This document shows positions 1 to 64,000 of a DNA stretch of 64,000 nucleotides, in pieces (position 1 is the first letter of the stretch; every line of letters starts with the position of its first letter). The translations under genes and the position numbers were made by a program. Source of the stretch: Dichotomocladium elegans (taxonomy: Eukaryota; Mucoromycota; Mucoromycetes; Mucorales; Lichtheimiaceae); the NCBI GenBank assembly GCA_025716815.1, contig JAIXMN010000038.1:186001-250000 (forward strand). The letters run 5' to 3'. The notes beneath the pieces are model-generated. The model did not search any database and had not been told where the DNA came from. It worked only from the letters and a program-made list of their open reading frames with translations.

Positions 1-147
1 TGCTGGAGATCCTGGACCATGTGTGGCGCCGACACCCTGGCTGTGGTCTTCATGGGGGCTCTGAATAGCACCAGAGAGAGGAGAAATGGAGGGATGATTG
101 TAGGACATGATGCAAATAAAAGGTAAGTGAGAATTCACAGAAAAAAA
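1..147. other. Unassigned sequence at window edge
   Basis: No gene or element is recognised. An open stretch ends at a GTAAGT-type donor near 122, so this could be an exon end, but nothing supports a function. It lies just left of solo LTR J1 and could belong to the interrupted pogo element K. Confidence 0.2.
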
Positions 148-530
148 TGTGGAATCAAGGGGTTTTAAGAATAAAAAGAGACAGAATATGATTCTATGTG
201 ACTCGCAAAAGGATTGTTTTTTATTGAGTGCCAATAATGGGCCTATTTATAAGAAGTGCTTATCAAAATGGTCACTCTGGAGGCTGGGTGTGGATAATCA
301 TCTAGGCGGTCTCCCAGGACAGTGGACCAGTTAAAAGGTTGATAAAGAAGTTCATCATTTACCCTTGTGATTATAACTGCGTCCTGAGACAGGTCTGGGA
401 TATAAATTATGAATCCGGATAGCGCGAGAGTAATTATGATAACGGCGCTCGAAGAGTGAAACGAAGTGTTGATGTCCCGTATAATCCAGGGACACTGCTG
501 TTAGGTAAGAAAATAGTCATGGATACGACA
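148..530 (-). mobile_element. Solo LTR J1
   Basis: This 383-bp unit recurs at 18616-18998 with the same length and the same TGTGG...GACA ends. Read on the minus strand it begins TGTCG, has a TATA-like TTATAAATAGG followed by an AATAAA signal, and ends in CA, which is LTR structure. No internal region or second LTR is beside it, so it is a solo LTR. The flanking bases (AAAAA left, CTTAT right) do not match, so this copy has no visible target-site duplication, unlike the second copy. The small open frame inside is not a gene. Confidence 0.8.
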
Positions 531-534
531 CTTA

Positions 535-1301
535 TACCATTTGCTGTAATAGGCACAGAAGAGAAATGTAAGCATCGCGAATTATTACGCGAATGCTAAT
601 GCATGGATGACGCGGACGTTGTTCAAGGCTTATCTGCGAAGATTGGATAATGCCATGAAGGTGCAGGATCGTCATATCCTGCTGCTACTTGATAACTTCT
701 CGGGACATTTCCTTGAGGAATCTGATTACAAGCCAACAAACGTTGAGCTTCTTTACCTGCCACCTAATACAACATCACTGGTGCAGCCACTTGATGCAGG
801 AATCATCAGAAGTTTCAAAGTGCATTTCAAGTAGGTTGATCTCTTTATCAAAGTAAATAATTCGAGAGCTATAACTCACCATTGATATGTATGTATAGGA
901 ATTTCCAATATGAACATGCATACAATGTAATTTCTAGACGGGAACAGCAAGGCTCCCGCCCATATATTAACGATGGCATCACGTTCCGCGTCGATGTGCT
1001 GCAAGGAATCAAATGGGCACAAGCTGCATGGCGCAAAGTAACACCTACTACCATTGCAAATTGCTTTGCTAAAACCAAAGTAATTGCTATGGTTGGGATA
1101 GGCTCTGATGTGATTGATGCAGCTGAGCAAACGTCGCTCAGTCAAATCAATATGCACTTAGCCATGATCTATGGCAAAGATGCATCACAAGATATAACCT
1201 TTGATGCCGATCCAGAAGTTGAGGCAGCAGCCGTCCACCCAACTCTAACTGATGACGAGATTTTGAGTGCCGTTCTTGATGAAAGACATCGAAGCAACTG
1301 A
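535..1301 (+). pseudogene. pogo/Tigger-family DDE transposase, C-terminal part
   Basis: The product is the C-terminal half of a pogo/Tigger (CENP-B/jerky type) transposase, the nuclear enzyme that cuts and pastes TA-flanked transposons. The reading frame runs through a region ending ANAWMTRTLF, then the second catalytic Asp in LLLLDNFSGH and the third in QPLDAGIIRSFK. The apparent stop at 832 lies in a probable 68-bp intron (831-898, GTAGGT...TATAG). Splicing it gives an in-frame continuation to the stop at 1301. The N-terminal HTH half and first Asp are missing because LTR J1 abuts the gene. The DDE assignment is secure from motifs; calling it a pseudogene rests on the truncation. Confidence 0.75.
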
Positions 1302-1692
1302 TAATAGCACTACAGCTACCAACAATGGCCCCACCTCTGACAATACAAGCCTCATTAGAGAATATATGCTGTAGCAGTAGCTACAGTGTCGGGTCACTCT
1401 TGACCGACGACCAAGATACTACAAGGATAACGATCACGATCAAGACCGCATCTCCGGCGACGACATTATGTACCACACTCACTTTCTCTGTACGACGATC
1501 CTATATGTATACCACTGTAATTACCCCGCTACTGTTTACTATATAAACAAGGATGCCCTGTGACGTCAGGCATCCCCACGTTGTATTATTATAATCATCG
1601 TTCTTCTCGTCGCGTTCGCGCTTCCTCCACGCTGTATATCAGACGCTCTTTGTAAGTACTCGCACAACAGTGCCTGTACTGTTACATACAGT
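1302..1692. other. Spacer with TATA-like box inside K
   Basis: No convincing coding sequence. A TATATAAAC motif near 1543 is followed by a T-rich tract and a GTAAGT at about 1655. This could be an unrecognised solo LTR or the promoter of the small ORF that follows. I found no matching duplication around it. Confidence 0.3.
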
Positions 1693-1851
1693 ATGCTTCA
1701 AGAAAAAATTTCAAAAATCGAAGAGGTCATTGGATTTCTGGATGAGTTAGACCATGGCAAGCTCAAGGATGATCTCCGAAAAGTCCGGGACGAATATCGC
1801 AGAGAATCCCAGACAAAACAATCTTTGCTGACTTCTTATTTTCAACAATAA
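1693..1851 (+). CDS. 52-aa ORF with C-terminal PIP-box
   Basis: A short ATG-to-TAA frame of 52 codons inside pogo element K. The first 40 residues are highly charged and look like a coiled coil (KISKIEEV...LRKVRDEYRRE). The last residues read QSLLTSYF, a perfect match to the PCNA-interacting consensus Qxx(ILM)xx(FY)(FY). Drosophila pogo transposase is known to bind PCNA through such a C-terminal motif, so this may be the detached C terminus (a last exon or separate gene) of the K transposase. I could not find a splice that joins it to the upstream exon. Expression is unproven. Confidence 0.45.
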   Translation: MLQEKISKIEEVIGFLDELDHGKLKDDLRKVRDEYRRESQTKQSLLTSYFQQ

Positions 1852-1988
1852 AATGTGATATACATAGTTAACTGAGATCATAAGTTCGAATCCCGGCCTC
1901 CTTAGCATGTGCCACCTTAAGCGGGAAATTGCAGGGAGTGCTTTTTAGTCTGCAAACTGCAAAACTCAGGGATGCTGCAATTTTCTTA

Positions 1989-2072
1989 AGTGAAAAGCGG
2001 ATCTCCTCCAGGCTTTGCTGCAAAAAGCGGGGATCTGCAAAAAGCGGGGCTGCAAAAAACGGGGTCCCACTG
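1989..2072. repeat. Right terminus and subterminal repeats of K
   Basis: Three spaced copies of CTGCAAAAAGCGGGG-type sequence, plus a weaker fourth, lead to the terminal GTCCCACTG. Such iterated subterminal motifs are typical transposase-binding sites of Tigger elements. A TA dinucleotide follows at 2073. Confidence 0.7.
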
Positions 2073-2741
2073 TAGAGCTCAAAGATATGGCCGCTATTTT
2101 CCACTGTTTCCTGCAAGGCTATACGCTGTGAGCGGAAGTCAGGCTGCGCAGCAAGCAGATGCTTCGCACAGCATTTGGTGTCCTCTGCCGCGTTACCATT
2201 GCATTCCATTCTCCATGTCTTGCCAGGTCGATAAGGGTCTTTATCAAGCCATAGCCCATGTTCCCTAAGGATACCTTCAATCCCTTTGTAGAAACAAGTT
2301 TAGAATTATAAAGCGACATTCCTTTCTATATACAAAAAAGTACCTTTAAAATATAGGATGTCGCGCTTCTCACTGGTGACAATTGTATGGCCATGCTTGC
2401 GTTTCTTTATATTTTCCTGGCGTTTGATATACATGCTTTGGGGTACATGCATTTCTTCGCCATCATGGCCCTTTGCCATAAAATAGCCATTTCTGAAATG
2501 GTACTTTTCTCCCTCCTCAACTCGTTTCTCAGATCTTGTCATTCTCTGCACCAAAAGTGTGTCGGGAGTGAATGGATTGTGGTTGCTACTCTGGTCAAAC
2601 ACAAAAAGAGCTGTACAACCAGGATGCAGCTTCTCAAAGAGCTGAATTACATCATTCTTCAATTGACGTAGCATATGCTCGCTAGTCCAATATCCAGAAC
2701 GCCTGACACCCGCCTCAAAAAACACTCTGGATCTGGAGATA
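2073..2741 (-). pseudogene. Fungal DDE transposase T, internal fragment
   Basis: The minus strand encodes the middle of a DDE endonuclease common in fungal genomes. GYWTSEHML, then FVFDQSSNH (a catalytic Asp) and DTLLVQRM occur in order, followed by KGI.GIL, a CC pair and QPDF. The two blocks join in frame through one probable intron (2343-2284, GTACTT...ACAAAG). The gene stops at a TA where pogo K is inserted (2073) and starts at a TA where element X is inserted (2741). The continuation that usually holds the final acidic residue is lost to the left. The piece upstream of X (beyond 12263) is not clearly coding on this strand. Family membership is recalled from pattern only. Confidence 0.65.
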
Positions 2742-3884
2742 CAGGAATTTTCACAAGAAGTTTGCATGTTCGAAACATTTTTCGGACATGGGGATAGTTA
2801 TCCGCAATGAAGGAAATGAAAACCGAATATGGTGTTCAAGTTGTTCAGAAAGCTCGACGTTATTTTTCAGGTTTCGGCTCAAGAATTATCCAGACTCGAG
2901 AACCGAATTTTTCGAAATCCTCACAGCTTTTTTCGTAGCAGAGAAACTTAATTTTTCGGATGGCAGTTACGATTCCTTTCGACGCTGACGGTTGGATTCA
3001 TTCGTTACTGGACACATGTTTAAATCGAAGACCAGCACCGGGTTATCCGTAAACCGTCCCTCGATTAATCGTAGTCGTCTACTGAGCGCATTCGGAATAA
3101 ATCATTAAATAAATCGTGATTGTTTACACTGTTCGTAGTCGTGCAGAGTTATTCGGAAAGGACATAGACTTTATTCGGGAAGGAAGTAAACTCGCTACAT
3201 TCTGATAATGTACTCGCATGAGCACAGATGTCTTTAGCTGTTTTACTTGTGGTTGGGCAGGTTTAATTAATGCGTCGATTTAGGCAGGAGGAATTGAACT
3301 AGGAACAAAAAAGCGAACGACCACAACACAGGAAAAATTTTTACCGCGGCCGCCGAAAGGAGAACACCGGTTTCCCCTCTGTTCATCACCGTCCTAAACG
3401 TTTTTACTCCCACATCTACTCGAGTTCTCGGTTAACACAGTACTGCTATGATTAAGTGATAAATGCCGATACGCTTTTGCACAACAAATTGCTTTCATTG
3501 CGATACAATTTACAAGGACTTAAAGTTATGATTGCACAGCAAAGTCTTCGGTTGGCGTTCTTCTAAACACGTTGTCCTGGTGTGCCATCTTAACACGTCA
3601 GCATGCCTGTCAAAGGCTTTGAATCAGAGAGCACAGCTTCAGAGGATCAGCTATGTAAATTGGAGTTACCAATCATAATGACGGAGGTTATAGATGTGTG
3701 TTTCTGCTGCACCGGTATTACGAACCATGTGAAAATGGCGTATGCGCATCTTCCAGTACTCCCAAAGTGCTAGCCACTACCTTCCATCGCGGAACATGAC
3801 AAGATGATCGTTTTTATATACGAGTTATATGAAGTGTGATAATGGGTCAGTGCAAGGAAAAGGGTGGACGGTGCTTATACTGGG
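2742..3884. repeat. Left terminal inverted repeat of X
   Basis: Near-identical to the reverse complement of 11121-12261, with similarity ending abruptly after GTGCTTATA(C/T)TGGG. It contains many TTCGG-type motifs (for example ATTCGGAAT, TTCGGAAAG, ATTCGGGAAG), possibly repeated transposase-binding sites. Short open frames in it are not supported as genes. Confidence 0.85.
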
Positions 3885-4363
3885 GCTGCTATTCCGCCTT
3901 CGAAGCTGTTCGACTTCGAGCTGTGGTGTTCGAGGGCATTGAGCCTCGGCTTTTGAGTGTAACATGCTTCCTAAGGAGCGTTTAGAAAATAACTTGACTA
4001 TGTCAAGCGTTGGAGCAAGGGTTCGGATATCGCAAAGTTCTGACGATCGATAGTGTATGTGATGCTTGAGGTTATGATGAAGGCGTGCATAATCTTATCG
4101 ATAAACTATTCCCTTGAGAATATGTTGGTATCACTGCGCGGAGCTTTTGCGTATTCTCCCTGTCGCGGAAATAAGGAGGATCCGTCCAAGGATGTAGGAA
4201 GCCGAAGCAAATGCGGAGATCGAGGAGTGGTGATTGCTGATGTACTGCGTTGTACAGCGATAAATATCTGGATCAGTGAACTTATGCGCTGACCTTACAG
4301 GAACCTCACGTTCCATATTTCACTCAGCTTCATTCGCACTGTAGCAAATATTTTCCTGTGGTG
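3885..4363. other. Internal spacer of X, probable promoter region
   Basis: No supported gene. This stretch lies between the left TIR and the first X gene. Short open frames on both strands show no recognisable protein. Confidence 0.3.
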
Positions 4364-5015
4364 ATGGCAAAAGTCAATATAACAAAGGGCAAGGAACGGC
4401 CAGCGAAGAAGTCGCCGGCAAGAAAACGTCTGATAAGGAAAACTGCTCCGACAGCAGAGAAGCTGAAGGCTGCTATGATGTCAATGACTTCCATTGCAGA
4501 CATTGTCGACGCCATACAACAAGCACGGTCTTCCTCTGCGAAAGGTAATGTACCATCATCTAATGATGATGGTCAGACAACTAAAGGGAAGCATTCAACA
4601 GAGCTTTTAACAGGCCAGAATGCGGAGTCGACACCACTTCTGGAGGAAACGTTCACACCATCCCCAGAAGTTTCCCTTTTGGAGCAGGAATTTTCATCTT
4701 CCTCCGTAAAAGAGATCACTGATAAAGTAAAGCTCTTGCGATTGACCGAATGTGTTTGTACGTATTACCAATCTTCGATTATTAGATGTATTAACCACTT
4801 GTAAAGCACTGCCCCAGCTTGCTGAAGCTGCTAAAGATGAATTGCAAGAGCCGCAGCAATATGAGAACAGTCAGAGGAAGGAGCCAACTGATGCAGAATG
4901 CGGTTGGTCGGCAGGCACTGAGCCTGTGCTGGCATATCGACCCTATATGACAATCTCGCAATCTGCGTTGAAGAAACGATGTTGTGTGAGTGGCGCATGG
5001 TGCCACCAAAGATAG
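4364..5015 (+). CDS. 205-aa basic protein of element X, unknown function
   Basis: I do not recognise this protein. Exon 1 (4364-4751, ATG start) and exon 2 (4786-5015, TAG stop) join in frame across a 34-bp GT...AG interval; without splicing the frame stops at 4804. The N terminus is very basic (KKSPARKRLIRK), like a nuclear-localisation or DNA-contacting tail, and an alanine-rich helix follows. The middle is Ser/Thr/Glu-rich and probably disordered. It is the first of three co-oriented genes inside X, ending about 100 bp before the transposase ATG, so it probably serves the transposon. The intron call is inferred from frame alone. Confidence 0.5.
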
Positions 5016-5708
5016 AAGCTATTTGCGTCAAAAAGAAATCTATGAAAGTTTGTTATATATAGCCTTCCCCTCCTTTCATCGGAAGTTTTTCCTTGCACTT
5101 CTCCATTACCCAATGACCACTCCCAAGTTCACCAAAACTCGAAGCATCTCAACTCGTTCCTCGGGTAGAATTACCAAACGTATACATCGGACAGTTATCA
5201 ATTCCCGCACTACAGGCGGTGATCTTTCAATTGATACTCATAACCTTGCCGGATCTCTGGGAGTATAACACGCCACACTCTAAATATATATATCTATATA
5301 TTACTATAATAATATATATGATTGTGTTACACAACGTTGCCTATATATGTAAAATGGGTCGGGGAATCCAAAAATGATCATTTCAAACCCCGCTAACTAT
5401 GGCACTCCCCTAGAAAACTTGTTTTTTCTTTGTTTTATCTATAAACACCCCATACCATACTCCCTGAATGGTTATGATCTATTTCTGGAAAACTTTTATA
5501 ACTTGTCATTCATTTTTAGTACCTGAATCTACTATTTTTCAGCAATTAATGACCATTTTCTTTTCAATGCCAATTTTACAATATTTTAGCTGCATAACTA
5601 TAGCAATAAATACAGCAATCTTTATGTGAAAGTCGTCCCTACTATATTAAGGTGATACAAAGCCCGTGAAACCTCAAAATCAAGGTGCATGACTGCCTCA
5701 TCTAACAT

Positions 5709-5895
5709 ATGTTTTTGAAGGCTCCCAAATTGTTTAGTCTGTGGAAGTGGTTAGGGTGTTGGGTGGGTAATGGAAAGGTTCTGGGTTCAATCCCCTGCTT
5801 TTTGCAATTTATACTTTGCATGTATTTTTTAATTCCTGGGTGTCGGATTCGAAATGGAAAGGTCCTGGGTTCAATCCCCAGCCCCTGCAGCTTGC
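5709..5895 (+). repeat. Two tRNA-like B-box modules in the Merlin 5' region
   Basis: Two similar blocks about 75 bp apart each end in CTGGGTTCAATCCCC, very close to the RNA polymerase III B-box consensus GGTTCRANTCC. The first is preceded by a GTGGTTAGGGTGTTGGG stretch that looks like a decayed A box. The same two blocks recur, inverted, in H2 (about 53480-53660), so they belong to this Merlin family. The 93-codon open frame across them is not a credible protein. Confidence 0.5.
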
Positions 5896-6128
5896 ACTTT
5901 TATATTTTTGTAGAAAGCCTTGATGTAATGTACTGTATGATCTCAGATTTCATTACTAATCGAATAAAAATATCACCCAATCGGAAATAATCATATGATA
6001 ATCACATGATAATCACATGCTTATCTTTGATGATCTATAGAACCTGAAAAATGTATAAAAGGGCATAGTTTCCTGCTTGGTATATATCCCCCATTCTATT
6101 TTGTATGTCTACTCCTACCACACTTACT

Positions 6129-7471
6129 ATGGAAAGCACTCCCACCTTCAAGGATATAGCACCTATTCTTTTAGACCCTGCTCAGGCATCAAAGTAAGTC
6201 AACTAGAAGTAGTAGTAGTTTACTATATCTAAAATGCCTAAACTAGATGGCTACTTGATATTGGGGCCTTATATCCTGAGAAGTTCTGCCCAGAAGGATC
6301 TAAAATGGCCATAGTCTCACCTACTGGGAAGGTACCTTACTGGAGGTGCAGTTCAAGAACCTGTCCTTGTGGAAGAAAGAATTCTGTGTCTATCCTTGCT
6401 GGTTCCTTTTTTGGTGGTAGAAAGGTCAAACCAAATATTGTCCTTGGTGTAATCTACTTCTACCTGCTCAAGTTACCTTTAATGGCACAAACTACTCTAT
6501 GGGCAATTGATCACAAGACAACAAGGACTATAATCCTTGATTTAATGAGACTTATGGAAGCAGACCTTACTATTGGAGATTGTCAAATTGGTATATACAG
6601 GAAGTTATAGAAACTAGTAACTATTACTTATCTAAACATTATTAATAGGAGGCCGTGATGAAAATGGCGAAAGGATCATTGTTGAAATTGATGAATCCAA
6701 GTTTGGGAAACGAAAATATGCCAAGGGCCATAGAGTGGATGGTGTATGGGTGATTGGTGGTGTTGAAAGGACCAAGAGAAGAAAGGCCTTTTTGACCACT
6801 ATTCCTGACAGAAGCATGGAGACTATTAAGGAAGTAGTAAACACCTATATTCTTGATGGTAAGTTCCTAGTATTGGTAGTATTAGACTTACTTATATAAG
6901 TGTTAGGGAGCCATATTATAGCAGACTGCTGGAAGGCATATGACTGGATCAAGGATACAGAGGAGTCAAGGGATATCAAGTTTGACAGGGTGAATCATAG
7001 TTTGCACTTTGTTGACCCAAAAACTAGTGCATGCACAAACACAATTGAGGGTAAGCAGTATATATAAGCAAGGTTTTCATTATTCTTAACATAGATATAG
7101 GTACTTGGAATGGCATTAAACAGAATGTCCCAGCTAGACAGAGAACCAAGGAGGCAATGCCATGGAAACTTGTTGAGTTTATCTGGAGACGAAAATATGA
7201 AGGTGCTATCTGGTCTGGCCTTTTAAAAGCATTTAGAGAGGTGTCATTCTCCAAGTTAGAGACCCACCTAGTCACAGGAGATAGAGAGGATCACTCAACC
7301 CTTACAGAGGTTCTCTCTATGGAGCCTGATGTTGACAATGGTAAGTTGATATAACTATCCAGTTGCTTGGCACACATAATAATAGTAGGTACAGCAGTTG
7401 TAGATGATCAGGAACTCAGTGAAAGTGAGCATAGTGAGGAAGAAATCCTTCCTGTTAGTAAAAGAGTTTGA
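6129..7471 (+). CDS. Merlin (ISXO2-like) transposase, six exons
   Basis: The product is a 361-aa DDE transposase that moves the Merlin element. Exons are 6129-6193, 6247-6590, 6649-6858, 6907-7050, 7101-7340 and 7389-7471. All five introns are about 48-58 bp with GT...AG ends, and the joined frame is open from ATG to TGA. Domains in order are an N-terminal zinc ribbon (YWRCSSRTCPCG), the first Asp in VEIDESKFGKRKY, the second Asp in HIIADCWKAY, and NTIEGTWNGIK with the terminal acidic residue. The C terminus is acidic. This order matches the ISXO2-like (IS1016/IS1595) fold of Merlin. The gene looks functional; there are no stops or frameshifts. The intron number is notable for a small transposase. 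Confidence 0.85.
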
Positions 7472-9169
7472 AATAGTAAATAAAAGACCTATACTATAAT
7501 AGAAGAAGAAGCTGAAACCTAAAGACGAAGCGAACTATATATGTGTCGGAGTTTAAAATATTGTTGCGCGATGCGCCTTATTTAGAGCTATCAGAATATA
7601 TAATTTTTATGTTTGTAGCATGATTGGTGCACCATCTAGGTCAGATTGAAAGTGTGGCGTGCTATACTCCCATTCAGCCACCTTGCCGATACCTTGAACT
7701 CTTTGGGTCTTCACCAAGTCTCTACCCGCGAGAAGCTGGATGAGAGTACAGATGATGAGCATGGTTTGTTATTTGTAGCCCGCATAACCTCACATATGGA
7801 CTAAGTCGATATAGATCATGACGCTATGAGCGAAGACGAGGATGAATCCCGTTTCCTCGAGTATCGTTTCATGACAGCCGAGACTGAGTCCGACGATGTT
7901 ACCAGCAGCGACAACGACAATAGTGACTGCAGCCAGGACGGCCAGGTAGCGATAACTGCACCGCCTGTTCAAGAAATGATAGGCATGCAGTCGTTGCTGT
8001 CAGCTGTCAGAACGGCGATGACACCTACCTTGAATTCCGAGGTTATTGAACAACCACAAGCCGTCGCAGTACGCGATGCCAAGAGAAAAGGCCGAGGAAA
8101 GAATGGCGCGAATCTTAGTGAGAAGGAAATCAAACGCGTACTTCATTTTGCGATTATGTGCGGAATGACTCACACAGAAACTGCGGAGATCGTGGGCACG
8201 ACACGGCAGAATGTCGGACACATCCTTCGCCGATTCAAAAACAATGGAGGCAATTGGGAGAAAACGCCCAAACGAAGAACAGCCGAAAGAAAGATCGGCG
8301 AGGAGGGCGACGCTTTTCTTCGGGAGTTTATCCGCAAACATAACAGTGCAACATTAGGCCAGATTCGGAAAAAATACTTTGAAAAGTTCAACACCACCAT
8401 TTCTGTGTCCACCTTGCATCGGCACCTCGTAAATCAGTGCCGATTAACGCTTAAGCGTTCTGGAAAATATCCTGAACGCCGCGATGATGAAGAGACTAAG
8501 CAGTTGAGGCAAGATTTTGTCCACACCTGGGTTGACACGAATATACTTGACTATGAGCGCAACTGTGTCTTCATAGACGAAGCTTCGTTCAATTCTAGCA
8601 TGCGACGAAATTATGCCAGGTCTGAAATAGGTTGTCCTGCTCGGGTGATAGTCCCAATCCTCCGTGCCCCATCGATTTCACTCCTAGCAGCTATCAGTAA
8701 GAATGGGCTTGTCGAAGCAAGCACCAAAACAGCGCCGACGTCAACTGGTACTACCGCCAGAGCAACCTCGAAGAAATCTAAGCGAGGCACAACCAGCATT
8801 GACTTTTTGGCGTTTTTACACTTGGTCATGAACAAGCTCGATGGTCAAAACAGAAGGGGTGCGTACTTAGTTTGCGATAATGCACCTATCCATACTCCTT
8901 TGTTCGTTAAAGAAGCAGTCGAAGAGCGCGGGTATCACCTTGTATTCTTGCCCCGCTACTCGCCTTTTCTTAACCCGATTGAGGAGTTTTTCTCAAAGGT
9001 CAAAGCCTTGTGTCGTCAAGATCCGATCACCGAAGACAGCATGACTAATGACATTGTGGCTCGCTTGGCCGAGTCCATGTCTAAAGTCACCCCAAGTGAT
9101 TTTGAAGGCTGGATAAGACACTCGATTAGCTTTTTCGAGAGATGTCGCCAAAAAGAATCAATGTTGTAG

Positions 9170-9516
9170 ATCAATCAAGCGTCCCCCATGTCCCTCTCTT
9201 CCCACACTTCTGCCTTTTCCTAATTTCATATGCTTTTAGTCATATTATAAAAATAGCTACTCGTATTGTATGGTAAGATCATTACCTTGTCCTGTGGAAA
9301 CAGGTAATAGATTATCCGCGGAATATACAACATCGTTGTCCTGGGAATCTCGATCATACTTTTGTGAACCATTGCTTTTACTCTCCCCAATCTCTTCTCT
9401 CTTCCAGATAAACTTCACATCGCACAACCCCTACCAAGGTAAATTATCCTTCTCTCATTAGCTTAAACAGATTACCCATTCACTCACGATAATAGAGAAG
9501 ACTTTTGACATACAGC
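9170..9516. other. Intergenic spacer in X
   Basis: AT-rich sequence between the transposase stop and the third gene. It presumably holds the terminator of one and the promoter of the other. I see no further gene. Confidence 0.35.
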
Positions 9517-11011
9517 ATGGCCAACAACGAACAGACTACCACAGATATGCAGATTGACACCATGTCCGAACGTGAAAGGGACGCCATCTACATGTTGACA
9601 GGCCGAATGAAAACCTTTAGTTTTCAGGACGAGACCGAGGATCAATGTGGGTATCTTCACAGCTGACCCCACTCATTATAACTAACCTCTCTGGCATTGC
9701 TGATATATCATTAAGCTCCTGAGCGGACTGATTCTGGTATTTTCCATGAGACGTACACGTTCAGTATCAATGGTAAGATGACAACGAAAAGAGCCACACG
9801 CGAGGAGCTTACACATGATAGATGCAGCCGACCACACCATGGAAGAGACCGAGGCAACTGCAGTTGTCGAACCTGCAATTGCTACGTCGTCAGGCACTGT
9901 TCCACTCTCTGGCGTCGGTGATGTAACTACTTCTGTTCGTAGAGTTCGCAGCAAGAAAGTGTCAAGCGGCAAAAGCTTGGCTGCACCGAAAACGAACAAG
10001 GTGTACAAACGAGGCAGCAAGACCGGGTACAAGCGGCACAATGCAGAATTGGTCAAGGCTGCAATGGAGAAGTATGTCATGTGCAGCATTCCGATGGCTG
10101 AAGCCGCCAAATCCGTGAATATGCCGGTGTCGACGTTCGCAGATCACCTTGCTCGTTACCAATCAGACCAAGAATCGCCCAAGAAGCGAGGTCGGAAACC
10201 TCAAGCGTCATTCAGCAAGGAATTGGTTAGATCGATTCTGGAATATGTGGACACCCATCCAGTTTGCTCAGTCGAGGATGTGCTCTCGCATTGCACAGAT
10301 CAAGACATCGAAGGGCTGCCTTCCCGCGTATCACTGCAGAGATGGCTCCAAAAAAATGCAAGAATCACTTTTCAGCAATTAAAAAGCTTTAATGTGGAGC
10401 TGTCGAACGAAGAGGCAGAAGAGCACGGAAGCCGCTTCAACTGATTGTTAGCTTGCCCTGAATTTGACGCTGGCAAAAATGTTGTATTTGTTATTGAGGT
10501 GTCATTCCTTGTGAACGGACGGCGTATGTACCCGGCGCGATCTACTGAAACATCATCCCAGACGAGCAACGTAAAGGATAAGAAGCCGCATTTGTGTCTT
10601 CTCATTGCTTTCGACAATACTGGTATAATCACCACTGCGGCAAAATCGTTCGAAGGACGCGTTACCAGAGATGAATTTGTCCAATTTGTTTCTGACGTTG
10701 TGGCGATTTTACACGCTGAAGAGAAGAGAGATCTGTTTCTCGGATTTGATCCCCTTCCGGCTGAAGTGGCCGTGCCGGTTTTCCAAAAAGCGAGGGAAAT
10801 GGGGCACACTCCTTTCATTTTTCCGCAACAGGAGTTGTCTTGGAACGCTGCCGAGTACCTGGTACGCGACTTACTATTTTGCTTCAATCGACAGCTGACA
10901 CCAGCAGGAACGAAGACGGTGGGAGATCGCTTTGATACCGTCTTTGAATCAATGACGCCCTCAAAGTGCGAAGAATATATCTTCCGGGCATTCCCTTCCA
11001 CTTCAGAATAA
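9517..11011 (+). pseudogene. Transposase-like paralogue of X lacking the first catalytic Asp
   Basis: A second Tc1-type protein encoded within X. Exons are 9517-9646, 9716-9772 and 9822 onward, joined in frame. The product has a short acidic N terminus, a basic linker, a helix-turn-helix (SIPMAEAAKSVNMPVSTF), a KKRGRK basic motif and a second HTH. An in-frame TGA (10442-10444) sits where the active paralogues have Trp, then the frame stays open for 188 codons. In that part the first catalytic position reads FVIEVSF where active enzymes have F(I/L)DEA(S/G)F, so Asp is replaced by Ile. A later Asp (GFDPLP) and Glu (WNAAEYL) keep the exact 34-residue spacing. It cannot be a normal transposase. 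It may be a DNA-binding regulator, truncated at the TGA, or a decaying copy. Confidence 0.7.
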
Positions 11012-11120
11012 TAAAACATTTGCTCCATACATTAAATACTCATCTTCTGCGCGTCTGTATGTCCTGTCGACTTCGGTATACAAAGACGTATGTCCATTCT
11101 TACGATCGCGAATTCACGTA

Positions 11121-12261
11121 CCCAATATAAGCACCGTCCACCCTTTTTCTTGCACTGACCCATTATCACACTTCATATAACTCGTATATAAAAACGATCA
11201 TCTTGTCATGTTCCGCGATGGAAGGTAGTGGCTAGCACTTTGGGAGTACTGGAAGATGCGCATACGCCATTTTCATATGGTTCGTAATACCGGTGCAGCA
11301 GAAACACTCATCTATAACCTCCGTCATTATGATTGGTAACTGCAATTTACATAGCTGATCCTCTGAAGCTGTGCTCTCTGATTCAAAGCCTTTGACAGGC
11401 ATGCTGACGTGTTAAGATGGCACACCAGGACAACGTGTTTAGAAGAACGCCAACCGAAGACTTTGCTGTGCAATCATAACTTTAAGTCCTTGTAAATTGT
11501 ATCGCAATGAAAGCAATTTGTTGTGCAAAAGCGTTAGGCATTTATCACTTAATCATAGCAGTACTGTGTTAACCGAGAACTCGAGTAGATGTGGGAGTAA
11601 AAACGTTTAGGACGGTGATGAACAGAGGGGAAACTGGTGTTTTCCTTTCGGCGGCCGCGGTAAAAATTTTCCTGTGTTGTGGTCATTCGCTTTTTTGTTC
11701 CTGGTCCAATTCCTCCTGCCTAAATCGACGCATTAATTAAACCTGCCCAACCGCAAGTAAAACAGCTAAAGACATCTGTGCTCATGCAAGTGCATTACCG
11801 GAACGTAGCGAGTTTACTTCCTTCCCGAATAAAGTCTATGTCCTTTCCGAATAACTCTGCACGACTACGAACAGTGTAAACATCACGATTTATTTAATGA
11901 TTTATTCCGAATGCGCTCAGTAGACGACTACGATTAATCGAGGGACGGTTTACGGATAACCCGGTGCTGGTCTTCGATTTAAACATGTGTCCAGTAACGA
12001 ATGAATCCAACCGTCAGCGTCGAAAGGAATCGTAACTCCCATCCGAAAAATTAAGTTTCTCTGCTACGAAAAAAGCAGTGAGGATTTCCGAAAAATTCGG
12101 TTCTCAAGTCTGGATAATTCTTGAGCCGAAACCTGAAAAATAACGTCGAGCTTTCTGAACAACTTGAACACCATATTCGGTTTTCTCTTCCTTCATTGCG
12201 GATAACTATCCCCATGTCCGAAAAATGTTTCGAACATGCAAACTTCTTGTAAAAATTCCTG
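11121..12261. repeat. Right terminal inverted repeat of X
   Basis: Mirror copy of 2742-3884 with only scattered differences, ending in CTTCTTGTAAAAATTCCTG next to TA (12262-12263). The high similarity of two 1.14-kb arms suggests recent mobility or gene conversion. Confidence 0.85.
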
Positions 12262-12273
12262 TACATATTCTAC

Positions 12274-12605
12274 TATGCCCAACTTCTCGGAACGTCAGAA
12301 AACTCTTCATGCTCTGGAAGAACAGATCATCGCTGAAAATGTGCATGAAATGCTTTTTGAAAGCGACTCAGATGATAATGGCGATATCATCAGGGATACT
12401 GAGGGATCTGTGATGCACAGTGACACCAATGATAGTTTTGATGAAACACTGACTTCAACAAATGCCATGTACATCCATATCTCCAGTAGAAGATATATGG
12501 TGACTAAGCATTCCTGGTCAATCCCTATTTCGAACTTCATGTCAGACATCGTTCTCAATCTGCCTGAGAAAGAGTTTAAGCAAGAAGCATGCATGTCATA
12601 CAGAT
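12274..12605 (+). pseudogene. Possible PIF/Harbinger-like nuclease N terminus, truncated
   Basis: An ATG frame of about 110 codons starting just outside X. It is Asp/Glu/Ser-rich at first, then reads ISNFMSDIVLNLPEKEFKQEA, a pattern resembling the region ahead of the nuclease in Harbinger-type proteins (inference, weak). MITE I interrupts it at 12601, and restoring the pre-insertion sequence soon gives a stop, so it is short or broken. The antisense frame could instead be the upstream part of transposase T, since X splits that gene, but it reads less like protein. Confidence 0.35.
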
Positions 12606-12965
12606 TTTCAAGAAGAACTTTGCCACAAATTTTAGTTGTTCGTATAGATGGTCTAGGTTTTTCGTTTTTTTTTTTGCTTCAAATTCGAATACAAATTTTA
12701 GTATTTCGTTGCTACCCTTTTGTCAAATTAAAAGGCAATAGCAGCAAGAACATTTCAATCAAGGCTATAGATGAGTCTTCCTTCTCCTCTTTTTACACCA
12801 GAATACTTTTGGGAGGCCAACCATTTATGTTTCATTCTAATTTCGAAGGAAGAAGAGAAACGAAATACTAAAATTTGTATTCGATTTTGAAGCAAAAAAA
12901 CGAAAAACCTAGACCATCTATACGAACAACTAAAATTTGTGGCAAAGTTCTTCTTGAAAATCCTG
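12601..12965. mobile_element. MITE I, X-related
   Basis: A 365-bp element with long imperfect inverted repeats, flanked by TA (12599-12600 and 12966-12967). Its ends, CAG(G)ATTTTCAAGAAGAA followed by a TTTGCCACAAATTTTAG arm, resemble the X terminus CAGGAATTTTCACAAGAAG. There is no coding capacity; the open frames across it are by-products of the arms. It was probably moved by a Tc1-type transposase such as that of X. Confidence 0.75.
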
Positions 12966-12967
12966 TA

Positions 12968-13286
12968 TAGACCATCTAGGTTTTTCGTTTTTTTTTGCTT
13001 CAAATTCGAATACAAATTTTAGTATTGTATTGCTATCCTTTTGTCAAATTTAAAGGCAATAGCAGCAAGAACATTTCAATCAAGACTATAGGGGAGTCTT
13101 CCTTCTCCTCTTTTTACATCAGAATAGTTTTGGGAGGCCAACCATTTATGTTTCATTCTAATTTCGAAGGAAGAAGAGAAACGAAATACTAAAATTTGTA
13201 TTCGATTTTGAAGCAAAAAAACGAAAAACCTAGATGGTCTATACAAACAACTAAATTTTGTGGCAAACTTCTTCTTGAAAATCCTG
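12968..13286. mobile_element. MITE II, same family, left end missing
   Basis: A second copy directly abutting MITE I. It lacks the outer ~46 bp of the left arm (it begins at the internal TAGACCATCTAGG) but keeps the right terminus GAAAATCCTG followed by TA. The tandem join at an internal TA suggests one MITE jumped into another, followed by loss or recombination. Confidence 0.7.
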
Positions 13287-13529
13287 TACACGAAACGTGG
13301 TGTATGAGGAAGTGCTTCTTTAAACCTACTATGCATAATTACCAAATCTTTCTTTGTTTTTCTATATCATATATATCTCTATCCCAATTACAAATTTCTA
13401 TTATATTTACAATCACAAAAAGTTATATATCAACCCATACCAATACTGTTTACTGCATTGCTTTATGGGATGCAGGGGTGAAGCCCCAGCCGACGCAACA
13501 ATCGAGCGAAGCGAGATGTGTTGCAAGTA
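13287..13529. other. AT-rich stretch with a GC cluster
   Basis: About 150 bp of very AT-rich sequence gives way to a GC-rich cluster (GGTGAAGCCCCAGCC ... CGAGCGAAGCGAG) at about 13475-13525. Such GCGAAGCGAG clusters in AT-rich DNA recall fungal mitochondrial intergenic sequence, so a short nuclear insertion of mitochondrial DNA is possible. No gene is seen. Confidence 0.25.
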
Positions 13530-13815
13530 TCTAAAGAAGATACTAGCAAAAGCTACTGATGATTCTAGAGACATCCTTTTCTAGAAGAGTCAACGTGACA
13601 TGACATTGCTGTGGTGGGGAAGTGATTGTGGAGCAAGTTCCAGAAGATGCCAAGAAGTGCCATGGCATTTTAGCTTCCGAAAGGCACGTGACAAGAGCGA
13701 TGTTTGGGATCACGTGCTTCGAATTGATTGCTTGGGTCAACTGGGATTTGTAGGCTTGAATGTTTGCCTGGATTTGACAGTGTGGAGCCAAAGTTCCGTT
13801 CTTCCATGGTAGACA
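13530..13815 (-). mobile_element. LTR fragment G1
   Basis: The reverse complement matches 60126-60404 (LTR G2) over about 280 bp, including shared CACGTG and CCATGGCA segments. Only the 5' part of the LTR, beginning TGTC on the minus strand, is present; the TATA-containing part is replaced by the AT-rich stretch. It ends right against a partial tRNA-Ile sequence. Confidence 0.65.
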
Positions 13816-13822
13816 AGGTCTC

Positions 13823-13836
13823 ACTCGCTTAGCTCA
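13823..13836 (+). pseudogene. tRNA-Ile 5' fragment at the LINE 1 3' junction
   Basis: The 14 bases equal nucleotides 1-14 of the intact tRNA-Ile at 25576, with one change at the first base, preceded by the same GACAAGGTCTC flank. The match stops exactly where LINE 1 begins. This is the target-site duplication left by LINE integration, not a working tRNA. Confidence 0.8.
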
Positions 13837-14161
13837 ATCAAAAATGTTTATTTTATTTAAGAGGACATCCTGGGGCGAGCAGCTACTGCCATATGCCAGT
13901 CCAATATGAAGCCTGGTGATAGGGATATATATAACTGTGTGGTAGTGAGACTGACCTCGACAAAACCCCCCAAGGGGGAAAAAGGCCGAGCATAAGGGAA
14001 CAACTTAGGAAAAGAAATGTGGGGCATGGAAGCGGGGTAAATATAAATAGGCATATATTCATAGGGGGTCTAAACTACACGAGAACATAGGAATAGAAAG
14101 AAGGACAAATATATCGGCGGGTGTGGGTGTGGTGTGTGGGCGGGAAAGGGAGGGGCACATC

Positions 14162-17100
14162 TCAGTCTCTTGATATCTGGGCCAGTTCTTCCGCCTCGAA
14201 CGTCAACTCCGGATGACTAAGGATGTCGATATCCCTAAGTGTGTTTAGGAGCATAGGCCAGGTCATGCGCCAATGACCGCGAGTGAGTCCTACATCTGAT
14301 CGGGGCAACATGTTGAAGATAAAGTCCAACAAGTGCGTGTCTTGGTCCTTGGTGTCTAGGCGGTTACCAAGGCTCTGCTTGAGCCGTTGTATCATGCCAT
14401 CAAGCAGAGTACACTCAAGGTAATGGTCTCGTTTTGCCTTGCAGAAACCACATCGGCAGTCTTTGGGTGGGAAAGATGGCAACCAGTGCACTCTCCACTT
14501 GACTAACCGATGCCGCTGTCGAGTTGTAGCTGGGAGGTAGAGAATTGGATCCCACATGCGGGTTGGGCGAGCATGGGCCACAGCCAGAAATTTCTCTCGT
14601 TGGACTTGGAGCTCCAGGTCATGGCGGGCCTCGACAACAAAGGCGGCTTCTTCGTCGCGTGGGTGTGGAGGGTCCACGGACAGACTGGTGTAGTCCCGCC
14701 AGAGGGCGGCGCCAGTCGTCAGGGTGCGCCAGTGTGCATCTCTTTCCCCAACTGGGCTTCCCCCGACTTCATGGGGATCGTTAAGCTGGAGAAATGAGCG
14801 TATCACGGCACGTAAAAGGGTGGTCTGAGGTTGTGACATTACGCGGTGGACGAACTTGAATGCCAGAATCGCGGCTCGTAGTGACATGGATGGCAGGTCG
14901 GCAATATGCTTCTGCACGATGGTGGGGATGGGACGGCGAGTAATAACATTCGAGGCCATTCGAATGCAGGCAGTCTGTGCGTCTTCAATAATCTTGGTCT
15001 CTTCAGCATTGAGTGGGGCGATAGCGAGGCCGTATTCTATAACTGGCCTCATGAAAGTGCAGTAGATGCGTAGAGATGGGCCCATCCCAAAACCATACTG
15101 GTGGGCGCCGAGTTTTCGCAGGAGCTGCATGGCGTTCCTGCCTTTACGTGAGGACTGTTCGACCATGGTTTTGATGGCTATCCCATCACCAGAGAAGGGG
15201 ATGCCGAGGTAGGTGAATTGGGTGTTGGTAGGGAGGCGCTGATTGTAAAGTTCGAAGTATGTGGTCCTATCGTTGGTAGGGGCATTAAGGATAGCACACT
15301 TGGCGGGATGCCAACGGAAGTCTAAGTGATTAGAAAATCGCTCTGCTGTGCCCAGCATATCCATGACATCCTCGGGTGAACCAAAGATGGCAATGTCGTT
15401 GGTATATAACAAGGAATTGATTACTTGAATTTCTGCATCCGGACGTGTCGCGGTATTGGTGCTTGCATCAAGTTCCATTAGAGAGGCGCTTGGAACCGTC
15501 TGCAGTAGCAAAGGACGTCGGCTGACCATGTGTAGCATCTTTGGGAGTTGGTCGATGAAAATTGCGTACAGCATAGGACTCAAGATCGATCCTTGTAGGA
15601 CCCCTCTCCGCGGGCATATCCATTGGGATTAGTGGCCTTTGAGAATGACTGCAATTTGGACATTGTCGAATAGGTTTTGCAGCAGAGGGAGCAAACCTGG
15701 CATCACTCAGCCTCTGAGGGCGTCCCAGATAACAGTCCTATCAATGGAGTCATAGGCTGCCTTGATATCCAAGAACGCCACCACTAGTTTCTCCTCATAG
15801 TGTCGTTGATACTGGCGTAAGAGCATGTGCAGATTGAAAGCCTGGTCGAGGGCTCCGCGATGCATGCGAAAGCCGCCTTGAGCAATATCAAGAGCAGGCA
15901 TTTCGGACAACAGCAATGGGAGCAGACAACACTCGAGTATCTTACGAAAGGTACTAGTCAGGCTGATAGGTCAGTAGTTGGCCGCTTCAGAGGGATCACC
16001 CTTCTTGAAGATCGGCAGTACCTGCGCGCTATGCCACGAACTAGGTGTCCAGGACCACCGCCAGCAGAGCCGCAGGAAGGATGAGAGAATTTGGGCGAGT
16101 GGTGTCACAATGGGTTTCAGCATGGCACCAGTAAGATGATCAGGGCCAGGGGCTTTGCGGGGTGCAAGGGCTTTAATGACATTGGCGACTTCTTTGGGAC
16201 TGAAGAGCCACAGGTCAGGTGTAGGCCGAGGGGCAAGAGGCAGAGACCATCGCCCTCTTTGCTCACCCCCAAACACTGTGGATAGGTGAGAGACCATGCC
16301 GGCGGCAGCTTGTTCGGGACCTTGTGGACGAGAGAAGAAGTGGGTGGGCTTCTTATTACTTTTTATCCTCTTGATGACAGTGTTAGCCTCTGACACAGAC
16401 GCCATGGACATAGTCTCACAGTACTGCCGCCACTGGCAATTACGTTTGCGACGAATGGCGCGGCGCAGGTCCTCGCGGGCTAGTTGGTAGTCTTCCCACA
16501 GGGAGGCCCGTTCAAGTGTGCTGGCAGAAGTGAATCGCCATTGGCGGAAGAGGTCCTGACGGTGGTCCGCGAGCTGTTGCAGCTTGGTTGTCCAGAACCA
16601 TTTCCAGTGTTTTGGGCGGATTATGCCCCGTGTGACACTGCTGTTGAGGGCGTTGTAAATGCTGTCCTCGAGCATGCTGCTGATCTGCTCAAGGAGTCCC
16701 TTGTCAGGTGTATCGCGGCAGTCAGCAGCGTCAATTTCGTTGGCGAGTGGGTGGCTCAGACAAAGGAATTCAGCCACGTAGAGATCACGAACGTCGGATT
16801 CAGATAGGCGTTGCAGCTTCCATTGTTGACATGCTGCATTTGCGGGGGACAATTGGAGGAGGCGCGTCAGGGGTGTAAACCGCAGTCGGCAAAGATGATG
16901 GTCTGAATTGAGTGATAGGTCATCCCATATCTTGAGGGCAGGGTTGCCGACGGCCACCGTGGAGGAGACAAAGTAGTCGATTATGCTCGCTTGGTTGTGT
17001 TTTCGAAAGGTAAATTTGCCGCGGGCAAGGCGCTCATCCCAATTGACTAAGTTGTGGGCGGTTAGCCATTGAACGAAGGCGGATGCATGCTCGTTTTCCC

Positions 17101-17557
17101 TGGTGTCGCAGTGTGGTTGCCAAGGCGGGTGTTGAAGTCACCAAACACAAAAGGTATGGTCGTCGATGGGTAAGGAGCGGAGAGTGTGGAGAAATTGTCA
17201 GAAGGGCATGGTGTGTGGGGGAAAATATACACCATGGAAGGTATAGGCTCCCATGGAGAATGATAGTACGAAGCGGTTGCAGTGAGGAAGAAGGATGTGA
17301 ATGTGATAAGGGAGTCCAGGACACACGAGGAGTGACAGCCCGCCGAAGCCCCGTCGTGCGTTTCCATGGATCTGCGCAAAGTTGTGGTATTGTTGCCAAT
17401 GAGTGTGGAGTCTTTGTCCTTCGAGGAGGTAGGTTTCCGTTAATAAAATAAAATCAATGTTATTTGACTTGCACTGACGAACAAGTTCGTCAGGCGAGCG
17501 ATCAATGCCAGAGGCATTGAACATGGCCATGCGGATAGAGGTGGTGTTTTCCGTCAT
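14162..17557 (-). pseudogene. LINE 1 ORF2: APE endonuclease / reverse transcriptase, decayed
   Basis: ORF2 would nick the target and reverse-transcribe the LINE RNA. The ATG overlaps the ORF1 stop (TAATG at 17555-17559). The endonuclease part shows LLTETYL, FGDFNTRLG and LNSDHHLC but needs at least two frame changes between about 17200 and 16960. RT motifs follow (KKGDPSEAANY, DIAQGGF, FLDIKAAYDSIDR). In-frame TGA codons near 15971 and 15707 replace sense codons present in LINE 2. The catalytic YADD is YTND. A C-terminal CxC..C..H..C zinc finger (CRCGFCKAKRDHYLEC) remains. The element is inactive. Every inactivating point change I could check is a C-to-T or G-to-A transition. Confidence 0.85.
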
Positions 17558-19261
17558 TATTGATTATTATTGTCTGCAGCGGTGGAGGGTTGTTCCTCGT
17601 CGACTTCCATGGTTTTCGCAATAGCGAAAAGTTCGTTGTCAGCAGGGGTGGGCAGTTTGCGCGCAGAGGCCACAGGTTTGCGACGCAAAAAGATGTTGAG
17701 GTTGGCATTGCTGATGTGGTGTGGGCCCTGCACACTATTGAAGTGGCGCATGATAGCGGCGCCCAGGTGAGCTTGTGGGAGAGCCAGACAAGCTCGAAGC
17801 ATCTGCTTTTGATAGATGGAGGTGGCGTGGGTTACTTTCTCTGCGTCTGGCAGAGACAGGATTTGGGAGTTGTTGATGGTGGACGCAGCTGTAGGGTCAA
17901 ATGCCGCGATTGGTTCGACGTTGTGTGTCCCGAGGAGTTGTTGAAGTTCCTCGGCGAAGGAACAGTGTACAAGCAAGCCGATCACTCCCTTGCTTGGGAA
18001 CTGGATGTCGATTACACGAGCTTGAGCTACGCCAAGCAGGCGAAGATGACGGCATACCTTGCTGTGTTTGCTTCGACGGTTGCTTTTTAGATATACAAAG
18101 GTGTAACCGGTTGTGTGTTCGGTTTCGCGAAAAGCGTGCGATGCCCAATCCAAGGTTGCGGGTGTGATCTTGGTGGGGGCAGGGGGTTTAGGTTGCTGTT
18201 GCTTTGGTTTTTTTGGCTGCTTTTGCAGACCTTTGCGCGCAACACTTGCAAAGGAAGGTGTGGCAGGTGTGGCGCATGGGGCAATGGGCATGATAGGCCC
18301 CGAGTGAGCATACTTGGATGCTGTGGTTCCCTGGGAGTCGAGTTCCATGGTGTCATTGGGGGGAGTGTTGCTGTTAATTGAGCAGGGAGGTGGGGCCAAC
18401 TTCGCTTGCAATTCGGCGATCTGCAATTTAGCGGCTGCTAACTCCATCTCCAGCTCCTTATTGCGTGTAAGGAGATTGGCGAGCTCCACGACGATTTCTT
18501 TCTGCTTTGCAATCTCCTGATCTTGAGCACGCAGCCAGTGTTCAAACGCAAGCACCCATTCAGGGAGGCGCAAAGGTAGGACGCTGGCGTCGTTGGATGG
18601 CAAAGGAATGGAAGCTGTGGAATCAAGGGGTTTTAAGAATAAAAAGAGACAGAATATGATTCTGTGAGACTCGCCAAAGGATTGTTTTTTATTGAGTGCC
18701 AATAATGGGCCTATTTATAAGAAGTGCTTATCAAAACGGTCACTCTGGAGGCTGGGTGTGGATAATCATCTAGGCGGTCTCCCGGGACAGTGGACCAGTT
18801 AAAAGGTTGATAAAGAAGTTTATCATTTACCCTTGTGATTATAACTGCGTCCTGAGACAGGTCCGGGATATAAATTATGAATCCGGATAGTGCGAGAGTA
18901 ATTATGATAACGGCGCTCGAAGAGTGAAACAAAGTGTTGATGTCCCATATAATCCAGGGACACTGCTGTTAGGTAAGAAAATAGTTGTGGATACGACAGA
19001 AGCAAAGGAGTCACTAGGGAGATTGTCTGGCATGGACTCATCGTTTGCTGACTGAACTCGGTCAATCATTGGTTTCCTGATTGCAGGTGGCATGTTGTTG
19101 CCGATTTCAGGTGAGCAGGATCGGCAGTCATGGGTGTTGGTGACCACTATGCGATGGGCAGGCGACGCTTCATGGGAGCAGTTTCCAGTACGTCGCGGGG
19201 TGGTTGCGGGGGGCATGTTGCGGGGGGTGCTACGCACGTTGCTGACTGGGGTGCGAGGCAT
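17557..19261 (-). pseudogene. LINE 1 ORF1: coiled-coil RNA-binding-like protein, split by a solo LTR
   Basis: ORF1 proteins of LINEs package the RNA. Here a coiled coil (ELEMELAAAKLQIAELQAKL) precedes a basic proline-rich linker and a C-terminal domain shared with LINE 2 (FVYLKSNRRSKHSKVCRHLRLLG). Solo LTR J2 splits the frame at 18616-18998. Deleting the LTR and one 5-bp duplication joins the parts in frame, so the gene was intact when J2 arrived. MITE III sits exactly at the first ATG (19259-19261). Removing it shows the frame was open further upstream to about 19727, without another ATG. Confidence 0.8.
18616..18998 (-). mobile_element. Solo LTR J2 with 5-bp duplication
   Basis: A 383-bp twin of J1 flanked by GAAGC on both sides (18611-18615 and 18999-19003), a clean target-site duplication. 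It has no internal domain, so the full element was lost by LTR-LTR recombination. It interrupts LINE 1 ORF1. Confidence 0.9.
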
Positions 19262-19262
19262 A

Positions 19263-19627
19263 CAGGATTTTCAAGAAGAAATTTGCCACAAATTTTAGTT
19301 GTTCGTATAGACTGTCTAGGTTTTTCGTTTTTTTTCACTTCAAATACGAATACAAATTTTAGTATTTCGTTGCTACCCTTTTGTCAAATTTAAAGGCAAT
19401 AGCAGCAAGAACATGTCAACCAAGGCTATATGTGAGTCTTCCTTCTCCTCCTTTTACACCAGAATAATTTTGGGAGGCCAACCATTTATGTTTCATTCTA
19501 ATTTCAAAGGAAGAAGAGAAACGAAATACTAAAATTTGTATTCGAATTTGAAGCAAAAAAAACGAAAAACCTAGATGGTCTATACGAACAACTAAAATTT
19601 GTGGCAAAGTTCTTCTTGAAAATCCTG
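19263..19627. mobile_element. MITE III in LINE 1 ORF1
   Basis: A 365-bp MITE with complete CAGGATTTTCAAGAAG termini and TA on each side (19261-19262 and 19628-19629). The arms are inverted repeats of about 110 bp. Removing 367 bp restores the ORF1 frame across the site. Confidence 0.85.
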
Positions 19628-19727
19628 TACTTGGGAGGTTGTCATGATCCAACCCGACGTGCCTGCCACAACACACGCAGCAACGATCAACACTGCGATT
19701 CCAATACGCACCAAATACCCACTCCAC

Positions 19728-20365
19728 CTGTTCTTTACATACATACTCCTTCTTCTCTTATTAAGTACATTATCTATACCTTACTCACGATCCAGAACAC
19801 AATATATATATCCACCCTATCCTTAGTCAAAATAAAATCAATCAGTTATCTTGTTTCTTCGTTTCCATACGAATCCATCTGGTTCACCTCTTGTCTTGGC
19901 CTCCGTGCTTCTTGTCCCTTCCATCCTTGTATCGTTCCAATCCAGCTCGATACTTCTTCCTTCCTCTTGGCCTCCGTGCTTCTGTCTTCTTTCTCTTGTT
20001 CTGTCTTCTTGTTCTGTCTTGTCTTGTTGGAAAGCGCTTAGCACCTTCCTGCCCTTTCTTCCATCTTCCTCCTATTCCAACCCAATCCCAGTAAAACCTC
20101 ACCAAAACCTTTACAGAGGTCTTCGCAACTAGCACATGTTTTCTTTGGAACAGGTATTTTCTATGTTCTGGGCACGTAACATGAGTTTTTCTGCTTTGAG
20201 GAGGATTATTCGATTGCCTCGAGGTGATCGGCGGGTGCTTCTTGGTTTAAAGGGGTGTTGTTCAGGAGTTCGGTAATTTCGGGTGAATGTATTTTCTGAG
20301 CCAGTAGGGGTAGTGAAAATTTTTTGCAAAAAAAAGTATATAAAGGGCTCGTTTTCGCCGTGCGC
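19728..20365. other. LINE 1 5' region, non-coding
   Basis: C/T-rich sequence with a direct repeat of TTGGCCTCCGTGCTTCT about 70 bp apart (near 19896 and 19967). It contains a TATA-like run near 19803 and AATAAA near 19831, so it might include an unrecognised LTR. Close to its end is GTATATAAAG (about 20337), also present at the 5' end of LINE 2 (about 25528). No gene is supported. Confidence 0.35.
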
Positions 20366-20383
20366 GATGCTCGACAAGGTCTC

Positions 20384-20397
20384 GCTCGCTTAGCTCA
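20384..20397 (+). pseudogene. tRNA-Ile 5' fragment at the LINE 2 3' junction
   Basis: These are exactly nucleotides 1-14 of the intact tRNA-Ile. Together with the upstream 18 bases they form a perfect 32-bp duplication (20366-20397 equals 25558-25589) around LINE 2. The break falls within the A box, between TAGCTCA and GTTGG. Confidence 0.88.
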
Positions 20398-20667
20398 ATT
20401 GAAAAGTTATTTATTGGTTTTGGAGCATGGTTGTGGCCGGCGCCTATGGGCATGTGGCTGCTCCGTGACAGTACAAAAGGATGTCCGATAAAAATTAAAG
20501 TTACAATGCCGATCAGAATGGTGCATTAAAAAACCCCCAAAAGAGGAAAAAGTCAACCACCTGTCAAAAAAAAAAAGAATATAGACCCAAAATGGGAGAA
20601 AATGAAAATGAGAAAAAAGAGCATGTGATGCTAATACCAGACACCAAGAGAAAGGCCTCAGGTGGAG

Positions 20668-23600
20668 TTAGTCAGCCAGCTCGACGCGGGCAGCTTCAAG
20701 TGCCGCTTGAAGAGCTTCAGCCATGGGAGCAGAGGGATCGTCATCGTCTTCGAAATCATCAGCATCGGGGTGGCTAAGAAAGTCGACGCGGCGCAGATAG
20801 TGCAGCAAGGCTGGCCAGGCGAGCTGCCAGCGCCCGCTCTGGAGCTTGTCTGCTGATCGTGGCAGGCTGTTGATGATGTGGTCAACGGGGTGGAGCGCAT
20901 TTGAGACCGGTACAAAGCCAAAGGCGCGTTTGAGGGCCAATGCGGCCTGCTCCACCAGAGGACACTCCGTGTAGTGCGTACGCGTGGCAGCCTCAGCCCC
21001 GCAGCGGCAGTTCTTGAGCGGGAAGGAGGGAAGCCAATGCAGACGCCAGTTCACCAGGCGATGCCGATCACGTGAGGTGGCGGGGAGAAACAGCACCGGG
21101 TCAATCTGGCGCATAGGTCGTAGGCGGGCGACAGCTGGTTTCTGGGCGCGACGCTTCTCCAGCTCAAGATCGCGGTGGTGTAGCACTGCTTCACGGACTG
21201 GATATTGAGGTGGCTCATCTGACAAAACGAGGCCACGCCAGGTGGTCCAAAGAGGGTTGGCACGCGAGATTTTATGCCACGGCTCATTGGTCTGCTGGTG
21301 TTACAGGAAGGACAAAATGACCGCACGCAGCATTGTCGGAGTCGGTAATGCATTGCCGCGCGTCACAAACTTGACCTGCAGGATTCGCATTCGCAATGTC
21401 ATTGACGGGAGATCGGCCATCACCATTGGCACAATCGTTGGCAATCGGCGGGCAGTTGGCTGGTTCATTGCAAGCTTGACGCAGCTTTCTTGCGCCTTTT
21501 GGAGGAGGGCGAGCTGGTCGTATGTTAAGGGGGCTATGGCAAGGCCATACTCGAGAATGGGGCGAACAAAGGTACGATACGTACGCAGTCCTGCCCACAG
21601 ACCGAGACCATAATGATGCACCCCCATATGTCGGAACGTAGCCATCACACCTGTGGCCTTGCTAATGCGGTCTTGTACCAGTTGGTCGCGGTCAATGCCT
21701 TCTTTGCTGAAAGGGATGCCAAGGTATTTGAATGCTTGCACCACTGGAAGAGGCCGCGAGTACAACGTAAAAATGTCACTAGCTGGAGCATTCAGTACTG
21801 CGCATTTTTCAGGGTTCCACCGGTATCCTAGCTGGCGCGAGTGTCGCTCTGCCATGCCCAACATGTGGCACATGTCCTCAGCAGTACCAAAGAGGGCAAC
21901 GTCGTCGGCGTAGAGCAGTGCGTTGACTGGCATGATGTGGTTGTCGATCCGAGGTGGGGGCTGGCCGCCACCAGGGCTTCGATAGTAGCGGAGACGGTTG
22001 CTTGCTTCTTCAGAAACCCCCTCGAGGCTTGTTGTGCGAAGGAGGAGGGGCCGGCGCAGGTGTGCATTAACTCGGAGGGCCGTCGGGAGCGTGTCGATGA
22101 AAATGGTGTAGAGCAGAGGGCTAAGGATCGAGCCTTGCAGTACGCCTTTTGCGGGCCGGATGAAGTGCGATTGGTAGTTTTTCAGGATGACAGCCAGCTG
22201 AACATCCTCAAACAAATGACGACAGAGCCGAAAGGACACAGGTGGGAGGTGCCCACGCAGGTGTTCCCAGATGACCTGGCGATCCACAGAGTCATACGCC
22301 GCTTTGATGTCGAGGAACGCAACCACTGGCCATTCACCATGCTCCTGCTGAAATCGACGCATGAGAATGTACAGCGAGAAGGCTTGGTCCAAGGCACCGC
22401 GGTTCTCCCTAAAGCCACCTTGTGCCATATCCAATGCAGGTATGTGATCGAGCAAGTGCGGCAGCAGGCATCGCTCGAGTATCTTGCGAAAGAGGCTGGT
22501 GAGACTGATCGGACGATAGTTACTCGGCTGTGAGGGATCTCCTTTCTTGTAGATGGGGACTACTTGGGCGGTCCGCCATCCAGGAGGGGTCCACGACCAG
22601 CACCAGCACAGGGTAAACAACGCCTCCAGGAGTTTGGACAGAGGGATGGCGATGGGCTTAAGCATTGCCCCAGTGATGTGATCGCTTCCGGGGGCTTTCC
22701 GCGACGGCATTTGCTTGATGATAGCACGAATGTCTGAGGCATTAAAGGGCGATATGCCAAGCAGGGATGGGTCGATGGCTGCAGGAGGGGTGGAGTCTAC
22801 CAAACGATTTCCGCCAAAAACTTGCTCGAGATGAGTTGCCATGCTGGAGGCAGCGTGCAGTGGACCATCAGGATGGGAGAGGGTGGTGGGGGCAGTACGG
22901 CTGCGGCGCATGCGCTTGAGGACGGCGTTGACCTCCCCTTGTGTTCGCTGTTCCATGGCTTTGCAAAATTGCTTCCACTGTTGGCGGCGTGTCAATCTTA
23001 GTTCCCTTCCAAAGGCTTTCTTCGTGGCCTGGAACCGATTCCACAGCATGGAGCGATTGACTAGGTCACCAGGGGCGTTTCGCCAGCGGCGGTATTCTTC
23101 TTCACGTCGGTCTGCGAGACGCTGGAGCTCGTCATTCCAGAACCATTTCCAGTGACGAGGTCGCATCTTACCACGCGTGACGCTCGCATCCAAGGCGGAC
23201 TGGATGCTGGCGGTGATCCGGTCACCGAAATCCTCTATTAGGTGACGATGGCAGATATGAAACTCGTCGGTCAGATGTGAGAGAATCTCGTCAAGCAGAG
23301 GATCTGTTGCGATGGTGAACTTGTCGATGAAAAGAGCCATGATATCCGGGTCGTTGAGTCGTTGTAGCCGCCAATGTTGCCGGGGTGCTGTAGGTTCTGG
23401 AAGTGTTGTTATAGGCGTGACTGGCCAGAACGAGAAGACACACAGGTGGTGGTCTGAGTTGAGAGAGACATCGCTGCAGATCACCAGGGATGGATCTCTT
23501 ACAACTAACCGGTTTGAGATGAACAGGTCGATGATGCTCGTGCCCAGGGCAGATGCAAATGTGGGCTGGCCATAGGTGAGTGAACCATTCCAGATATGCA

Positions 23601-24087
23601 AGCCATGCTGTATCACCCAGTCGCGAAGAGTAGGACCGCGGTCGTTCTGGTCGTGGTCACCGAGTGAGCGGAGCCGAGTGTTGAGTTCACCAAGGACGAT
23701 GGTGCGGTCGTCGATGGTGAGGCTGTTGAGAAGGTCACGGATTGTAAGAAGATCGAGTGATGGCGGTAAGTAGAGGGAGTGCACTGTATAAGGCCCCATG
23801 GTGAAGGAGAGGATATAGGGCGAGGTGATGGCATGTGGGTGGATATGGAAAGGCAAGTCAGGGCGGGCCAAGAGTGAGACACCGCCAAAACCGCGAGTGC
23901 CATTGCGCGGCCTGCGCGCATAGTTGTGGGTTTGCGTCCAATGTGTGTTGAGTCGACCTTGCATAAGGTATGTTTCTGTGAGGATTAAAATGTCGACATT
24001 CATGTTGGTGCAATGTCGAACCACCTCGTCAGGCGACTGGTTGATGCCAGCCGCGTTTAATAGACCGATGCAAAGTCGATCTATCAT
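20668..24087 (-). pseudogene. LINE 2 ORF2: endonuclease / reverse transcriptase with one stop
   Basis: An 1140-codon frame broken by a single in-frame TAA (21301-21303). Domains in order are the APE endonuclease (LNAAGINQSPDE, ILTETYL, LNSDHHLC), RT (KKGDPSQPSNYRPISL, FLDIKAAYDSVDR, LQGSILSPLLY, catalytic LLYADDVALFG, YLGIPFS) and a C-terminal CCHC-type finger (CRCGAEAATRTHYTEC). The ATG overlaps the ORF1 stop as ATGA. The catalytic YADD is intact and the stop lies after the RT domain, so a shortened enzyme lacking the zinc finger could still be made. The stop is most simply a CAA-to-TAA change. Confidence 0.88.
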
Positions 24088-25421
24088 TGATTGTCGTGCA
24101 TTTCGTCGTCGTCCACATCTCGGCTAATGCCGAGAATCTTTTCAGCTTCTTCCACAGATGGGATTGGCCGCGGGGCAGGTCGTACTGGGTGTTGACGGAC
24201 CGCCTGGAATTGCGTTAGTATGGTAGCATCCAAATGGTGCGGGTCGTCCACGTCAGTATTCACAAAATGTTGCAAGATCGAGAAACCCAGATGTGCCTTG
24301 GGCATTCGAAGACAGGCTCGAAGCATCCGTTGTTGATAGAGCTCGTGGGCTTTTGCGACACGTTCCTCTGCTGTAAATCCGGCATACGCCGGCTGAATGA
24401 TGGTGTTGGCTGCGATGGGATCAAAATCGATGGTGGTGATCTTGGCCTCTGCGAGTTTCGCCTTAAGTTCGCACACAAATGATGCGTGTACCAGCAAACT
24501 GGTAACACTGCGAACTGGGAAGTGTACATCAATGATGCGCCCTTGAGGGACACCCAGAATTGAGAGTGCCCGTCGGATCTCACTGTGTTGTGTGCGGCGT
24601 GGTGATGCAAAGGACAGCATAGCATAGCCTCGGTTCTCCGGAGATGCTGCGGCTGCAAAGCAGCGGGTTGCCCAGGTGAGCATGCCTTCAGTAGGCTGAT
24701 CGGTGCGCTGCCGACGGCGCTGGGCGTGAGAGGGGGGTGTGTTTTTCCGTGCTACTGAGGCCCATGTGAGCTGGCTAGCAGTGGATGTTGCGTTCACTGG
24801 ACGATGGCGTGAATCCATGGTGGAAGATCCCAGCACTGCGACTGCATCCATGAATCGTATCACGGCGGGTGTGCCTTCAGGCTGGTTGCTCTCGACCTGC
24901 ATCGGATTTTCTTCCGTCTGTTGTAGTGAGTTACGTAAGGTACTCAACTCCTTCCGCAGTGCTGCAGTAGATGCCCTTTCCTGGGCGAGGTCTGCCTTGA
25001 GCTGGTCCCGTTCAGCAAGTAGCTCCTGGAGTTGGTTCATCATCGTGTCATGTGTGGATAATAGCTTCGCCTGCTCAGAGAGCTGATGTTGCACACTCTG
25101 TACCCAATTAAATAAATTAATGGAGTGTGGGAGTTCTACCATGGCTTCCGCCTGGTTTTCGTTCTTGTGCACTTCCTCCATCAAGTTCGCAAATGTCTGC
25201 TTGGTTCGCTCTGCTGACTGCGAAGTTGGCAGACTGTTGCTGATCGGTGTGGCTGACGTTGACACTATCTCGGGATCAACCGCGTCTTGGCGCATAGGCG
25301 AAGGTTGCATCATTCGCTTTTTCACCGGCTGTGGTGGGCCTGGGATCTTTGTTGCATGTGGCACAAGTGAATGCCTACGCTTTGCACGTGTGTTGGGAGC
25401 CGTGGTGCTGCTGTCAGGCAC
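24084..25421 (-). CDS. LINE 2 ORF1 protein
   Basis: A 445-codon frame from the first possible GTG. The first ATG is at 25313 (codon 37), and the frame is open upstream without any ATG. It has a basic N terminus, a long coiled coil at residues ~110-170 (LSEQAKLLSTHDTMMNQLQ...RKELSTLRN) likely to drive trimerisation, and a C-terminal domain shared with LINE 1 (ALSILGVPQGRIIDVHFP). It probably binds LINE RNA. No zinc knuckle is seen. The stop overlaps the ORF2 start, which suggests coupled translation. Confidence 0.8.
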   Translation of the reverse strand: MPDSSTTAPNTRAKRRHSLVPHATKIPGPPQPVKKRMMQPSPMRQDAVDPEIVSTSATPISNSLPTSQSAERTKQTFANLMEEVHKNENQAEAMVELPHSINLFNWVQSVQHQLSEQAKLLSTHDTMMNQLQELLAERDQLKADLAQERASTAALRKELSTLRNSLQQTEENPMQVESNQPEGTPAVIRFMDAVAVLGSSTMDSRHRPVNATSTASQLTWASVARKNTPPSHAQRRRQRTDQPTEGMLTWATRCFAAAASPENRGYAMLSFASPRRTQHSEIRRALSILGVPQGRIIDVHFPVRSVTSLLVHASFVCELKAKLAEAKITTIDFDPIAANTIIQPAYAGFTAEERVAKAHELYQQRMLRACLRMPKAHLGFSILQHFVNTDVDDPHHLDATILTQFQAVRQHPVRPAPRPIPSVEEAEKILGISRDVDDDEMHDNQ

Positions 25422-25575
25422 GTTAGAAGTGTCGGTGGTGGTTGCGGGAGTCGTAATGGAGTTTGTAATGGTGGCAGTTGTTGGGGCGAAAATTTCGACG
25501 GGTCGGAGAAAGTGTTTTACCGAAAAAGTATATAAAGACCTCGAATTCGCCGCGCTCGATGCTCGACAAGGTCTC

Positions 25576-25649
25576 GCTCGCTTAGCTCAGTTGGTTAGAG
25601 CGTGGTGCTAATAACGCCAAGGTCACAGGTTCGACCCCTGTAGTGAGCA
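25576..25649 (+). tRNA. tRNA-Ile (anticodon AAU)
   Basis: A complete 74-nt cloverleaf: acceptor GCTCGCT/AGTGAGC with A as discriminator, D arm GCTC...GAGC, anticodon stem TGGTG/CGCCA with loop CTAATAA (AAT at 25610-25612), and T arm ACAGG TTCGACC CCTGT. A and B boxes are intact and no intron is present. It lies directly behind LINE 2, whose insertion duplicated its first 14 bases, and 80 bp before Gypsy A. It looks functional and is the re-created target of two LINE insertions. Confidence 0.95.
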
Positions 25650-25728
25650 TATTAATATCATTTTGATGTTGTGTCGACTATGTGTCGTAGCCAGATTTGT
25701 CGTAGCAACATATCAGATCTTCTTGATG

Positions 25729-26010
25729 TGTCGTCTTTTTATCAACTTGGATACCACTGAGAAGAGACGACGTCCACTGAGAGAATAACCACGAAGAGAT
25801 AACCACGGAGAGATAGAACCACACAGATAGTCGTCCGGACAATATATGATGATGTTTTATTACGATAAATGTCCCATTATTTATACTGTATTGACTTGTA
25901 AGAAATGAGTGCAATGCTGTCAAGATTGCTACTGATGACTCATGTTTAGCAACCATTGTCATTCGGACTTTGTCTAAAAAGTGCTATGCTCCGCGGTAAT
26001 GGTCATGTAG
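25729..26010 (-). repeat. 3' LTR of Gypsy A, main part
   Basis: Matches the 5' LTR at 42040-42362 with moderate divergence. The remaining 38 bp are at 31396-31433 beyond LINE 3; together they make 320 bp against 323. Confidence 0.85.
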
Positions 26011-26251
26011 ACAAAACAGTTTATTTTGAAAGAGAAGGCGGTATGGAACGTGTGCTCAATAAAGCGGTCGCTCTCGCCAGATCGACAAGGTGGCTGCGGC
26101 ATGAAAAACCCAGAGTGGCTGGGAAAAATGAGGGGGCAAGAAGAAAAAAGAAAAGAGAAAGAGATAAAAATGGGAACAATGGGGTCGACAAAAGTGGAGA
26201 AGAAGAAACTATCTAAAGGGGGAGTGGGAGTGACAACGAGAAAAGAGAGGG

Positions 26252-29200
26252 TTAGGGATCAAGAACGAAATCATCCAGAATTGCTTCGGTTGCATGAACA
26301 GGGACAGGACGCTCGAGCCACCGGAGAAGAGATCCGCCGAGGTCGGGGTCTTGCGAGGCGGAGAAATCCTCATCAAGGTGACACGCCATGTCGACCTCTA
26401 GGAGGATCTGGCACACCACTGGCCAGGTGCGTTGCCAGTATTTGATGCGGGAGGATGAGGTGATCTCAGAGCATGGCAGCTGGTTGAGGACCAATGAGAG
26501 CGGATCGCGATGATCATCATCATTGGCGACCCTCAACCGAGCGTGCATGTTGAGGCAGAAAATGAGGTGACGGCGGCTTGTGTGATCATGCTTACACCAG
26601 CATGGTTTAGGGCGGCCAGGGAGCCAGCCCATACGCCAGCGGATGCAGCGGCTGCGTTCCTTGTTCGTCATTGGCAAGTACATGACCGGGTCAATGCCAA
26701 GGCGTGGACGGCATGCGCTTAGGAGGATGGCGCGGGAGGAAGCGAGCTGGTCGGCGAGGCGGTCTTGCAAACAGCTGCGGATGGCACCTTTCAAGTCCAC
26801 TCTTGAGGCTTGATGCCTAGGACGAGAAAGGGCCACCCACACCGAAGAGCGATGCAACTTCGGCCAAAGGTGTCTGGGCTGCTTGATGGAAGGGAGGAGT
26901 GCGGAAAGGAGGGTGTCGTCAGGCAAGTTGTATGCACGGTGCACAAATTTGGCCTGGAGGATGGCAACTCGGTCGACCATGTGGGGAAGGCGGGTGAGGT
27001 GGCGGAAGACGGCAGTGGAGGCGGTCTTGTGTCCCCCAAATATCATGCGAAGGCATTGATCTTGGGCGCGCTCAAGAGTTTTGAGGTCTTGGCGGGTGAG
27101 GTTGATCAGCGCGAGGCCGTATTCCATCTTTGGCCGTATAAATTGCTGGTACATACGGGTGGCGAGGAGGCGAGGGAAGCCATACGGGCTGACGCCAATG
27201 GCGTGCAGCATCCGCATGCTCGTGAGGGCGGCAGTGGTATTGAGGTGAAGGAGGGCTTGGTGATCGATCTGGCCAGCAGATGAAAAGGGAATCCCAAGGT
27301 ACTTGAAGGAGGGCGATCGCGGGAGGTCGGTGCCATACAAGCATAGGGATGGGCGTTGGGTTGGGGCGTGGGCAGAGTCGAACAGCACCGCGCACTTGGC
27401 GGGATTCCAGCGATACCCGAGCTGAATGCTGTGTCGCTCGCATGCAGACAGAAGAGCAGGCATGGTAGACCATGATCCAATGAGGACCACGTCATCAGCG
27501 TAGAGCAGGCAATTAATCCGTTCGCCACGCACCAAGAAGTTGGGGGGCTCCTGAAAATCGGCATATGCGTCGTCGGGAGGAATATCCTGTTCTGCAACAC
27601 GAAGCAATCCTGGGAGGGAATTGATGTATATGGAGTAGAGGAAGGGGGAGAGAACAGAGCCTTGTAGCACACCTGTGACTGGTTCGAAGCGCCGTGACAC
27701 AGTTCCTGTCAATAAAATCTCAATAGAAACATCATTAAACATGTGCTGTAAAAGAGTGAGGAGGGCAGGGGAGGCGTATGGTTCTAACTCATTCCAGACT
27801 ACAGAACGGTCGACTGTGTCATAGGCGGACTTAATGTCGAGGAAGGCTAGGACGGGAGGCGTGCCGTGGGTGGTGGTGTGCATGGTGGATAGCTCGTGCA
27901 GGCAGAGGGCTTGGTCGAGTGTGCTGCGGTGGTGTCTAAACCCACCCTGGGCGATATCCAAGATAGGATATGCAGCCTCAAGGGGGTTCATGAGGCAAAG
28001 CTCGAGCAGTTTTCGGAGCACCGAAGTCAAGCAGATTGGTCGGAAGTTGGCGGGGTCTGTTGTGGGTCCCTTCTTGTAAACGGGGATGGCTTGAGCCAGA
28101 CGCCAAGCAGCTGGAGTTGTACCCCATCGCCAACAAAGTTCAAAGAACAGTGTCAACGTGGGGACAAGGGCACCAGACAGAGGGACGAGCATCTCGGCGC
28201 GCAGATGGTCGGCACCAGGGGCTTTGCGGGGAGGTAGGCGGCCAATAGCGTCCTCGACAACAGGAATCGTGAACGGGCAATCGTCTGTAAATGGTGGAGT
28301 CACGGCCGCGGGCAAAAGATCTTCATCAATCGGCGGACCGAGAAGGTGACCAGCATAGACCTGACCAAGATGGTCGGCCATCCGATCGGCAGCCACCTGC
28401 GGACCGCGAGGATCCACAAAGGTGGGATTGAGCCGTCGGTTACGTCTGATTTTGGAGATGGTCGCGGTAGCTTTGCTGAAATCACCAGCAGCTAACCGGT
28501 CACAGAACTCGCGCCACGTCTGACGACGACGCTGCTGGATGGCGCGACGGGCAAGGGCAGCAGCTTCTTGATAGGCAACCCATCGCGAGAGCTTACTAAC
28601 ACCATCCCGAGCACGACGCCATTGGCGATAGCATTTCTCGCGGCGGTCGATGGCTTCTTCGAGAGCAGGGGACCAGAACCACTTGCAGGTGCGGCGGGGA
28701 GGCGGGCGGGATCCAAGGCTGCTATCCAGGGCTTGATAGATCGATTCGCACAGTTGGTCATGGAGTCGATCAAAATCGGGACGCGATTGATCTTCTCTAA
28801 CTAGAGCCGTTAGAGAATCAAATAGGGGCTGGTTGAGCTCAGTGAAGAGCTGCACATACTGTGCAGTCTTCTCTGGGTCAGCCAGCTTACTTAATTTCCA
28901 TAGGCGTCTAGTGTGCTTATTCGGCGGGGTTGGCTGGGTGGCGGGCGCAGCGAAGGTGAGATGCACCATCTTGTGATCGGAGCCGAGGGACAGATCGTCC
29001 CTGACTGTTAGTTGCGGGTCGACAAGAGGTGCAGAGCTCAGGAACCAGTCGATGATGCTAGTTCCCCGGAGTCGGACGTATGTGGGCATACCAAAGGCAA
29101 GGGAGGCATTCCAATGGTAGAGGCCGGTAGCTTGAATCCATTCGAGAAAGAGGGTGCCGCGTCGGGTGAGTACATGGTCACCAACAAATCGGCCAATGCG

Positions 29201-29623
29201 GGCATTGAAGTCGCCGCAGAAGATGGTGTTGGATGTGTTGGGCCATGTGAGTGGTAGGTTGGCAAGGACGTCGAGGGCTTCGTTATCTGGGAGGGAGGGC
29301 GGGAGGTAGAGACAATGGATGAGAGTATCACAAAAAAGACAGGAGAGTACATAAGGTGAGTCGGAAGGGATGGAAGTTACTTGGTAGGGGCAGTCGGGAT
29401 TTACTAAAAGCGAAATACCCATGCTGCCTACGAATGCGTTTTCAAGGCGGCGACCATAGACATGGTGCTGTTGCCAGGATGTGGGATATGAATGAGGGGA
29501 AAGGAGCCAAGTTTCGGTGATAAAGAGAAGGGATGTAGAAGGAGTGTATGTTAGGATGTTTTCAATAAGATGCCGTTGTAAGCCATTGGCATTCCAAATA
29601 GTAATAGTTATGTTTTTTAACAT
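26252..29623 (-). CDS. LINE 3 ORF2: APE endonuclease / reverse transcriptase
   Basis: A 1123-aa intact protein. The N-terminal APE endonuclease (residues ~1-230) shows FITETWLL, FCGDFNARIG and LGSDHKMVH. RT (~450-780) has KKGPTTDPANFRPI, FLDIKSAYDTVDR, GVLQGSVLSPFLYS, catalytic LLYADDVVLIG and FKYLGIPFS. The C terminus carries a CxC...H...C finger (CWCKHDHTSRRHLIFC). There is no RNase H domain. It nicks target DNA and primes reverse transcription there. It starts with ATG two bases after the ORF1 stop (TAATTATG). No disabling mutation is seen. I do not assign a LINE clade. Confidence 0.9.
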   Translation of the reverse strand: MLKNITITIWNANGLQRHLIENILTYTPSTSLLFITETWLLSPHSYPTSWQQHHVYGRRLENAFVGSMGISLLVNPDCPYQVTSIPSDSPYVLSCLFCDTLIHCLYLPPSLPDNEALDVLANLPLTWPNTSNTIFCGDFNARIGRFVGDHVLTRRGTLFLEWIQATGLYHWNASLAFGMPTYVRLRGTSIIDWFLSSAPLVDPQLTVRDDLSLGSDHKMVHLTFAAPATQPTPPNKHTRRLWKLSKLADPEKTAQYVQLFTELNQPLFDSLTALVREDQSRPDFDRLHDQLCESIYQALDSSLGSRPPPRRTCKWFWSPALEEAIDRREKCYRQWRRARDGVSKLSRWVAYQEAAALARRAIQQRRRQTWREFCDRLAAGDFSKATATISKIRRNRRLNPTFVDPRGPQVAADRMADHLGQVYAGHLLGPPIDEDLLPAAVTPPFTDDCPFTIPVVEDAIGRLPPRKAPGADHLRAEMLVPLSGALVPTLTLFFELCWRWGTTPAAWRLAQAIPVYKKGPTTDPANFRPICLTSVLRKLLELCLMNPLEAAYPILDIAQGGFRHHRSTLDQALCLHELSTMHTTTHGTPPVLAFLDIKSAYDTVDRSVVWNELEPYASPALLTLLQHMFNDVSIEILLTGTVSRRFEPVTGVLQGSVLSPFLYSIYINSLPGLLRVAEQDIPPDDAYADFQEPPNFLVRGERINCLLYADDVVLIGSWSTMPALLSACERHSIQLGYRWNPAKCAVLFDSAHAPTQRPSLCLYGTDLPRSPSFKYLGIPFSSAGQIDHQALLHLNTTAALTSMRMLHAIGVSPYGFPRLLATRMYQQFIRPKMEYGLALINLTRQDLKTLERAQDQCLRMIFGGHKTASTAVFRHLTRLPHMVDRVAILQAKFVHRAYNLPDDTLLSALLPSIKQPRHLWPKLHRSSVWVALSRPRHQASRVDLKGAIRSCLQDRLADQLASSRAILLSACRPRLGIDPVMYLPMTNKERSRCIRWRMGWLPGRPKPCWCKHDHTSRRHLIFCLNMHARLRVANDDDHRDPLSLVLNQLPCSEITSSSRIKYWQRTWPVVCQILLEVDMACHLDEDFSASQDPDLGGSLLRWLERPVPVHATEAILDDFVLDP

Positions 29624-29625
29624 AA

Positions 29626-31278
29626 TTATTGACTATCGGCGTTGGGGGTGGTGCGAGATGAAGATGAGCCAGAGACAGACATGAGTTCGTCGTCAATGGG
29701 TGTGGAGCTGTTTTGTGTGCCCTCGACGTCAACGTTCATCGGGGCTTCGGTGACAAAAGGATTGGCGGTGGTCGCGGCAGTGGTGCGTTTTGTGTTGGGG
29801 GCGGACAGGATTTCTTGAAGATCTACATGGGTAAACCATCCGTTAGCAGTGAAGGCTCTGGCAACGGCGTACTTAACTGGCGCGCGAATGAAATCGACGG
29901 CCTTAAGAAGCCGTTGCTTGTGTAGTTCGGCGGCCTTTTCGCGACGCTCCTCCTCAGAGAGTGCCGCGAATTTGGGGTCACGGAGGTGCTTTGGATCACG
30001 AGGATCAAAGTCCTCTATCACCGGGATCCGGTGCTTGGCCAGTAATGTGGTAAACTCCTTCACATAGTCATTATGAAGGAGGATAGCCACTACCTGTCGA
30101 TCGGGGTAATGCACATCTAAAATCCGTGCATTGTCAAAGCCGAGTTTGCGCAGACGGGTACGGAGCTCCTTGGTCGGCAGGCGGAATTTGCTCGGAATGT
30201 ATATATATTTGAAGCCTTGCTCGCCCGAAGCAAAGCTAAATACACGCGAGATGGCAGCAGCGCGGCGGGGGGACAGGATCCGTTTGTTCTTCGTTGTGTG
30301 TGGGGACTTGGCCTTTTGCACACGATCCGCCCAGGTGAGTGGCGCAGGGGCAGAGGTAGCTTCGGTGGTGGGTGCGGCGGTGGCGTACCGAGATGCCGCG
30401 GTGCCAGTCGGTGCATCCAAGGGGTTTTTGACGAGCATGTCGTCATTGTCATTGGCCTGAGCGTCCAGTTTAAGCTGCAGTGCAGCTATCGTAGCCTCCG
30501 CATTGGCGAGTTGGTTCTTCAACTGCTGGTTCTCAGCAAGCAGGGATTCAAGCTGGTCCACCCGACGGCGGGTGGTATTAAGCTCCTCCATGATTTTTTG
30601 CATGAAGTCGGGGAGGGCTTCATGGTGCTCAAAGATGAGCGGGGCCGAGTTTGTAGCCGAGGTCTCCAAGGTGGATTCGATGGTATCCATCGCGTTGCTG
30701 GGAGGTGGGAGGGCAGGCGCGGGGGCCGGAATCGACTCCAACGAGGTGCAGGCTGGGGCAGACGTGGCATGGGCTGCAAGCAGCTTCTCCATAGCCTGGA
30801 ACGTGTAGGTCGTGTTGCACTTACACTTGTACTGCGGGCGCGGGGGAGTGGTTTTGCTGCTGCCGTTCTTCCGTATCCCATTGGGGAAGCGGCACACGGG
30901 GCAGACGAGTTCCTGGCGTACTTTTCGGAAAAGGGCCTCGTGTTCTACAACCATAGTTGCAGCGGGAGAAAAATTTTTGGCTTTTTGCACAGCCGTTGCA
31001 GTTACTTTTTCTTTTGACGCAGCCCCCATTTCAAAGGTAAACTGGAACTCGGTCTGGGACTGCAATGTCGGGGATCGAGTAGCCGAGACGCGGTTCTTCT
31101 TAATCTCGGGGAGATGTGAAGGGCGGGCTGAGGTGGTCGACAAACGGCGTTTACTGATTCCGCTGGTGATGGGGATGCGCGATGTTCGGGAGTTGTGCAA
31201 AGTCGAAGGGGCGGCCGATTGGACTTGGGATGTTCCTTCTGGTGATCGCGATGGGGATTCCTGCGCTATGGGGTGCAC
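29626..31278 (-). CDS. LINE 3 ORF1 protein with zinc-ribbon-like motif
   Basis: 550 codons from a GTG; the first ATG is at 31029 (codon 84), and the frame is open without ATG to the very first base of the element. It carries a CPVC...CKC cysteine cluster (about residues 121-155) that could bind zinc, a coiled coil (~225-270, LNTTRRRVDQLESLLAENQQ) and a C-terminal domain like that of the LINE 1/2 ORF1s (KLGFDNARILDVHYP). Probably an RNA-packaging protein. The lack of an early ATG suggests initiation at 31029 or at a non-AUG codon. Confidence 0.75.
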   Translation of the reverse strand: MHPIAQESPSRSPEGTSQVQSAAPSTLHNSRTSRIPITSGISKRRLSTTSARPSHLPEIKKNRVSATRSPTLQSQTEFQFTFEMGAASKEKVTATAVQKAKNFSPAATMVVEHEALFRKVRQELVCPVCRFPNGIRKNGSSKTTPPRPQYKCKCNTTYTFQAMEKLLAAHATSAPACTSLESIPAPAPALPPPSNAMDTIESTLETSATNSAPLIFEHHEALPDFMQKIMEELNTTRRRVDQLESLLAENQQLKNQLANAEATIAALQLKLDAQANDNDDMLVKNPLDAPTGTAASRYATAAPTTEATSAPAPLTWADRVQKAKSPHTTKNKRILSPRRAAAISRVFSFASGEQGFKYIYIPSKFRLPTKELRTRLRKLGFDNARILDVHYPDRQVVAILLHNDYVKEFTTLLAKHRIPVIEDFDPRDPKHLRDPKFAALSEEERREKAAELHKQRLLKAVDFIRAPVKYAVARAFTANGWFTHVDLQEILSAPNTKRTTAATTANPFVTEAPMNVDVEGTQNSSTPIDDELMSVSGSSSSRTTPNADSQ

Positions 31279-31395
31279 GTTTGGAGGTGTTGGTGGTGGT
31301 GTTTGAGATGTTATTGTTGCTGACGTCAGGGGTAAACTATTAGCCGCCGTAAAAAAGTGTACGGCGAGTGAAAGAGAAGCGTAATGGTCATGTAG

Positions 31396-31433
31396 CCGGT
31401 GATTAAAATAATCGACTGGACTGTACTACGACA
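31396..31433 (-). repeat. 3' LTR of Gypsy A, remaining 38 bp
   Basis: Continues the LTR interrupted by LINE 3; it ends CTACGACA. On the minus strand a G-rich polypurine tract (AGAGGGGGG) immediately precedes the LTR, the expected plus-strand primer site. Confidence 0.85.
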
Positions 31434-33518
31434 TTACCCCCCTCTGAGAATGTTGGTCGTCCTCGAACAACAACTGCAAGGTGTGGCCTTGAATATCTGA
31501 TCGGTTGGCGGCACGGGAAGCGACAGGATCGAACCAAGGGGAGGTGGGTGCTGTCTGAAAATGGACGGGACGTAGACGGTTGGTATGGACCCAGGAGCTA
31601 TATTCCTTGCCATTCATGTCTTTTAGCTTGTAGGTGTCCGAGTTTAAGTTACGACTGATCACCAAGTACGGTCCTTTCCAATTGTACTCCAGGCTTAACT
31701 TTTGCTCGTTACGTAATAGAACATGGTCACCAATAGCAAACGTTTGCGGTTTTAGTGTGGCATCCCAAATAGCTTTATCCCGCTGGGCGTTGGCGCGAAG
31801 CCGTTCCGCGGCAGAGGCGCGAGCTTCATGTAAGCGCAACAGCGATGGTCGGCGAGCATCTACAAGTGTCTTGGGATCTGGTTCTTGTTCTTCAACTAGT
31901 AAGGGCCGCGTCATATCACCAGGAAGGCGGGGTTCTACTCCGTACACCATATAGAACGGGCTCATGCCCGTTGTGCGATGCTTGCGCACACAACACGCAA
32001 AGACAGACGGTTCTAAGAAATCATCCCAGCGATGGATGGCACCATTGGTATATTTCCGAAGCATAGATTTAAGAATGCCGTTGGTGCGCTCAACCTTGCC
32101 ATTCGTACGTGGGTGGAAAGCCGAAGTCAACTTGTGATGGATTTTGGTGCGACCCAGATACAGGTTCAATACTTTGGACATGAAGTTGGCGCCGCGATCC
32201 GTCAGGATTTCGTTAGGGCAACCGAACTGCATGACGATCTCTTCAAAAATGAAATCGGCAATGGCTTGGCCTGTGGCATCAGGGACGGCTCGTGCGATGG
32301 TCCAATTGGTGGTGTAGTCGACGGCGACCAAGATCCAACAGTTGCGGCGCATGGTGGTCGGTAGTTCGCCAATAAAATCAAGATGCCAACGTGAGAAAGC
32401 AGGTGGGACATCCAAGGGTCACATGGGTGCATGATGTGTGCCGCGGTCGGGGTTGGCTGCCAACTGGCACTGGGGGCAATTACGTAGCCATTCCTGGATG
32501 TCTTCTTTCATGTTCGGCCACCACCAACGTTTCTTGATGACGTCGTACAGAGTTTCCCTCCCGGCGTGTCCAAAACTGGTATGAAAGTGATGAACAAGAT
32601 CGGCGCGGCGAGCGAACAGAGCAAAGCGGATTTCTTGTACCTCAGATCCGACCTTGACTTTGCGATAAATTCGGTTATCTTTGACTGTAAATTTGTCCTG
32701 ATGCTTCACCAAGAGATCCCTGACTATGGCCGGCCACTGTGTTTCGGCAAAATTGTAGAATTTCGGCCAGTCGGATTCCTCAATCGACTTTATGGCGTAG
32801 AGGTAATTAGGTTCCAGCGACTTCTCCTCCGGAACGCAGTGAGGTCCATCTCGCCGAGACAGCAGGTCAGGTACATGATTGTCCTTTCCACTCTTGTACT
32901 GAATCTCGGGGTCGTATAGTTCTAGTTCGGCTATCCAACGGATCAGGCGTGGTGGCGGTGGTTTTGTGCGGCTCCGGAAGTACAACAAAGGGTGATGATC
33001 GGTGCGTACAACATAAGGTCTACCTTCGACAAAACAACGCCATGTGCGCAGTGCATGTAGTATACCCAATAGTTCCCTCTCTTGGGCTGGATAATTGCGT
33101 TCGGCCGAGGACAGCTTCTTGGATTCAAAAGCGAGCAGATGTAGCTGGCCATCCTCTCCCTCTTGTAGCAGTACCGCACCTATACCAAAGTTAGAGGCAT
33201 CCGTCTCGATGATATACGGTAGGTCGGGGTTCGGTGGTAGCAGTATAGGGGCCTCGGACATGCGGGACTTGATAAGGTCGAAAGCAGTCTGGCATTCTGG
33301 CGTCCAACTGATCGACCGCTTTTTCGCACCCGTCCCCTTCGTCAGATCGGTTAACGGTGCCGCTATTGTCGCGAAATCACGGATAAAACGCCGGTAATGA
33401 GAGGCCAAACCGACAAACTGCCATACTTCTTGGACGTTGGTCGGCTGCGGCCAATCGCGAATAGCTTTTACCTTGGTTTTGGACAGTAGAATCCCTGCAG
33501 CAGAGACCTGGAACCCAA

Positions 33519-34169
33519 TGTCATGACCAAAATGGGAATCAATTTAGGGTCGTGCATTTTCATTCATGCAATGGACACCCTTATTGCATTAATTTGCTTC
33601 CCGGCCAATTCCCCAATCTATCGACTGCATTTATTAATTTCCAGTCAGTATCTCAACGTCCAAGGCTATCTGAACTCTGGTCCTACACATCATAGCTAGT
33701 ATAAATACTGCCATAGTTTGTCTTAATAAATATCATCAGATTATTGTCCCAATTACCGAAAACCACTTACCTTGTCCTGATCGAGCCTCGGTCCTGTCCT
33801 GTAAACCGTTTCTGCTCTTATCCCGAAGTATCTGATCCGTCTTGTCGCGCCTCTCCAGCTCTGCCTTGTTCCTGGTAGTTATCCGACTTGGTGTATGCTG
33901 CGTAATGGAAAGTACCTAACACCCACCCCTTTAGTCTAGCTCTTGACTTGCTTCCTGTTCTCTTCTTGTCTTGTTTTGATCTGCCATCTGGCATACTTCT
34001 GGTTAGTAGTACTAGCGCTGATTTTAGAATAGCTTCCTGATCTTTCCACTTTATTCCATTACCAACATTACCGCTATCTTCCAGTTCCTAGTCCGTGCCT
34101 ACCTCTTGTCCTTTCCTCTGTCTGAGCGCAAGTCCTGTTACCTAGACTACCCCCAGTTATATTCTGACA
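33519..34169 (+). repeat. 5' LTR of Gypsy B
   Basis: TGTCATGACC...ATTCTGACA, with a TATA-like AGTATAAATACTG and AATAAA shortly after. The rest is C/T-rich with repeated TCCTGTCC-type words. Confidence 0.92.
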
Positions 34170-34216
34170 TCATAATCTGATCACTGGTGTTACCTACTTT
34201 CTTGTCCATCCGCAAA

Positions 34217-35137
34217 ATGCCTAAGTTTGGTCAATCTGGAGTTCCGCGAGCTCAAGATGACGACAACGAACCACAGCCTGTGGTTGTCAATGCCACTAGT
34301 ACCGAGGATGTCACCAGTTCCATGTCGCGCCTCCATCTGGATGCGGGAAGTGACATTCATGCAGGTACAGGCGAAATCAAAATTTCAGTTCCGACGTTCA
34401 CTGGTGAGACTACAGAGGTGTCCACGTTTATCGCGAAGGTCAAGCTTGCCATCCGCTTAAACCCAAAGCGCTACCCAGATCACCTCACAAAAATTTTATT
34501 CATGTGCTCAAACATGTCTGGTATCGCGTTCACTTGGGCCGAGCCCTACATCATGGATCTGGATGATGAAGAAGTCGACCCCATCATGCTCTCATTCCCC
34601 GCTTTCCTCCAAGCTTTCCGCGCCGCTTTTGGAGAGATTAACGAGCTGAAAGACGCGCAGCACAAATTGCTCACCCTACGTCAAGGATCCAAACCTGCCA
34701 GCGAGCACGTTGCGATGTTCCGTCGCTTAGCACTCAAAACAGGCTTCAATGATGTTGCCTTGCTCGCAATTCTGGAGCTTAGTTGGTCAGACCGTATCAA
34801 GGACCAACTCACCACCCGTGACCTCCCCGACGAAATATGGTCATACGCCTCAAAAGTAATCGAGTTGGACACCCGTGTGCGTGCTCGCGATGGGAAACGC
34901 CCGCAACGCCCAGCATACAGGTTTTCCCCTCCTGTCCGGAATCCACACGTTGCCCAGTCCACACCTCCTGACGTACAGGACATGGAAATCGACACTGCCC
35001 CTGCCAAATTCGGACCTCTGACCAAAGAGGAAAAGGATCGACGTCGCAAGCTGAATCTCTGTTTATACTGTGGCGGCCAGGGCCACAATGCCGCCTCTTG
35101 CCCGAAAAAGGGAAAAGGCAATCCCCAGGGTCTGTAA
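34217..35137 (+). CDS. Gypsy B Gag
   Basis: The structural protein forms the virus-like particle that packages element RNA. 306 aa from the ATG at 34217 (upstream in-frame codons lack ATG). The middle holds the capsid-like region (retrotransposon gag type: [38 protein letters not shown]). The C terminus has one CCHC zinc knuckle ([14 protein letters not shown]) for RNA binding. The gene overlaps pol, which lies in the -1 frame. Confidence 0.9.
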
Positions 35138-38100
35138 GAGAGTATTCCCTGGGACAACGTCATCATAATTTCAATAAACCGATTGTTGAAAACAAACCTC
35201 TCTATCCGAGATCCATTTTCTCACCCTCAACTGTCCACGCACTCACGCTACATACCTCTACACCGAACGAACCACTGAACCTCCCATTGACCCTGCGTTT
35301 CGGCAAGAAAGAGGTGGCTGTTAATGCTTTGATCGACTCTGGTGCAATGGAAAGCTTCATCGATATGGAATTCGCCATTAGCCAAGGAATACCCCTCACT
35401 GCCAGCCCTCAGCCATTAAGAGTATACACAGTTGATGGCCGCGCAATCCGGTCGGGTCTCGTGACAAAAGTATGCCAATTAGAAATGCAAACTGGAGATC
35501 ATATCGAGAACAGTACACTGCACGCCACCTCGCTGGGCAACTACTCAGTCATTTTGGGAATGCCATGGCTCACACAACATAACCCCCGCATCGACTGGAA
35601 AACACGAAAGATCACCTTGGACTACCAATTATGTCAGGCCGCTTGCCATAGGAACTCATCAGCGTCCACCTTTCCTATCGCTACCAACAACGTACCACCA
35701 CCTCCCAGCATCGACATCCGCCTCTGTAATGCTCGTACCCTGAGGAGATACATAAGAAAAGGGGCACAAGCATTCTGTATGACCCCCGAACAGATTGCAA
35801 CCTTAGCAAGCATTTCTTCGCACCCCGGTGGTGGAAGTGAAGCCCCTGGGGTACCAGAGAAGTATCGTGATTTCTTCGACGTCTTTAGCGAAAACGAAGC
35901 CAGCTCGCTGCCAATACACCGCCCTGGCACAGACCATACCATCCCCCTCGCAGAAGGCACCCAACCCCCTTTCGGTCCTATCTACCCACTATCGCAAGAT
36001 GAGTTGAAGGAACTATCCACATATCTTGAAACCAACCTAAAAAACGGATTCATTCGTCGCTCTTCCAGCCCTGCAGGCGCGCCAATCATCTTCGTCAAAA
36101 AAAAGGACGGCTCACTTCGTCTTTGTGTGGACTACCGTGGGCTAAACAAGATAACTGTCAAGAATAGATACCCACTCCCTTTGATAAACGAAATGATCGA
36201 TCGCCTCGCCACGGCACGGATATTCACCAAACTCGATATCCGCAACGCATATCACCGCATCCGTATTGCAGAAGGTGAGGAATGGAAGACAGCATTCCGG
36301 ACACGTTATGGCCACTTCGAGTACCAGGTCATGCCTTTTGGATTAACAAACGCCCCAGCATCCTGGCAATCCCTCATCAACGACGTACTTCGGGATTACC
36401 TTGACCAATTCGTCGTCGCATATCTGGATGATATCCTCATCTTCAGCGATAACGATAAGGATCATGAGAAACATGTCCATATGGTTCTCCAGAAACTTCG
36501 GGATGCTGAGTTATATATCAAGGCCGAAAAATGCGAATTCAACGTACGAGAAGTCGACTTCCTGGGTTTCCGCATCAATGACAGTGGCATCTCTATGGAC
36601 CCTGCAAAAGTCGCCTGCATCCTCGATTGGCCTACCCCACAGTCAGCTCATGACATCCAAGTATTCCTGGGATTCGCCAATTTTTATCGTCGGTTCATCA
36701 AAGGCTACTCGGGTGTCACCATACCTCTGACAACCCTCCTCAAGAAAGGTGTACCATTTGATTGGGGTATAGATCAAGAATCTGCTTTTCGCACGCTCAA
36801 AACTGCGTTCACGACTGCCCCAATACTCCACTACTACCAACCCGACCGTAAAATCGTAGTGGAGACTGATGCATCGGATTCGGCCATTGCTGGAGTCCTC
36901 AACCAGGTTGGCGACGATAACAAGCTCCACCCAATTGCCTTCTTTAGCCGAAAGTTGTCGCCCGCCGAGGTAAACTACGATATATATGATAAGGAACTCC
37001 TAGCCATTGTCGAGAGCTTTACGACCTGGCGCCATTACCTTCAAGGCGTAAGGCATACCATTCTGGTGTATACGGATCACAAAAACTTGCAATACTTCAT
37101 GACGTCACCCGCAAAGTCCCTTACCCGCCGTCATGCCCGATGGGCTATAGTTTTCAGTGAGTACGACTTCCAGATCACCTATCGTCCAGGTTCGGAAAAT
37201 CCCAAGGCCGATGCCCTCTCTCGTCGTCGGGACATGGCCTTTGGGGAGGGGGAAAACGAGAAGCAACCAATCCGAGGATTATTCCGTGAAGAGCAAATCG
37301 TCCTAAGCGCCACATCCTCATCCCGGTTAGGCTTCGCTCTGCTTGAGAAGATCCAATCCTCCCTTCTCGAAGATACCTCGTTAAAACAGCTCATACAATT
37401 TGTCCGTTCTCCAACCAGCACTCCCCACTACCTCCGCAAGAAAATTCAACGATACACCTTCGAAGAGGAAACAAACCTGCTACTTTTTGACAACCGGATT
37501 TGTATCCCAGCTAACAACGAGTTGAAGATTGCAATCCTCCATGAACATCACGACACACCTGCCTCAGGTCATCCAGGTAGAGCTAGAACCTGCGAACTCA
37601 TCGCCCGAACGTTCTACTGGCAAGGTATGCGTAAATTCATAAACCGCTACGTCCACAACTGCTCTATCTGCAGAAGGTCGAAGTCCTCCTCTCAAGCACC
37701 CCAAGGACTACTCAAGCCACTGCAAATACCCAAGCGCCCATGGGCTGCGATCTCCATGGACTTCATCACGGGTTTGCCAACGTCCAACAAGTACAATGCT
37801 ATCTGGGTTGTGGTCGATCGATTAACAAAAATGGCGCATTTCATCCCTTGTCAGAACACCATTACTGCCGAGCAATTAGCGCATCTCTTTATTCATGAGA
37901 TCTTCCGCCTACATGGTCTACCAGATGAGATCGTGTCGGACCGCGGCTCGATTTTCACCTCCAACTTTTGGAGATCAATTCTAGGGTTGCTTCGGATCAA
38001 GCCATGCATGTCTACGGCTTTTCATCCTCAGAGTGACGGGCAGACCGAACGCACGAATGCGATCTTAGAACAATATTTGCGAGCATACATAAACTACCAA

Positions 38101-38883
38101 CAAGATGACTGGTCGGAATTTATATCGTTAGCCGAGTTTAGCTACAACAACTCGCAGCAGAGCTCAACACATCACTCGCCCTTCGAAGCCAATACCGGTT
38201 ACCATCCTCGTTTCACCACTGCACCTGCTCCTGCGAATTCTAGTCTCTCTCAATCATCGGAAGACCTTATCCATGCACTGAAAGAGCTCCACGAAGCGTT
38301 GCGTTCCGAAGTCAAGCTAGCACAAAGGGCGCAAGAGGCATCCTATAACGCGGGGCGTCGTCGCACCCCTGACTACAAGGTCGGCGACTACGTGTACCTA
38401 TCGAGTCGCCACGTCCGCACAGCTCGACCATCACCAAAGTTAGAGCACAAATACTTAGGCCCATTCAAGATCACTGCTCGTATTGGTTCACACGCATACC
38501 GCCTCCAACTACCAGACTCCATGCGCATTCACCCGGTCTTCCACGTCAGCCTGTTGTCACCTCGCGATGACCCAGCATTACCAGACATTCCAGGCCGCGC
38601 CCAATCTGAACCACCTCCAATCGAAGTTCACGGCGAAGAACATTACGAGGTTGAGCGTGTACTGGATAGCCGCATATATCGACACAAACTGCAGTATCTT
38701 GTAAAATGGAAAGGCTACGAAAACCCAACAGACAATACGTGGGAACCAGCTGAAAATCTCTGGAATGCCACCGAGGCAGTCCGTGACTTCCATCTACGTC
38801 ACCCTACCAAACCGAGAAAAGATTTGCGCATCCAACCTCATAGGTCACAACCTCATTGCCGTTCTCGTAGGACTCGAACCTAG
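35098..38883 (+). CDS. Gypsy B Pol with C-terminal chromodomain
   Basis: A 1261-codon frame expressed by -1 frameshifting from Gag; it has no ATG of its own at the overlap. Domains in order: aspartic protease ([12 protein letters not shown]), RT ([10 protein letters not shown], catalytic [10 protein letters not shown]), RNase H ([11 protein letters not shown]), integrase with HHCC zinc region ([11 protein letters not shown] ... CSICRRSK) and core Asp/Asp/Glu motifs ([24 protein letters not shown]). A chromodomain follows ([11 protein letters not shown]...[17 protein letters not shown]). Chromodomains steer integrase to particular histone marks in chromoviruses. All key residues appear present. 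It is the only one of the five Gypsy elements here with a visible chromodomain. Confidence 0.93.
35110..35116 (+). promoter_or_regulatory. -1 frameshift heptamer GGGAAAA, Gypsy B
   Basis: In the gag frame the bases read G GGA AAA, a canonical X XXY YYZ slippery site, 18 bases before the gag stop and inside the gag/pol overlap. It is correctly phased to move ribosomes into pol. Confidence 0.7.
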
Positions 38884-38895
38884 AAGGGGAGCTAC

Positions 38896-39546
38896 TGTCA
38901 TGACCAAAATGGGAATCAATTTAGGGTCGTGCATTTTCATTCATGCAATGGACACCCTTATTGCATTAATTTGCTTCCCGGCCAATTCCCCAATCTATCG
39001 ACTGCATTTATTAATTTCCAGTCAGTATCTCAACGTCCAAGGCTATCTGAACTCTGGTCCTACACATCATAGCTAGTATAAATACTGCCATAGTTTGTCT
39101 TAATAAATATCATCAGATTATTGTCCCAATTACCGAAAACCACTTACCTTGTCCTGATCGAGCCTCGGTCCTGTCCTGTAAACCGTTTCTGCTCTTATCC
39201 CGAAGTATCTGATCCGTCTTGTCGCGCCTCTCCAGCTCTGCCTTGTTCCTGGTAGTTATCCGACTTGGTGTATGCTGCGTAATGGAAAGTACCTAACACC
39301 CACCCCTTTAGTCTAGCTCTTGACTTGCTTCCTGTTCTCTTCTTGTCTTGTTTTGATCTGCCATCTGGCATACTTCTGGTTAGTAGTACTAGCGCTGATT
39401 TTAGAATAGCTTCCTGATCTTTCCACTTTATTCCATTACCAACATTACCGCTATCTTCCAGTTCCTAGTCCGTGCCTACCTCTTGTCCTGTCCTCTGTCT
39501 GAGCGCAAGTCCTGTTACCTAGACTACCCCCAGTTATATTCTGACA
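38896..39546 (+). repeat. 3' LTR of Gypsy B
   Basis: Same length as the 5' LTR; the only difference I found is T/G in the TCTTGTCCT(T/G)TCC stretch near its end. Confidence 0.92.
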
Positions 39547-40983
39547 CCCAACGAATTCCAGCTCAGTCTTGAAGAATTCGCATTTCTTCAGGTTGGCCAC
39601 TAGCTTAGCATCCCGTAAACGATCAAGAACCTGGCGTACGTGTTGGTAATGCTCCTTTTCGGACTTGCTAAAGATCAGAATGTCGTCGAGATAAACCAAT
39701 GCAAAAACATCCAAGCAGTCGCCCAAAACGGAATTCATTAGCCGTTGGAACGTGGGAGGGGCATTCGTCAATCCAAAGGGGAGCACTTGGAACTCGTATG
39801 ATCCGTAGCGTGTGTTGAATGCTGTCTTGGGAATATCTTCCTCTCGAATCCGTACTTGATGATAGCCGCTTTTCAAATCGATACTTGAGAAATATTTGGC
39901 ACCACCGATTCGTTCCAAGCATTCGTCGATTCGAGGGAGTGGATGTGAGTTGCGTTTAGTTACCTGATTGATTGCATGGTAGTCCACACAGAGGCGCATT
40001 GAGCCGTCCTTCTTGCGCACGAACAACACTGGGGCGCCCCATGGAGACGCGCTAGGGCGGATCAAACGTAGATCTAAGAGCTCTTTGAGCTGCTTACGCA
40101 ATTCGTCCAGCTCGAGTGGGCTCATCTTGTATGGTGCTCGATTGATGGGTGCTGCAGCACCTGTGTCGATGACATGGCTCACCTCACGCACAGGTGGTAG
40201 TCCGGGTAGTTTATCCTGGAAGACTTCTGGGTATTCCTTGCACAGTGCGTGGAGTTTGTCTTGCTGGGGTTTCTTCTCCTCTTGGTGCTCGGTACGCACG
40301 TAGCACAAGTACAGCTCAATCTACTTGATCCCGTGTAACCATCCGGGCGACTTGGCGGTGTGAGATAAGGTAGGCCAGCTCCGGAATAGGGCGATCGTAC
40401 TTTGGCCGAAGTGTGTACTGAATCCCATTGACCGAAAACGTCCATGTATCTTGATCCCAATCTGGTACAGGTTTGATGTTCTTGATCCAATCGCGACCCA
40501 GGATCAAGTCGAATTTTGTATCGAGAACGAACGCAGAAACGTTGTGGGTAAAACCAGCGGCATCTAGTGATAGACTGACAGAGCGGTCGATTGAGAACTT
40601 ATGGCCACCGGCGGTTTCCACTTGCTGGTCCTTGACATAACGCACCGGGCAACCCACAGCCAACTGAGGTGACACATATGACGAGGTAGCGCCACTATCC
40701 AATAATACTTCAATCGGTTTTCCATTGTAGGACATGTTGTACAGGGGTAACTCGGTATTCTTTATTGCCAATAGTGATTCAATATGTCTAACGTCAGCGG
40801 CAAGCGCTTTTCGATCATCCTCGTCTTGCTCGGCCGGGGGATCGTCAGACAAATCGATCAATGGTCTCTCCGATGGGCGCGGTTCTTGTGTTGGGACAGT
40901 TATACCAGCAGGCGGATCTGAGGTAGGGCGTTGGGATTGGGTGACCAGGTTGAGAGATGGAAGTGCGCGCGAAAGGACTCCCT

Positions 40984-42028
40984 CTATTCCTGACGCGCGT
41001 TGGCTTTTAAATCGCCATGTAGAAATTTATCAGATGAACCAGACCGAGAATAGCGCGGCGACGGGCAATTGCGAGCGAGATGGCCACGACCATCACAATT
41101 GTAACAGCGGCGAGGGCGATTTTGCTGGTGCGATCTGGTTGTGCCTTGAGGACGGCGGTTGATCACATCCAAATCCATAGGCGTGGACCCTCAGCCTGTT
41201 GGACCATGATCGGAGCAGGATGTGTTGCTGGGCGGTGGATATCCGAGTAGTGGCGCTCCGTAGGATTGCCGTTTCCGGCGGCATACTCCTTCATTGCTTC
41301 GTACGACTCGGCAGCATTATACGCGGCAAGCAGAGTGGATGGTTCCTTCATCAGAACGGGGAGGCGAGCGTCCAAGTCGAGTCCATGAATGAACGCATCA
41401 ATCGCGTCCTCTTGGTCCATGCCCGGCAGGTCCAGCATAATATCCCTAAATGTGGTCACGTACTCTCGAATGGTGCCAGTGGAAGTGGTACCTTGTTGAG
41501 CTGGCGGAGCTTGTTGCGGCTACCTGGGCGTAGTTGCGCATGGCTTGAACTCGCCACGAATGGCCGCACAAAAGCCTTCCCACGTCTTCGGCGTCTGGTT
41601 GGTATCGGCATCTGGACTGAACGACATTTCCAGGTGTCTCCACCATGTTGCAGCACCGTCGCGTAGGAGCGTCGAAGCGTAGACCACTCTTTCAGGGTCG
41701 CTGAGTTCGGCATGATCGACGTACTTATCGACGGTGTGTAACCAGCTTCCACCGCTGACGATGAGTGATCGCCACGAAAGAGGTCAGGCTGTACAGGTTT
41801 GACCTTCATGCGGGGTACCGAACGGTGCTTGGATTCTTCGCGCAGTGCCTTGATTTCTTGTTGCTGTGCTTGCATTTGTTGCATCATCACATGCATTGCC
41901 TCGAGAATCGCCTTGGAGTCAGTTATCATGTTTTGTTCTTCGTCTGAATCGGAAGTGTTGTTGTCCTGGAAGCGATGTTGTTGGAAGGTTGATCTTTGAA
42001 AATTCGCTTGCGATGAATCACTGGGCAT
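40984..42028 (-). pseudogene. Gypsy A Gag, frameshifted
   Basis: The ATG (42028-42026) lies within the primer-binding site. Frames change at least twice between about 41650 and 41160. The C-terminal part is intact with a CCHC knuckle (CYNCDGRGHLARNC) and ends just past the slippery heptamer. The N terminus (FQDNNTSDSDEE) resembles that of Gypsy C Gag. The element is non-autonomous. Confidence 0.8.
41005..41011 (-). promoter_or_regulatory. -1 frameshift heptamer TTTAAAA, Gypsy A
   Basis: On the minus strand it reads T TTA AAA in the gag frame, the same heptamer as in Gypsy C, 18 bases before the gag stop. Confidence 0.65.
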
Positions 42029-42037
42029 CAGCTACCA
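42025..42037 (-). promoter_or_regulatory. Primer-binding site of Gypsy A, containing the gag ATG
   Basis: TGGTAGCTGATGC follows the 5' LTR after two bases. The same word follows the 5' LTRs of C and D, and its first 12 bases follow that of E. TGG pairs with the CCA end of a tRNA; I could not name the tRNA. The embedded ATG starts gag. Confidence 0.65.
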
Positions 42038-42039
42038 AA

Positions 42040-42362
42040 TGTCGTCTTTTATCAAAACTTTGATACCACGGAGAAGAGACGACGTCCACTGAGAGAATAA
42101 CCATGAAGAGATAACCATGGAGAGATAGAACCACATAGATACTTGTACCGTCCGATAGATGATCCTCTTTATTAAAACAACTGTCCCCTTATTTATACTG
42201 TATTGATCACTACGAAAATGACTACAATGTTGTCAATATGGCTACCAATGACTCATGTTTAGCAACCATTGTCATTCGGACTTTGTTTCCAAAAGTGCTA
42301 CGCTCCTCGGTAATGGTCGTGCAGCCGGTGGTTAAAATAATTGATCTGACTGTACTACGACA
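42040..42362 (-). repeat. 5' LTR of Gypsy A
   Basis: 323 bp, TGTCG...CGACA. A TATA-like box is read on the minus strand near 42190. Confidence 0.85.
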
Positions 42363-42402
42363 ATGACACTGGCCAAGGTTCATCTGCCAAAAATAGCTGA
42401 CA
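42363..42402 (+). mobile_element. LTR 3'-end fragment Q
   Basis: GGCCAAGGTTCATCTGCC followed by an AAAAATAG run and CTGACA matches the last ~35 bases of the D and E LTRs (GGCTAAGGTTTATCCGCC in D). Only this end remains, joined to Gypsy A, which suggests a deletion at this border. Confidence 0.5.
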
Positions 42403-42702
42403 CACTGTGACAAATGTCGTCCTTTTTGGCGGATATAACCGAGGCCAGTGACAACGCGCTTGGAACGATGGTGCCAACGAGGAGTGATCCCTTTTAAGAA
42501 GGTACTTCCAATCTGTCCTTTATTGTTTTGCCAGGGGAGGGGATATTTATATGTTCTTTGCTATTGTAGTAATGCTCATTCTAAGACAATGACTACGTGG
42601 CATGGTGGAGAGTGACTACGTGTTCGATGGGTAGGCAACTACGTGTTGAAGTCAACGTGGTTTAAGGAGAAACGGCTACGTGTTCCAATGGTAGTAATGG
42701 TG

Positions 42703-42985
42703 TGTCGTAGTCCCTTCTGTCACACGTGATCTTGAACACTCCCTTTGTTACACACTGCTTCGCAGCAGCATCATTGCTGCGCAACCCTTTTACTGCGCTT
42801 GCTACGCAGCATCCATCACCTTGCTGCGCATGCTGCGCCCGTACATTATAGAACAATATAAATACCCCTCTCAATCGTATGAATAAACATTATCTCATAT
42901 TCTTATCTACTATCAGTAAAAAAAGGCTATACGTCTATTCCATATTCTGGCCATTGGATTACCAGCACAGATTACGAATACGACA
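42703..42985 (+). repeat. 5' LTR of Gypsy C
   Basis: TGTCGTAGTCCC...ATACGACA, with a TATA-like AATATAAATACCCC and repeated GCTGCGC words that can form hairpins. Confidence 0.92.
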
Positions 42986-42987
42986 TT

Positions 42988-43000
42988 TGGTAGCTGATGC
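42988..43000 (+). promoter_or_regulatory. Primer-binding site of Gypsy C with embedded gag ATG
   Basis: TGGTAGCTGATGC starts two bases after the LTR. Its ATG (42997-42999) opens the 356-codon Gag frame, so the start codon is part of the primer-binding site. Confidence 0.7.
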
Positions 43001-44067
43001 AAAGTTCCGACCCATCAAACAGCCCGTACAAGAACAGACCCAGCTTTCAAGGATATCGTGTACAAGACAGCGATTCGGAAGAAGAAATTACGACAAGACA
43101 AGAGCCCAGTTTTATTGAAGAACCGGTTACTATGGAACAAGGACAAGGACAAGCACAACGTACACCTACCGTGGAGGAGCAAATGATGATGCTCATGGCA
43201 GGAATGCAAAGACTTTTACAACAACAAGGCAACACCACCCCAAGCAGCTTCACAAGACCCAAACTTCCAGAACCAGATACTTACCATGGCGACCGTTCCC
43301 CAGGTGCTATCGAGAGTTGGATCCGTACAATGGAGCGTTACCTACAATTGACATCTTTGGATGATCATGAGTGGGTACCATTTGCAGTCATGAAGTTACG
43401 AGAGGAAGCAGAAGAATGGTGGCAACAACGAACATCTTACGGCTCCGAGATATCCGATTGGCCTGATTTCCGAAAGGAAGTCATTGTTGAATTTCGACCA
43501 TTAAACGCCACTCAACAAGCTCGCGACAAGTTGGCTGCGTTATATCAAGCCGGCACCGTTACCGATTATGTCGCTCAATTTCGTGGTGTACGTATCCAGA
43601 TCCCGACCATGACTGATGAGGAAGCACTCGATCGTTTCACAAGGGGACTTCAAGATGACATCCGTGCACATGTGGTGACTCAATTTCCTGCAACGTCAGC
43701 AGAAGCTCAGCGCATGGCATTGGCTTATGAAAGTGCACGCAACATTCGTCATGAGTTGTTGTCCAAAACAACATCGTCTCGTCAAGATACACGAGCTCCT
43801 GAATACTTGCGTTCGGACGGTGTCGCACCTATGGATCTTGATGTCATTCGCAACCGCCCGTTACAACAAAGATGGCGCAACAATGGTGGACAACCACGCT
43901 TCCGGTCTTATCGCCCGACAAGTAGCATGCACGACAAACAATGTTACAATTGTGGTGGTATGGGCCATCTCGCTCGTTTGTGTCCGTCACAACCCAATTC
44001 GTCGTCTCGTGGTGCTGGTCGTGGTCATCCAGCTGGTGATTTAAAAGGCAAAGCGCGGAAGGAGTGA
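42997..44067 (+). CDS. Gypsy C Gag
   Basis: 356 aa from the ATG inside the primer-binding site. An acidic N terminus (QDSDSEEE) and a Gln-rich stretch precede the capsid-like core (PDTYHGDRSPGAIESWIRTMERY, WPDFRKEVIVEF). The C-terminal CCHC knuckle is CYNCGGMGHLARLC. Gag forms the particle and binds RNA. Its stop TGA overlaps the first pol codons. Confidence 0.92.
   Translation: MQSSDPSNSPYKNRPSFQGYRVQDSDSEEEITTRQEPSFIEEPVTMEQGQGQAQRTPTVEEQMMMLMAGMQRLLQQQGNTTPSSFTRPKLPEPDTYHGDRSPGAIESWIRTMERYLQLTSLDDHEWVPFAVMKLREEAEEWWQQRTSYGSEISDWPDFRKEVIVEFRPLNATQQARDKLAALYQAGTVTDYVAQFRGVRIQIPTMTDEEALDRFTRGLQDDIRAHVVTQFPATSAEAQRMALAYESARNIRHELLSKTTSSRQDTRAPEYLRSDGVAPMDLDVIRNRPLQQRWRNNGGQPRFRSYRPTSSMHDKQCYNCGGMGHLARLCPSQPNSSSRGAGRGHPAGDLKGKARKE
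44040..44046 (+). promoter_or_regulatory. -1 frameshift heptamer TTTAAAA, Gypsy C
   Basis: T TTA AAA in the gag frame, 18 bases ahead of the gag TGA (44065-44067). It is one of the well-known efficient -1 slippery sequences. Confidence 0.75.
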
Positions 44068-47000
44068 AGAGATCCTTACCGCGCACACAAGAATCTCTTC
44101 ATATGGTGCAGCAAGATTCGCAAGTCCCAGAAGCAACGCTTATCGATTTGGATGACAAGGATGATCAAGATTCTCAACCGGTGACAACTAGTAGCATAAA
44201 CCACACTGCCGTTAATCAGGATCAAGCTTACATTGACACCTTGTATTCAATAAAAGAGACCGAGTTACCTTTGTATTCTATTGTTTGCAATGGTGTTTCT
44301 GTAAGTGCCCTGATTGACAGTGGTGCTACATGTTCATATATCTCGTCACACGTGGTCATGGGTCAAGCTCGAAGGAAAGTGCCTGGTCGTGCTGTTGAAA
44401 CTGCTGGTGGACACACATTGTCGATTGATGAACAAGTGACTTTGATGTTGGATGCTGCGGGGTACAAGCACAGCATCGATGCGTTTGTGCTGGATACCAA
44501 GTTTGACGTTATCCTCGGACGCGACTGGTTGAAAGCTGTGAGTCCAATACCAGCATGGGATATCGACACTTGGCAAATCAACAAGAATGGTCATCAATAT
44601 TTGCTTCGTCCCACACATGAACGCACCTTTCCCGATTTGGCCTACCTGCTTTCGGATCGCCAACTGCAACGACATGATCGCCTCAAGAAGATCTCCGAGT
44701 TTTATCTTTGCTATGTCAAGCCTTGCGAAAACGTTGACAAAGAGTCTATTGATGCATTGCTCAGTGAGTTCAAGGACGTGTTTCAAGATCGTTTGCCTGG
44801 GTTACCTCGTGAACGGGATGTAGCACATATCATTGACACTGGAGACGCCGAGCAAATCAATCGACCACCCTTCAAGATGAGCCCTTTGGAACTGGATGAG
44901 TTGCGTAAACAACTAAAAGAATTGTTAGACTTGCGTCTAATTCGCCCTAGCACATCACCTTGGGGGGCACCTGTTCTTTTTGTGCGCAAAAAGTCTGGCG
45001 AGCTACGCATGTGCATTGACTACCGTGCCATCAACCAAGTCACTCGGCGTCATGGTCATCCGTTGCCTCGTATTGACGAATGTTTGGAACGTCTCAGTGG
45101 TGCTCAATATTTCACAAGTCTCGACTTGAAGAGCGGATATCACCAATTGCGTATCCGTGATCAAGATGTTCCCAAGACAGCGTTCAACACCCGTTATGGC
45201 TCTTATGAATGGCTGGTGGTCCCCTTTGGTCTTCGCAACTCGCCTGCTCTATTCCAGTCCACTATGAATCGCGTGCTCAATGATTTCCTTGACGACTTTG
45301 TGATGGTATACCTGGACGATATCTTGATCTACAGCAAGACCAAGGCCGACCACGAGGTGCATGTTCGCAAGGTGTTGCAGCGTCTGAGGGATGAGGAGTT
45401 GATTGCCAATATTCGCAAATGTGAATTCTACAAGACCGAGTTAGAGTTTCTTGGCTTTCAAGTATCTGGAGCTGGAACGTTACCTTCACCAAGCAAGATC
45501 AAGGCAATTCAAGAATGGCCTGTGCCCGCCAATGTACAAGAAGTGAGACAATTCGTTGGTCTTGGATCTCATTATCGACGTTTCATTCAAGACTTTGCTG
45601 CATTGGCGTCTCCATTAACGGACTTGACGAAAGGAACGGGAACCAAGAAAAGAACAATTGTTTGGTCTGAAGAGTGCCAACGCGCTTTTGACGAGATCAA
45701 AGCCCGCCTTTCCCAGGCCCCTATTTTGTCACCACCAAATCCATACAAACCATACATCATTGAGACCGATGCTTGTGATTATGGTGTGGGTGCAGTGTTA
45801 TTACAAGAAGGACCAGACGGTGTGCGACATCCAATTGCTTTCGAGTCCAAGAAGCTATCAGATGAAGAGCGATCCTATCCAGCACAAGAAAGGGAGATGC
45901 TTGCTATTCTTCATGCATTGAGAGCTTGGCGGTGTTTTATCGAAGGGCGACCCTACACAGTTTATTCGGATCACAACCCACTCAAGTATTTCCGGACACA
46001 AGTTAAGCCTACACCTCGTCTCACACGTTGGATGGCGGAAATCGAACTTTATGATCCTACCATCTTGTATAAGCCTGGCAAGGAAAACTGTGTCCCAGAT
46101 TTACTCTCAAGGCGTGATGGTCCCGAATGTGTCACCAAGGAATCAAGTATGGAGCCGCAATATCTTTATGCTGTCAAGTCTGTGCAAGAATCGGATTGGC
46201 CCAAATTTTATACAATGCCGGAAGACAAATGGCCCACAACATACCAGGATCTTCTCATCAAGCATAAGGACAAATTCGTGGTGCGTGACAACCAGGTGTT
46301 CAGGATGGTGCGTGTTGGTGACAAGGAAGAAGAACGACGTTACGTTTTGTTCGCTCGGCGTGCTGATCTTGTACGTGATTTTCACTACTCGGTTGGTCAT
46401 GCTGGTAAAACAACCGTTGTTGATCTTATGGTGAAGCGTTGGTGGTGGCCTAACATGCGAACCGATATTCAAGAATGGTTAGCTTCATGTGCCGAATGCC
46501 AATTAGCTACTAATGCTGACCGCAAGACCCATCATGCTCCTATGGCTCCTTTGGATGTTCCTCCTCCTTTCTCTCGTTGGCATTTGGACTTTGTTGGCGA
46601 GTTACCTACAACTAAGAATGGCAATCGTTGGCTTCTTGTTGCAGTTGATTACGCTACAAATTGGTGTTGTGCACGTGCTGTTCCTGTTGCATCTGGGGAA
46701 GCGATTGCCAATTTCATTTATGAAGAGTTAGTGCTACCTTTTGGCTGCATGAATGAAATTTTGACCGATCGTGGATCCAACTTCATGTCAAAGGTGTTGG
46801 CTGACTATTTGGGTCGACTCAAGGTTAAGCACAAGCTCACTTCAGCTTTTCATCCTCGCACCAATGCCAAAGCAGAACGAACCAATGGTATCATGAAACA
46901 AATGATCCGCAAGTATGTCCATGGAGAAATCCATCGTTGGGATGAATTTGTACAGCCTGCTCTTTTTTCTTGTCGTATACGCAAACACCGTACCACTGGT

Positions 47001-47510
47001 TTCAGTCCCTTTTTCCTCATATATGGCCAAGACCCTCAACTGCCTGGTGACCACTTACGCCCATTCATTTTCTCACCTTTGGACGACTCCGATGCCACTT
47101 TAGAACAAACTGCTCAAGGACGTGTACCTGCTGTTCGTGAACTCCGTAAAGTGCGTGCCATTGCTGAAAAACGGTTAAAGGATAATGCCGCGCTTGACAA
47201 GGCCAGGTGGGACTCCAATATGAAGCCTCAAGTCTTCGCCATTGGTGACCATGTGCTCATGAGACACGAAAACAAGCTCAGCTTGGAATACAATTGGAAG
47301 GGCCCATATCGCATTATTGCTCGTCATCCGGATACCCACATTTACCAACTTCAAGACATGAATGGCAACACATACACTTCTTGGGTGCACACGGATCGTC
47401 TCCAACCTATACACATCAAGTCCACTATCAACAACGTTCCTTGGTATGATCCGACTGCTTCACGTGCTCAAGCCCGTCAACAAGCTTCACTCCAGGCACA
47501 ATCCTCGTAA
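44064..47510 (+). CDS. Gypsy C Pol
   Basis: A 1148-codon frame in -1 relative to Gag with no ATG at its start. Domains: protease (LIDSGATCSYIS), RT (IDYRAINQVT, catalytic VYLDDILIYS), RNase H (ETDACDYGVGA), integrase with a zinc region (GHAGKTTVVDL...CAECQL) and core (WHLDFVGELP, TDRGSNFMS, NAKAERTNG). The C terminus ends in an SH3-like WVHTDRLQPIH region without a chromodomain. There are no stops or frameshifts. It would mature by its own protease inside the particle and integrate the cDNA. Confidence 0.93.
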   Translation: MKRSLPRTQESLHMVQQDSQVPEATLIDLDDKDDQDSQPVTTSSINHTAVNQDQAYIDTLYSIKETELPLYSIVCNGVSVSALIDSGATCSYISSHVVMGQARRKVPGRAVETAGGHTLSIDEQVTLMLDAAGYKHSIDAFVLDTKFDVILGRDWLKAVSPIPAWDIDTWQINKNGHQYLLRPTHERTFPDLAYLLSDRQLQRHDRLKKISEFYLCYVKPCENVDKESIDALLSEFKDVFQDRLPGLPRERDVAHIIDTGDAEQINRPPFKMSPLELDELRKQLKELLDLRLIRPSTSPWGAPVLFVRKKSGELRMCIDYRAINQVTRRHGHPLPRIDECLERLSGAQYFTSLDLKSGYHQLRIRDQDVPKTAFNTRYGSYEWLVVPFGLRNSPALFQSTMNRVLNDFLDDFVMVYLDDILIYSKTKADHEVHVRKVLQRLRDEELIANIRKCEFYKTELEFLGFQVSGAGTLPSPSKIKAIQEWPVPANVQEVRQFVGLGSHYRRFIQDFAALASPLTDLTKGTGTKKRTIVWSEECQRAFDEIKARLSQAPILSPPNPYKPYIIETDACDYGVGAVLLQEGPDGVRHPIAFESKKLSDEERSYPAQEREMLAILHALRAWRCFIEGRPYTVYSDHNPLKYFRTQVKPTPRLTRWMAEIELYDPTILYKPGKENCVPDLLSRRDGPECVTKESSMEPQYLYAVKSVQESDWPKFYTMPEDKWPTTYQDLLIKHKDKFVVRDNQVFRMVRVGDKEEERRYVLFARRADLVRDFHYSVGHAGKTTVVDLMVKRWWWPNMRTDIQEWLASCAECQLATNADRKTHHAPMAPLDVPPPFSRWHLDFVGELPTTKNGNRWLLVAVDYATNWCCARAVPVASGEAIANFIYEELVLPFGCMNEILTDRGSNFMSKVLADYLGRLKVKHKLTSAFHPRTNAKAERTNGIMKQMIRKYVHGEIHRWDEFVQPALFSCRIRKHRTTGFSPFFLIYGQDPQLPGDHLRPFIFSPLDDSDATLEQTAQGRVPAVRELRKVRAIAEKRLKDNAALDKARWDSNMKPQVFAIGDHVLMRHENKLSLEYNWKGPYRIIARHPDTHIYQLQDMNGNTYTSWVHTDRLQPIHIKSTINNVPWYDPTASRAQARQQASLQAQSS

Positions 47511-47579
47511 AAATTTTTTTTCTTCTCTCTTTTGGTTTCCTTATTGTCGAGGACGACACATATTCTGGAGCGGGGGTAT

Positions 47580-47842
47580 TGTCGTAGTCCCTTCTGTCAC
47601 ACGTGATCTTGAACACTCCCTTTGTTACACACTGCTTCGCAGCAGCATCATTGCTGCGCAACCCTTTTACTGCGCTTGCTACGCAGCATCCATCACCTTG
47701 CTGCGCATGCTGCGCCCGTACATTATAGAACAATATAAATACCCCTCTCAATCGTATGAATAAACATTATCTCATATTCTTATCTACTATCAGTAAAAAA
47801 AGGCTATACGTCTATTCCATATTCTGGCCATTGGATTACCAG
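47580..47842 (+). repeat. 3' LTR of Gypsy C, main part
   Basis: The last 20 bp (54724-54743) lie beyond Gypsy D. Together they equal the 283-bp 5' LTR without visible differences. Confidence 0.92.
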
Positions 47843-48164
47843 TGTCGCGTATGAATTCTGGAGCCAATCAGATCGACTTGCTGTAGGGACCCAAAAAGGG
47901 GATTATTGGAGAACATCTACCCCTGACTCCATCGACGTCCCTGTCGACTGCATTTATTGTCCGGGTTGCATTTATTAACCCGTCTACATTTATTAATTCG
48001 TTAAGCCATGGCAATGAGTATGAAGATACCGGACTGGCCCTTCCACTTTAACTAATATAAATACCTGGGTGTTTGTCATAAATAAAACGGGGAATACTAC
48101 TACATTAATTATCACTGCCCATCACTATCGCTGGCTAAGGTTTATCCGCCAAAAATAGTCGACA
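47843..48164 (+). repeat. 5' LTR of Gypsy D
   Basis: TGTCGCGTATG...TAGTCGACA with TATA-like CTAATATAAATACC. The primer-binding word TGGTAGCTGATGC follows at 48167-48179. Confidence 0.92.
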
Positions 48165-48175
48165 ACTGGTAGCTG

Positions 48176-48187
48176 ATGCTTATATGA
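48176..48187 (+). promoter_or_regulatory. Three-codon uORF overlapping the gag start, Gypsy D
   Basis: The ATG within the primer-binding site (48176) opens ATG CTT ATA TGA, whose stop overlaps the gag ATG (48184-48186) as ATGA. The same layout occurs in Gypsy E, suggesting termination-reinitiation control. Confidence 0.5.
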
Positions 48188-49251
48188 CCCACCCGACTCA
48201 AGCTATTCCACCCAGCTTCTGAACATATCACAGCGACCGCGTGCGAGCATACAACGACGACGACGAGGAACCCCCTGAAACAAGATCTATATTAGAAGAT
48301 ATACCGGAAAGCCCCATTATGCCAAGTCAAGAACAAGAACTACCACAGGAAGACGCGACCCAAGTGATGCTCAAGGCAGTCCTTGCACTTCTTGCAAAGA
48401 AGGAAGGTTTTTCGGTGAAAATGCGTGAACCCGACACGTACAACGGAGACCGCTCCCTTGATGCCGTGCAATGTTGGACACGCGCGGTCGAACGGTACTT
48501 GGGTATGTCCTCACTTCCACAGCATGACTGGCCCGAATATGCCAAAACACTGTTACGGGGTGACGCTGATATCTGGTGGCAGCACGAAGAGCGTTTTGGT
48601 GAGGACATTGCTGACTGGAACGATTTTAAGAGACGCATCATCCGCACTTTCAGTCCAGTGAACGCAAGTCAATTGGCACGAGACCGCCTAGCGAGTTTGA
48701 CGCAGGTCGGCTCAGTACAAGCGTACGTCACACAGTTCCAGATTGCCTGTGCCTCGCTGCCGCACATGACGGATGATGAGGCCCTTGACAGGTTCGTGAG
48801 AGGTCTACAAGAAGAGGTATGCGTACACGTCAGGACTTGCTTCCCTCAGACCTCCACCGAGGCGATCCGCATCGCACTGGCGTACGAAAGTGCTCGTCGT
48901 AGGGGTCACGATTTTAACGACACACCAGGATCTTATGGATCCGTACCTTCACAATCCACGTTCCGAAATATCACAACAACGCCCCAGTACTTACGGACCA
49001 ACGGGGTCGCGCCAATGGATCTAGACGCGATACACTTCCAGCAAGGCGGGCGTGGAGAACGAAATAACCAAGGGCGGCGCCACGGCTCACGTGATCATCT
49101 ACATAGCAAGGAATGCTTCAACTGTGGCGGCCGAGGACATCTCGCACGGGAATGCCCATCAGAGTTAGCGGAGCCCGGTAAGCAACGTCGCAGCAACCAG
49201 CGGCAACCCAGTTTCCAAGGCCACCCAAAAGGCAAGGCGCGGATGCATTGA
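48184..49251 (+). pseudogene. Gypsy D Gag with early stop
   Basis: By alignment to Gypsy E the ATG is at 48184, but an in-frame TGA lies at codon 13 (48220-48222), where C and E have Gln. After it the frame is open for 343 codons. It includes the capsid-like core (PDTYNGDRSLDAVQCWTRAVERY) and a CCHC knuckle (CFNCGGRGHLAREC). No ATG follows until codon 46 (near 48319, in SPIMPSQEQ), so the product would be truncated or need readthrough. Confidence 0.8.
49224..49230 (+). promoter_or_regulatory. -1 frameshift heptamer CCCAAAA, Gypsy D
   Basis: C CCA AAA in the gag frame, 18 bases before the gag TGA (49249-49251). The same word occurs in Gypsy E. Confidence 0.65.
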
Positions 49252-52200
49252 AGAGGGTCCATCCGCGCCCACAACAACAATCCCTCAACGCGATCAAGGC
49301 CGAGCACGAAAAGGCCAAAGTGTCAGAAGAGGCACTCATCGATCTATCCGACGGCGAGGACCAAGAGGCCCGGAGGCTTCAGGACCATTTAGAAGCAGAC
49401 AGGCACCATCTTGACGATTTATTATCAATAAACAAAACTGATTTGCCATTGTACTCCATGTTATGCGACGGTCGTCCCGTGAACGTCCTTATTGACTCGG
49501 GAGCCACGGGTTCTTATGTGGCGCCTCGTGTCGCCACTAACCTATCCATTCGAACCGTACCTGGCAGACAAGTGGAAACTGCTGGTGGACATGTCCTACA
49601 CATTACCTCACAAGCCACATTGCCCCTCGATGCACAAGGTTACAAGCACACGATCGAAGCATACATCCTCGAAACCAAGTTTGATGTAATTTTGGGCCGC
49701 GACTGGCTCAAGACAGTTAATCCGATGCCTGACTGGGACCTTGACACATGGCGGATCAACACCAATAACAACAGCTACGTCTTGCGCCCGCAGCAGCAAC
49801 GCGCAGTCCCCGACCTGGCCTACTTAATTTCGCACAGGCAAGTACAGCGCATGGAACGATCCAAGCAAATCGAACAGATGTTCCTTTGCTATGTTCGACC
49901 CAATTCACAGGAAGTCGGCGAGCCAAAGGACAACATGTATTCCTCTCTGGTGGCCGAATTCAGTGACGTGTTCCAGGACAAATTGCCCGGTCTTCCTCCA
50001 GACCGCGGTGTCGAACATGTCATTGACACAGGCGATGCCAATCCGATATCGAGGCCGCCATTCAAGATGAGTCCCCGTGAGCTAGACGAGCTCAGAAAAC
50101 AAATAAGTGAACTGCTGGACCTTCGCCTGATCCGACCGAGTTCTTCGCCATGGGGAGCCCCTGTGCTCTTTGTCCGAAAAAAAGATGGCTCTATGCGCCT
50201 CTGCGTTGATTATCGTGCAGTCAATCGAGTCACACTCCGTAACACACACCCATTACCACGCATCGATGAGTGCTTGGAGAGACTTGGGGGCGCCAAGTTC
50301 TTCTCTAGCATCGACTTGAAGAGTGGATACCATCAGGTGCGTATCCGAGAAGAAGATATCCCCAAAACGGCTTTTAATACTCGCTATGGGTCGTACGAGT
50401 TCCTTGTCCTACCATTTGGCCTTACAAATGCACCGCCTACCTTCCAAAAGCTTATGAATTCGATACTCGGGGATTATCTCGATGACTTCGCCTTGGTCTA
50501 TCTAGATGACATCCTCATCTTCAGCAAATCGGAAGCCGAACATTATCAGCACGTTCGCCAAGTACTGGAGCGTCTGCGCAAAGCGAAGTTGATTGCCAAC
50601 CTCAAGAAGTGCGAGCTGAACAAGACCGAACTTGAGTTTGTTGGGTTCCAAGTATCGGCGAACGGTATCCTCCCGTCAAGGAAAAAGGTACAAGCTATTT
50701 TAGAATGGCCGCAACCAGCAAACGTACAAGAGGTCCGCCAGTTCATCGGCTTAGGATCGCACTATCGGCGATTCATTCGCGATTTCGCGGCGATTGCAGC
50801 ACCATTAACTGACTTAACAAAAGGCACGGGCACGAAGAAAAGGGAGATAACCTGGACTGCCGACTGTCAACGTGCATTTGAAGAAATCAAGGCCCGAATG
50901 AGCGGCGCACCAATTCTTCAGCCACCTAATCCAGACTTACCTTTTGTGATAGAAACAGATGCATCTGATTACGGCGTAGGCGCTGTTCTCCTGCAAGATG
51001 GCCCAGATGGCCAAAGACACCCATTGGCCTTTGAATCCAAAAAGCTTTCGGCTGCGGAGCGCAATTATCCTGCACAAGAGCGCGAGCTTTTAGCGATTCT
51101 CCATGCTCTCCGGACCTGGCGTTGCTTCATTGAAGGGCGGCGCTACACTGTGTTCACCGACCATCATCCGTTGAAATATTTTCGTTCTCAGACCAAGCCA
51201 ACGCCACGGTTAACTCGTTGGATTGCCGAGATGGAGCTTTATGACCCCGACATACAATACAAACCAGGTAAAGAAAATCACGTTCCTGATCTATTGTCAC
51301 GGCGCGACGGCGTAGCATGTAGAACCACCGAAAATGATCTTGAGCCAGAGTATTTGTATGTGGTACGCTCCATACAGGAATTGGACTGGCCGAAATTCTA
51401 TGCTAAGCCGGAGGACCAATGGCCAGCTATGTACAAGGATCTCCTCATCAAGCACAAAGATAAGTTCGCCAGCAACAATGGCCAAGTGTTCCGTTACGTC
51501 AAGATCGGCAAGGATAAGCACGAAGTGCGTTACGTGCTATTTGCTCGACGAGCCGACCTGGTGCAGAACTTCCATCAAGCATTTGGCCATGCTGGTAATA
51601 CGACCGTGTACGATTTGATGCGTAAAAGGTGGTGGTGGCCTGATATGCGTACCGATATCCAGTGCTGGCTAGCTTCATGTCCGCAGTGCCAACTGGCTTC
51701 CAACGCAGGACGCAACATCCACCACGCGCCGATGAAACCTTTAGAAGTACCGCCCGCTTTCTCGCGCTGGCATCTAGACTTTGTGGGCGAGCTTCCCACC
51801 ACTGCATCAGGTAATCGTTGGCTTCTTGTTGGCGTCGACTCAATGACAAACTGGACCGTCGCCCGCGCAGTCCCTGACGCGACTGGAGAGGCTATTGCCA
51901 ATTTTCTATACGAGGAAATTGTTATGCGATTTGGCTGCCCGGCAGAGATCGTTACCGACCGTGGAGCCAACTTCATGTCCAATATTCTCAGTATTTACTT
52001 AGGCCGCTTGAAGCTCAAGCATATGCTGACCTCGGCATACCACCCCCGCACCAACGGCAAGGCCGAACGCACGAATGGTATTTTCAAACAAATGCTGCGC
52101 AAGTACGTCAACGGCAAGATACACCAATGGGATCAATTCATTGAACCCTCCCTCTTCTCCTGTCGGATACGCAAGCATCGAACAACGGGGTTCAGTCCAT

Positions 52201-52486
52201 TTTTCCTAGTATACGGGCAAGAACCCAGGCTCCCCGGTGATGCGCTCCGACCTTTCCTTGATAACTCCACCCCATTGTCGCCTAACCCTACGCCCACGTC
52301 GGTTCGTATTCCGGAAGTCCGTCGATTACAAGAAGCTCGGGAGCTCGCCACACAACGTCTTCACGATAATGCCGCAAAAGACAAAGCTCGCTGGGATGCA
52401 CTTATCCGGCCGCAGCAGTTCTCCATAGGTGACCACGTGCTTCTACGCCATGAAAACAAATTGAGTCTCGAATATAATTGGAAGGG

Positions 52487-54132
52487 GGCTGAATGGGAGT
52501 ATAGCACGCCACACTTTCTATCTGACCTAGATGGTGCACCAATCATGCTACAAACATAAAAATTATATATTCTGATAGCTCTAAATAACGCGCATCGTGT
52601 AACAATATTTTAAACCCCGACACATATATACTTCACTTTGTCTTTCGATTTCAGCTTCTTCTCCCTTTCTAGTATAGCTCTTTTATTTACTGTTTCACAC
52701 TCTTTTGCTAACAGGAAGGATTTCCTCCTCACTATACTCACTTTCATTGAGTTCCTGATCAGCTACAACTGCTGTACCTACTACTACTATATGAGCTGAA
52801 CAGTTAGATAGTTATATTGACTTCCTATTGTTAATGTCTGGTGCTATAGAGAGAACCTCTGTAAGGGTGGTGCTTTCCCAGTAGGTGAGACTATAGCTAT
52901 TTTGGACCCCTCTGGGTGGAACTTCTCAGGATATAAGGCCCCAATATCAGGTAGCCATCTAGTTTAGATGCTTTAGCTATAATAAACTATTACTGCTTCT
53001 AATGACTTTGATGCCTGAACACAGTCTAAAAGAATAGGTGCTATATCCTTGAAGGTAAGGGAGCTTTCCTTCTCCTCTTTTTACACCAGAATAGTTTTGG
53101 GAGGCCAACCATTTATCTTTCATTCTAATTTCAAAGGAAGAAGAGAAACGAAATACTAAAATTTGTATTCGAATTTGAAGCAAAAAAAACGAAAAACCTA
53201 GACGGACTATATGAACAACTAAAATTTGTGGCAAACTTCTTCTTGAAAATCCTGTAAGTGTAGTAGAAGTAGACATACAAGTAGAATGGGGGATATATGT
53301 GAAGCAGGAAAACTATGGCATTTTATACATTTTTCTAGGTTCTACACATTATCACAAGATAAGCATGTGATTATCATATGATTATCATATGATTATTTCC
53401 GATTGGGTGATATTTTTATTCGATTAGTAATGAAATCTGAGATCATACAGTACATTTCATCAAGGCTTTCTAGAAAAATATAAAAGTGCAAGCTGCAGGG
53501 GCTGGGGATTGAACCCAGGACCTTTCCATTCCGAACCCGAGGCCCAGGAATTAAAAAATACATGTAAAGTATAAATTGCAAAAAGCAGGGGGTTGAACCC
53601 AGAACCTTTCCATTACCCACCCAACACCCTAACCACTTCCACAGACTAAACGATTTGGGAGCCTTCAAAAACATATGGTAGATGAGGCAGTCAAACACCT
53701 TGATTTTGAGGTTTCACGGGCTTTGTATCACCTTAATATAGTAGGGACGACTTTCACATAAAGATTGCTGTATTTATTGCTATAGTTATGCAGCTAAAAT
53801 ATTGTAAAATTGGCATTGAAAAGAAAATGGTCATTAATTGCTGAAAAATAGTAGATTCAGGTACTAAAAATGAATGACAAGTTATAAAAGTTTTCCAGAA
53901 ATAGATCATAACCATTCAGGGAGTATGATATGGTGTGTTTATAGATAAAACAAAGAAAAAACAAGTTTTCTAGGGAAGTGCAATAGGTAGCGGGGTTTGA
54001 AATGATTATTTTTGGACTCCCCGACCCATTTTACATATATAGGCAACGTTGTGTAACACAAGCATATATATTATTATAGTAGTATATAGATATATATATT
54101 TAGAGTGTGGCGTGTTATACTCCCAGAGATCC
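52487..54132 (-). mobile_element. Merlin H2, internally deleted
   Basis: Flanked by the 8-bp duplication TGGAAGGG (52479-52486 and 54133-54140). The ends match H1, inverted. It keeps the 5' region with both B-box modules, exon 1 and parts of exons 2, 5 and 6. A deletion joins exon 5 directly to exon 2 near 52875, so it encodes no transposase. A MITE remnant lies in exon 1. It needs an H1-like enzyme to move. Confidence 0.88.
53060..53254. mobile_element. MITE IV remnant inside H2
   Basis: The right half of the 365-bp MITE family, ending GAAAATCCTG next to TA. The left half is missing. It interrupts the former exon 1 of the Merlin transposase. Confidence 0.7.
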
Positions 54133-54397
54133 TGGAAGGGCCCCTTTCGAGTTCTCGCTTGCAACTACGACACCAACATATATAAGCTCAGTGACCTCCA
54201 AGGCCGCGGATATTCCTCCTGGGTCCACACTGATCGCCTCCGACCTATCCACACTGGTTCTCCAGTCACACAAGACCCTTGGTATGACCCGACCGCTGCT
54301 CGAGCTGCCGAACGACGCCATCTGGAAGCCGCCGCTGCCGCCAATGCCCAGTTATCCGTGTTGTCCAAGGACGACCAACCTTCTGGGGAGGGGGTAT

Positions 54398-54719
54398 TGT
54401 CGCGTATGAATTCTGGAGCCAATCAGATCGACTTGCTGTAGGGACCCAAAAAGGGGATTATTGGAGAACATCTACCCCTGACTCCATCGACGTCCCTGTC
54501 GACTGCATTTATTGTCCGGGTTGCATTTATTAACCCGTCTACATTTATTAATTCGTTAAGCCATGGCAATGAGTATGAAGATACCGGACTGGCCCTTCCA
54601 CTTTAACTAATATAAATACCTGGGTGTTTGTCGTAAATAAAACGGGGAATACTACTACATTAATTATCACTGCCCATCACTATCGCTGGCTAAGGTTTAT
54701 CCGCCAAAAATAGTCGACA
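54398..54719 (+). repeat. 3' LTR of Gypsy D
   Basis: 322 bp, one difference from the 5' LTR. Followed by CCAG and the last 20 bp of the Gypsy C LTR. Confidence 0.92.
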
Positions 54720-54786
54720 CCAGCACAGATTACGAATACGACAGGTGTGACAAAACACTTCCTATTGGTCCGCAATATTACGCACC

Positions 54787-55125
54787 TGTCGTTGTTTTTG
54801 GCGGATAGACCTTGGCCAAATGTAGAGACAACTGAATTTAGAGAAGAAGATGATTGTCTTTTTAATGTATGAATTGATGAGCCTATATATACTACTACTC
54901 TGATGGTTACTAAAGAAAAGATACGGGAGGATAATAATAATAATAGAATGAATATAACTATGTGAGAGATGCAGTCGTGAAGGATGGAAGGAAGCAGGCA
55001 GACAATCCATTGGTAATAATTGACAGTAAGGAGGCATTGGTAATCCGCACAAAAACAGGAGGTGATGACCGTGAGCATAGTCGGTGTTGCTAGTATTTCA
55101 ATTGGCCACCAAATCTAATCCGACA
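54787..55125 (-). repeat. 3' LTR of Gypsy E
   Basis: TGTCGTTG...AATCCGACA, 339 bp, identical by eye to 59651-59989. Confidence 0.93.
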
Positions 55126-55171
55126 ATACCCCCTCACCAGAGTTTTGTACGTCCTCGGACAATGTTGATGG

Positions 55172-58100
55172 CTAAGAGGACCTGACGTCGTCCAGTTTTT
55201 GGCGTTCGTTCGCCCGGGCAGTAGTTGGGTCATACCATGGAGAGGTGGTGATACGAGAGCCCGGATGTACTGGCCGAAGACGGTCTGTATGGACCCATGA
55301 GGAATATTCGACGCCTTGCAAGTCGCTGAGCTTGTATATATCAGTCGACGGATTGACAGCAATTATTCGAAAAGGGCCGCGCCAATTATATTCCAGACTA
55401 AGCTTGTTCTCATGGCGTAGCAGCACATGATCACCGATTGAGAACTTTTGTGGACGGAGAAGAGCATCCCATCGAGCTTTGTCCTTAGTGGAGTTGTCGT
55501 TAAGGCGTTTTTCCGCGATTTGCCGAGCTTCGCGTAAGCGACGAACCTCTGGAACACGGCCAAGCGTAGTGTCTACAGCTGGATGGTCTGCTGAGGGGTC
55601 TGTCAGGTCAAGTGATGGTTTAAGAATGTCACCGGGGAGCTTAGGTTCTTGACCATATACAAGGAAAAAGGGGCTGAAACCCGTGGTGCGATGCTTTCGT
55701 ATGCGGCAGGCGAAAACGGCTTGTTCAATGAATTTGTCCCAATGGTAAATATTACCATTGACATACTTTCGCAACATTTGTTTAAGAATTCCGTTAGTGC
55801 GTTCTGCTTTTCCGTTGGTTCGAGGGTGATAGGCTGAGGTTAACAAATGATTGATTTTTAAGCGACCGAGGTAGCAATTGAGAACTTTAGACATGAAATT
55901 TGAGCCGCGATCGGTGACGATCTCCGAAGGGCAACCGAAACGGAGAACGATTTCTTCATATAAGAAATCCGCGATGGCCTCACCAGTAGCGTCGCGAACG
56001 GCACGGGCAGCAGTCCAATTGGTCATAGAATCAACGGCGACAAGTAGCCATCGATTGCCCTGAGCAGTGGTTGGTAGCTCTCCAATAAAGTCAAGATGCC
56101 ATCGGGAAAAGGCAGGTGGAATTTCCAATGGCTTCATTGGCGCATGATGTATGTTGCGACCGGCGTTGGATGCTAGCTGGCATCGTGGGCAAGATGCCAC
56201 CCATTCTTGAATATCGGCGCGCATGTCCGGCCACCACCATCGCTTCCGCATAAGGTCGTAAATCGTGAGGTTACCAGTATGTCCAAAAGACTGATGGAAC
56301 TGCTGGACCAGGTCTGCACGCCGTGCAAAAAGAACATACCGAATCTCTTGTATTTCATTATTGGCTTTTACCTTCCTGAAAACCTGGCCATTCCTGTTGA
56401 CGAATTTGTCCTTGTGTTTGTTTAGAAGATCCTTGTAGACTTGTGGCCATTGATGCTCAGGTTGAGCATAGAACTTCGGCCAGTCCGATTCCTGGATTGC
56501 ACGGACCGCATACAGGTAGTCGGGTTCGATGTCGCTTTCCGATGTCGCACAATCTACGCCATCACGTCGTGATAGTAGATCAGGTATATGATTCTCCTTG
56601 CCGGGTTTGTAACTGATTTCCGGGTCATAGAGTTCCATTTCCGCGATCCAGCGTGTTAACCTGGGTGTAGGTTTTGCTTGGGAACGGAAGTACTTTAAAG
56701 GATGGTGGTCGGTGTACACCATGTATCGCCGTCCTTCAATAAAACAACGCCATGTTCGAAGGGCATGCAGGATGGCGAGAAGTTCCCTCTCTTGTGCTGG
56801 ATAGTTACGTTCGGCTGGCGACAGCTTTTTGGACTCATACGCTATTGGATGCATTTGACCGTCATCACCTTCTTGGAGTAATACCGCGCCGACACCATAG
56901 TCGGAGGCATCCGTTTCGATTACAAATGGCCTCTCGGGGTTAGGCGGAAGCAGAATTGGCGCATCACTCATTCGGATTTTAATTTCTTCAAAAGCTCGTT
57001 GACAATCCGGGGTCCAGGCGATGCTTCTTCTTTTTGCGCCAGTTCCTTTTGTCAGATCAGTCAAGGGGGCAGCGATTGCCGCGAAATCTCGAATAAATCG
57101 GCGATAATGTGATCCAAGTCCGATGAACTGCCGCACCTCTTGAACATTCGTCGGTTGGGGCCATTCTTGAATCGCTTTCACTTTCTTTTTGGATGGGAGA
57201 ATGCCCTGAGCCGTTACTTGGAAACCGACGAACTCAAGCTCGGTCTTGTTCAGTTCGCATTTCTGGGGGTTGGCGATAAGTTGTGCCTCCCGCAATCTGT
57301 CTAACACTTGACGCACGTGGTTATAATGGTCCTCTTTTGTTTTGCTGAAGATTAGTATGTCATCCAGATAAACCAAAGCGAAGTTGTCAAGGTAGTCTCC
57401 CAGCACCGAGTTCATCAATTTCTGGAAGGTTGGTGGTGCGTTAGTTAAACCGAAGGGCAGTACCAGAAATTCGTAGGAGCCATAGCGAGTGTTGAAAGCT
57501 GTCTTTGGAATGTCTTTCTCTTGAATGCGCACTTGATGATATCCGCTTTTGAGGTCAATGCTAGAGAAGAACTTGGCTCCTCTGAGCCTCTCAAGGCATT
57601 CGTCAATGCGCGGTAGAGGATGTGTATTCCGCAATGTGACTCTATTGACAGCACGATAATCGACACAGAGGCGCATAGTACCATCCTTCTTGCGGACGAA
57701 TAGCACTGGGGCTCCCCAAGGGGATGAACTTGGTCGGATTAGACGAAGATCGAGCAATTCGCCTAATTGTTTTCTTAGCTCGTCTAGCTCCAGCGGACTC
57801 ATTTTGAAAGGTGGCCTGGATATCGGTGATGCTTCACCGGTGTCGATAACGTGCTCCACCTCTCGATCCGGTGGTAGTCCCGGCAGCTTGTTTTGGAAAA
57901 CATCGCTGAACTCTTCTATTAGTCGAGTAAACCGATCATCGGTGGTGGTTGCATTTGGAGGCGAATCTTGTCGTACATAGCATAGAAACATATCCTCCAC
58001 TTGTTTCGCACGTTCCATTCGTTGAACTTGTCGGTGCGAGATAAGGTACGCCAGGTCTGGGGTATCACGCTGGAGTATAGGGCGCAGGATATGTGTCTTA

Positions 58101-58627
58101 CCTTCTGACTCAATTCTCCATGTGTCTAGGTCCCAATCAGGTACAGGATTGACCTTTTTTAGCCAGTCGCGACCGAGAATGACGTCGAATTTGGTGTCCA
58201 AAATATACGCCTCTGCTGTATGCTCGTAACCTTCGGCGTTGAGTGTCAGAGCGACCTTTCTGGTGACTTCGAGGATGTGCCCTCCAGCTGTTTCTACCTG
58301 TCGTCCAGGTACCGGCTGTGTAGGTAGTGCTAGGGTAATGCGTGGTGCGACGTATGACCCAGTGGCACCCGAGTCAATCAGAACTTTGACACGTTTACCA
58401 TTACACTCCATGGGATACATTGGTAACTCTGTTTCGTTTATTGACAATAATGAATCGAAGTATTCCTTATCGGCCTCCAAATGTTTTTGTGTTTTCACAG
58501 TGCTTCGGTCGGTACTTTCTGAAAGATCGATAAGTGTGTCCTCTTGAACGTCCTGCTGAGGTGTATTATCCTCGACCATGTTAAGGGATTGTTGATGCGT
58601 GTACGAGCGCGAGTGGACTCCCTTCAA
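55172..58627 (-). CDS. Gypsy E Pol
   Basis: 1151 codons in the -1 frame relative to Gag. Protease (LIDSGATGSYVA), RT (VDYRAVNRVT, catalytic [10 protein letters not shown]), RNase H (ETDASDYGVGA), integrase zinc region (GHTGNLTIYDL...CPRCQL) and core (WHLDFIGELP, TDRGSNFMS, NGKAERTNG) are in the usual Ty3/Gypsy order. The C terminus has the SH3-like WVHTDRLRPVH and no chromodomain. There are no stops or frameshifts. It is closest to Gypsy D (shared TAEAYILDTKFDV-type protease tail). Confidence 0.93.
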   Translation of the reverse strand: MKGVHSRSYTHQQSLNMVEDNTPQQDVQEDTLIDLSESTDRSTVKTQKHLEADKEYFDSLLSINETELPMYPMECNGKRVKVLIDSGATGSYVAPRITLALPTQPVPGRQVETAGGHILEVTRKVALTLNAEGYEHTAEAYILDTKFDVILGRDWLKKVNPVPDWDLDTWRIESEGKTHILRPILQRDTPDLAYLISHRQVQRMERAKQVEDMFLCYVRQDSPPNATTTDDRFTRLIEEFSDVFQNKLPGLPPDREVEHVIDTGEASPISRPPFKMSPLELDELRKQLGELLDLRLIRPSSSPWGAPVLFVRKKDGTMRLCVDYRAVNRVTLRNTHPLPRIDECLERLRGAKFFSSIDLKSGYHQVRIQEKDIPKTAFNTRYGSYEFLVLPFGLTNAPPTFQKLMNSVLGDYLDNFALVYLDDILIFSKTKEDHYNHVRQVLDRLREAQLIANPQKCELNKTELEFVGFQVTAQGILPSKKKVKAIQEWPQPTNVQEVRQFIGLGSHYRRFIRDFAAIAAPLTDLTKGTGAKRRSIAWTPDCQRAFEEIKIRMSDAPILLPPNPERPFVIETDASDYGVGAVLLQEGDDGQMHPIAYESKKLSPAERNYPAQERELLAILHALRTWRCFIEGRRYMVYTDHHPLKYFRSQAKPTPRLTRWIAEMELYDPEISYKPGKENHIPDLLSRRDGVDCATSESDIEPDYLYAVRAIQESDWPKFYAQPEHQWPQVYKDLLNKHKDKFVNRNGQVFRKVKANNEIQEIRYVLFARRADLVQQFHQSFGHTGNLTIYDLMRKRWWWPDMRADIQEWVASCPRCQLASNAGRNIHHAPMKPLEIPPAFSRWHLDFIGELPTTAQGNRWLLVAVDSMTNWTAARAVRDATGEAIADFLYEEIVLRFGCPSEIVTDRGSNFMSKVLNCYLGRLKINHLLTSAYHPRTNGKAERTNGILKQMLRKYVNGNIYHWDKFIEQAVFACRIRKHRTTGFSPFFLVYGQEPKLPGDILKPSLDLTDPSADHPAVDTTLGRVPEVRRLREARQIAEKRLNDNSTKDKARWDALLRPQKFSIGDHVLLRHENKLSLEYNWRGPFRIIAVNPSTDIYKLSDLQGVEYSSWVHTDRLRPVHPGSRITTSPWYDPTTARANERQKLDDVRSS

Positions 58628-59631
58628 TCCATTCGCGCTTTGCCTTTTGGGTGGCTTCGGTAATTGCTCCGCTGTTGATCGGTCATACGTTCTCGGTGTT
58701 CGGTACGCTCGCTAGGGCATTCCCGTGCTAGATGTCCACGGCCGCTGCAGTTGAAACATGCCTTATTGCGAAGATGCTCACGCCTTCCACGAGGACTTTG
58801 TTGCCACGTCCGAGTTTGGATTGCATCCAGATCCATTGGTGCGACACCATTTGATCGTAGGTACTGAGGTGCCTCTGTGCGACTTGGGACTGGGAACTGA
58901 AGAGGACTGACCTCCGACCTATTCCGGTCCATGGGGTAGGTACGTGCGCTCTCGTAAGCCAATGCGATTCGGATGGCGTCAGATGAGGTTTGCGGAAAGC
59001 GAGTACGAACTTGGACGCGTACTTCTTCCTTAAGTCCTCTCTCAAACCTGTCAAGCGCTTCTTCGTCTGTCATGGTCGTGAGTGGCGCGCAGGCGGCTTG
59101 GAATTCCGTAACGTACTTCTGTACTGATTCAGTCTGCGTCAAGGCTGCAAGCTTATCGCGTGCCAGTCGGTTAGCATTTACCGGGCTGAACATCCTGATG
59201 ATGCGTTGTTTGAAATCACTCCAGTCGGAAATATCGGCCCCGAAACGTTCTTCATGCTGCCACCAAGTCTCGGCATTACCACGCAGTAGTGTCTTTGCAT
59301 ATTCAGTCCACTCATGTTCAGGAAGCGATGACATACTTAGATATCTTTCGACTGATCGTGTCCAGCTCTGTACGGCGTCCAGCGAGCGATCTCCGTGATA
59401 TGTATCCGGCTCTCGCATCTTGACCGGAAACTTGTCCTTCTTGGCCAAGAGAGCAAGGATCATCTGAAGCATGGCTTCCGTGGTGTTTTCCTGTCCTGAT
59501 GTTGGCATTGTAGGGCTTTCCGGTAAGTCTTCTAATATTGACCTTGTTGTAGGAGCCTCGTCGTTGTCTGAATCTTGCGCTTGTCTTGTGCGGTAGGTTT
59601 GGAAACTTGAGCTTGTGTTTAGGTGGTTCAT
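58624..59631 (-). CDS. Gypsy E Gag
   Basis: 335 aa from the ATG at 59631; the frame is also open upstream through the LTR, but this ATG matches the other elements. An acidic N terminus (QDSDNDEA), a capsid-like core (PDTYHGDRSLDAVQSWTRSVERY) and a CCHC knuckle (CFNCSGRGHLAREC) are visible. The start overlaps the stop of a three-codon uORF that begins inside the primer-binding site. Confidence 0.9.
   Translation of the reverse strand: MNHLNTSSSFQTYRTRQAQDSDNDEAPTTRSILEDLPESPTMPTSGQENTTEAMLQMILALLAKKDKFPVKMREPDTYHGDRSLDAVQSWTRSVERYLSMSSLPEHEWTEYAKTLLRGNAETWWQHEERFGADISDWSDFKQRIIRMFSPVNANRLARDKLAALTQTESVQKYVTEFQAACAPLTTMTDEEALDRFERGLKEEVRVQVRTRFPQTSSDAIRIALAYESARTYPMDRNRSEVSPLQFPVPSRTEAPQYLRSNGVAPMDLDAIQTRTWQQSPRGRREHLRNKACFNCSGRGHLARECPSERTEHRERMTDQQRSNYRSHPKGKARMD
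58645..58651 (-). promoter_or_regulatory. -1 frameshift heptamer CCCAAAA, Gypsy E
   Basis: C CCA AAA in the gag frame on the minus strand, 18 bases before the gag TGA (58626-58624). Confidence 0.7.
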
Positions 59632-59636
59632 ATAAA

Positions 59637-59648
59637 CATCAGCTACCA
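59637..59648 (-). promoter_or_regulatory. Primer-binding site of Gypsy E
   Basis: TGGTAGCTGATG, two bases from the 5' LTR. Its ATG starts ATG TTT ATA TGA, ending over the gag ATG. Confidence 0.65.
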
Positions 59649-59650
59649 AT

Positions 59651-59989
59651 TGTCGTTGTTTTTGGCGGATAGACCTTGGCCAAATGTAGAGACAACTGAA
59701 TTTAGAGAAGAAGATGATTGTCTTTTTAATGTATGAATTGATGAGCCTATATATACTACTACTCTGATGGTTACTAAAGAAAAGATACGGGAGGATAATA
59801 ATAATAATAGAATGAATATAACTATGTGAGAGATGCAGTCGTGAAGGATGGAAGGAAGCAGGCAGACAATCCATTGGTAATAATTGACAGTAAGGAGGCA
59901 TTGGTAATCCGCACAAAAACAGGAGGTGATGACCGTGAGCATAGTCGGTGTTGCTAGTATTTCAATTGGCCACCAAATCTAATCCGACA
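59651..59989 (-). repeat. 5' LTR of Gypsy E
   Basis: A TATA-like GTATATATAG is read on the minus strand near 59750. It is identical to the 3' LTR as far as I can see. Confidence 0.93.
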
Positions 59990-60042
59990 CACCGACACAA
60001 ACGGCCAGGAAAAATCCAGTATGGCATAATAGAAAGCTTAAA

Positions 60043-60113
60043 GGAGCCGCTGGGGATCGAACCCAGGACCAGAAGATCTGCAATCTTCCACTCTACCACT
60101 GAGTTACAGCTCC
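60043..60113 (-). tRNA. tRNA-Cys (anticodon GCA)
   Basis: A 71-nt cloverleaf on the minus strand: acceptor GGAGCTG/CGGCTCC (one T-G pair), D arm ACTC...GAGT, anticodon stem GAAGA/TCTTC with loop TTGCAGA (GCA), and T arm CTGGG TTCGATC CCCAG. A and B boxes are intact. Solo LTR F ends 42 bp from its 3' end and LTR G2 begins 12 bp upstream of its 5' end, as if retroelements target this gene. Confidence 0.93.
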
Positions 60114-60125
60114 TGGTGGTGCTTA

Positions 60126-60545
60126 TGTCGTGGACGAATGGAGTTTTGGCTCCAGAACTGCCAAATCAAGGCAAAGATTCAAGCCCAGAAATCCCGGTCG
60201 ACCCAAGCACTCAATTCGAAGCACGTGATCCCAAACATCCCTCTTGTCACGTGCCTTTCGGAAGCTAAAATGCCATGGCACTTCCTGGCATCTTCTGGAA
60301 CTTGCTCCACAATCACTTCCCCACCACACCAGTCATGCCACGTCGACTCTTCTAGAAAAAGGATGTCTCTAGAATCATCAGTAGCTTTTGCTAGTATCTT
60401 CTTTAGACATTAGTATAAATATCAGCTGTATCCTTTACTACAATAAAGAACAGTCAATCTATCTACTCTTATTCTTATATTCTGCTTCCTCCTGAAATCA
60501 AGGCTTCCTCGGCGCATATCCTCTTGTTTACTGCTAGTTTGAGTA
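60126..60545 (+). mobile_element. LTR G2 (right boundary uncertain)
   Basis: Starts TGTCGTGGACG 12 bp from tRNA-Cys and shares about 280 bp with G1 (13530-13815). It contains TATA-like AGTATAAATATCAG (about 60411) and AATAAAG (about 60441), the promoter and poly(A) layout of an LTR. The right end is not defined because no second full copy is present. Confidence 0.6.
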
Positions 60546-60921
60546 CTCTTTGGGCTGGATAAAGATATTATTACAAAAGCGGAAAGAGACAAGACAACTA
60601 GAAAACAAGAAAACCAACACTTATATCACGGACGCGCCTAATCAAGGCATTAGGCCATCACAAAATAAACGAAGGTTCAAGCCTAGAAATCCAGGCCAAT
60701 GGGAAAACCTTCAATCAGAAACCGAAACCTTGGATACTGCACGAATATTCTAGATGTCAGCTGCAGAACAACCACCTGATACACCAATTGGTATCCATAG
60801 CAGCTCTGTCAAAAGTACTTTCTATGAAACACTGCTTCCAGCACATTCCATAAGGAAATATATAAATATACTGGATTTCTCCTCCCATTTTGCGCTCTCT
60901 GAAAATGATTTTGCACTTTAA
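60546..60921 (+). other. Possible internal remnant of element G
   Basis: Two short open frames (60550-60753 and 60754-60921, the latter ATG-started with 55 codons) follow LTR G2 and could be decayed gag sequence. No motif identifies them. I give them low weight. Confidence 0.25.
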
Positions 60922-61299
60922 ACTGGTTGCTTTTGCAGTTCAGCCCCAATAGAGGTTGCGCACTATTTGTTTTGTATTACGCTGATTTACTCCGCTCTTT
61001 TGCGCTCTGCTGCTTTAGCATTCTTCTGTTCGTCCCAATGCGCTCTGGCCTCACGTCATTCTACATTTCTTTTATTGCGTTTTCTCAATGCACTGCAATC
61101 TACGTTGTGGTTTTACATTCTAGCAAAACTTGCAATTGTTTGCTGGAACCATTTGCCATTTCTTCCATAATCTAACCATACTGCGTTGGCCGTTTTCTCA
61201 GAATATGGGGAATGTATTCTTTATGTAATGAGTATTCATAAAATGTAATATCAGATGTAAATATATAAACAAAAACATGAAAGAACGAGAAAATGCAAG
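60922..61299. other. Non-coding sequence 3' of transposase Y
   Basis: T-rich sequence with several TGCGCTCT/TTGCGCTC words (60898, 60999, 61031) that might be subterminal motifs of element Y. No terminal inverted repeat could be defined and no gene is supported. Confidence 0.3.
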
Positions 61300-62787
61300 C
61301 TACTGGACAGGTTTTCTGGCCAAGCAAGGGTCAAAAAATGATTTAGAGTGCCTGATCCACCCAACACAGTCCTCCGCAGTAACTGTTTGCACAGCTGCAA
61401 TGATTCGTGGCGTCAGATTGTCATTGCCTGTCAATTCTTCACGCCGAACTCCTAAATTTCATTGTTAGCATACATGACAAAGTTGATTGCGATTGTAATA
61501 GTGAACAAACCTGCTTTCACTTTCGACCAAAACTCTTCAATGGGGTTTAAGAATGGTGAATATGGCGGCAAGTAAACGCATCTGTAACCCCGTGATACGA
61601 TAGTACTCTTCACCACCTCGCGCTTGTGGATTGGTGCATTGTCCATGACGATGCCTTTGCCTTGGAGTCCATACTTGTCTAAAACGTCCATAACAAGCCC
61701 AATGAACTTGAGATAGTGCTCAGTGCGAGTACCCACTCTACCGTTCAAAGTCGTAGTTTTGTTGCTGCCATTCTTCCGTTTTTTCGACACGACCGCCTCT
61801 GGCTTGCGCAACGTCACATTGATGACGCCCTCCTTTGAAATTGCGCCAAGGATCGTAATGTTCACGCCTTTGTTCGATGGGACTATAGCCTTTGCAGGTT
61901 CTCCCTTCTTGGACCGGCCGAAGTTCCTCTTGATATGCATATTGAATCCTGCTTCGTCAAGAAAAACGCAGTCTTCAAAGCAGAATGTTGTATCGGCGAG
62001 CCATCCTTGGACACAATCGTATCGCATAGTTACTGTTCGTTCCGACACCCTAGCAGCAGGCAACTTCTCAAGCTTCTTTAAAGTGAGGCAACAGTGCTTC
62101 ACAAGATGCTTTTGCAAAGCCCCAATCGTGATAGTCAGATCCTTGAATTCCTCACAAAGTGCAGTTCGTGCTTCTTTCAATGTCGCATCCGGTCGTTTCT
62201 CGTAAAATTTGATAAGCGATTCCGTATGCTGCTGGAAGAGCTTTCGAGTTCCCGATACCGCTGGTTTGGAGGGTCCATTGCCTGGCAAGGCTTGTTCTTC
62301 GTCAAGGCGATACTTCCGAACCCAATTCTGAGCTGTCCGGACAACAATTCCTTTCTCGCGGGCACAAGCAGCAGCGTTCTTCCCACCGGTTTCGATGAAT
62401 AAGGCAAAGAAGTCAGCCTTCTGTTGCTCAGTATAAACCCGATTTGGTCCTCTTTGCTTTTTAGGCTTGGCTGGAGGATGCTGGCTGGCCGTAGCGACTG
62501 GGGCAGGCTCATCGGGTTCATCCTCGTGAGCTTCATCAATGTCCATTTGTGCTCTTGTGAATTCCTTATTTTTCGATATTTAATCCAAAAATACATTTTT
62601 ACAACAAGTAGGGCATTAAGTAACTTACATCCAGAGTAAAGAGTTCGTGCACACCCCCATCAACATCATTATTCCATTCAGCTGACGTTGCACTTGGTAA
62701 ATCCACCTCAACGCCCTGAAGAGAAGCTTGTTCATCGAAAGAATCCGGAATAGCGCAGTTCTCGAAAACGAATGTAAGTTCTGACAT
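61300..62787 (-). CDS. DD34E Tc1/IS630-type transposase Y, three exons
   Basis: The product is a cut-and-paste transposase of 454 aa. Exons are 62787-62629, 62564-61511 and 61451-61300, joined in frame by GTAAGT...AATAAG and GTTTGT...TTTAG introns. The N terminus is acidic. A basic linker (KPKKQRGPNR), two HTH domains (NAAACAREKGIVVRTAQNWV; TLKEARTALCEEF) and the triad follow: VFLDEAGFN, VMDNAPIH and NPIEEFW, with 34 residues between the last two. It resembles the X transposase, including the C-terminal GWIRHS.SFF. All catalytic residues are present, so it may be functional and could act on X-like ends. Confidence 0.85.
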
Positions 62788-62810
62788 GTTGATGAAGATA
62801 TATAGTTTGC

Positions 62811-62838
62811 GTGTGTGTGTGTGTGTATGTGTGTGTGT
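62811..62838. repeat. GT microsatellite
   Basis: A (GT)n run with one interruption, in the presumed 5' leader of transposase Y. Confidence 0.95.
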
Positions 62839-62953
62839 AATAAAAAACAGCAAAGTTGAATTTCGATCAACGTATTTATACATGCTTTAGCATTAGTGGG
62901 ACAATACCAAAGGGTTGCTCGCGCCCTGTAACCTTCATGGACCCCAGTCATCC

Positions 62954-64000
62954 AACATCTGCTGAAAACGTCACACTAGAAAATTTCAGTGCACTCCACT
63001 TTAACGTGATTTTTGTTCATTCGATTAGACACACCTTTGCACGCTTCTCTTGCACATCTATTGAGAACGTCACACTAGAAAATTTCAGTGCACTCCACCT
63101 TAACGTGATTTTTGTTCATTCGATTAGACACACATTTGCACGCTTCTCTTGCACATCTATTGAGAACGTCGCACTAGAAAATTTCAGTACACTCCACTTT
63201 AACGTGATTTTTGTTCATTCGATTAGAGACACCTTTGCACGCTTCTCTTGCACATCTATTGAAAACGTCGCACTAGAAAATTTCAGTACACTCCACTTTA
63301 ACGTGATTTTTGTTCATTCGATTAGACACACCTTTGCACGCTTCTCTTGCACATCTATTGAGAACGTCACACTAGAAAATTTCAGTGCACTCCACCTTAA
63401 CGTGATTTTTGTTCATTCGATTAGACACACATTTGCACGCTTCTCTTGCACATCTATTGAGAACGTCGCACTAGAAAATTTCAGTACACTCCACTTTAAC
63501 GTGATTTTTGTTCATTCGATTAGAGACACCTTTGCACGCTTCTCTTGCACATCTATTGAAAACGTCGCACTAGAAAATTTCAGTACACTCCACTTTAACG
63601 TGATTTTTGTTCATTCGATTAGAGACACCTTTGCACGCTTCTCTTGCACATCTATTGAGAACGTCACACTAGAAAATTTCAGTGCACTCCACTTTAACGT
63701 GATTTTTGTTTATTCAATTAGACACACCTTTGCACGCTTCTCTTGCACATCTATTGAGAACGTCACACTAGAAAATTTCAGTGCACTCCACTTTAACGTG
63801 ATTTTTGTTCATTTGATTAGACACACATTTGCACGCTTCTCTTGCACATCTATTGAGAACGTCGCACTAGAAAATTTCAGTACACTCCACTTTAACGTGA
63901 TTTTTGTTCATTCGATTAGACACACCTTTGCACGCTTCTCTTGCACATCTATTGAGAACGTCACACTAGAAAATTTCAGTGCACTCCACCTTAACGTGAT
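62954..64000. repeat. 99-bp tandem repeat array, about 10.5 copies, open at the window end
   Basis: The unit recurs every 99 bp (for example TGCACATCTA at 63051, 63150 and 63249). Variant bases (GTCAC/GTCGC, CAGTG/CAGTA, CACTT/CACCT, GACAC/GAGAC) form a repeating three-unit pattern: units 2-3-4 closely match units 5-6-7. It begins about 170 bp upstream of the Y transposase ATG, so it could be a subterminal array of Y or an independent satellite. No coding frame runs through it. Confidence 0.92.

Follow-up and report, generated by a model that had tools for sequence, protein, structure and literature searches.

How a tRNA-Ile gene that has received two LINEs at the same nucleotide of its A box comes to stand intact beside them is the question raised by this locus, which lies in a window (the whole stretch of DNA analysed, 64,000 nucleotides) of the Dichotomocladium elegans genome. 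An 11-nt leader, GACAAGGTCTC (13812..13822, + strand), precedes a left half-site comprising tRNA-Ile nucleotides 1–14 (13823..13836, + strand), which carries a single change, G to A at nucleotide 1, and adjoins the 3' end of LINE 1 (family F1; 13837..20383, − strand). Another repeat lies in front of this leader, and its relatives elsewhere stop, as judged by eye, about 10–13 nt upstream of tRNA starts. LINE 1 spans 6,547 bp, about 1.25 kb more than the 5.30 kb typical of F1 elements, and its ORF2 match contains five in-frame stops. A further half-site of nucleotides 1–14 (20384..20397, + strand) links its 5' end to the 3' end of LINE 2 (family F2; 20398..25575, − strand; 5,178 bp), which has both termini. 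The ORF2 of LINE 2 (20668..24123, − strand), interrupted by one stop near 21301, holds an endonuclease (PF14529, PF03372) and a reverse transcriptase (PF00078) in a 940-aa piece, and the ORF1 open frame (24084..25575, − strand) matched no family in a Pfam search at E 0.01. The rebuilt tRNA-Ile(AAT) gene follows at 25576..25649 (+ strand), with nucleotides 1–14 at 25576–25589. The original prediction of two LINEs in series, both at A14^15, with an intact tRNA gene regenerated downstream and one mismatch at the LINE 1 junction, is borne out by these junctions.

The identity predicted between 20366–20397 and 25558–25589 was likewise confirmed and extends to 33 bp (20365–20397 against the right-hand copy of LINE 2), ending after tRNA-Ile nucleotide 14. 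Such an identity of 32–33 bp in the window had suggested that each LINE duplicates about 32 bp of its target, 18 bp of them natural 5' flank, with tRNA-Ile as the sole target. Barring mis-assembly, this is refuted by three single insertions with the left leaders cgatcaacaaatca (C79, Thr), ataaaaacatcaaa (C44, Thr) and aaaaatcaccatca (C41, Phe), which are all unlike their right leader, CTCGACAAGGTCTC; the leader is therefore carried by the LINE and not duplicated. Moreover, the same 18 bp stand before nucleotide 1 of nine isotypes, in contrast to the varied leaders seen in 41 other tRNA upstream regions, and we regard the longer duplication as highly improbable. On the sequence evidence, the target duplication is 14 bp, corresponding to tRNA nucleotides 1–14 with nothing upstream included, and the 33-bp identity is this duplication plus the LINE's own 5' terminus (18–19 bp), common to LINE 1 and LINE 2.

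The same junction recurs throughout the 39.4-Mb assembly. The 13-mer of tRNA-Ile nucleotides 2–14 occurs 12 times (reversed control, 2), nine times in tRNA-Ile genes and three times as a half-site followed by a LINE 3' end. Among all 37 LINE 3' ends matched by the searches in four families, 36 adjoin a half-site of tRNA nucleotides 1–14, placing the junction far beyond chance, and the 3' end is fixed within each family. Isotypes of the half-sites were Glu (10), Asn (10), Ile, Lys, Thr and Tyr (3 each), Asp (2), Met (1) and Phe (1), where the ten Asn cases were assigned by hand, as the script missed them because ARAGORN begins tRNA-Asn one base early. The match to the tRNA was exact for 32 half-sites, with one change in three and three changes in one. 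These counts are lower bounds and other copies may be missed, since only the best candidates were scored (for ORF2, the best 49 of 211). The stretches first examined at C101, C2, C59, C1 and C46 corresponded to ORF2 interior, and in the C31 subgroup a 14–15 bp repeat was not recognised as tRNA, the examined sequence stopping short of the train's intact target.

The 37th 3' end (C28) belongs to a fragment of 96 bp that lies outside tRNA sequence, between copies of a 14-bp duplication. It bears on the possibility that the 14 tRNA letters are a tRNA-derived tail of the LINE 3' end rather than target sequence, which would account for their presence on 36 of 37 copies. This off-target copy has no tRNA letters, and F1 copies bear Ile, Tyr, Lys, Thr or Phe halves, each fitting the adjacent tRNA. 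None of the 37 copies was distant from tRNA genes yet ended in the same 14 letters, an observation that such a tail would require and that had been named beforehand as refuting insertion into the tRNA, and we consider this explanation even less probable than the 32-bp duplication. Thus, the expectation that related 3' ends join nucleotide 14 held genome-wide, but not its restriction to tRNA-Ile: as read from these junctions, the target is many tRNA isotypes, nine for the main group and Val for a second group.

At the opposite terminus, a LINE 5'-end pattern gave 63 matches, of which 58 were true LINE ends and five were unrelated on reading. Intact tRNA sequence followed 29 of these ends, a half-site 26, and another element inserted in the leader the remaining three. 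The junction to the tRNA (n = 55) lay exactly at nucleotide 1 in 49 cases, at +1 in four, and at +7 and −2 in one each. For 25 of the 29 ends followed by intact tRNA sequence, the tRNA gene was read over its full length, and the acceptor stem pairs 7/7 in 24 of them and 6/7 in one. For the 26 LINEs with both ends found, the tRNA isotype was the same on the two sides in 23, and 18 were exact over 14 nt (shuffled mean 3.6, maximum 11 in 20,000). Taken together, the junctions show that the LINE 3' end is joined to the tRNA strand after nucleotide 14, and that nucleotides 1–14 are repeated at the LINE 5' end, continuous with the remaining tRNA, so that a complete tRNA gene adjoins the LINE.

Additional LINEs, whether from one family or from different families, sit at the same nucleotide as head-to-tail trains, and the predicted reuse of the site is evident from such trains at many tRNA loci. 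In the three LINEs with unlike isotypes at their two sides (Tyr|Ile, Met|Asn and Asp|Glu), recombination between LINEs must also have shaped the loci. These three, along with the copies with identical 3' ends in the C61 and C58 trains, would fit a scenario in which a LINE and its half-site were multiplied into trains through segmental duplication or unequal recombination rather than by repeated insertion. The elements joined in series in the window, however, belong to different families (LINE 1 and LINE 2 ORF2 are 47% identical), and different families are likewise joined at C13:1066787 (F3 then F2) and C68 (F2 then F3), which makes it unlikely that trains arose in this way instead of by repeated insertion.

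A second LINE group, with a different 5' end, is represented in the window by LINE 3 (26010..31380, − strand), which here lies off target, inside an LTR-like repeat. It is flanked by the 14-bp target duplication GTAATGGTCATGTA (left copy 25996..26009, right copy 31381..31394, both + strand), or 15 bp if the next G is counted. Its ORF2 matched PF14529 and PF00078 in the Pfam search, and no Pfam family scored above its cut-off for the open frame upstream. Most other copies of this group are located at tRNA-Val nucleotide 14, with tRNA-Val junctions in 13 of 19 pattern matches and the same insertion behaviour as the main group; 0–4 extra nucleotides precede tRNA nucleotide 1, and there is no obvious TATA. 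A TRE3-like assignment of LINE 3, aimed downstream of the tRNA, was dropped in view of these relatives and of its own flanks, a 14–15 bp duplication in another repeat.

In the main group, the junctions show that the sequence upstream of tRNA nucleotide 1 is now entirely LINE, namely a 55-nt block that terminates in ACAAGGTCTC on the tRNA strand. The block of LINE 1 (20329..20383, − strand) contains GTATATAAAG on the + strand, and that of LINE 2 (25521..25575, − strand) now provides the rebuilt tRNA-Ile gene with its leader and upstream region. It is 81–89% identical between F1, F2/F3 and F4, compared with only 38–54% for nucleotides 61–200. F2 and F3 are also 99% identical over nucleotides 61–200, with ORF2 proteins at only ~60–65%, indicating that families can exchange 5' ends; the sameness of the block may thus partly reflect such exchange rather than constraint.

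The composition of the block suggests, with less certainty, that it serves Pol III for the rebuilt tRNA gene. Of the 41 other regions upstream of tRNA genes, 31 have a CAA motif at −14 to −4 (mean 8.0 and maximum 16 in 500 shuffles), and in the block this motif sits at −9. The block's TATA-like motif lies at −47 from tRNA nucleotide 1, about 15 bp farther out than the commonest position in those 41 regions, roughly −33 to −25, which weakens its reading as a Pol III TATA. This offset, the different 5' end of the second LINE group and the block's position at the 5' terminus of the LINE's RNA strand would agree with a function for the LINE itself, as its own promoter or in RNA packaging or 5' junction annealing, its place upstream of the tRNA being incidental. 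Besides the shared CAA motif, two results argue against it: the block showed no RNA fold beyond shuffles in three tested (z 0.50, −0.94 and 0.64), with an Rfam search over 13500–32000 matching tRNA only, and other repeats stop, by eye, 9–13 nt upstream both of ordinary tRNA genes and in LINE-borne leaders. We consider a LINE-serving block possible, though on balance doubtful. The fold and Rfam results also led us to reject an R2-like 5' ribozyme.

LINE 2 and LINE 3 combine an AP-like endonuclease and a reverse transcriptase in ORF2 with an upstream open frame, as in APE-type LINEs, and the AP-like endonuclease argues against the RLE type. Fixed 3' ends and duplications of 14 bp at tRNA sites and C28, and of 14–15 bp at LINE 3, carry the signature of target-primed reverse transcription. 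Among solved structures, L1 ORF2p and R2-type proteins score alike. The APE-type, site-specific R1 of insect 28S rDNA shares the 14-bp target duplication, but leaves the 28S gene destroyed, with no new flank to replace the old one. With the prokaryotic integrases that act on tRNA genes, the mobile element similarly brings a piece keeping the tRNA gene whole, but there site-specific recombination restores the 3' part, with no reverse transcription and 5' duplication. Searching by tblastn yielded no relatives in viral contigs, and prokaryote genome contigs gave three distant matches (25–26% identity). At the protein level, relatives of ORF2 were seen in Lichtheimia, Circinella and other Mucorales.

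According to the excerpts consulted, Dictyostelium TRE5/TRE3 and NLTR-A/NLTR-B resemble these LINEs in being APE-type and associated, in a compact genome, with numerous tRNA genes (PMC5911963, PMC5006619). TRE5, whose ORF1 protein binds TFIIIB (PMC5911963, PMC5006619), shares the opposite orientation to the tRNA but inserts 40–54 bp upstream (PMC5911963), whereas the LINEs described here join nucleotide 14 with their 3' end and nucleotide 1 with their 5' end. NLTR-A inserts 2–6 bp upstream and NLTR elements carry RNase H (PMC5911963, PMC5006619), in contrast to a 5' end at nucleotide 1 in 49 of 55 cases (0–4 nt away in the second group) and to ORF2 sequences of LINE 2 and LINE 3 that match no RNase H family at E 0.01. 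The same excerpts describe neither a tRNA half-site nor gene rebuilding for TRE or NLTR. The original view of known tRNA-linked LINEs as inserting outside the gene fits these elements, but is incomplete, as the RLE-type NeSL-1_TV (Pro), LIN15_SM (Arg) and LIN25_SM (Glu) lie inside tRNA genes (PMC4640811). They share a specific tRNA target but belong to the restriction-like endonuclease lineage with one isotype each, and the excerpt of PMC4640811 makes no mention of gene rebuilding. Several lineages of Dada DNA transposons insert at tRNA nucleotides 8–13, also in the A box and in various isotypes, and their flanks may likewise stem from different tRNA genes (PMC8869645, PMC3706591, in part). 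They differ in using a DDE transposase and a 6–7 bp duplication instead of endonuclease, reverse transcriptase and 14 bp, and so short a duplication would be unable to rebuild the gene. A literature search, with subscription journals mostly outside its scope, found no title or abstract on A-box LINEs rebuilding tRNA genes.

We therefore consider it very probable that these are APE-type LINEs that cut into the A box at A14^15, leave nucleotides 1–14 duplicated and provide the tRNA with new upstream sequence, and that trains form as the rebuilt gene is used again. The ORF2 endonuclease would first nick the tRNA strand 3' of A14; the LINE RNA would then be copied by target-primed reverse transcription, and the second strand would be cut 14 bp off, where the tRNA sequence begins, whereupon the rebuilt tRNA gene would become a target again. 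Less certainly, the 55-nt block may be kept for giving a Pol III start site and leader in place of the host flank displaced by 5 kb; through this replacement, insertion might cost little and the target might not be exhausted. A broader proposal, to which we give slightly under an even chance, is that the LINE carries, on its antisense strand, a reserve start region and leader for Pol III, which with the 14-bp duplication would leave the host with a functional tRNA gene of whichever isotype was hit and re-create the target. At least two LINE groups with unlike 5' ends would self-heal so, and LINE-less tRNA genes with a ACAAGGTCTC leader would be scars of past insertions.

The tolerance of LINEs aimed at multicopy genes is usually put down to the breaking of one copy among many. 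The junctions described here show another route, in which the gene is restored by the 14-bp duplication together with the 5' terminus of the element itself, and this restoration would explain how LINEs fill tRNA loci in a compact genome. They offer a natural example of a transferable tRNA upstream region, as well as a group of APE-type endonucleases whose short target is common to nine tRNA isotypes. Finally, the poorly understood second-strand cut becomes testable, as its predicted position is nucleotide 1 of the tRNA.

The predicted arrangement of two LINEs in series followed by an intact tRNA-Ile was confirmed on the plus strand of the window. A half-site (13823–13836, plus), comprising tRNA nucleotides 1–14 cut off within the A box from the rest of the tRNA, precedes LINE 1 (13837–20383, minus) and carries one change, in agreement with the single mismatch proposed for this junction; a further half-site (20384–20397, plus), LINE 2 (20398–25575, minus) and the intact tRNA-Ile(AAT), starting at 25576 (25576–25649, plus), follow. 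As both LINEs lie on the minus strand, their 3′ ends point to the left and their 5′ ends to the tRNA. Sequence comparison recovered the expected 32-bp match between 20366–20397 and 25558–25589, with the full identity amounting to 33 bp. The ORF2 sequences of LINE 1 and LINE 2 are 47% identical, and since the two belong to different families (F1 and F2 of the main group's F1–F4), the pair was made by serial insertion and not by duplication of one unit. Among named sequences, the best relatives of LINE 2 ORF2 showed 58% identity over 96% in Lichtheimia ramosa, 52% over 58% in L. corymbifera and 44% over 65% in Circinella minor, pointing to a probable Mucorales host.

Using one 3′-terminal sequence each of F1–F4 as queries against the whole assembly (39.4 Mb, 122 contigs), we obtained at least 11, 8, 6 and 12 matches, respectively, and inspected every match listed. 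With 36 of the 37 LINE 3′ ends found (at least 37 in the assembly) adjoining tRNA nucleotides 1–14, the proposed genome-wide junction at nucleotide 14 held, but not its restriction to tRNA-Ile, as nine isotypes were hit: Glu (10), Asn (10), Ile, Lys, Thr and Tyr (3 each), Asp (2), Met and Phe (1 each). The Asn half-sites were assigned by comparison with intact Asn genes, ARAGORN starting tRNA-Asn one base early, and those of Asp by eye. The half-site was exact in 32 cases, had one change in three and three changes in one. The remaining 3′ end (C28:146730) is a 96-bp fragment in non-tRNA DNA flanked by a 14-bp duplication and, judging from these flanks, is an off-target, 5′-truncated insertion with the same stagger as at tRNA sites. 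On the tRNA strand the 3′ ends of the four families start with A/G-T-T/C, one decayed copy having ACT (L068–L077, L118–L154); this start, close to tRNA nucleotides 15–17, may help priming or register.

Both ends were located within 7.5 kb for 26 LINEs, 23 of which have the same isotype on each side. The two halves, with the right one taken past 1 and 7 extra nucleotides at C71 and C45, are exact over 14 nt in 18 of the 26 (shuffled mean 3.6, maximum 11 in 20,000 shuffles). The three differing pairs (Tyr|Ile, Met|Asn and Asp|Glu) are best explained by recombination between LINEs; full-length LINEs with halves of differing isotypes lie at C95:17043, C13:99554 and C21:9011, a pattern that exchange between LINEs seated at separate tRNA loci would produce. 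Paired LINEs measure 5,178–5,306 bp in 21 cases, the others being 2,640, 3,554, 4,386, 5,577 and 6,547 bp long. Among the 11 unpaired 3′ ends, five reach a contig end (C112, C13, C21, C35, C78), one is the off-target fragment, one (C55:24693) seems joined to tRNA-Tyr via another repeat, and the others lie at C58, C61, C65 and C77. No 5′-truncated copy at a tRNA was shown, which is only suggestive, as pairing requires a found 5′ end. The succession of LINE 5′ end, half-site and LINE 3′ end occurs 26 times; successive copies at C61 and C58 have identical 3′ ends, and recombination may contribute to these trains.

To delineate the 5′ side, the assembly was searched for the terminal 20 nt of the LINE 5′ end, allowing up to three mismatches, which yielded 63 places (one for the reversed control), of which 58 are LINE ends and five, all with three mismatches, proved on reading to be unrelated DNA. 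What comes after the LINE end is an intact tRNA gene in 29 cases, a half-site in 26 and another repeat inserted within the leader in 3. At 49 of the 55 ends at tRNA sequence, the LINE adjoins nucleotide 1 exactly; one extra nucleotide is present at C56, C69, C71 and C76, seven at C45, and the leader is two nucleotides shorter at C60:134488. The whole tRNA gene was covered in 25 of the 29 intact cases (only part in C69, C76, C79:1648606 and C81), and their acceptor stems pair at 7/7 positions in 24 and at 6/7 in one, so that nucleotides 1–7 derive from the tRNA hit and not from the LINE. The original prediction had extended the duplication over 18 bp of 5′ flank. This was not borne out by three single insertions, where left and right leaders differ: cgatcaacaaatca and CTCGACAAGGTCTC at C79 (Thr), ataaaaacatcaaa and CTCGACAAGGTCTC at C44 (Thr), and aaaaatcaccatca and CTCGACAAGGTCTC at C41 (Phe). 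Hence, the duplication corresponds to tRNA nucleotides 1–14, and LINE sequence makes up the region upstream of the rebuilt gene. Read in this manner, the 32–33 bp identity in the window is a 14 bp duplication plus 18–19 bp of 5′ end common to LINE 1 and LINE 2. Leaders were diverse among 41 other tRNA upstream regions, taken from 40 stretches chosen as not LINE-linked from 59 Rfam hits and including L094, by eye resembling a decayed LINE 5′ end, and L086 on the small, possibly organellar contig C12.

The carried 5′ block (LINE nucleotides 1–55) is 81–89% identical among F1, F2/F3 and F4, compared with 38–54% for nucleotides 61–200. F2 and F3 are 99% identical over nucleotides 61–200, with ORF2 proteins only about 60–65% identical and differing 3′ ends (L066, window 25316–25575), indicating that 5′ ends are able to move between families; this pattern is a sign of putatively chimeric LINEs, and such exchange may account for part of the sameness of the block. 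The block showed no folding beyond shuffled sequences and no match to any Rfam family. Read along the tRNA strand, the block includes GTATATAAAG and terminates in ACAAGGTCTC. Of the 41 other upstream regions, 31 have a CAA starting at −14 to −4, against a mean of 8.0 and a maximum of 16 in 500 shuffles; in four windows further upstream, 4 to 10 of the 41 have one. The LINE-borne CAA lies at −9. The TATA-like motif lies at −47, ~15 bp farther from the tRNA than such motifs most often are in natural regions (−33 to −25), and this speaks against a simple TATA reading.

By eye, several other repeat families stop 9–13 nt upstream of ordinary tRNA genes, and within LINE-borne leaders they stop at this same distance. 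At C85, the LINE 5′ end GATGCTCGACAA is followed by a 1,555-bp repeat (TGACACG...CGTGTCA; 24534–26088; L055, with L008) inserted at the CAA of the leader, then ACAAGGTCTCT and tRNA-Ile; the repeat has a longest open frame of 118 aa and an apparent 4-bp ACAA duplication, and the same left junction recurs at C21 (L161) and C116 (L160). Ty3 aims at Pol III start sites (PMC5911963). If these repeats do so too, the LINE-borne leader would be seen as a Pol III start. In the window, one repeat is present in opposite orientations at 13500–13811, ending 11 nt upstream of the left half-site of LINE 1, and at 60126–60400, ending 11 nt upstream of tRNA-Cys (60041–60114, minus); elsewhere, related ends are seen by eye 10–13 nt ahead of genes for tRNA-Arg, -Lys, -Ile and -Tyr. 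This family looks as if aimed at Pol III start sites, like Ty3.

LINE 3 (26010–31380; 25996–31394 with its target duplications), belonging to a second group, has a 14-bp (or 15-bp) duplication and lies within an LTR-like repeat. This host repeat is located downstream of tRNA-Ile, and an identical repeat end, CTACGACA, sits next to tRNA-Ile at C95 (L029). The relatives of LINE 3 have a 5′ end unlike that of the main group, giving 19 pattern matches (control 1), of which all except C117:16353 were read. At 13 of the 19, tRNA-Val nucleotides 1–14 (AAC or CAC by eye) follow within 0–4 nt, as seven half-sites and six genes intact as far as read; the Rfam tRNA model reached its cut-off in five of these six, the sixth, on an incomplete stretch (L170), scoring 24.8. 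The other matches are LINE 3 itself, one on C1 13 nt upstream of a tRNA reading as Pro, two that seem to meet other repeats, and one on C57 with no tRNA after it. At a further copy (C101), the adjoining half is Val-like, its two sides differing by two changes. Rebuilding via the ~14 bp duplication is thus common to both groups, whereas the 55-nt block is not. Two distant subgroups were also seen: a tandem at C31 (L173, L174) whose 3′ ends carry GGAGGCACATGGTGG, a repeat of 14–15 bp in which no tRNA was recognized, and for which no intact target was found at the stretches read, and L177 (C1, about 2418914), joined to GGTTTCGTGATGTA, which by eye resembles tRNA-Val nucleotides 1–14.

RLE-type elements include LINEs that are aimed at tRNA genes (PMC4640811), and Dada transposons share A-box insertion (PMC8869645, PMC3706591); in the open literature searched, no report was found of LINEs that leave behind a whole tRNA gene whose upstream region comes from the element. 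What is new is the combination of one target nucleotide, many isotypes, duplication of nucleotides 1–14, a carried upstream block and serial reuse.
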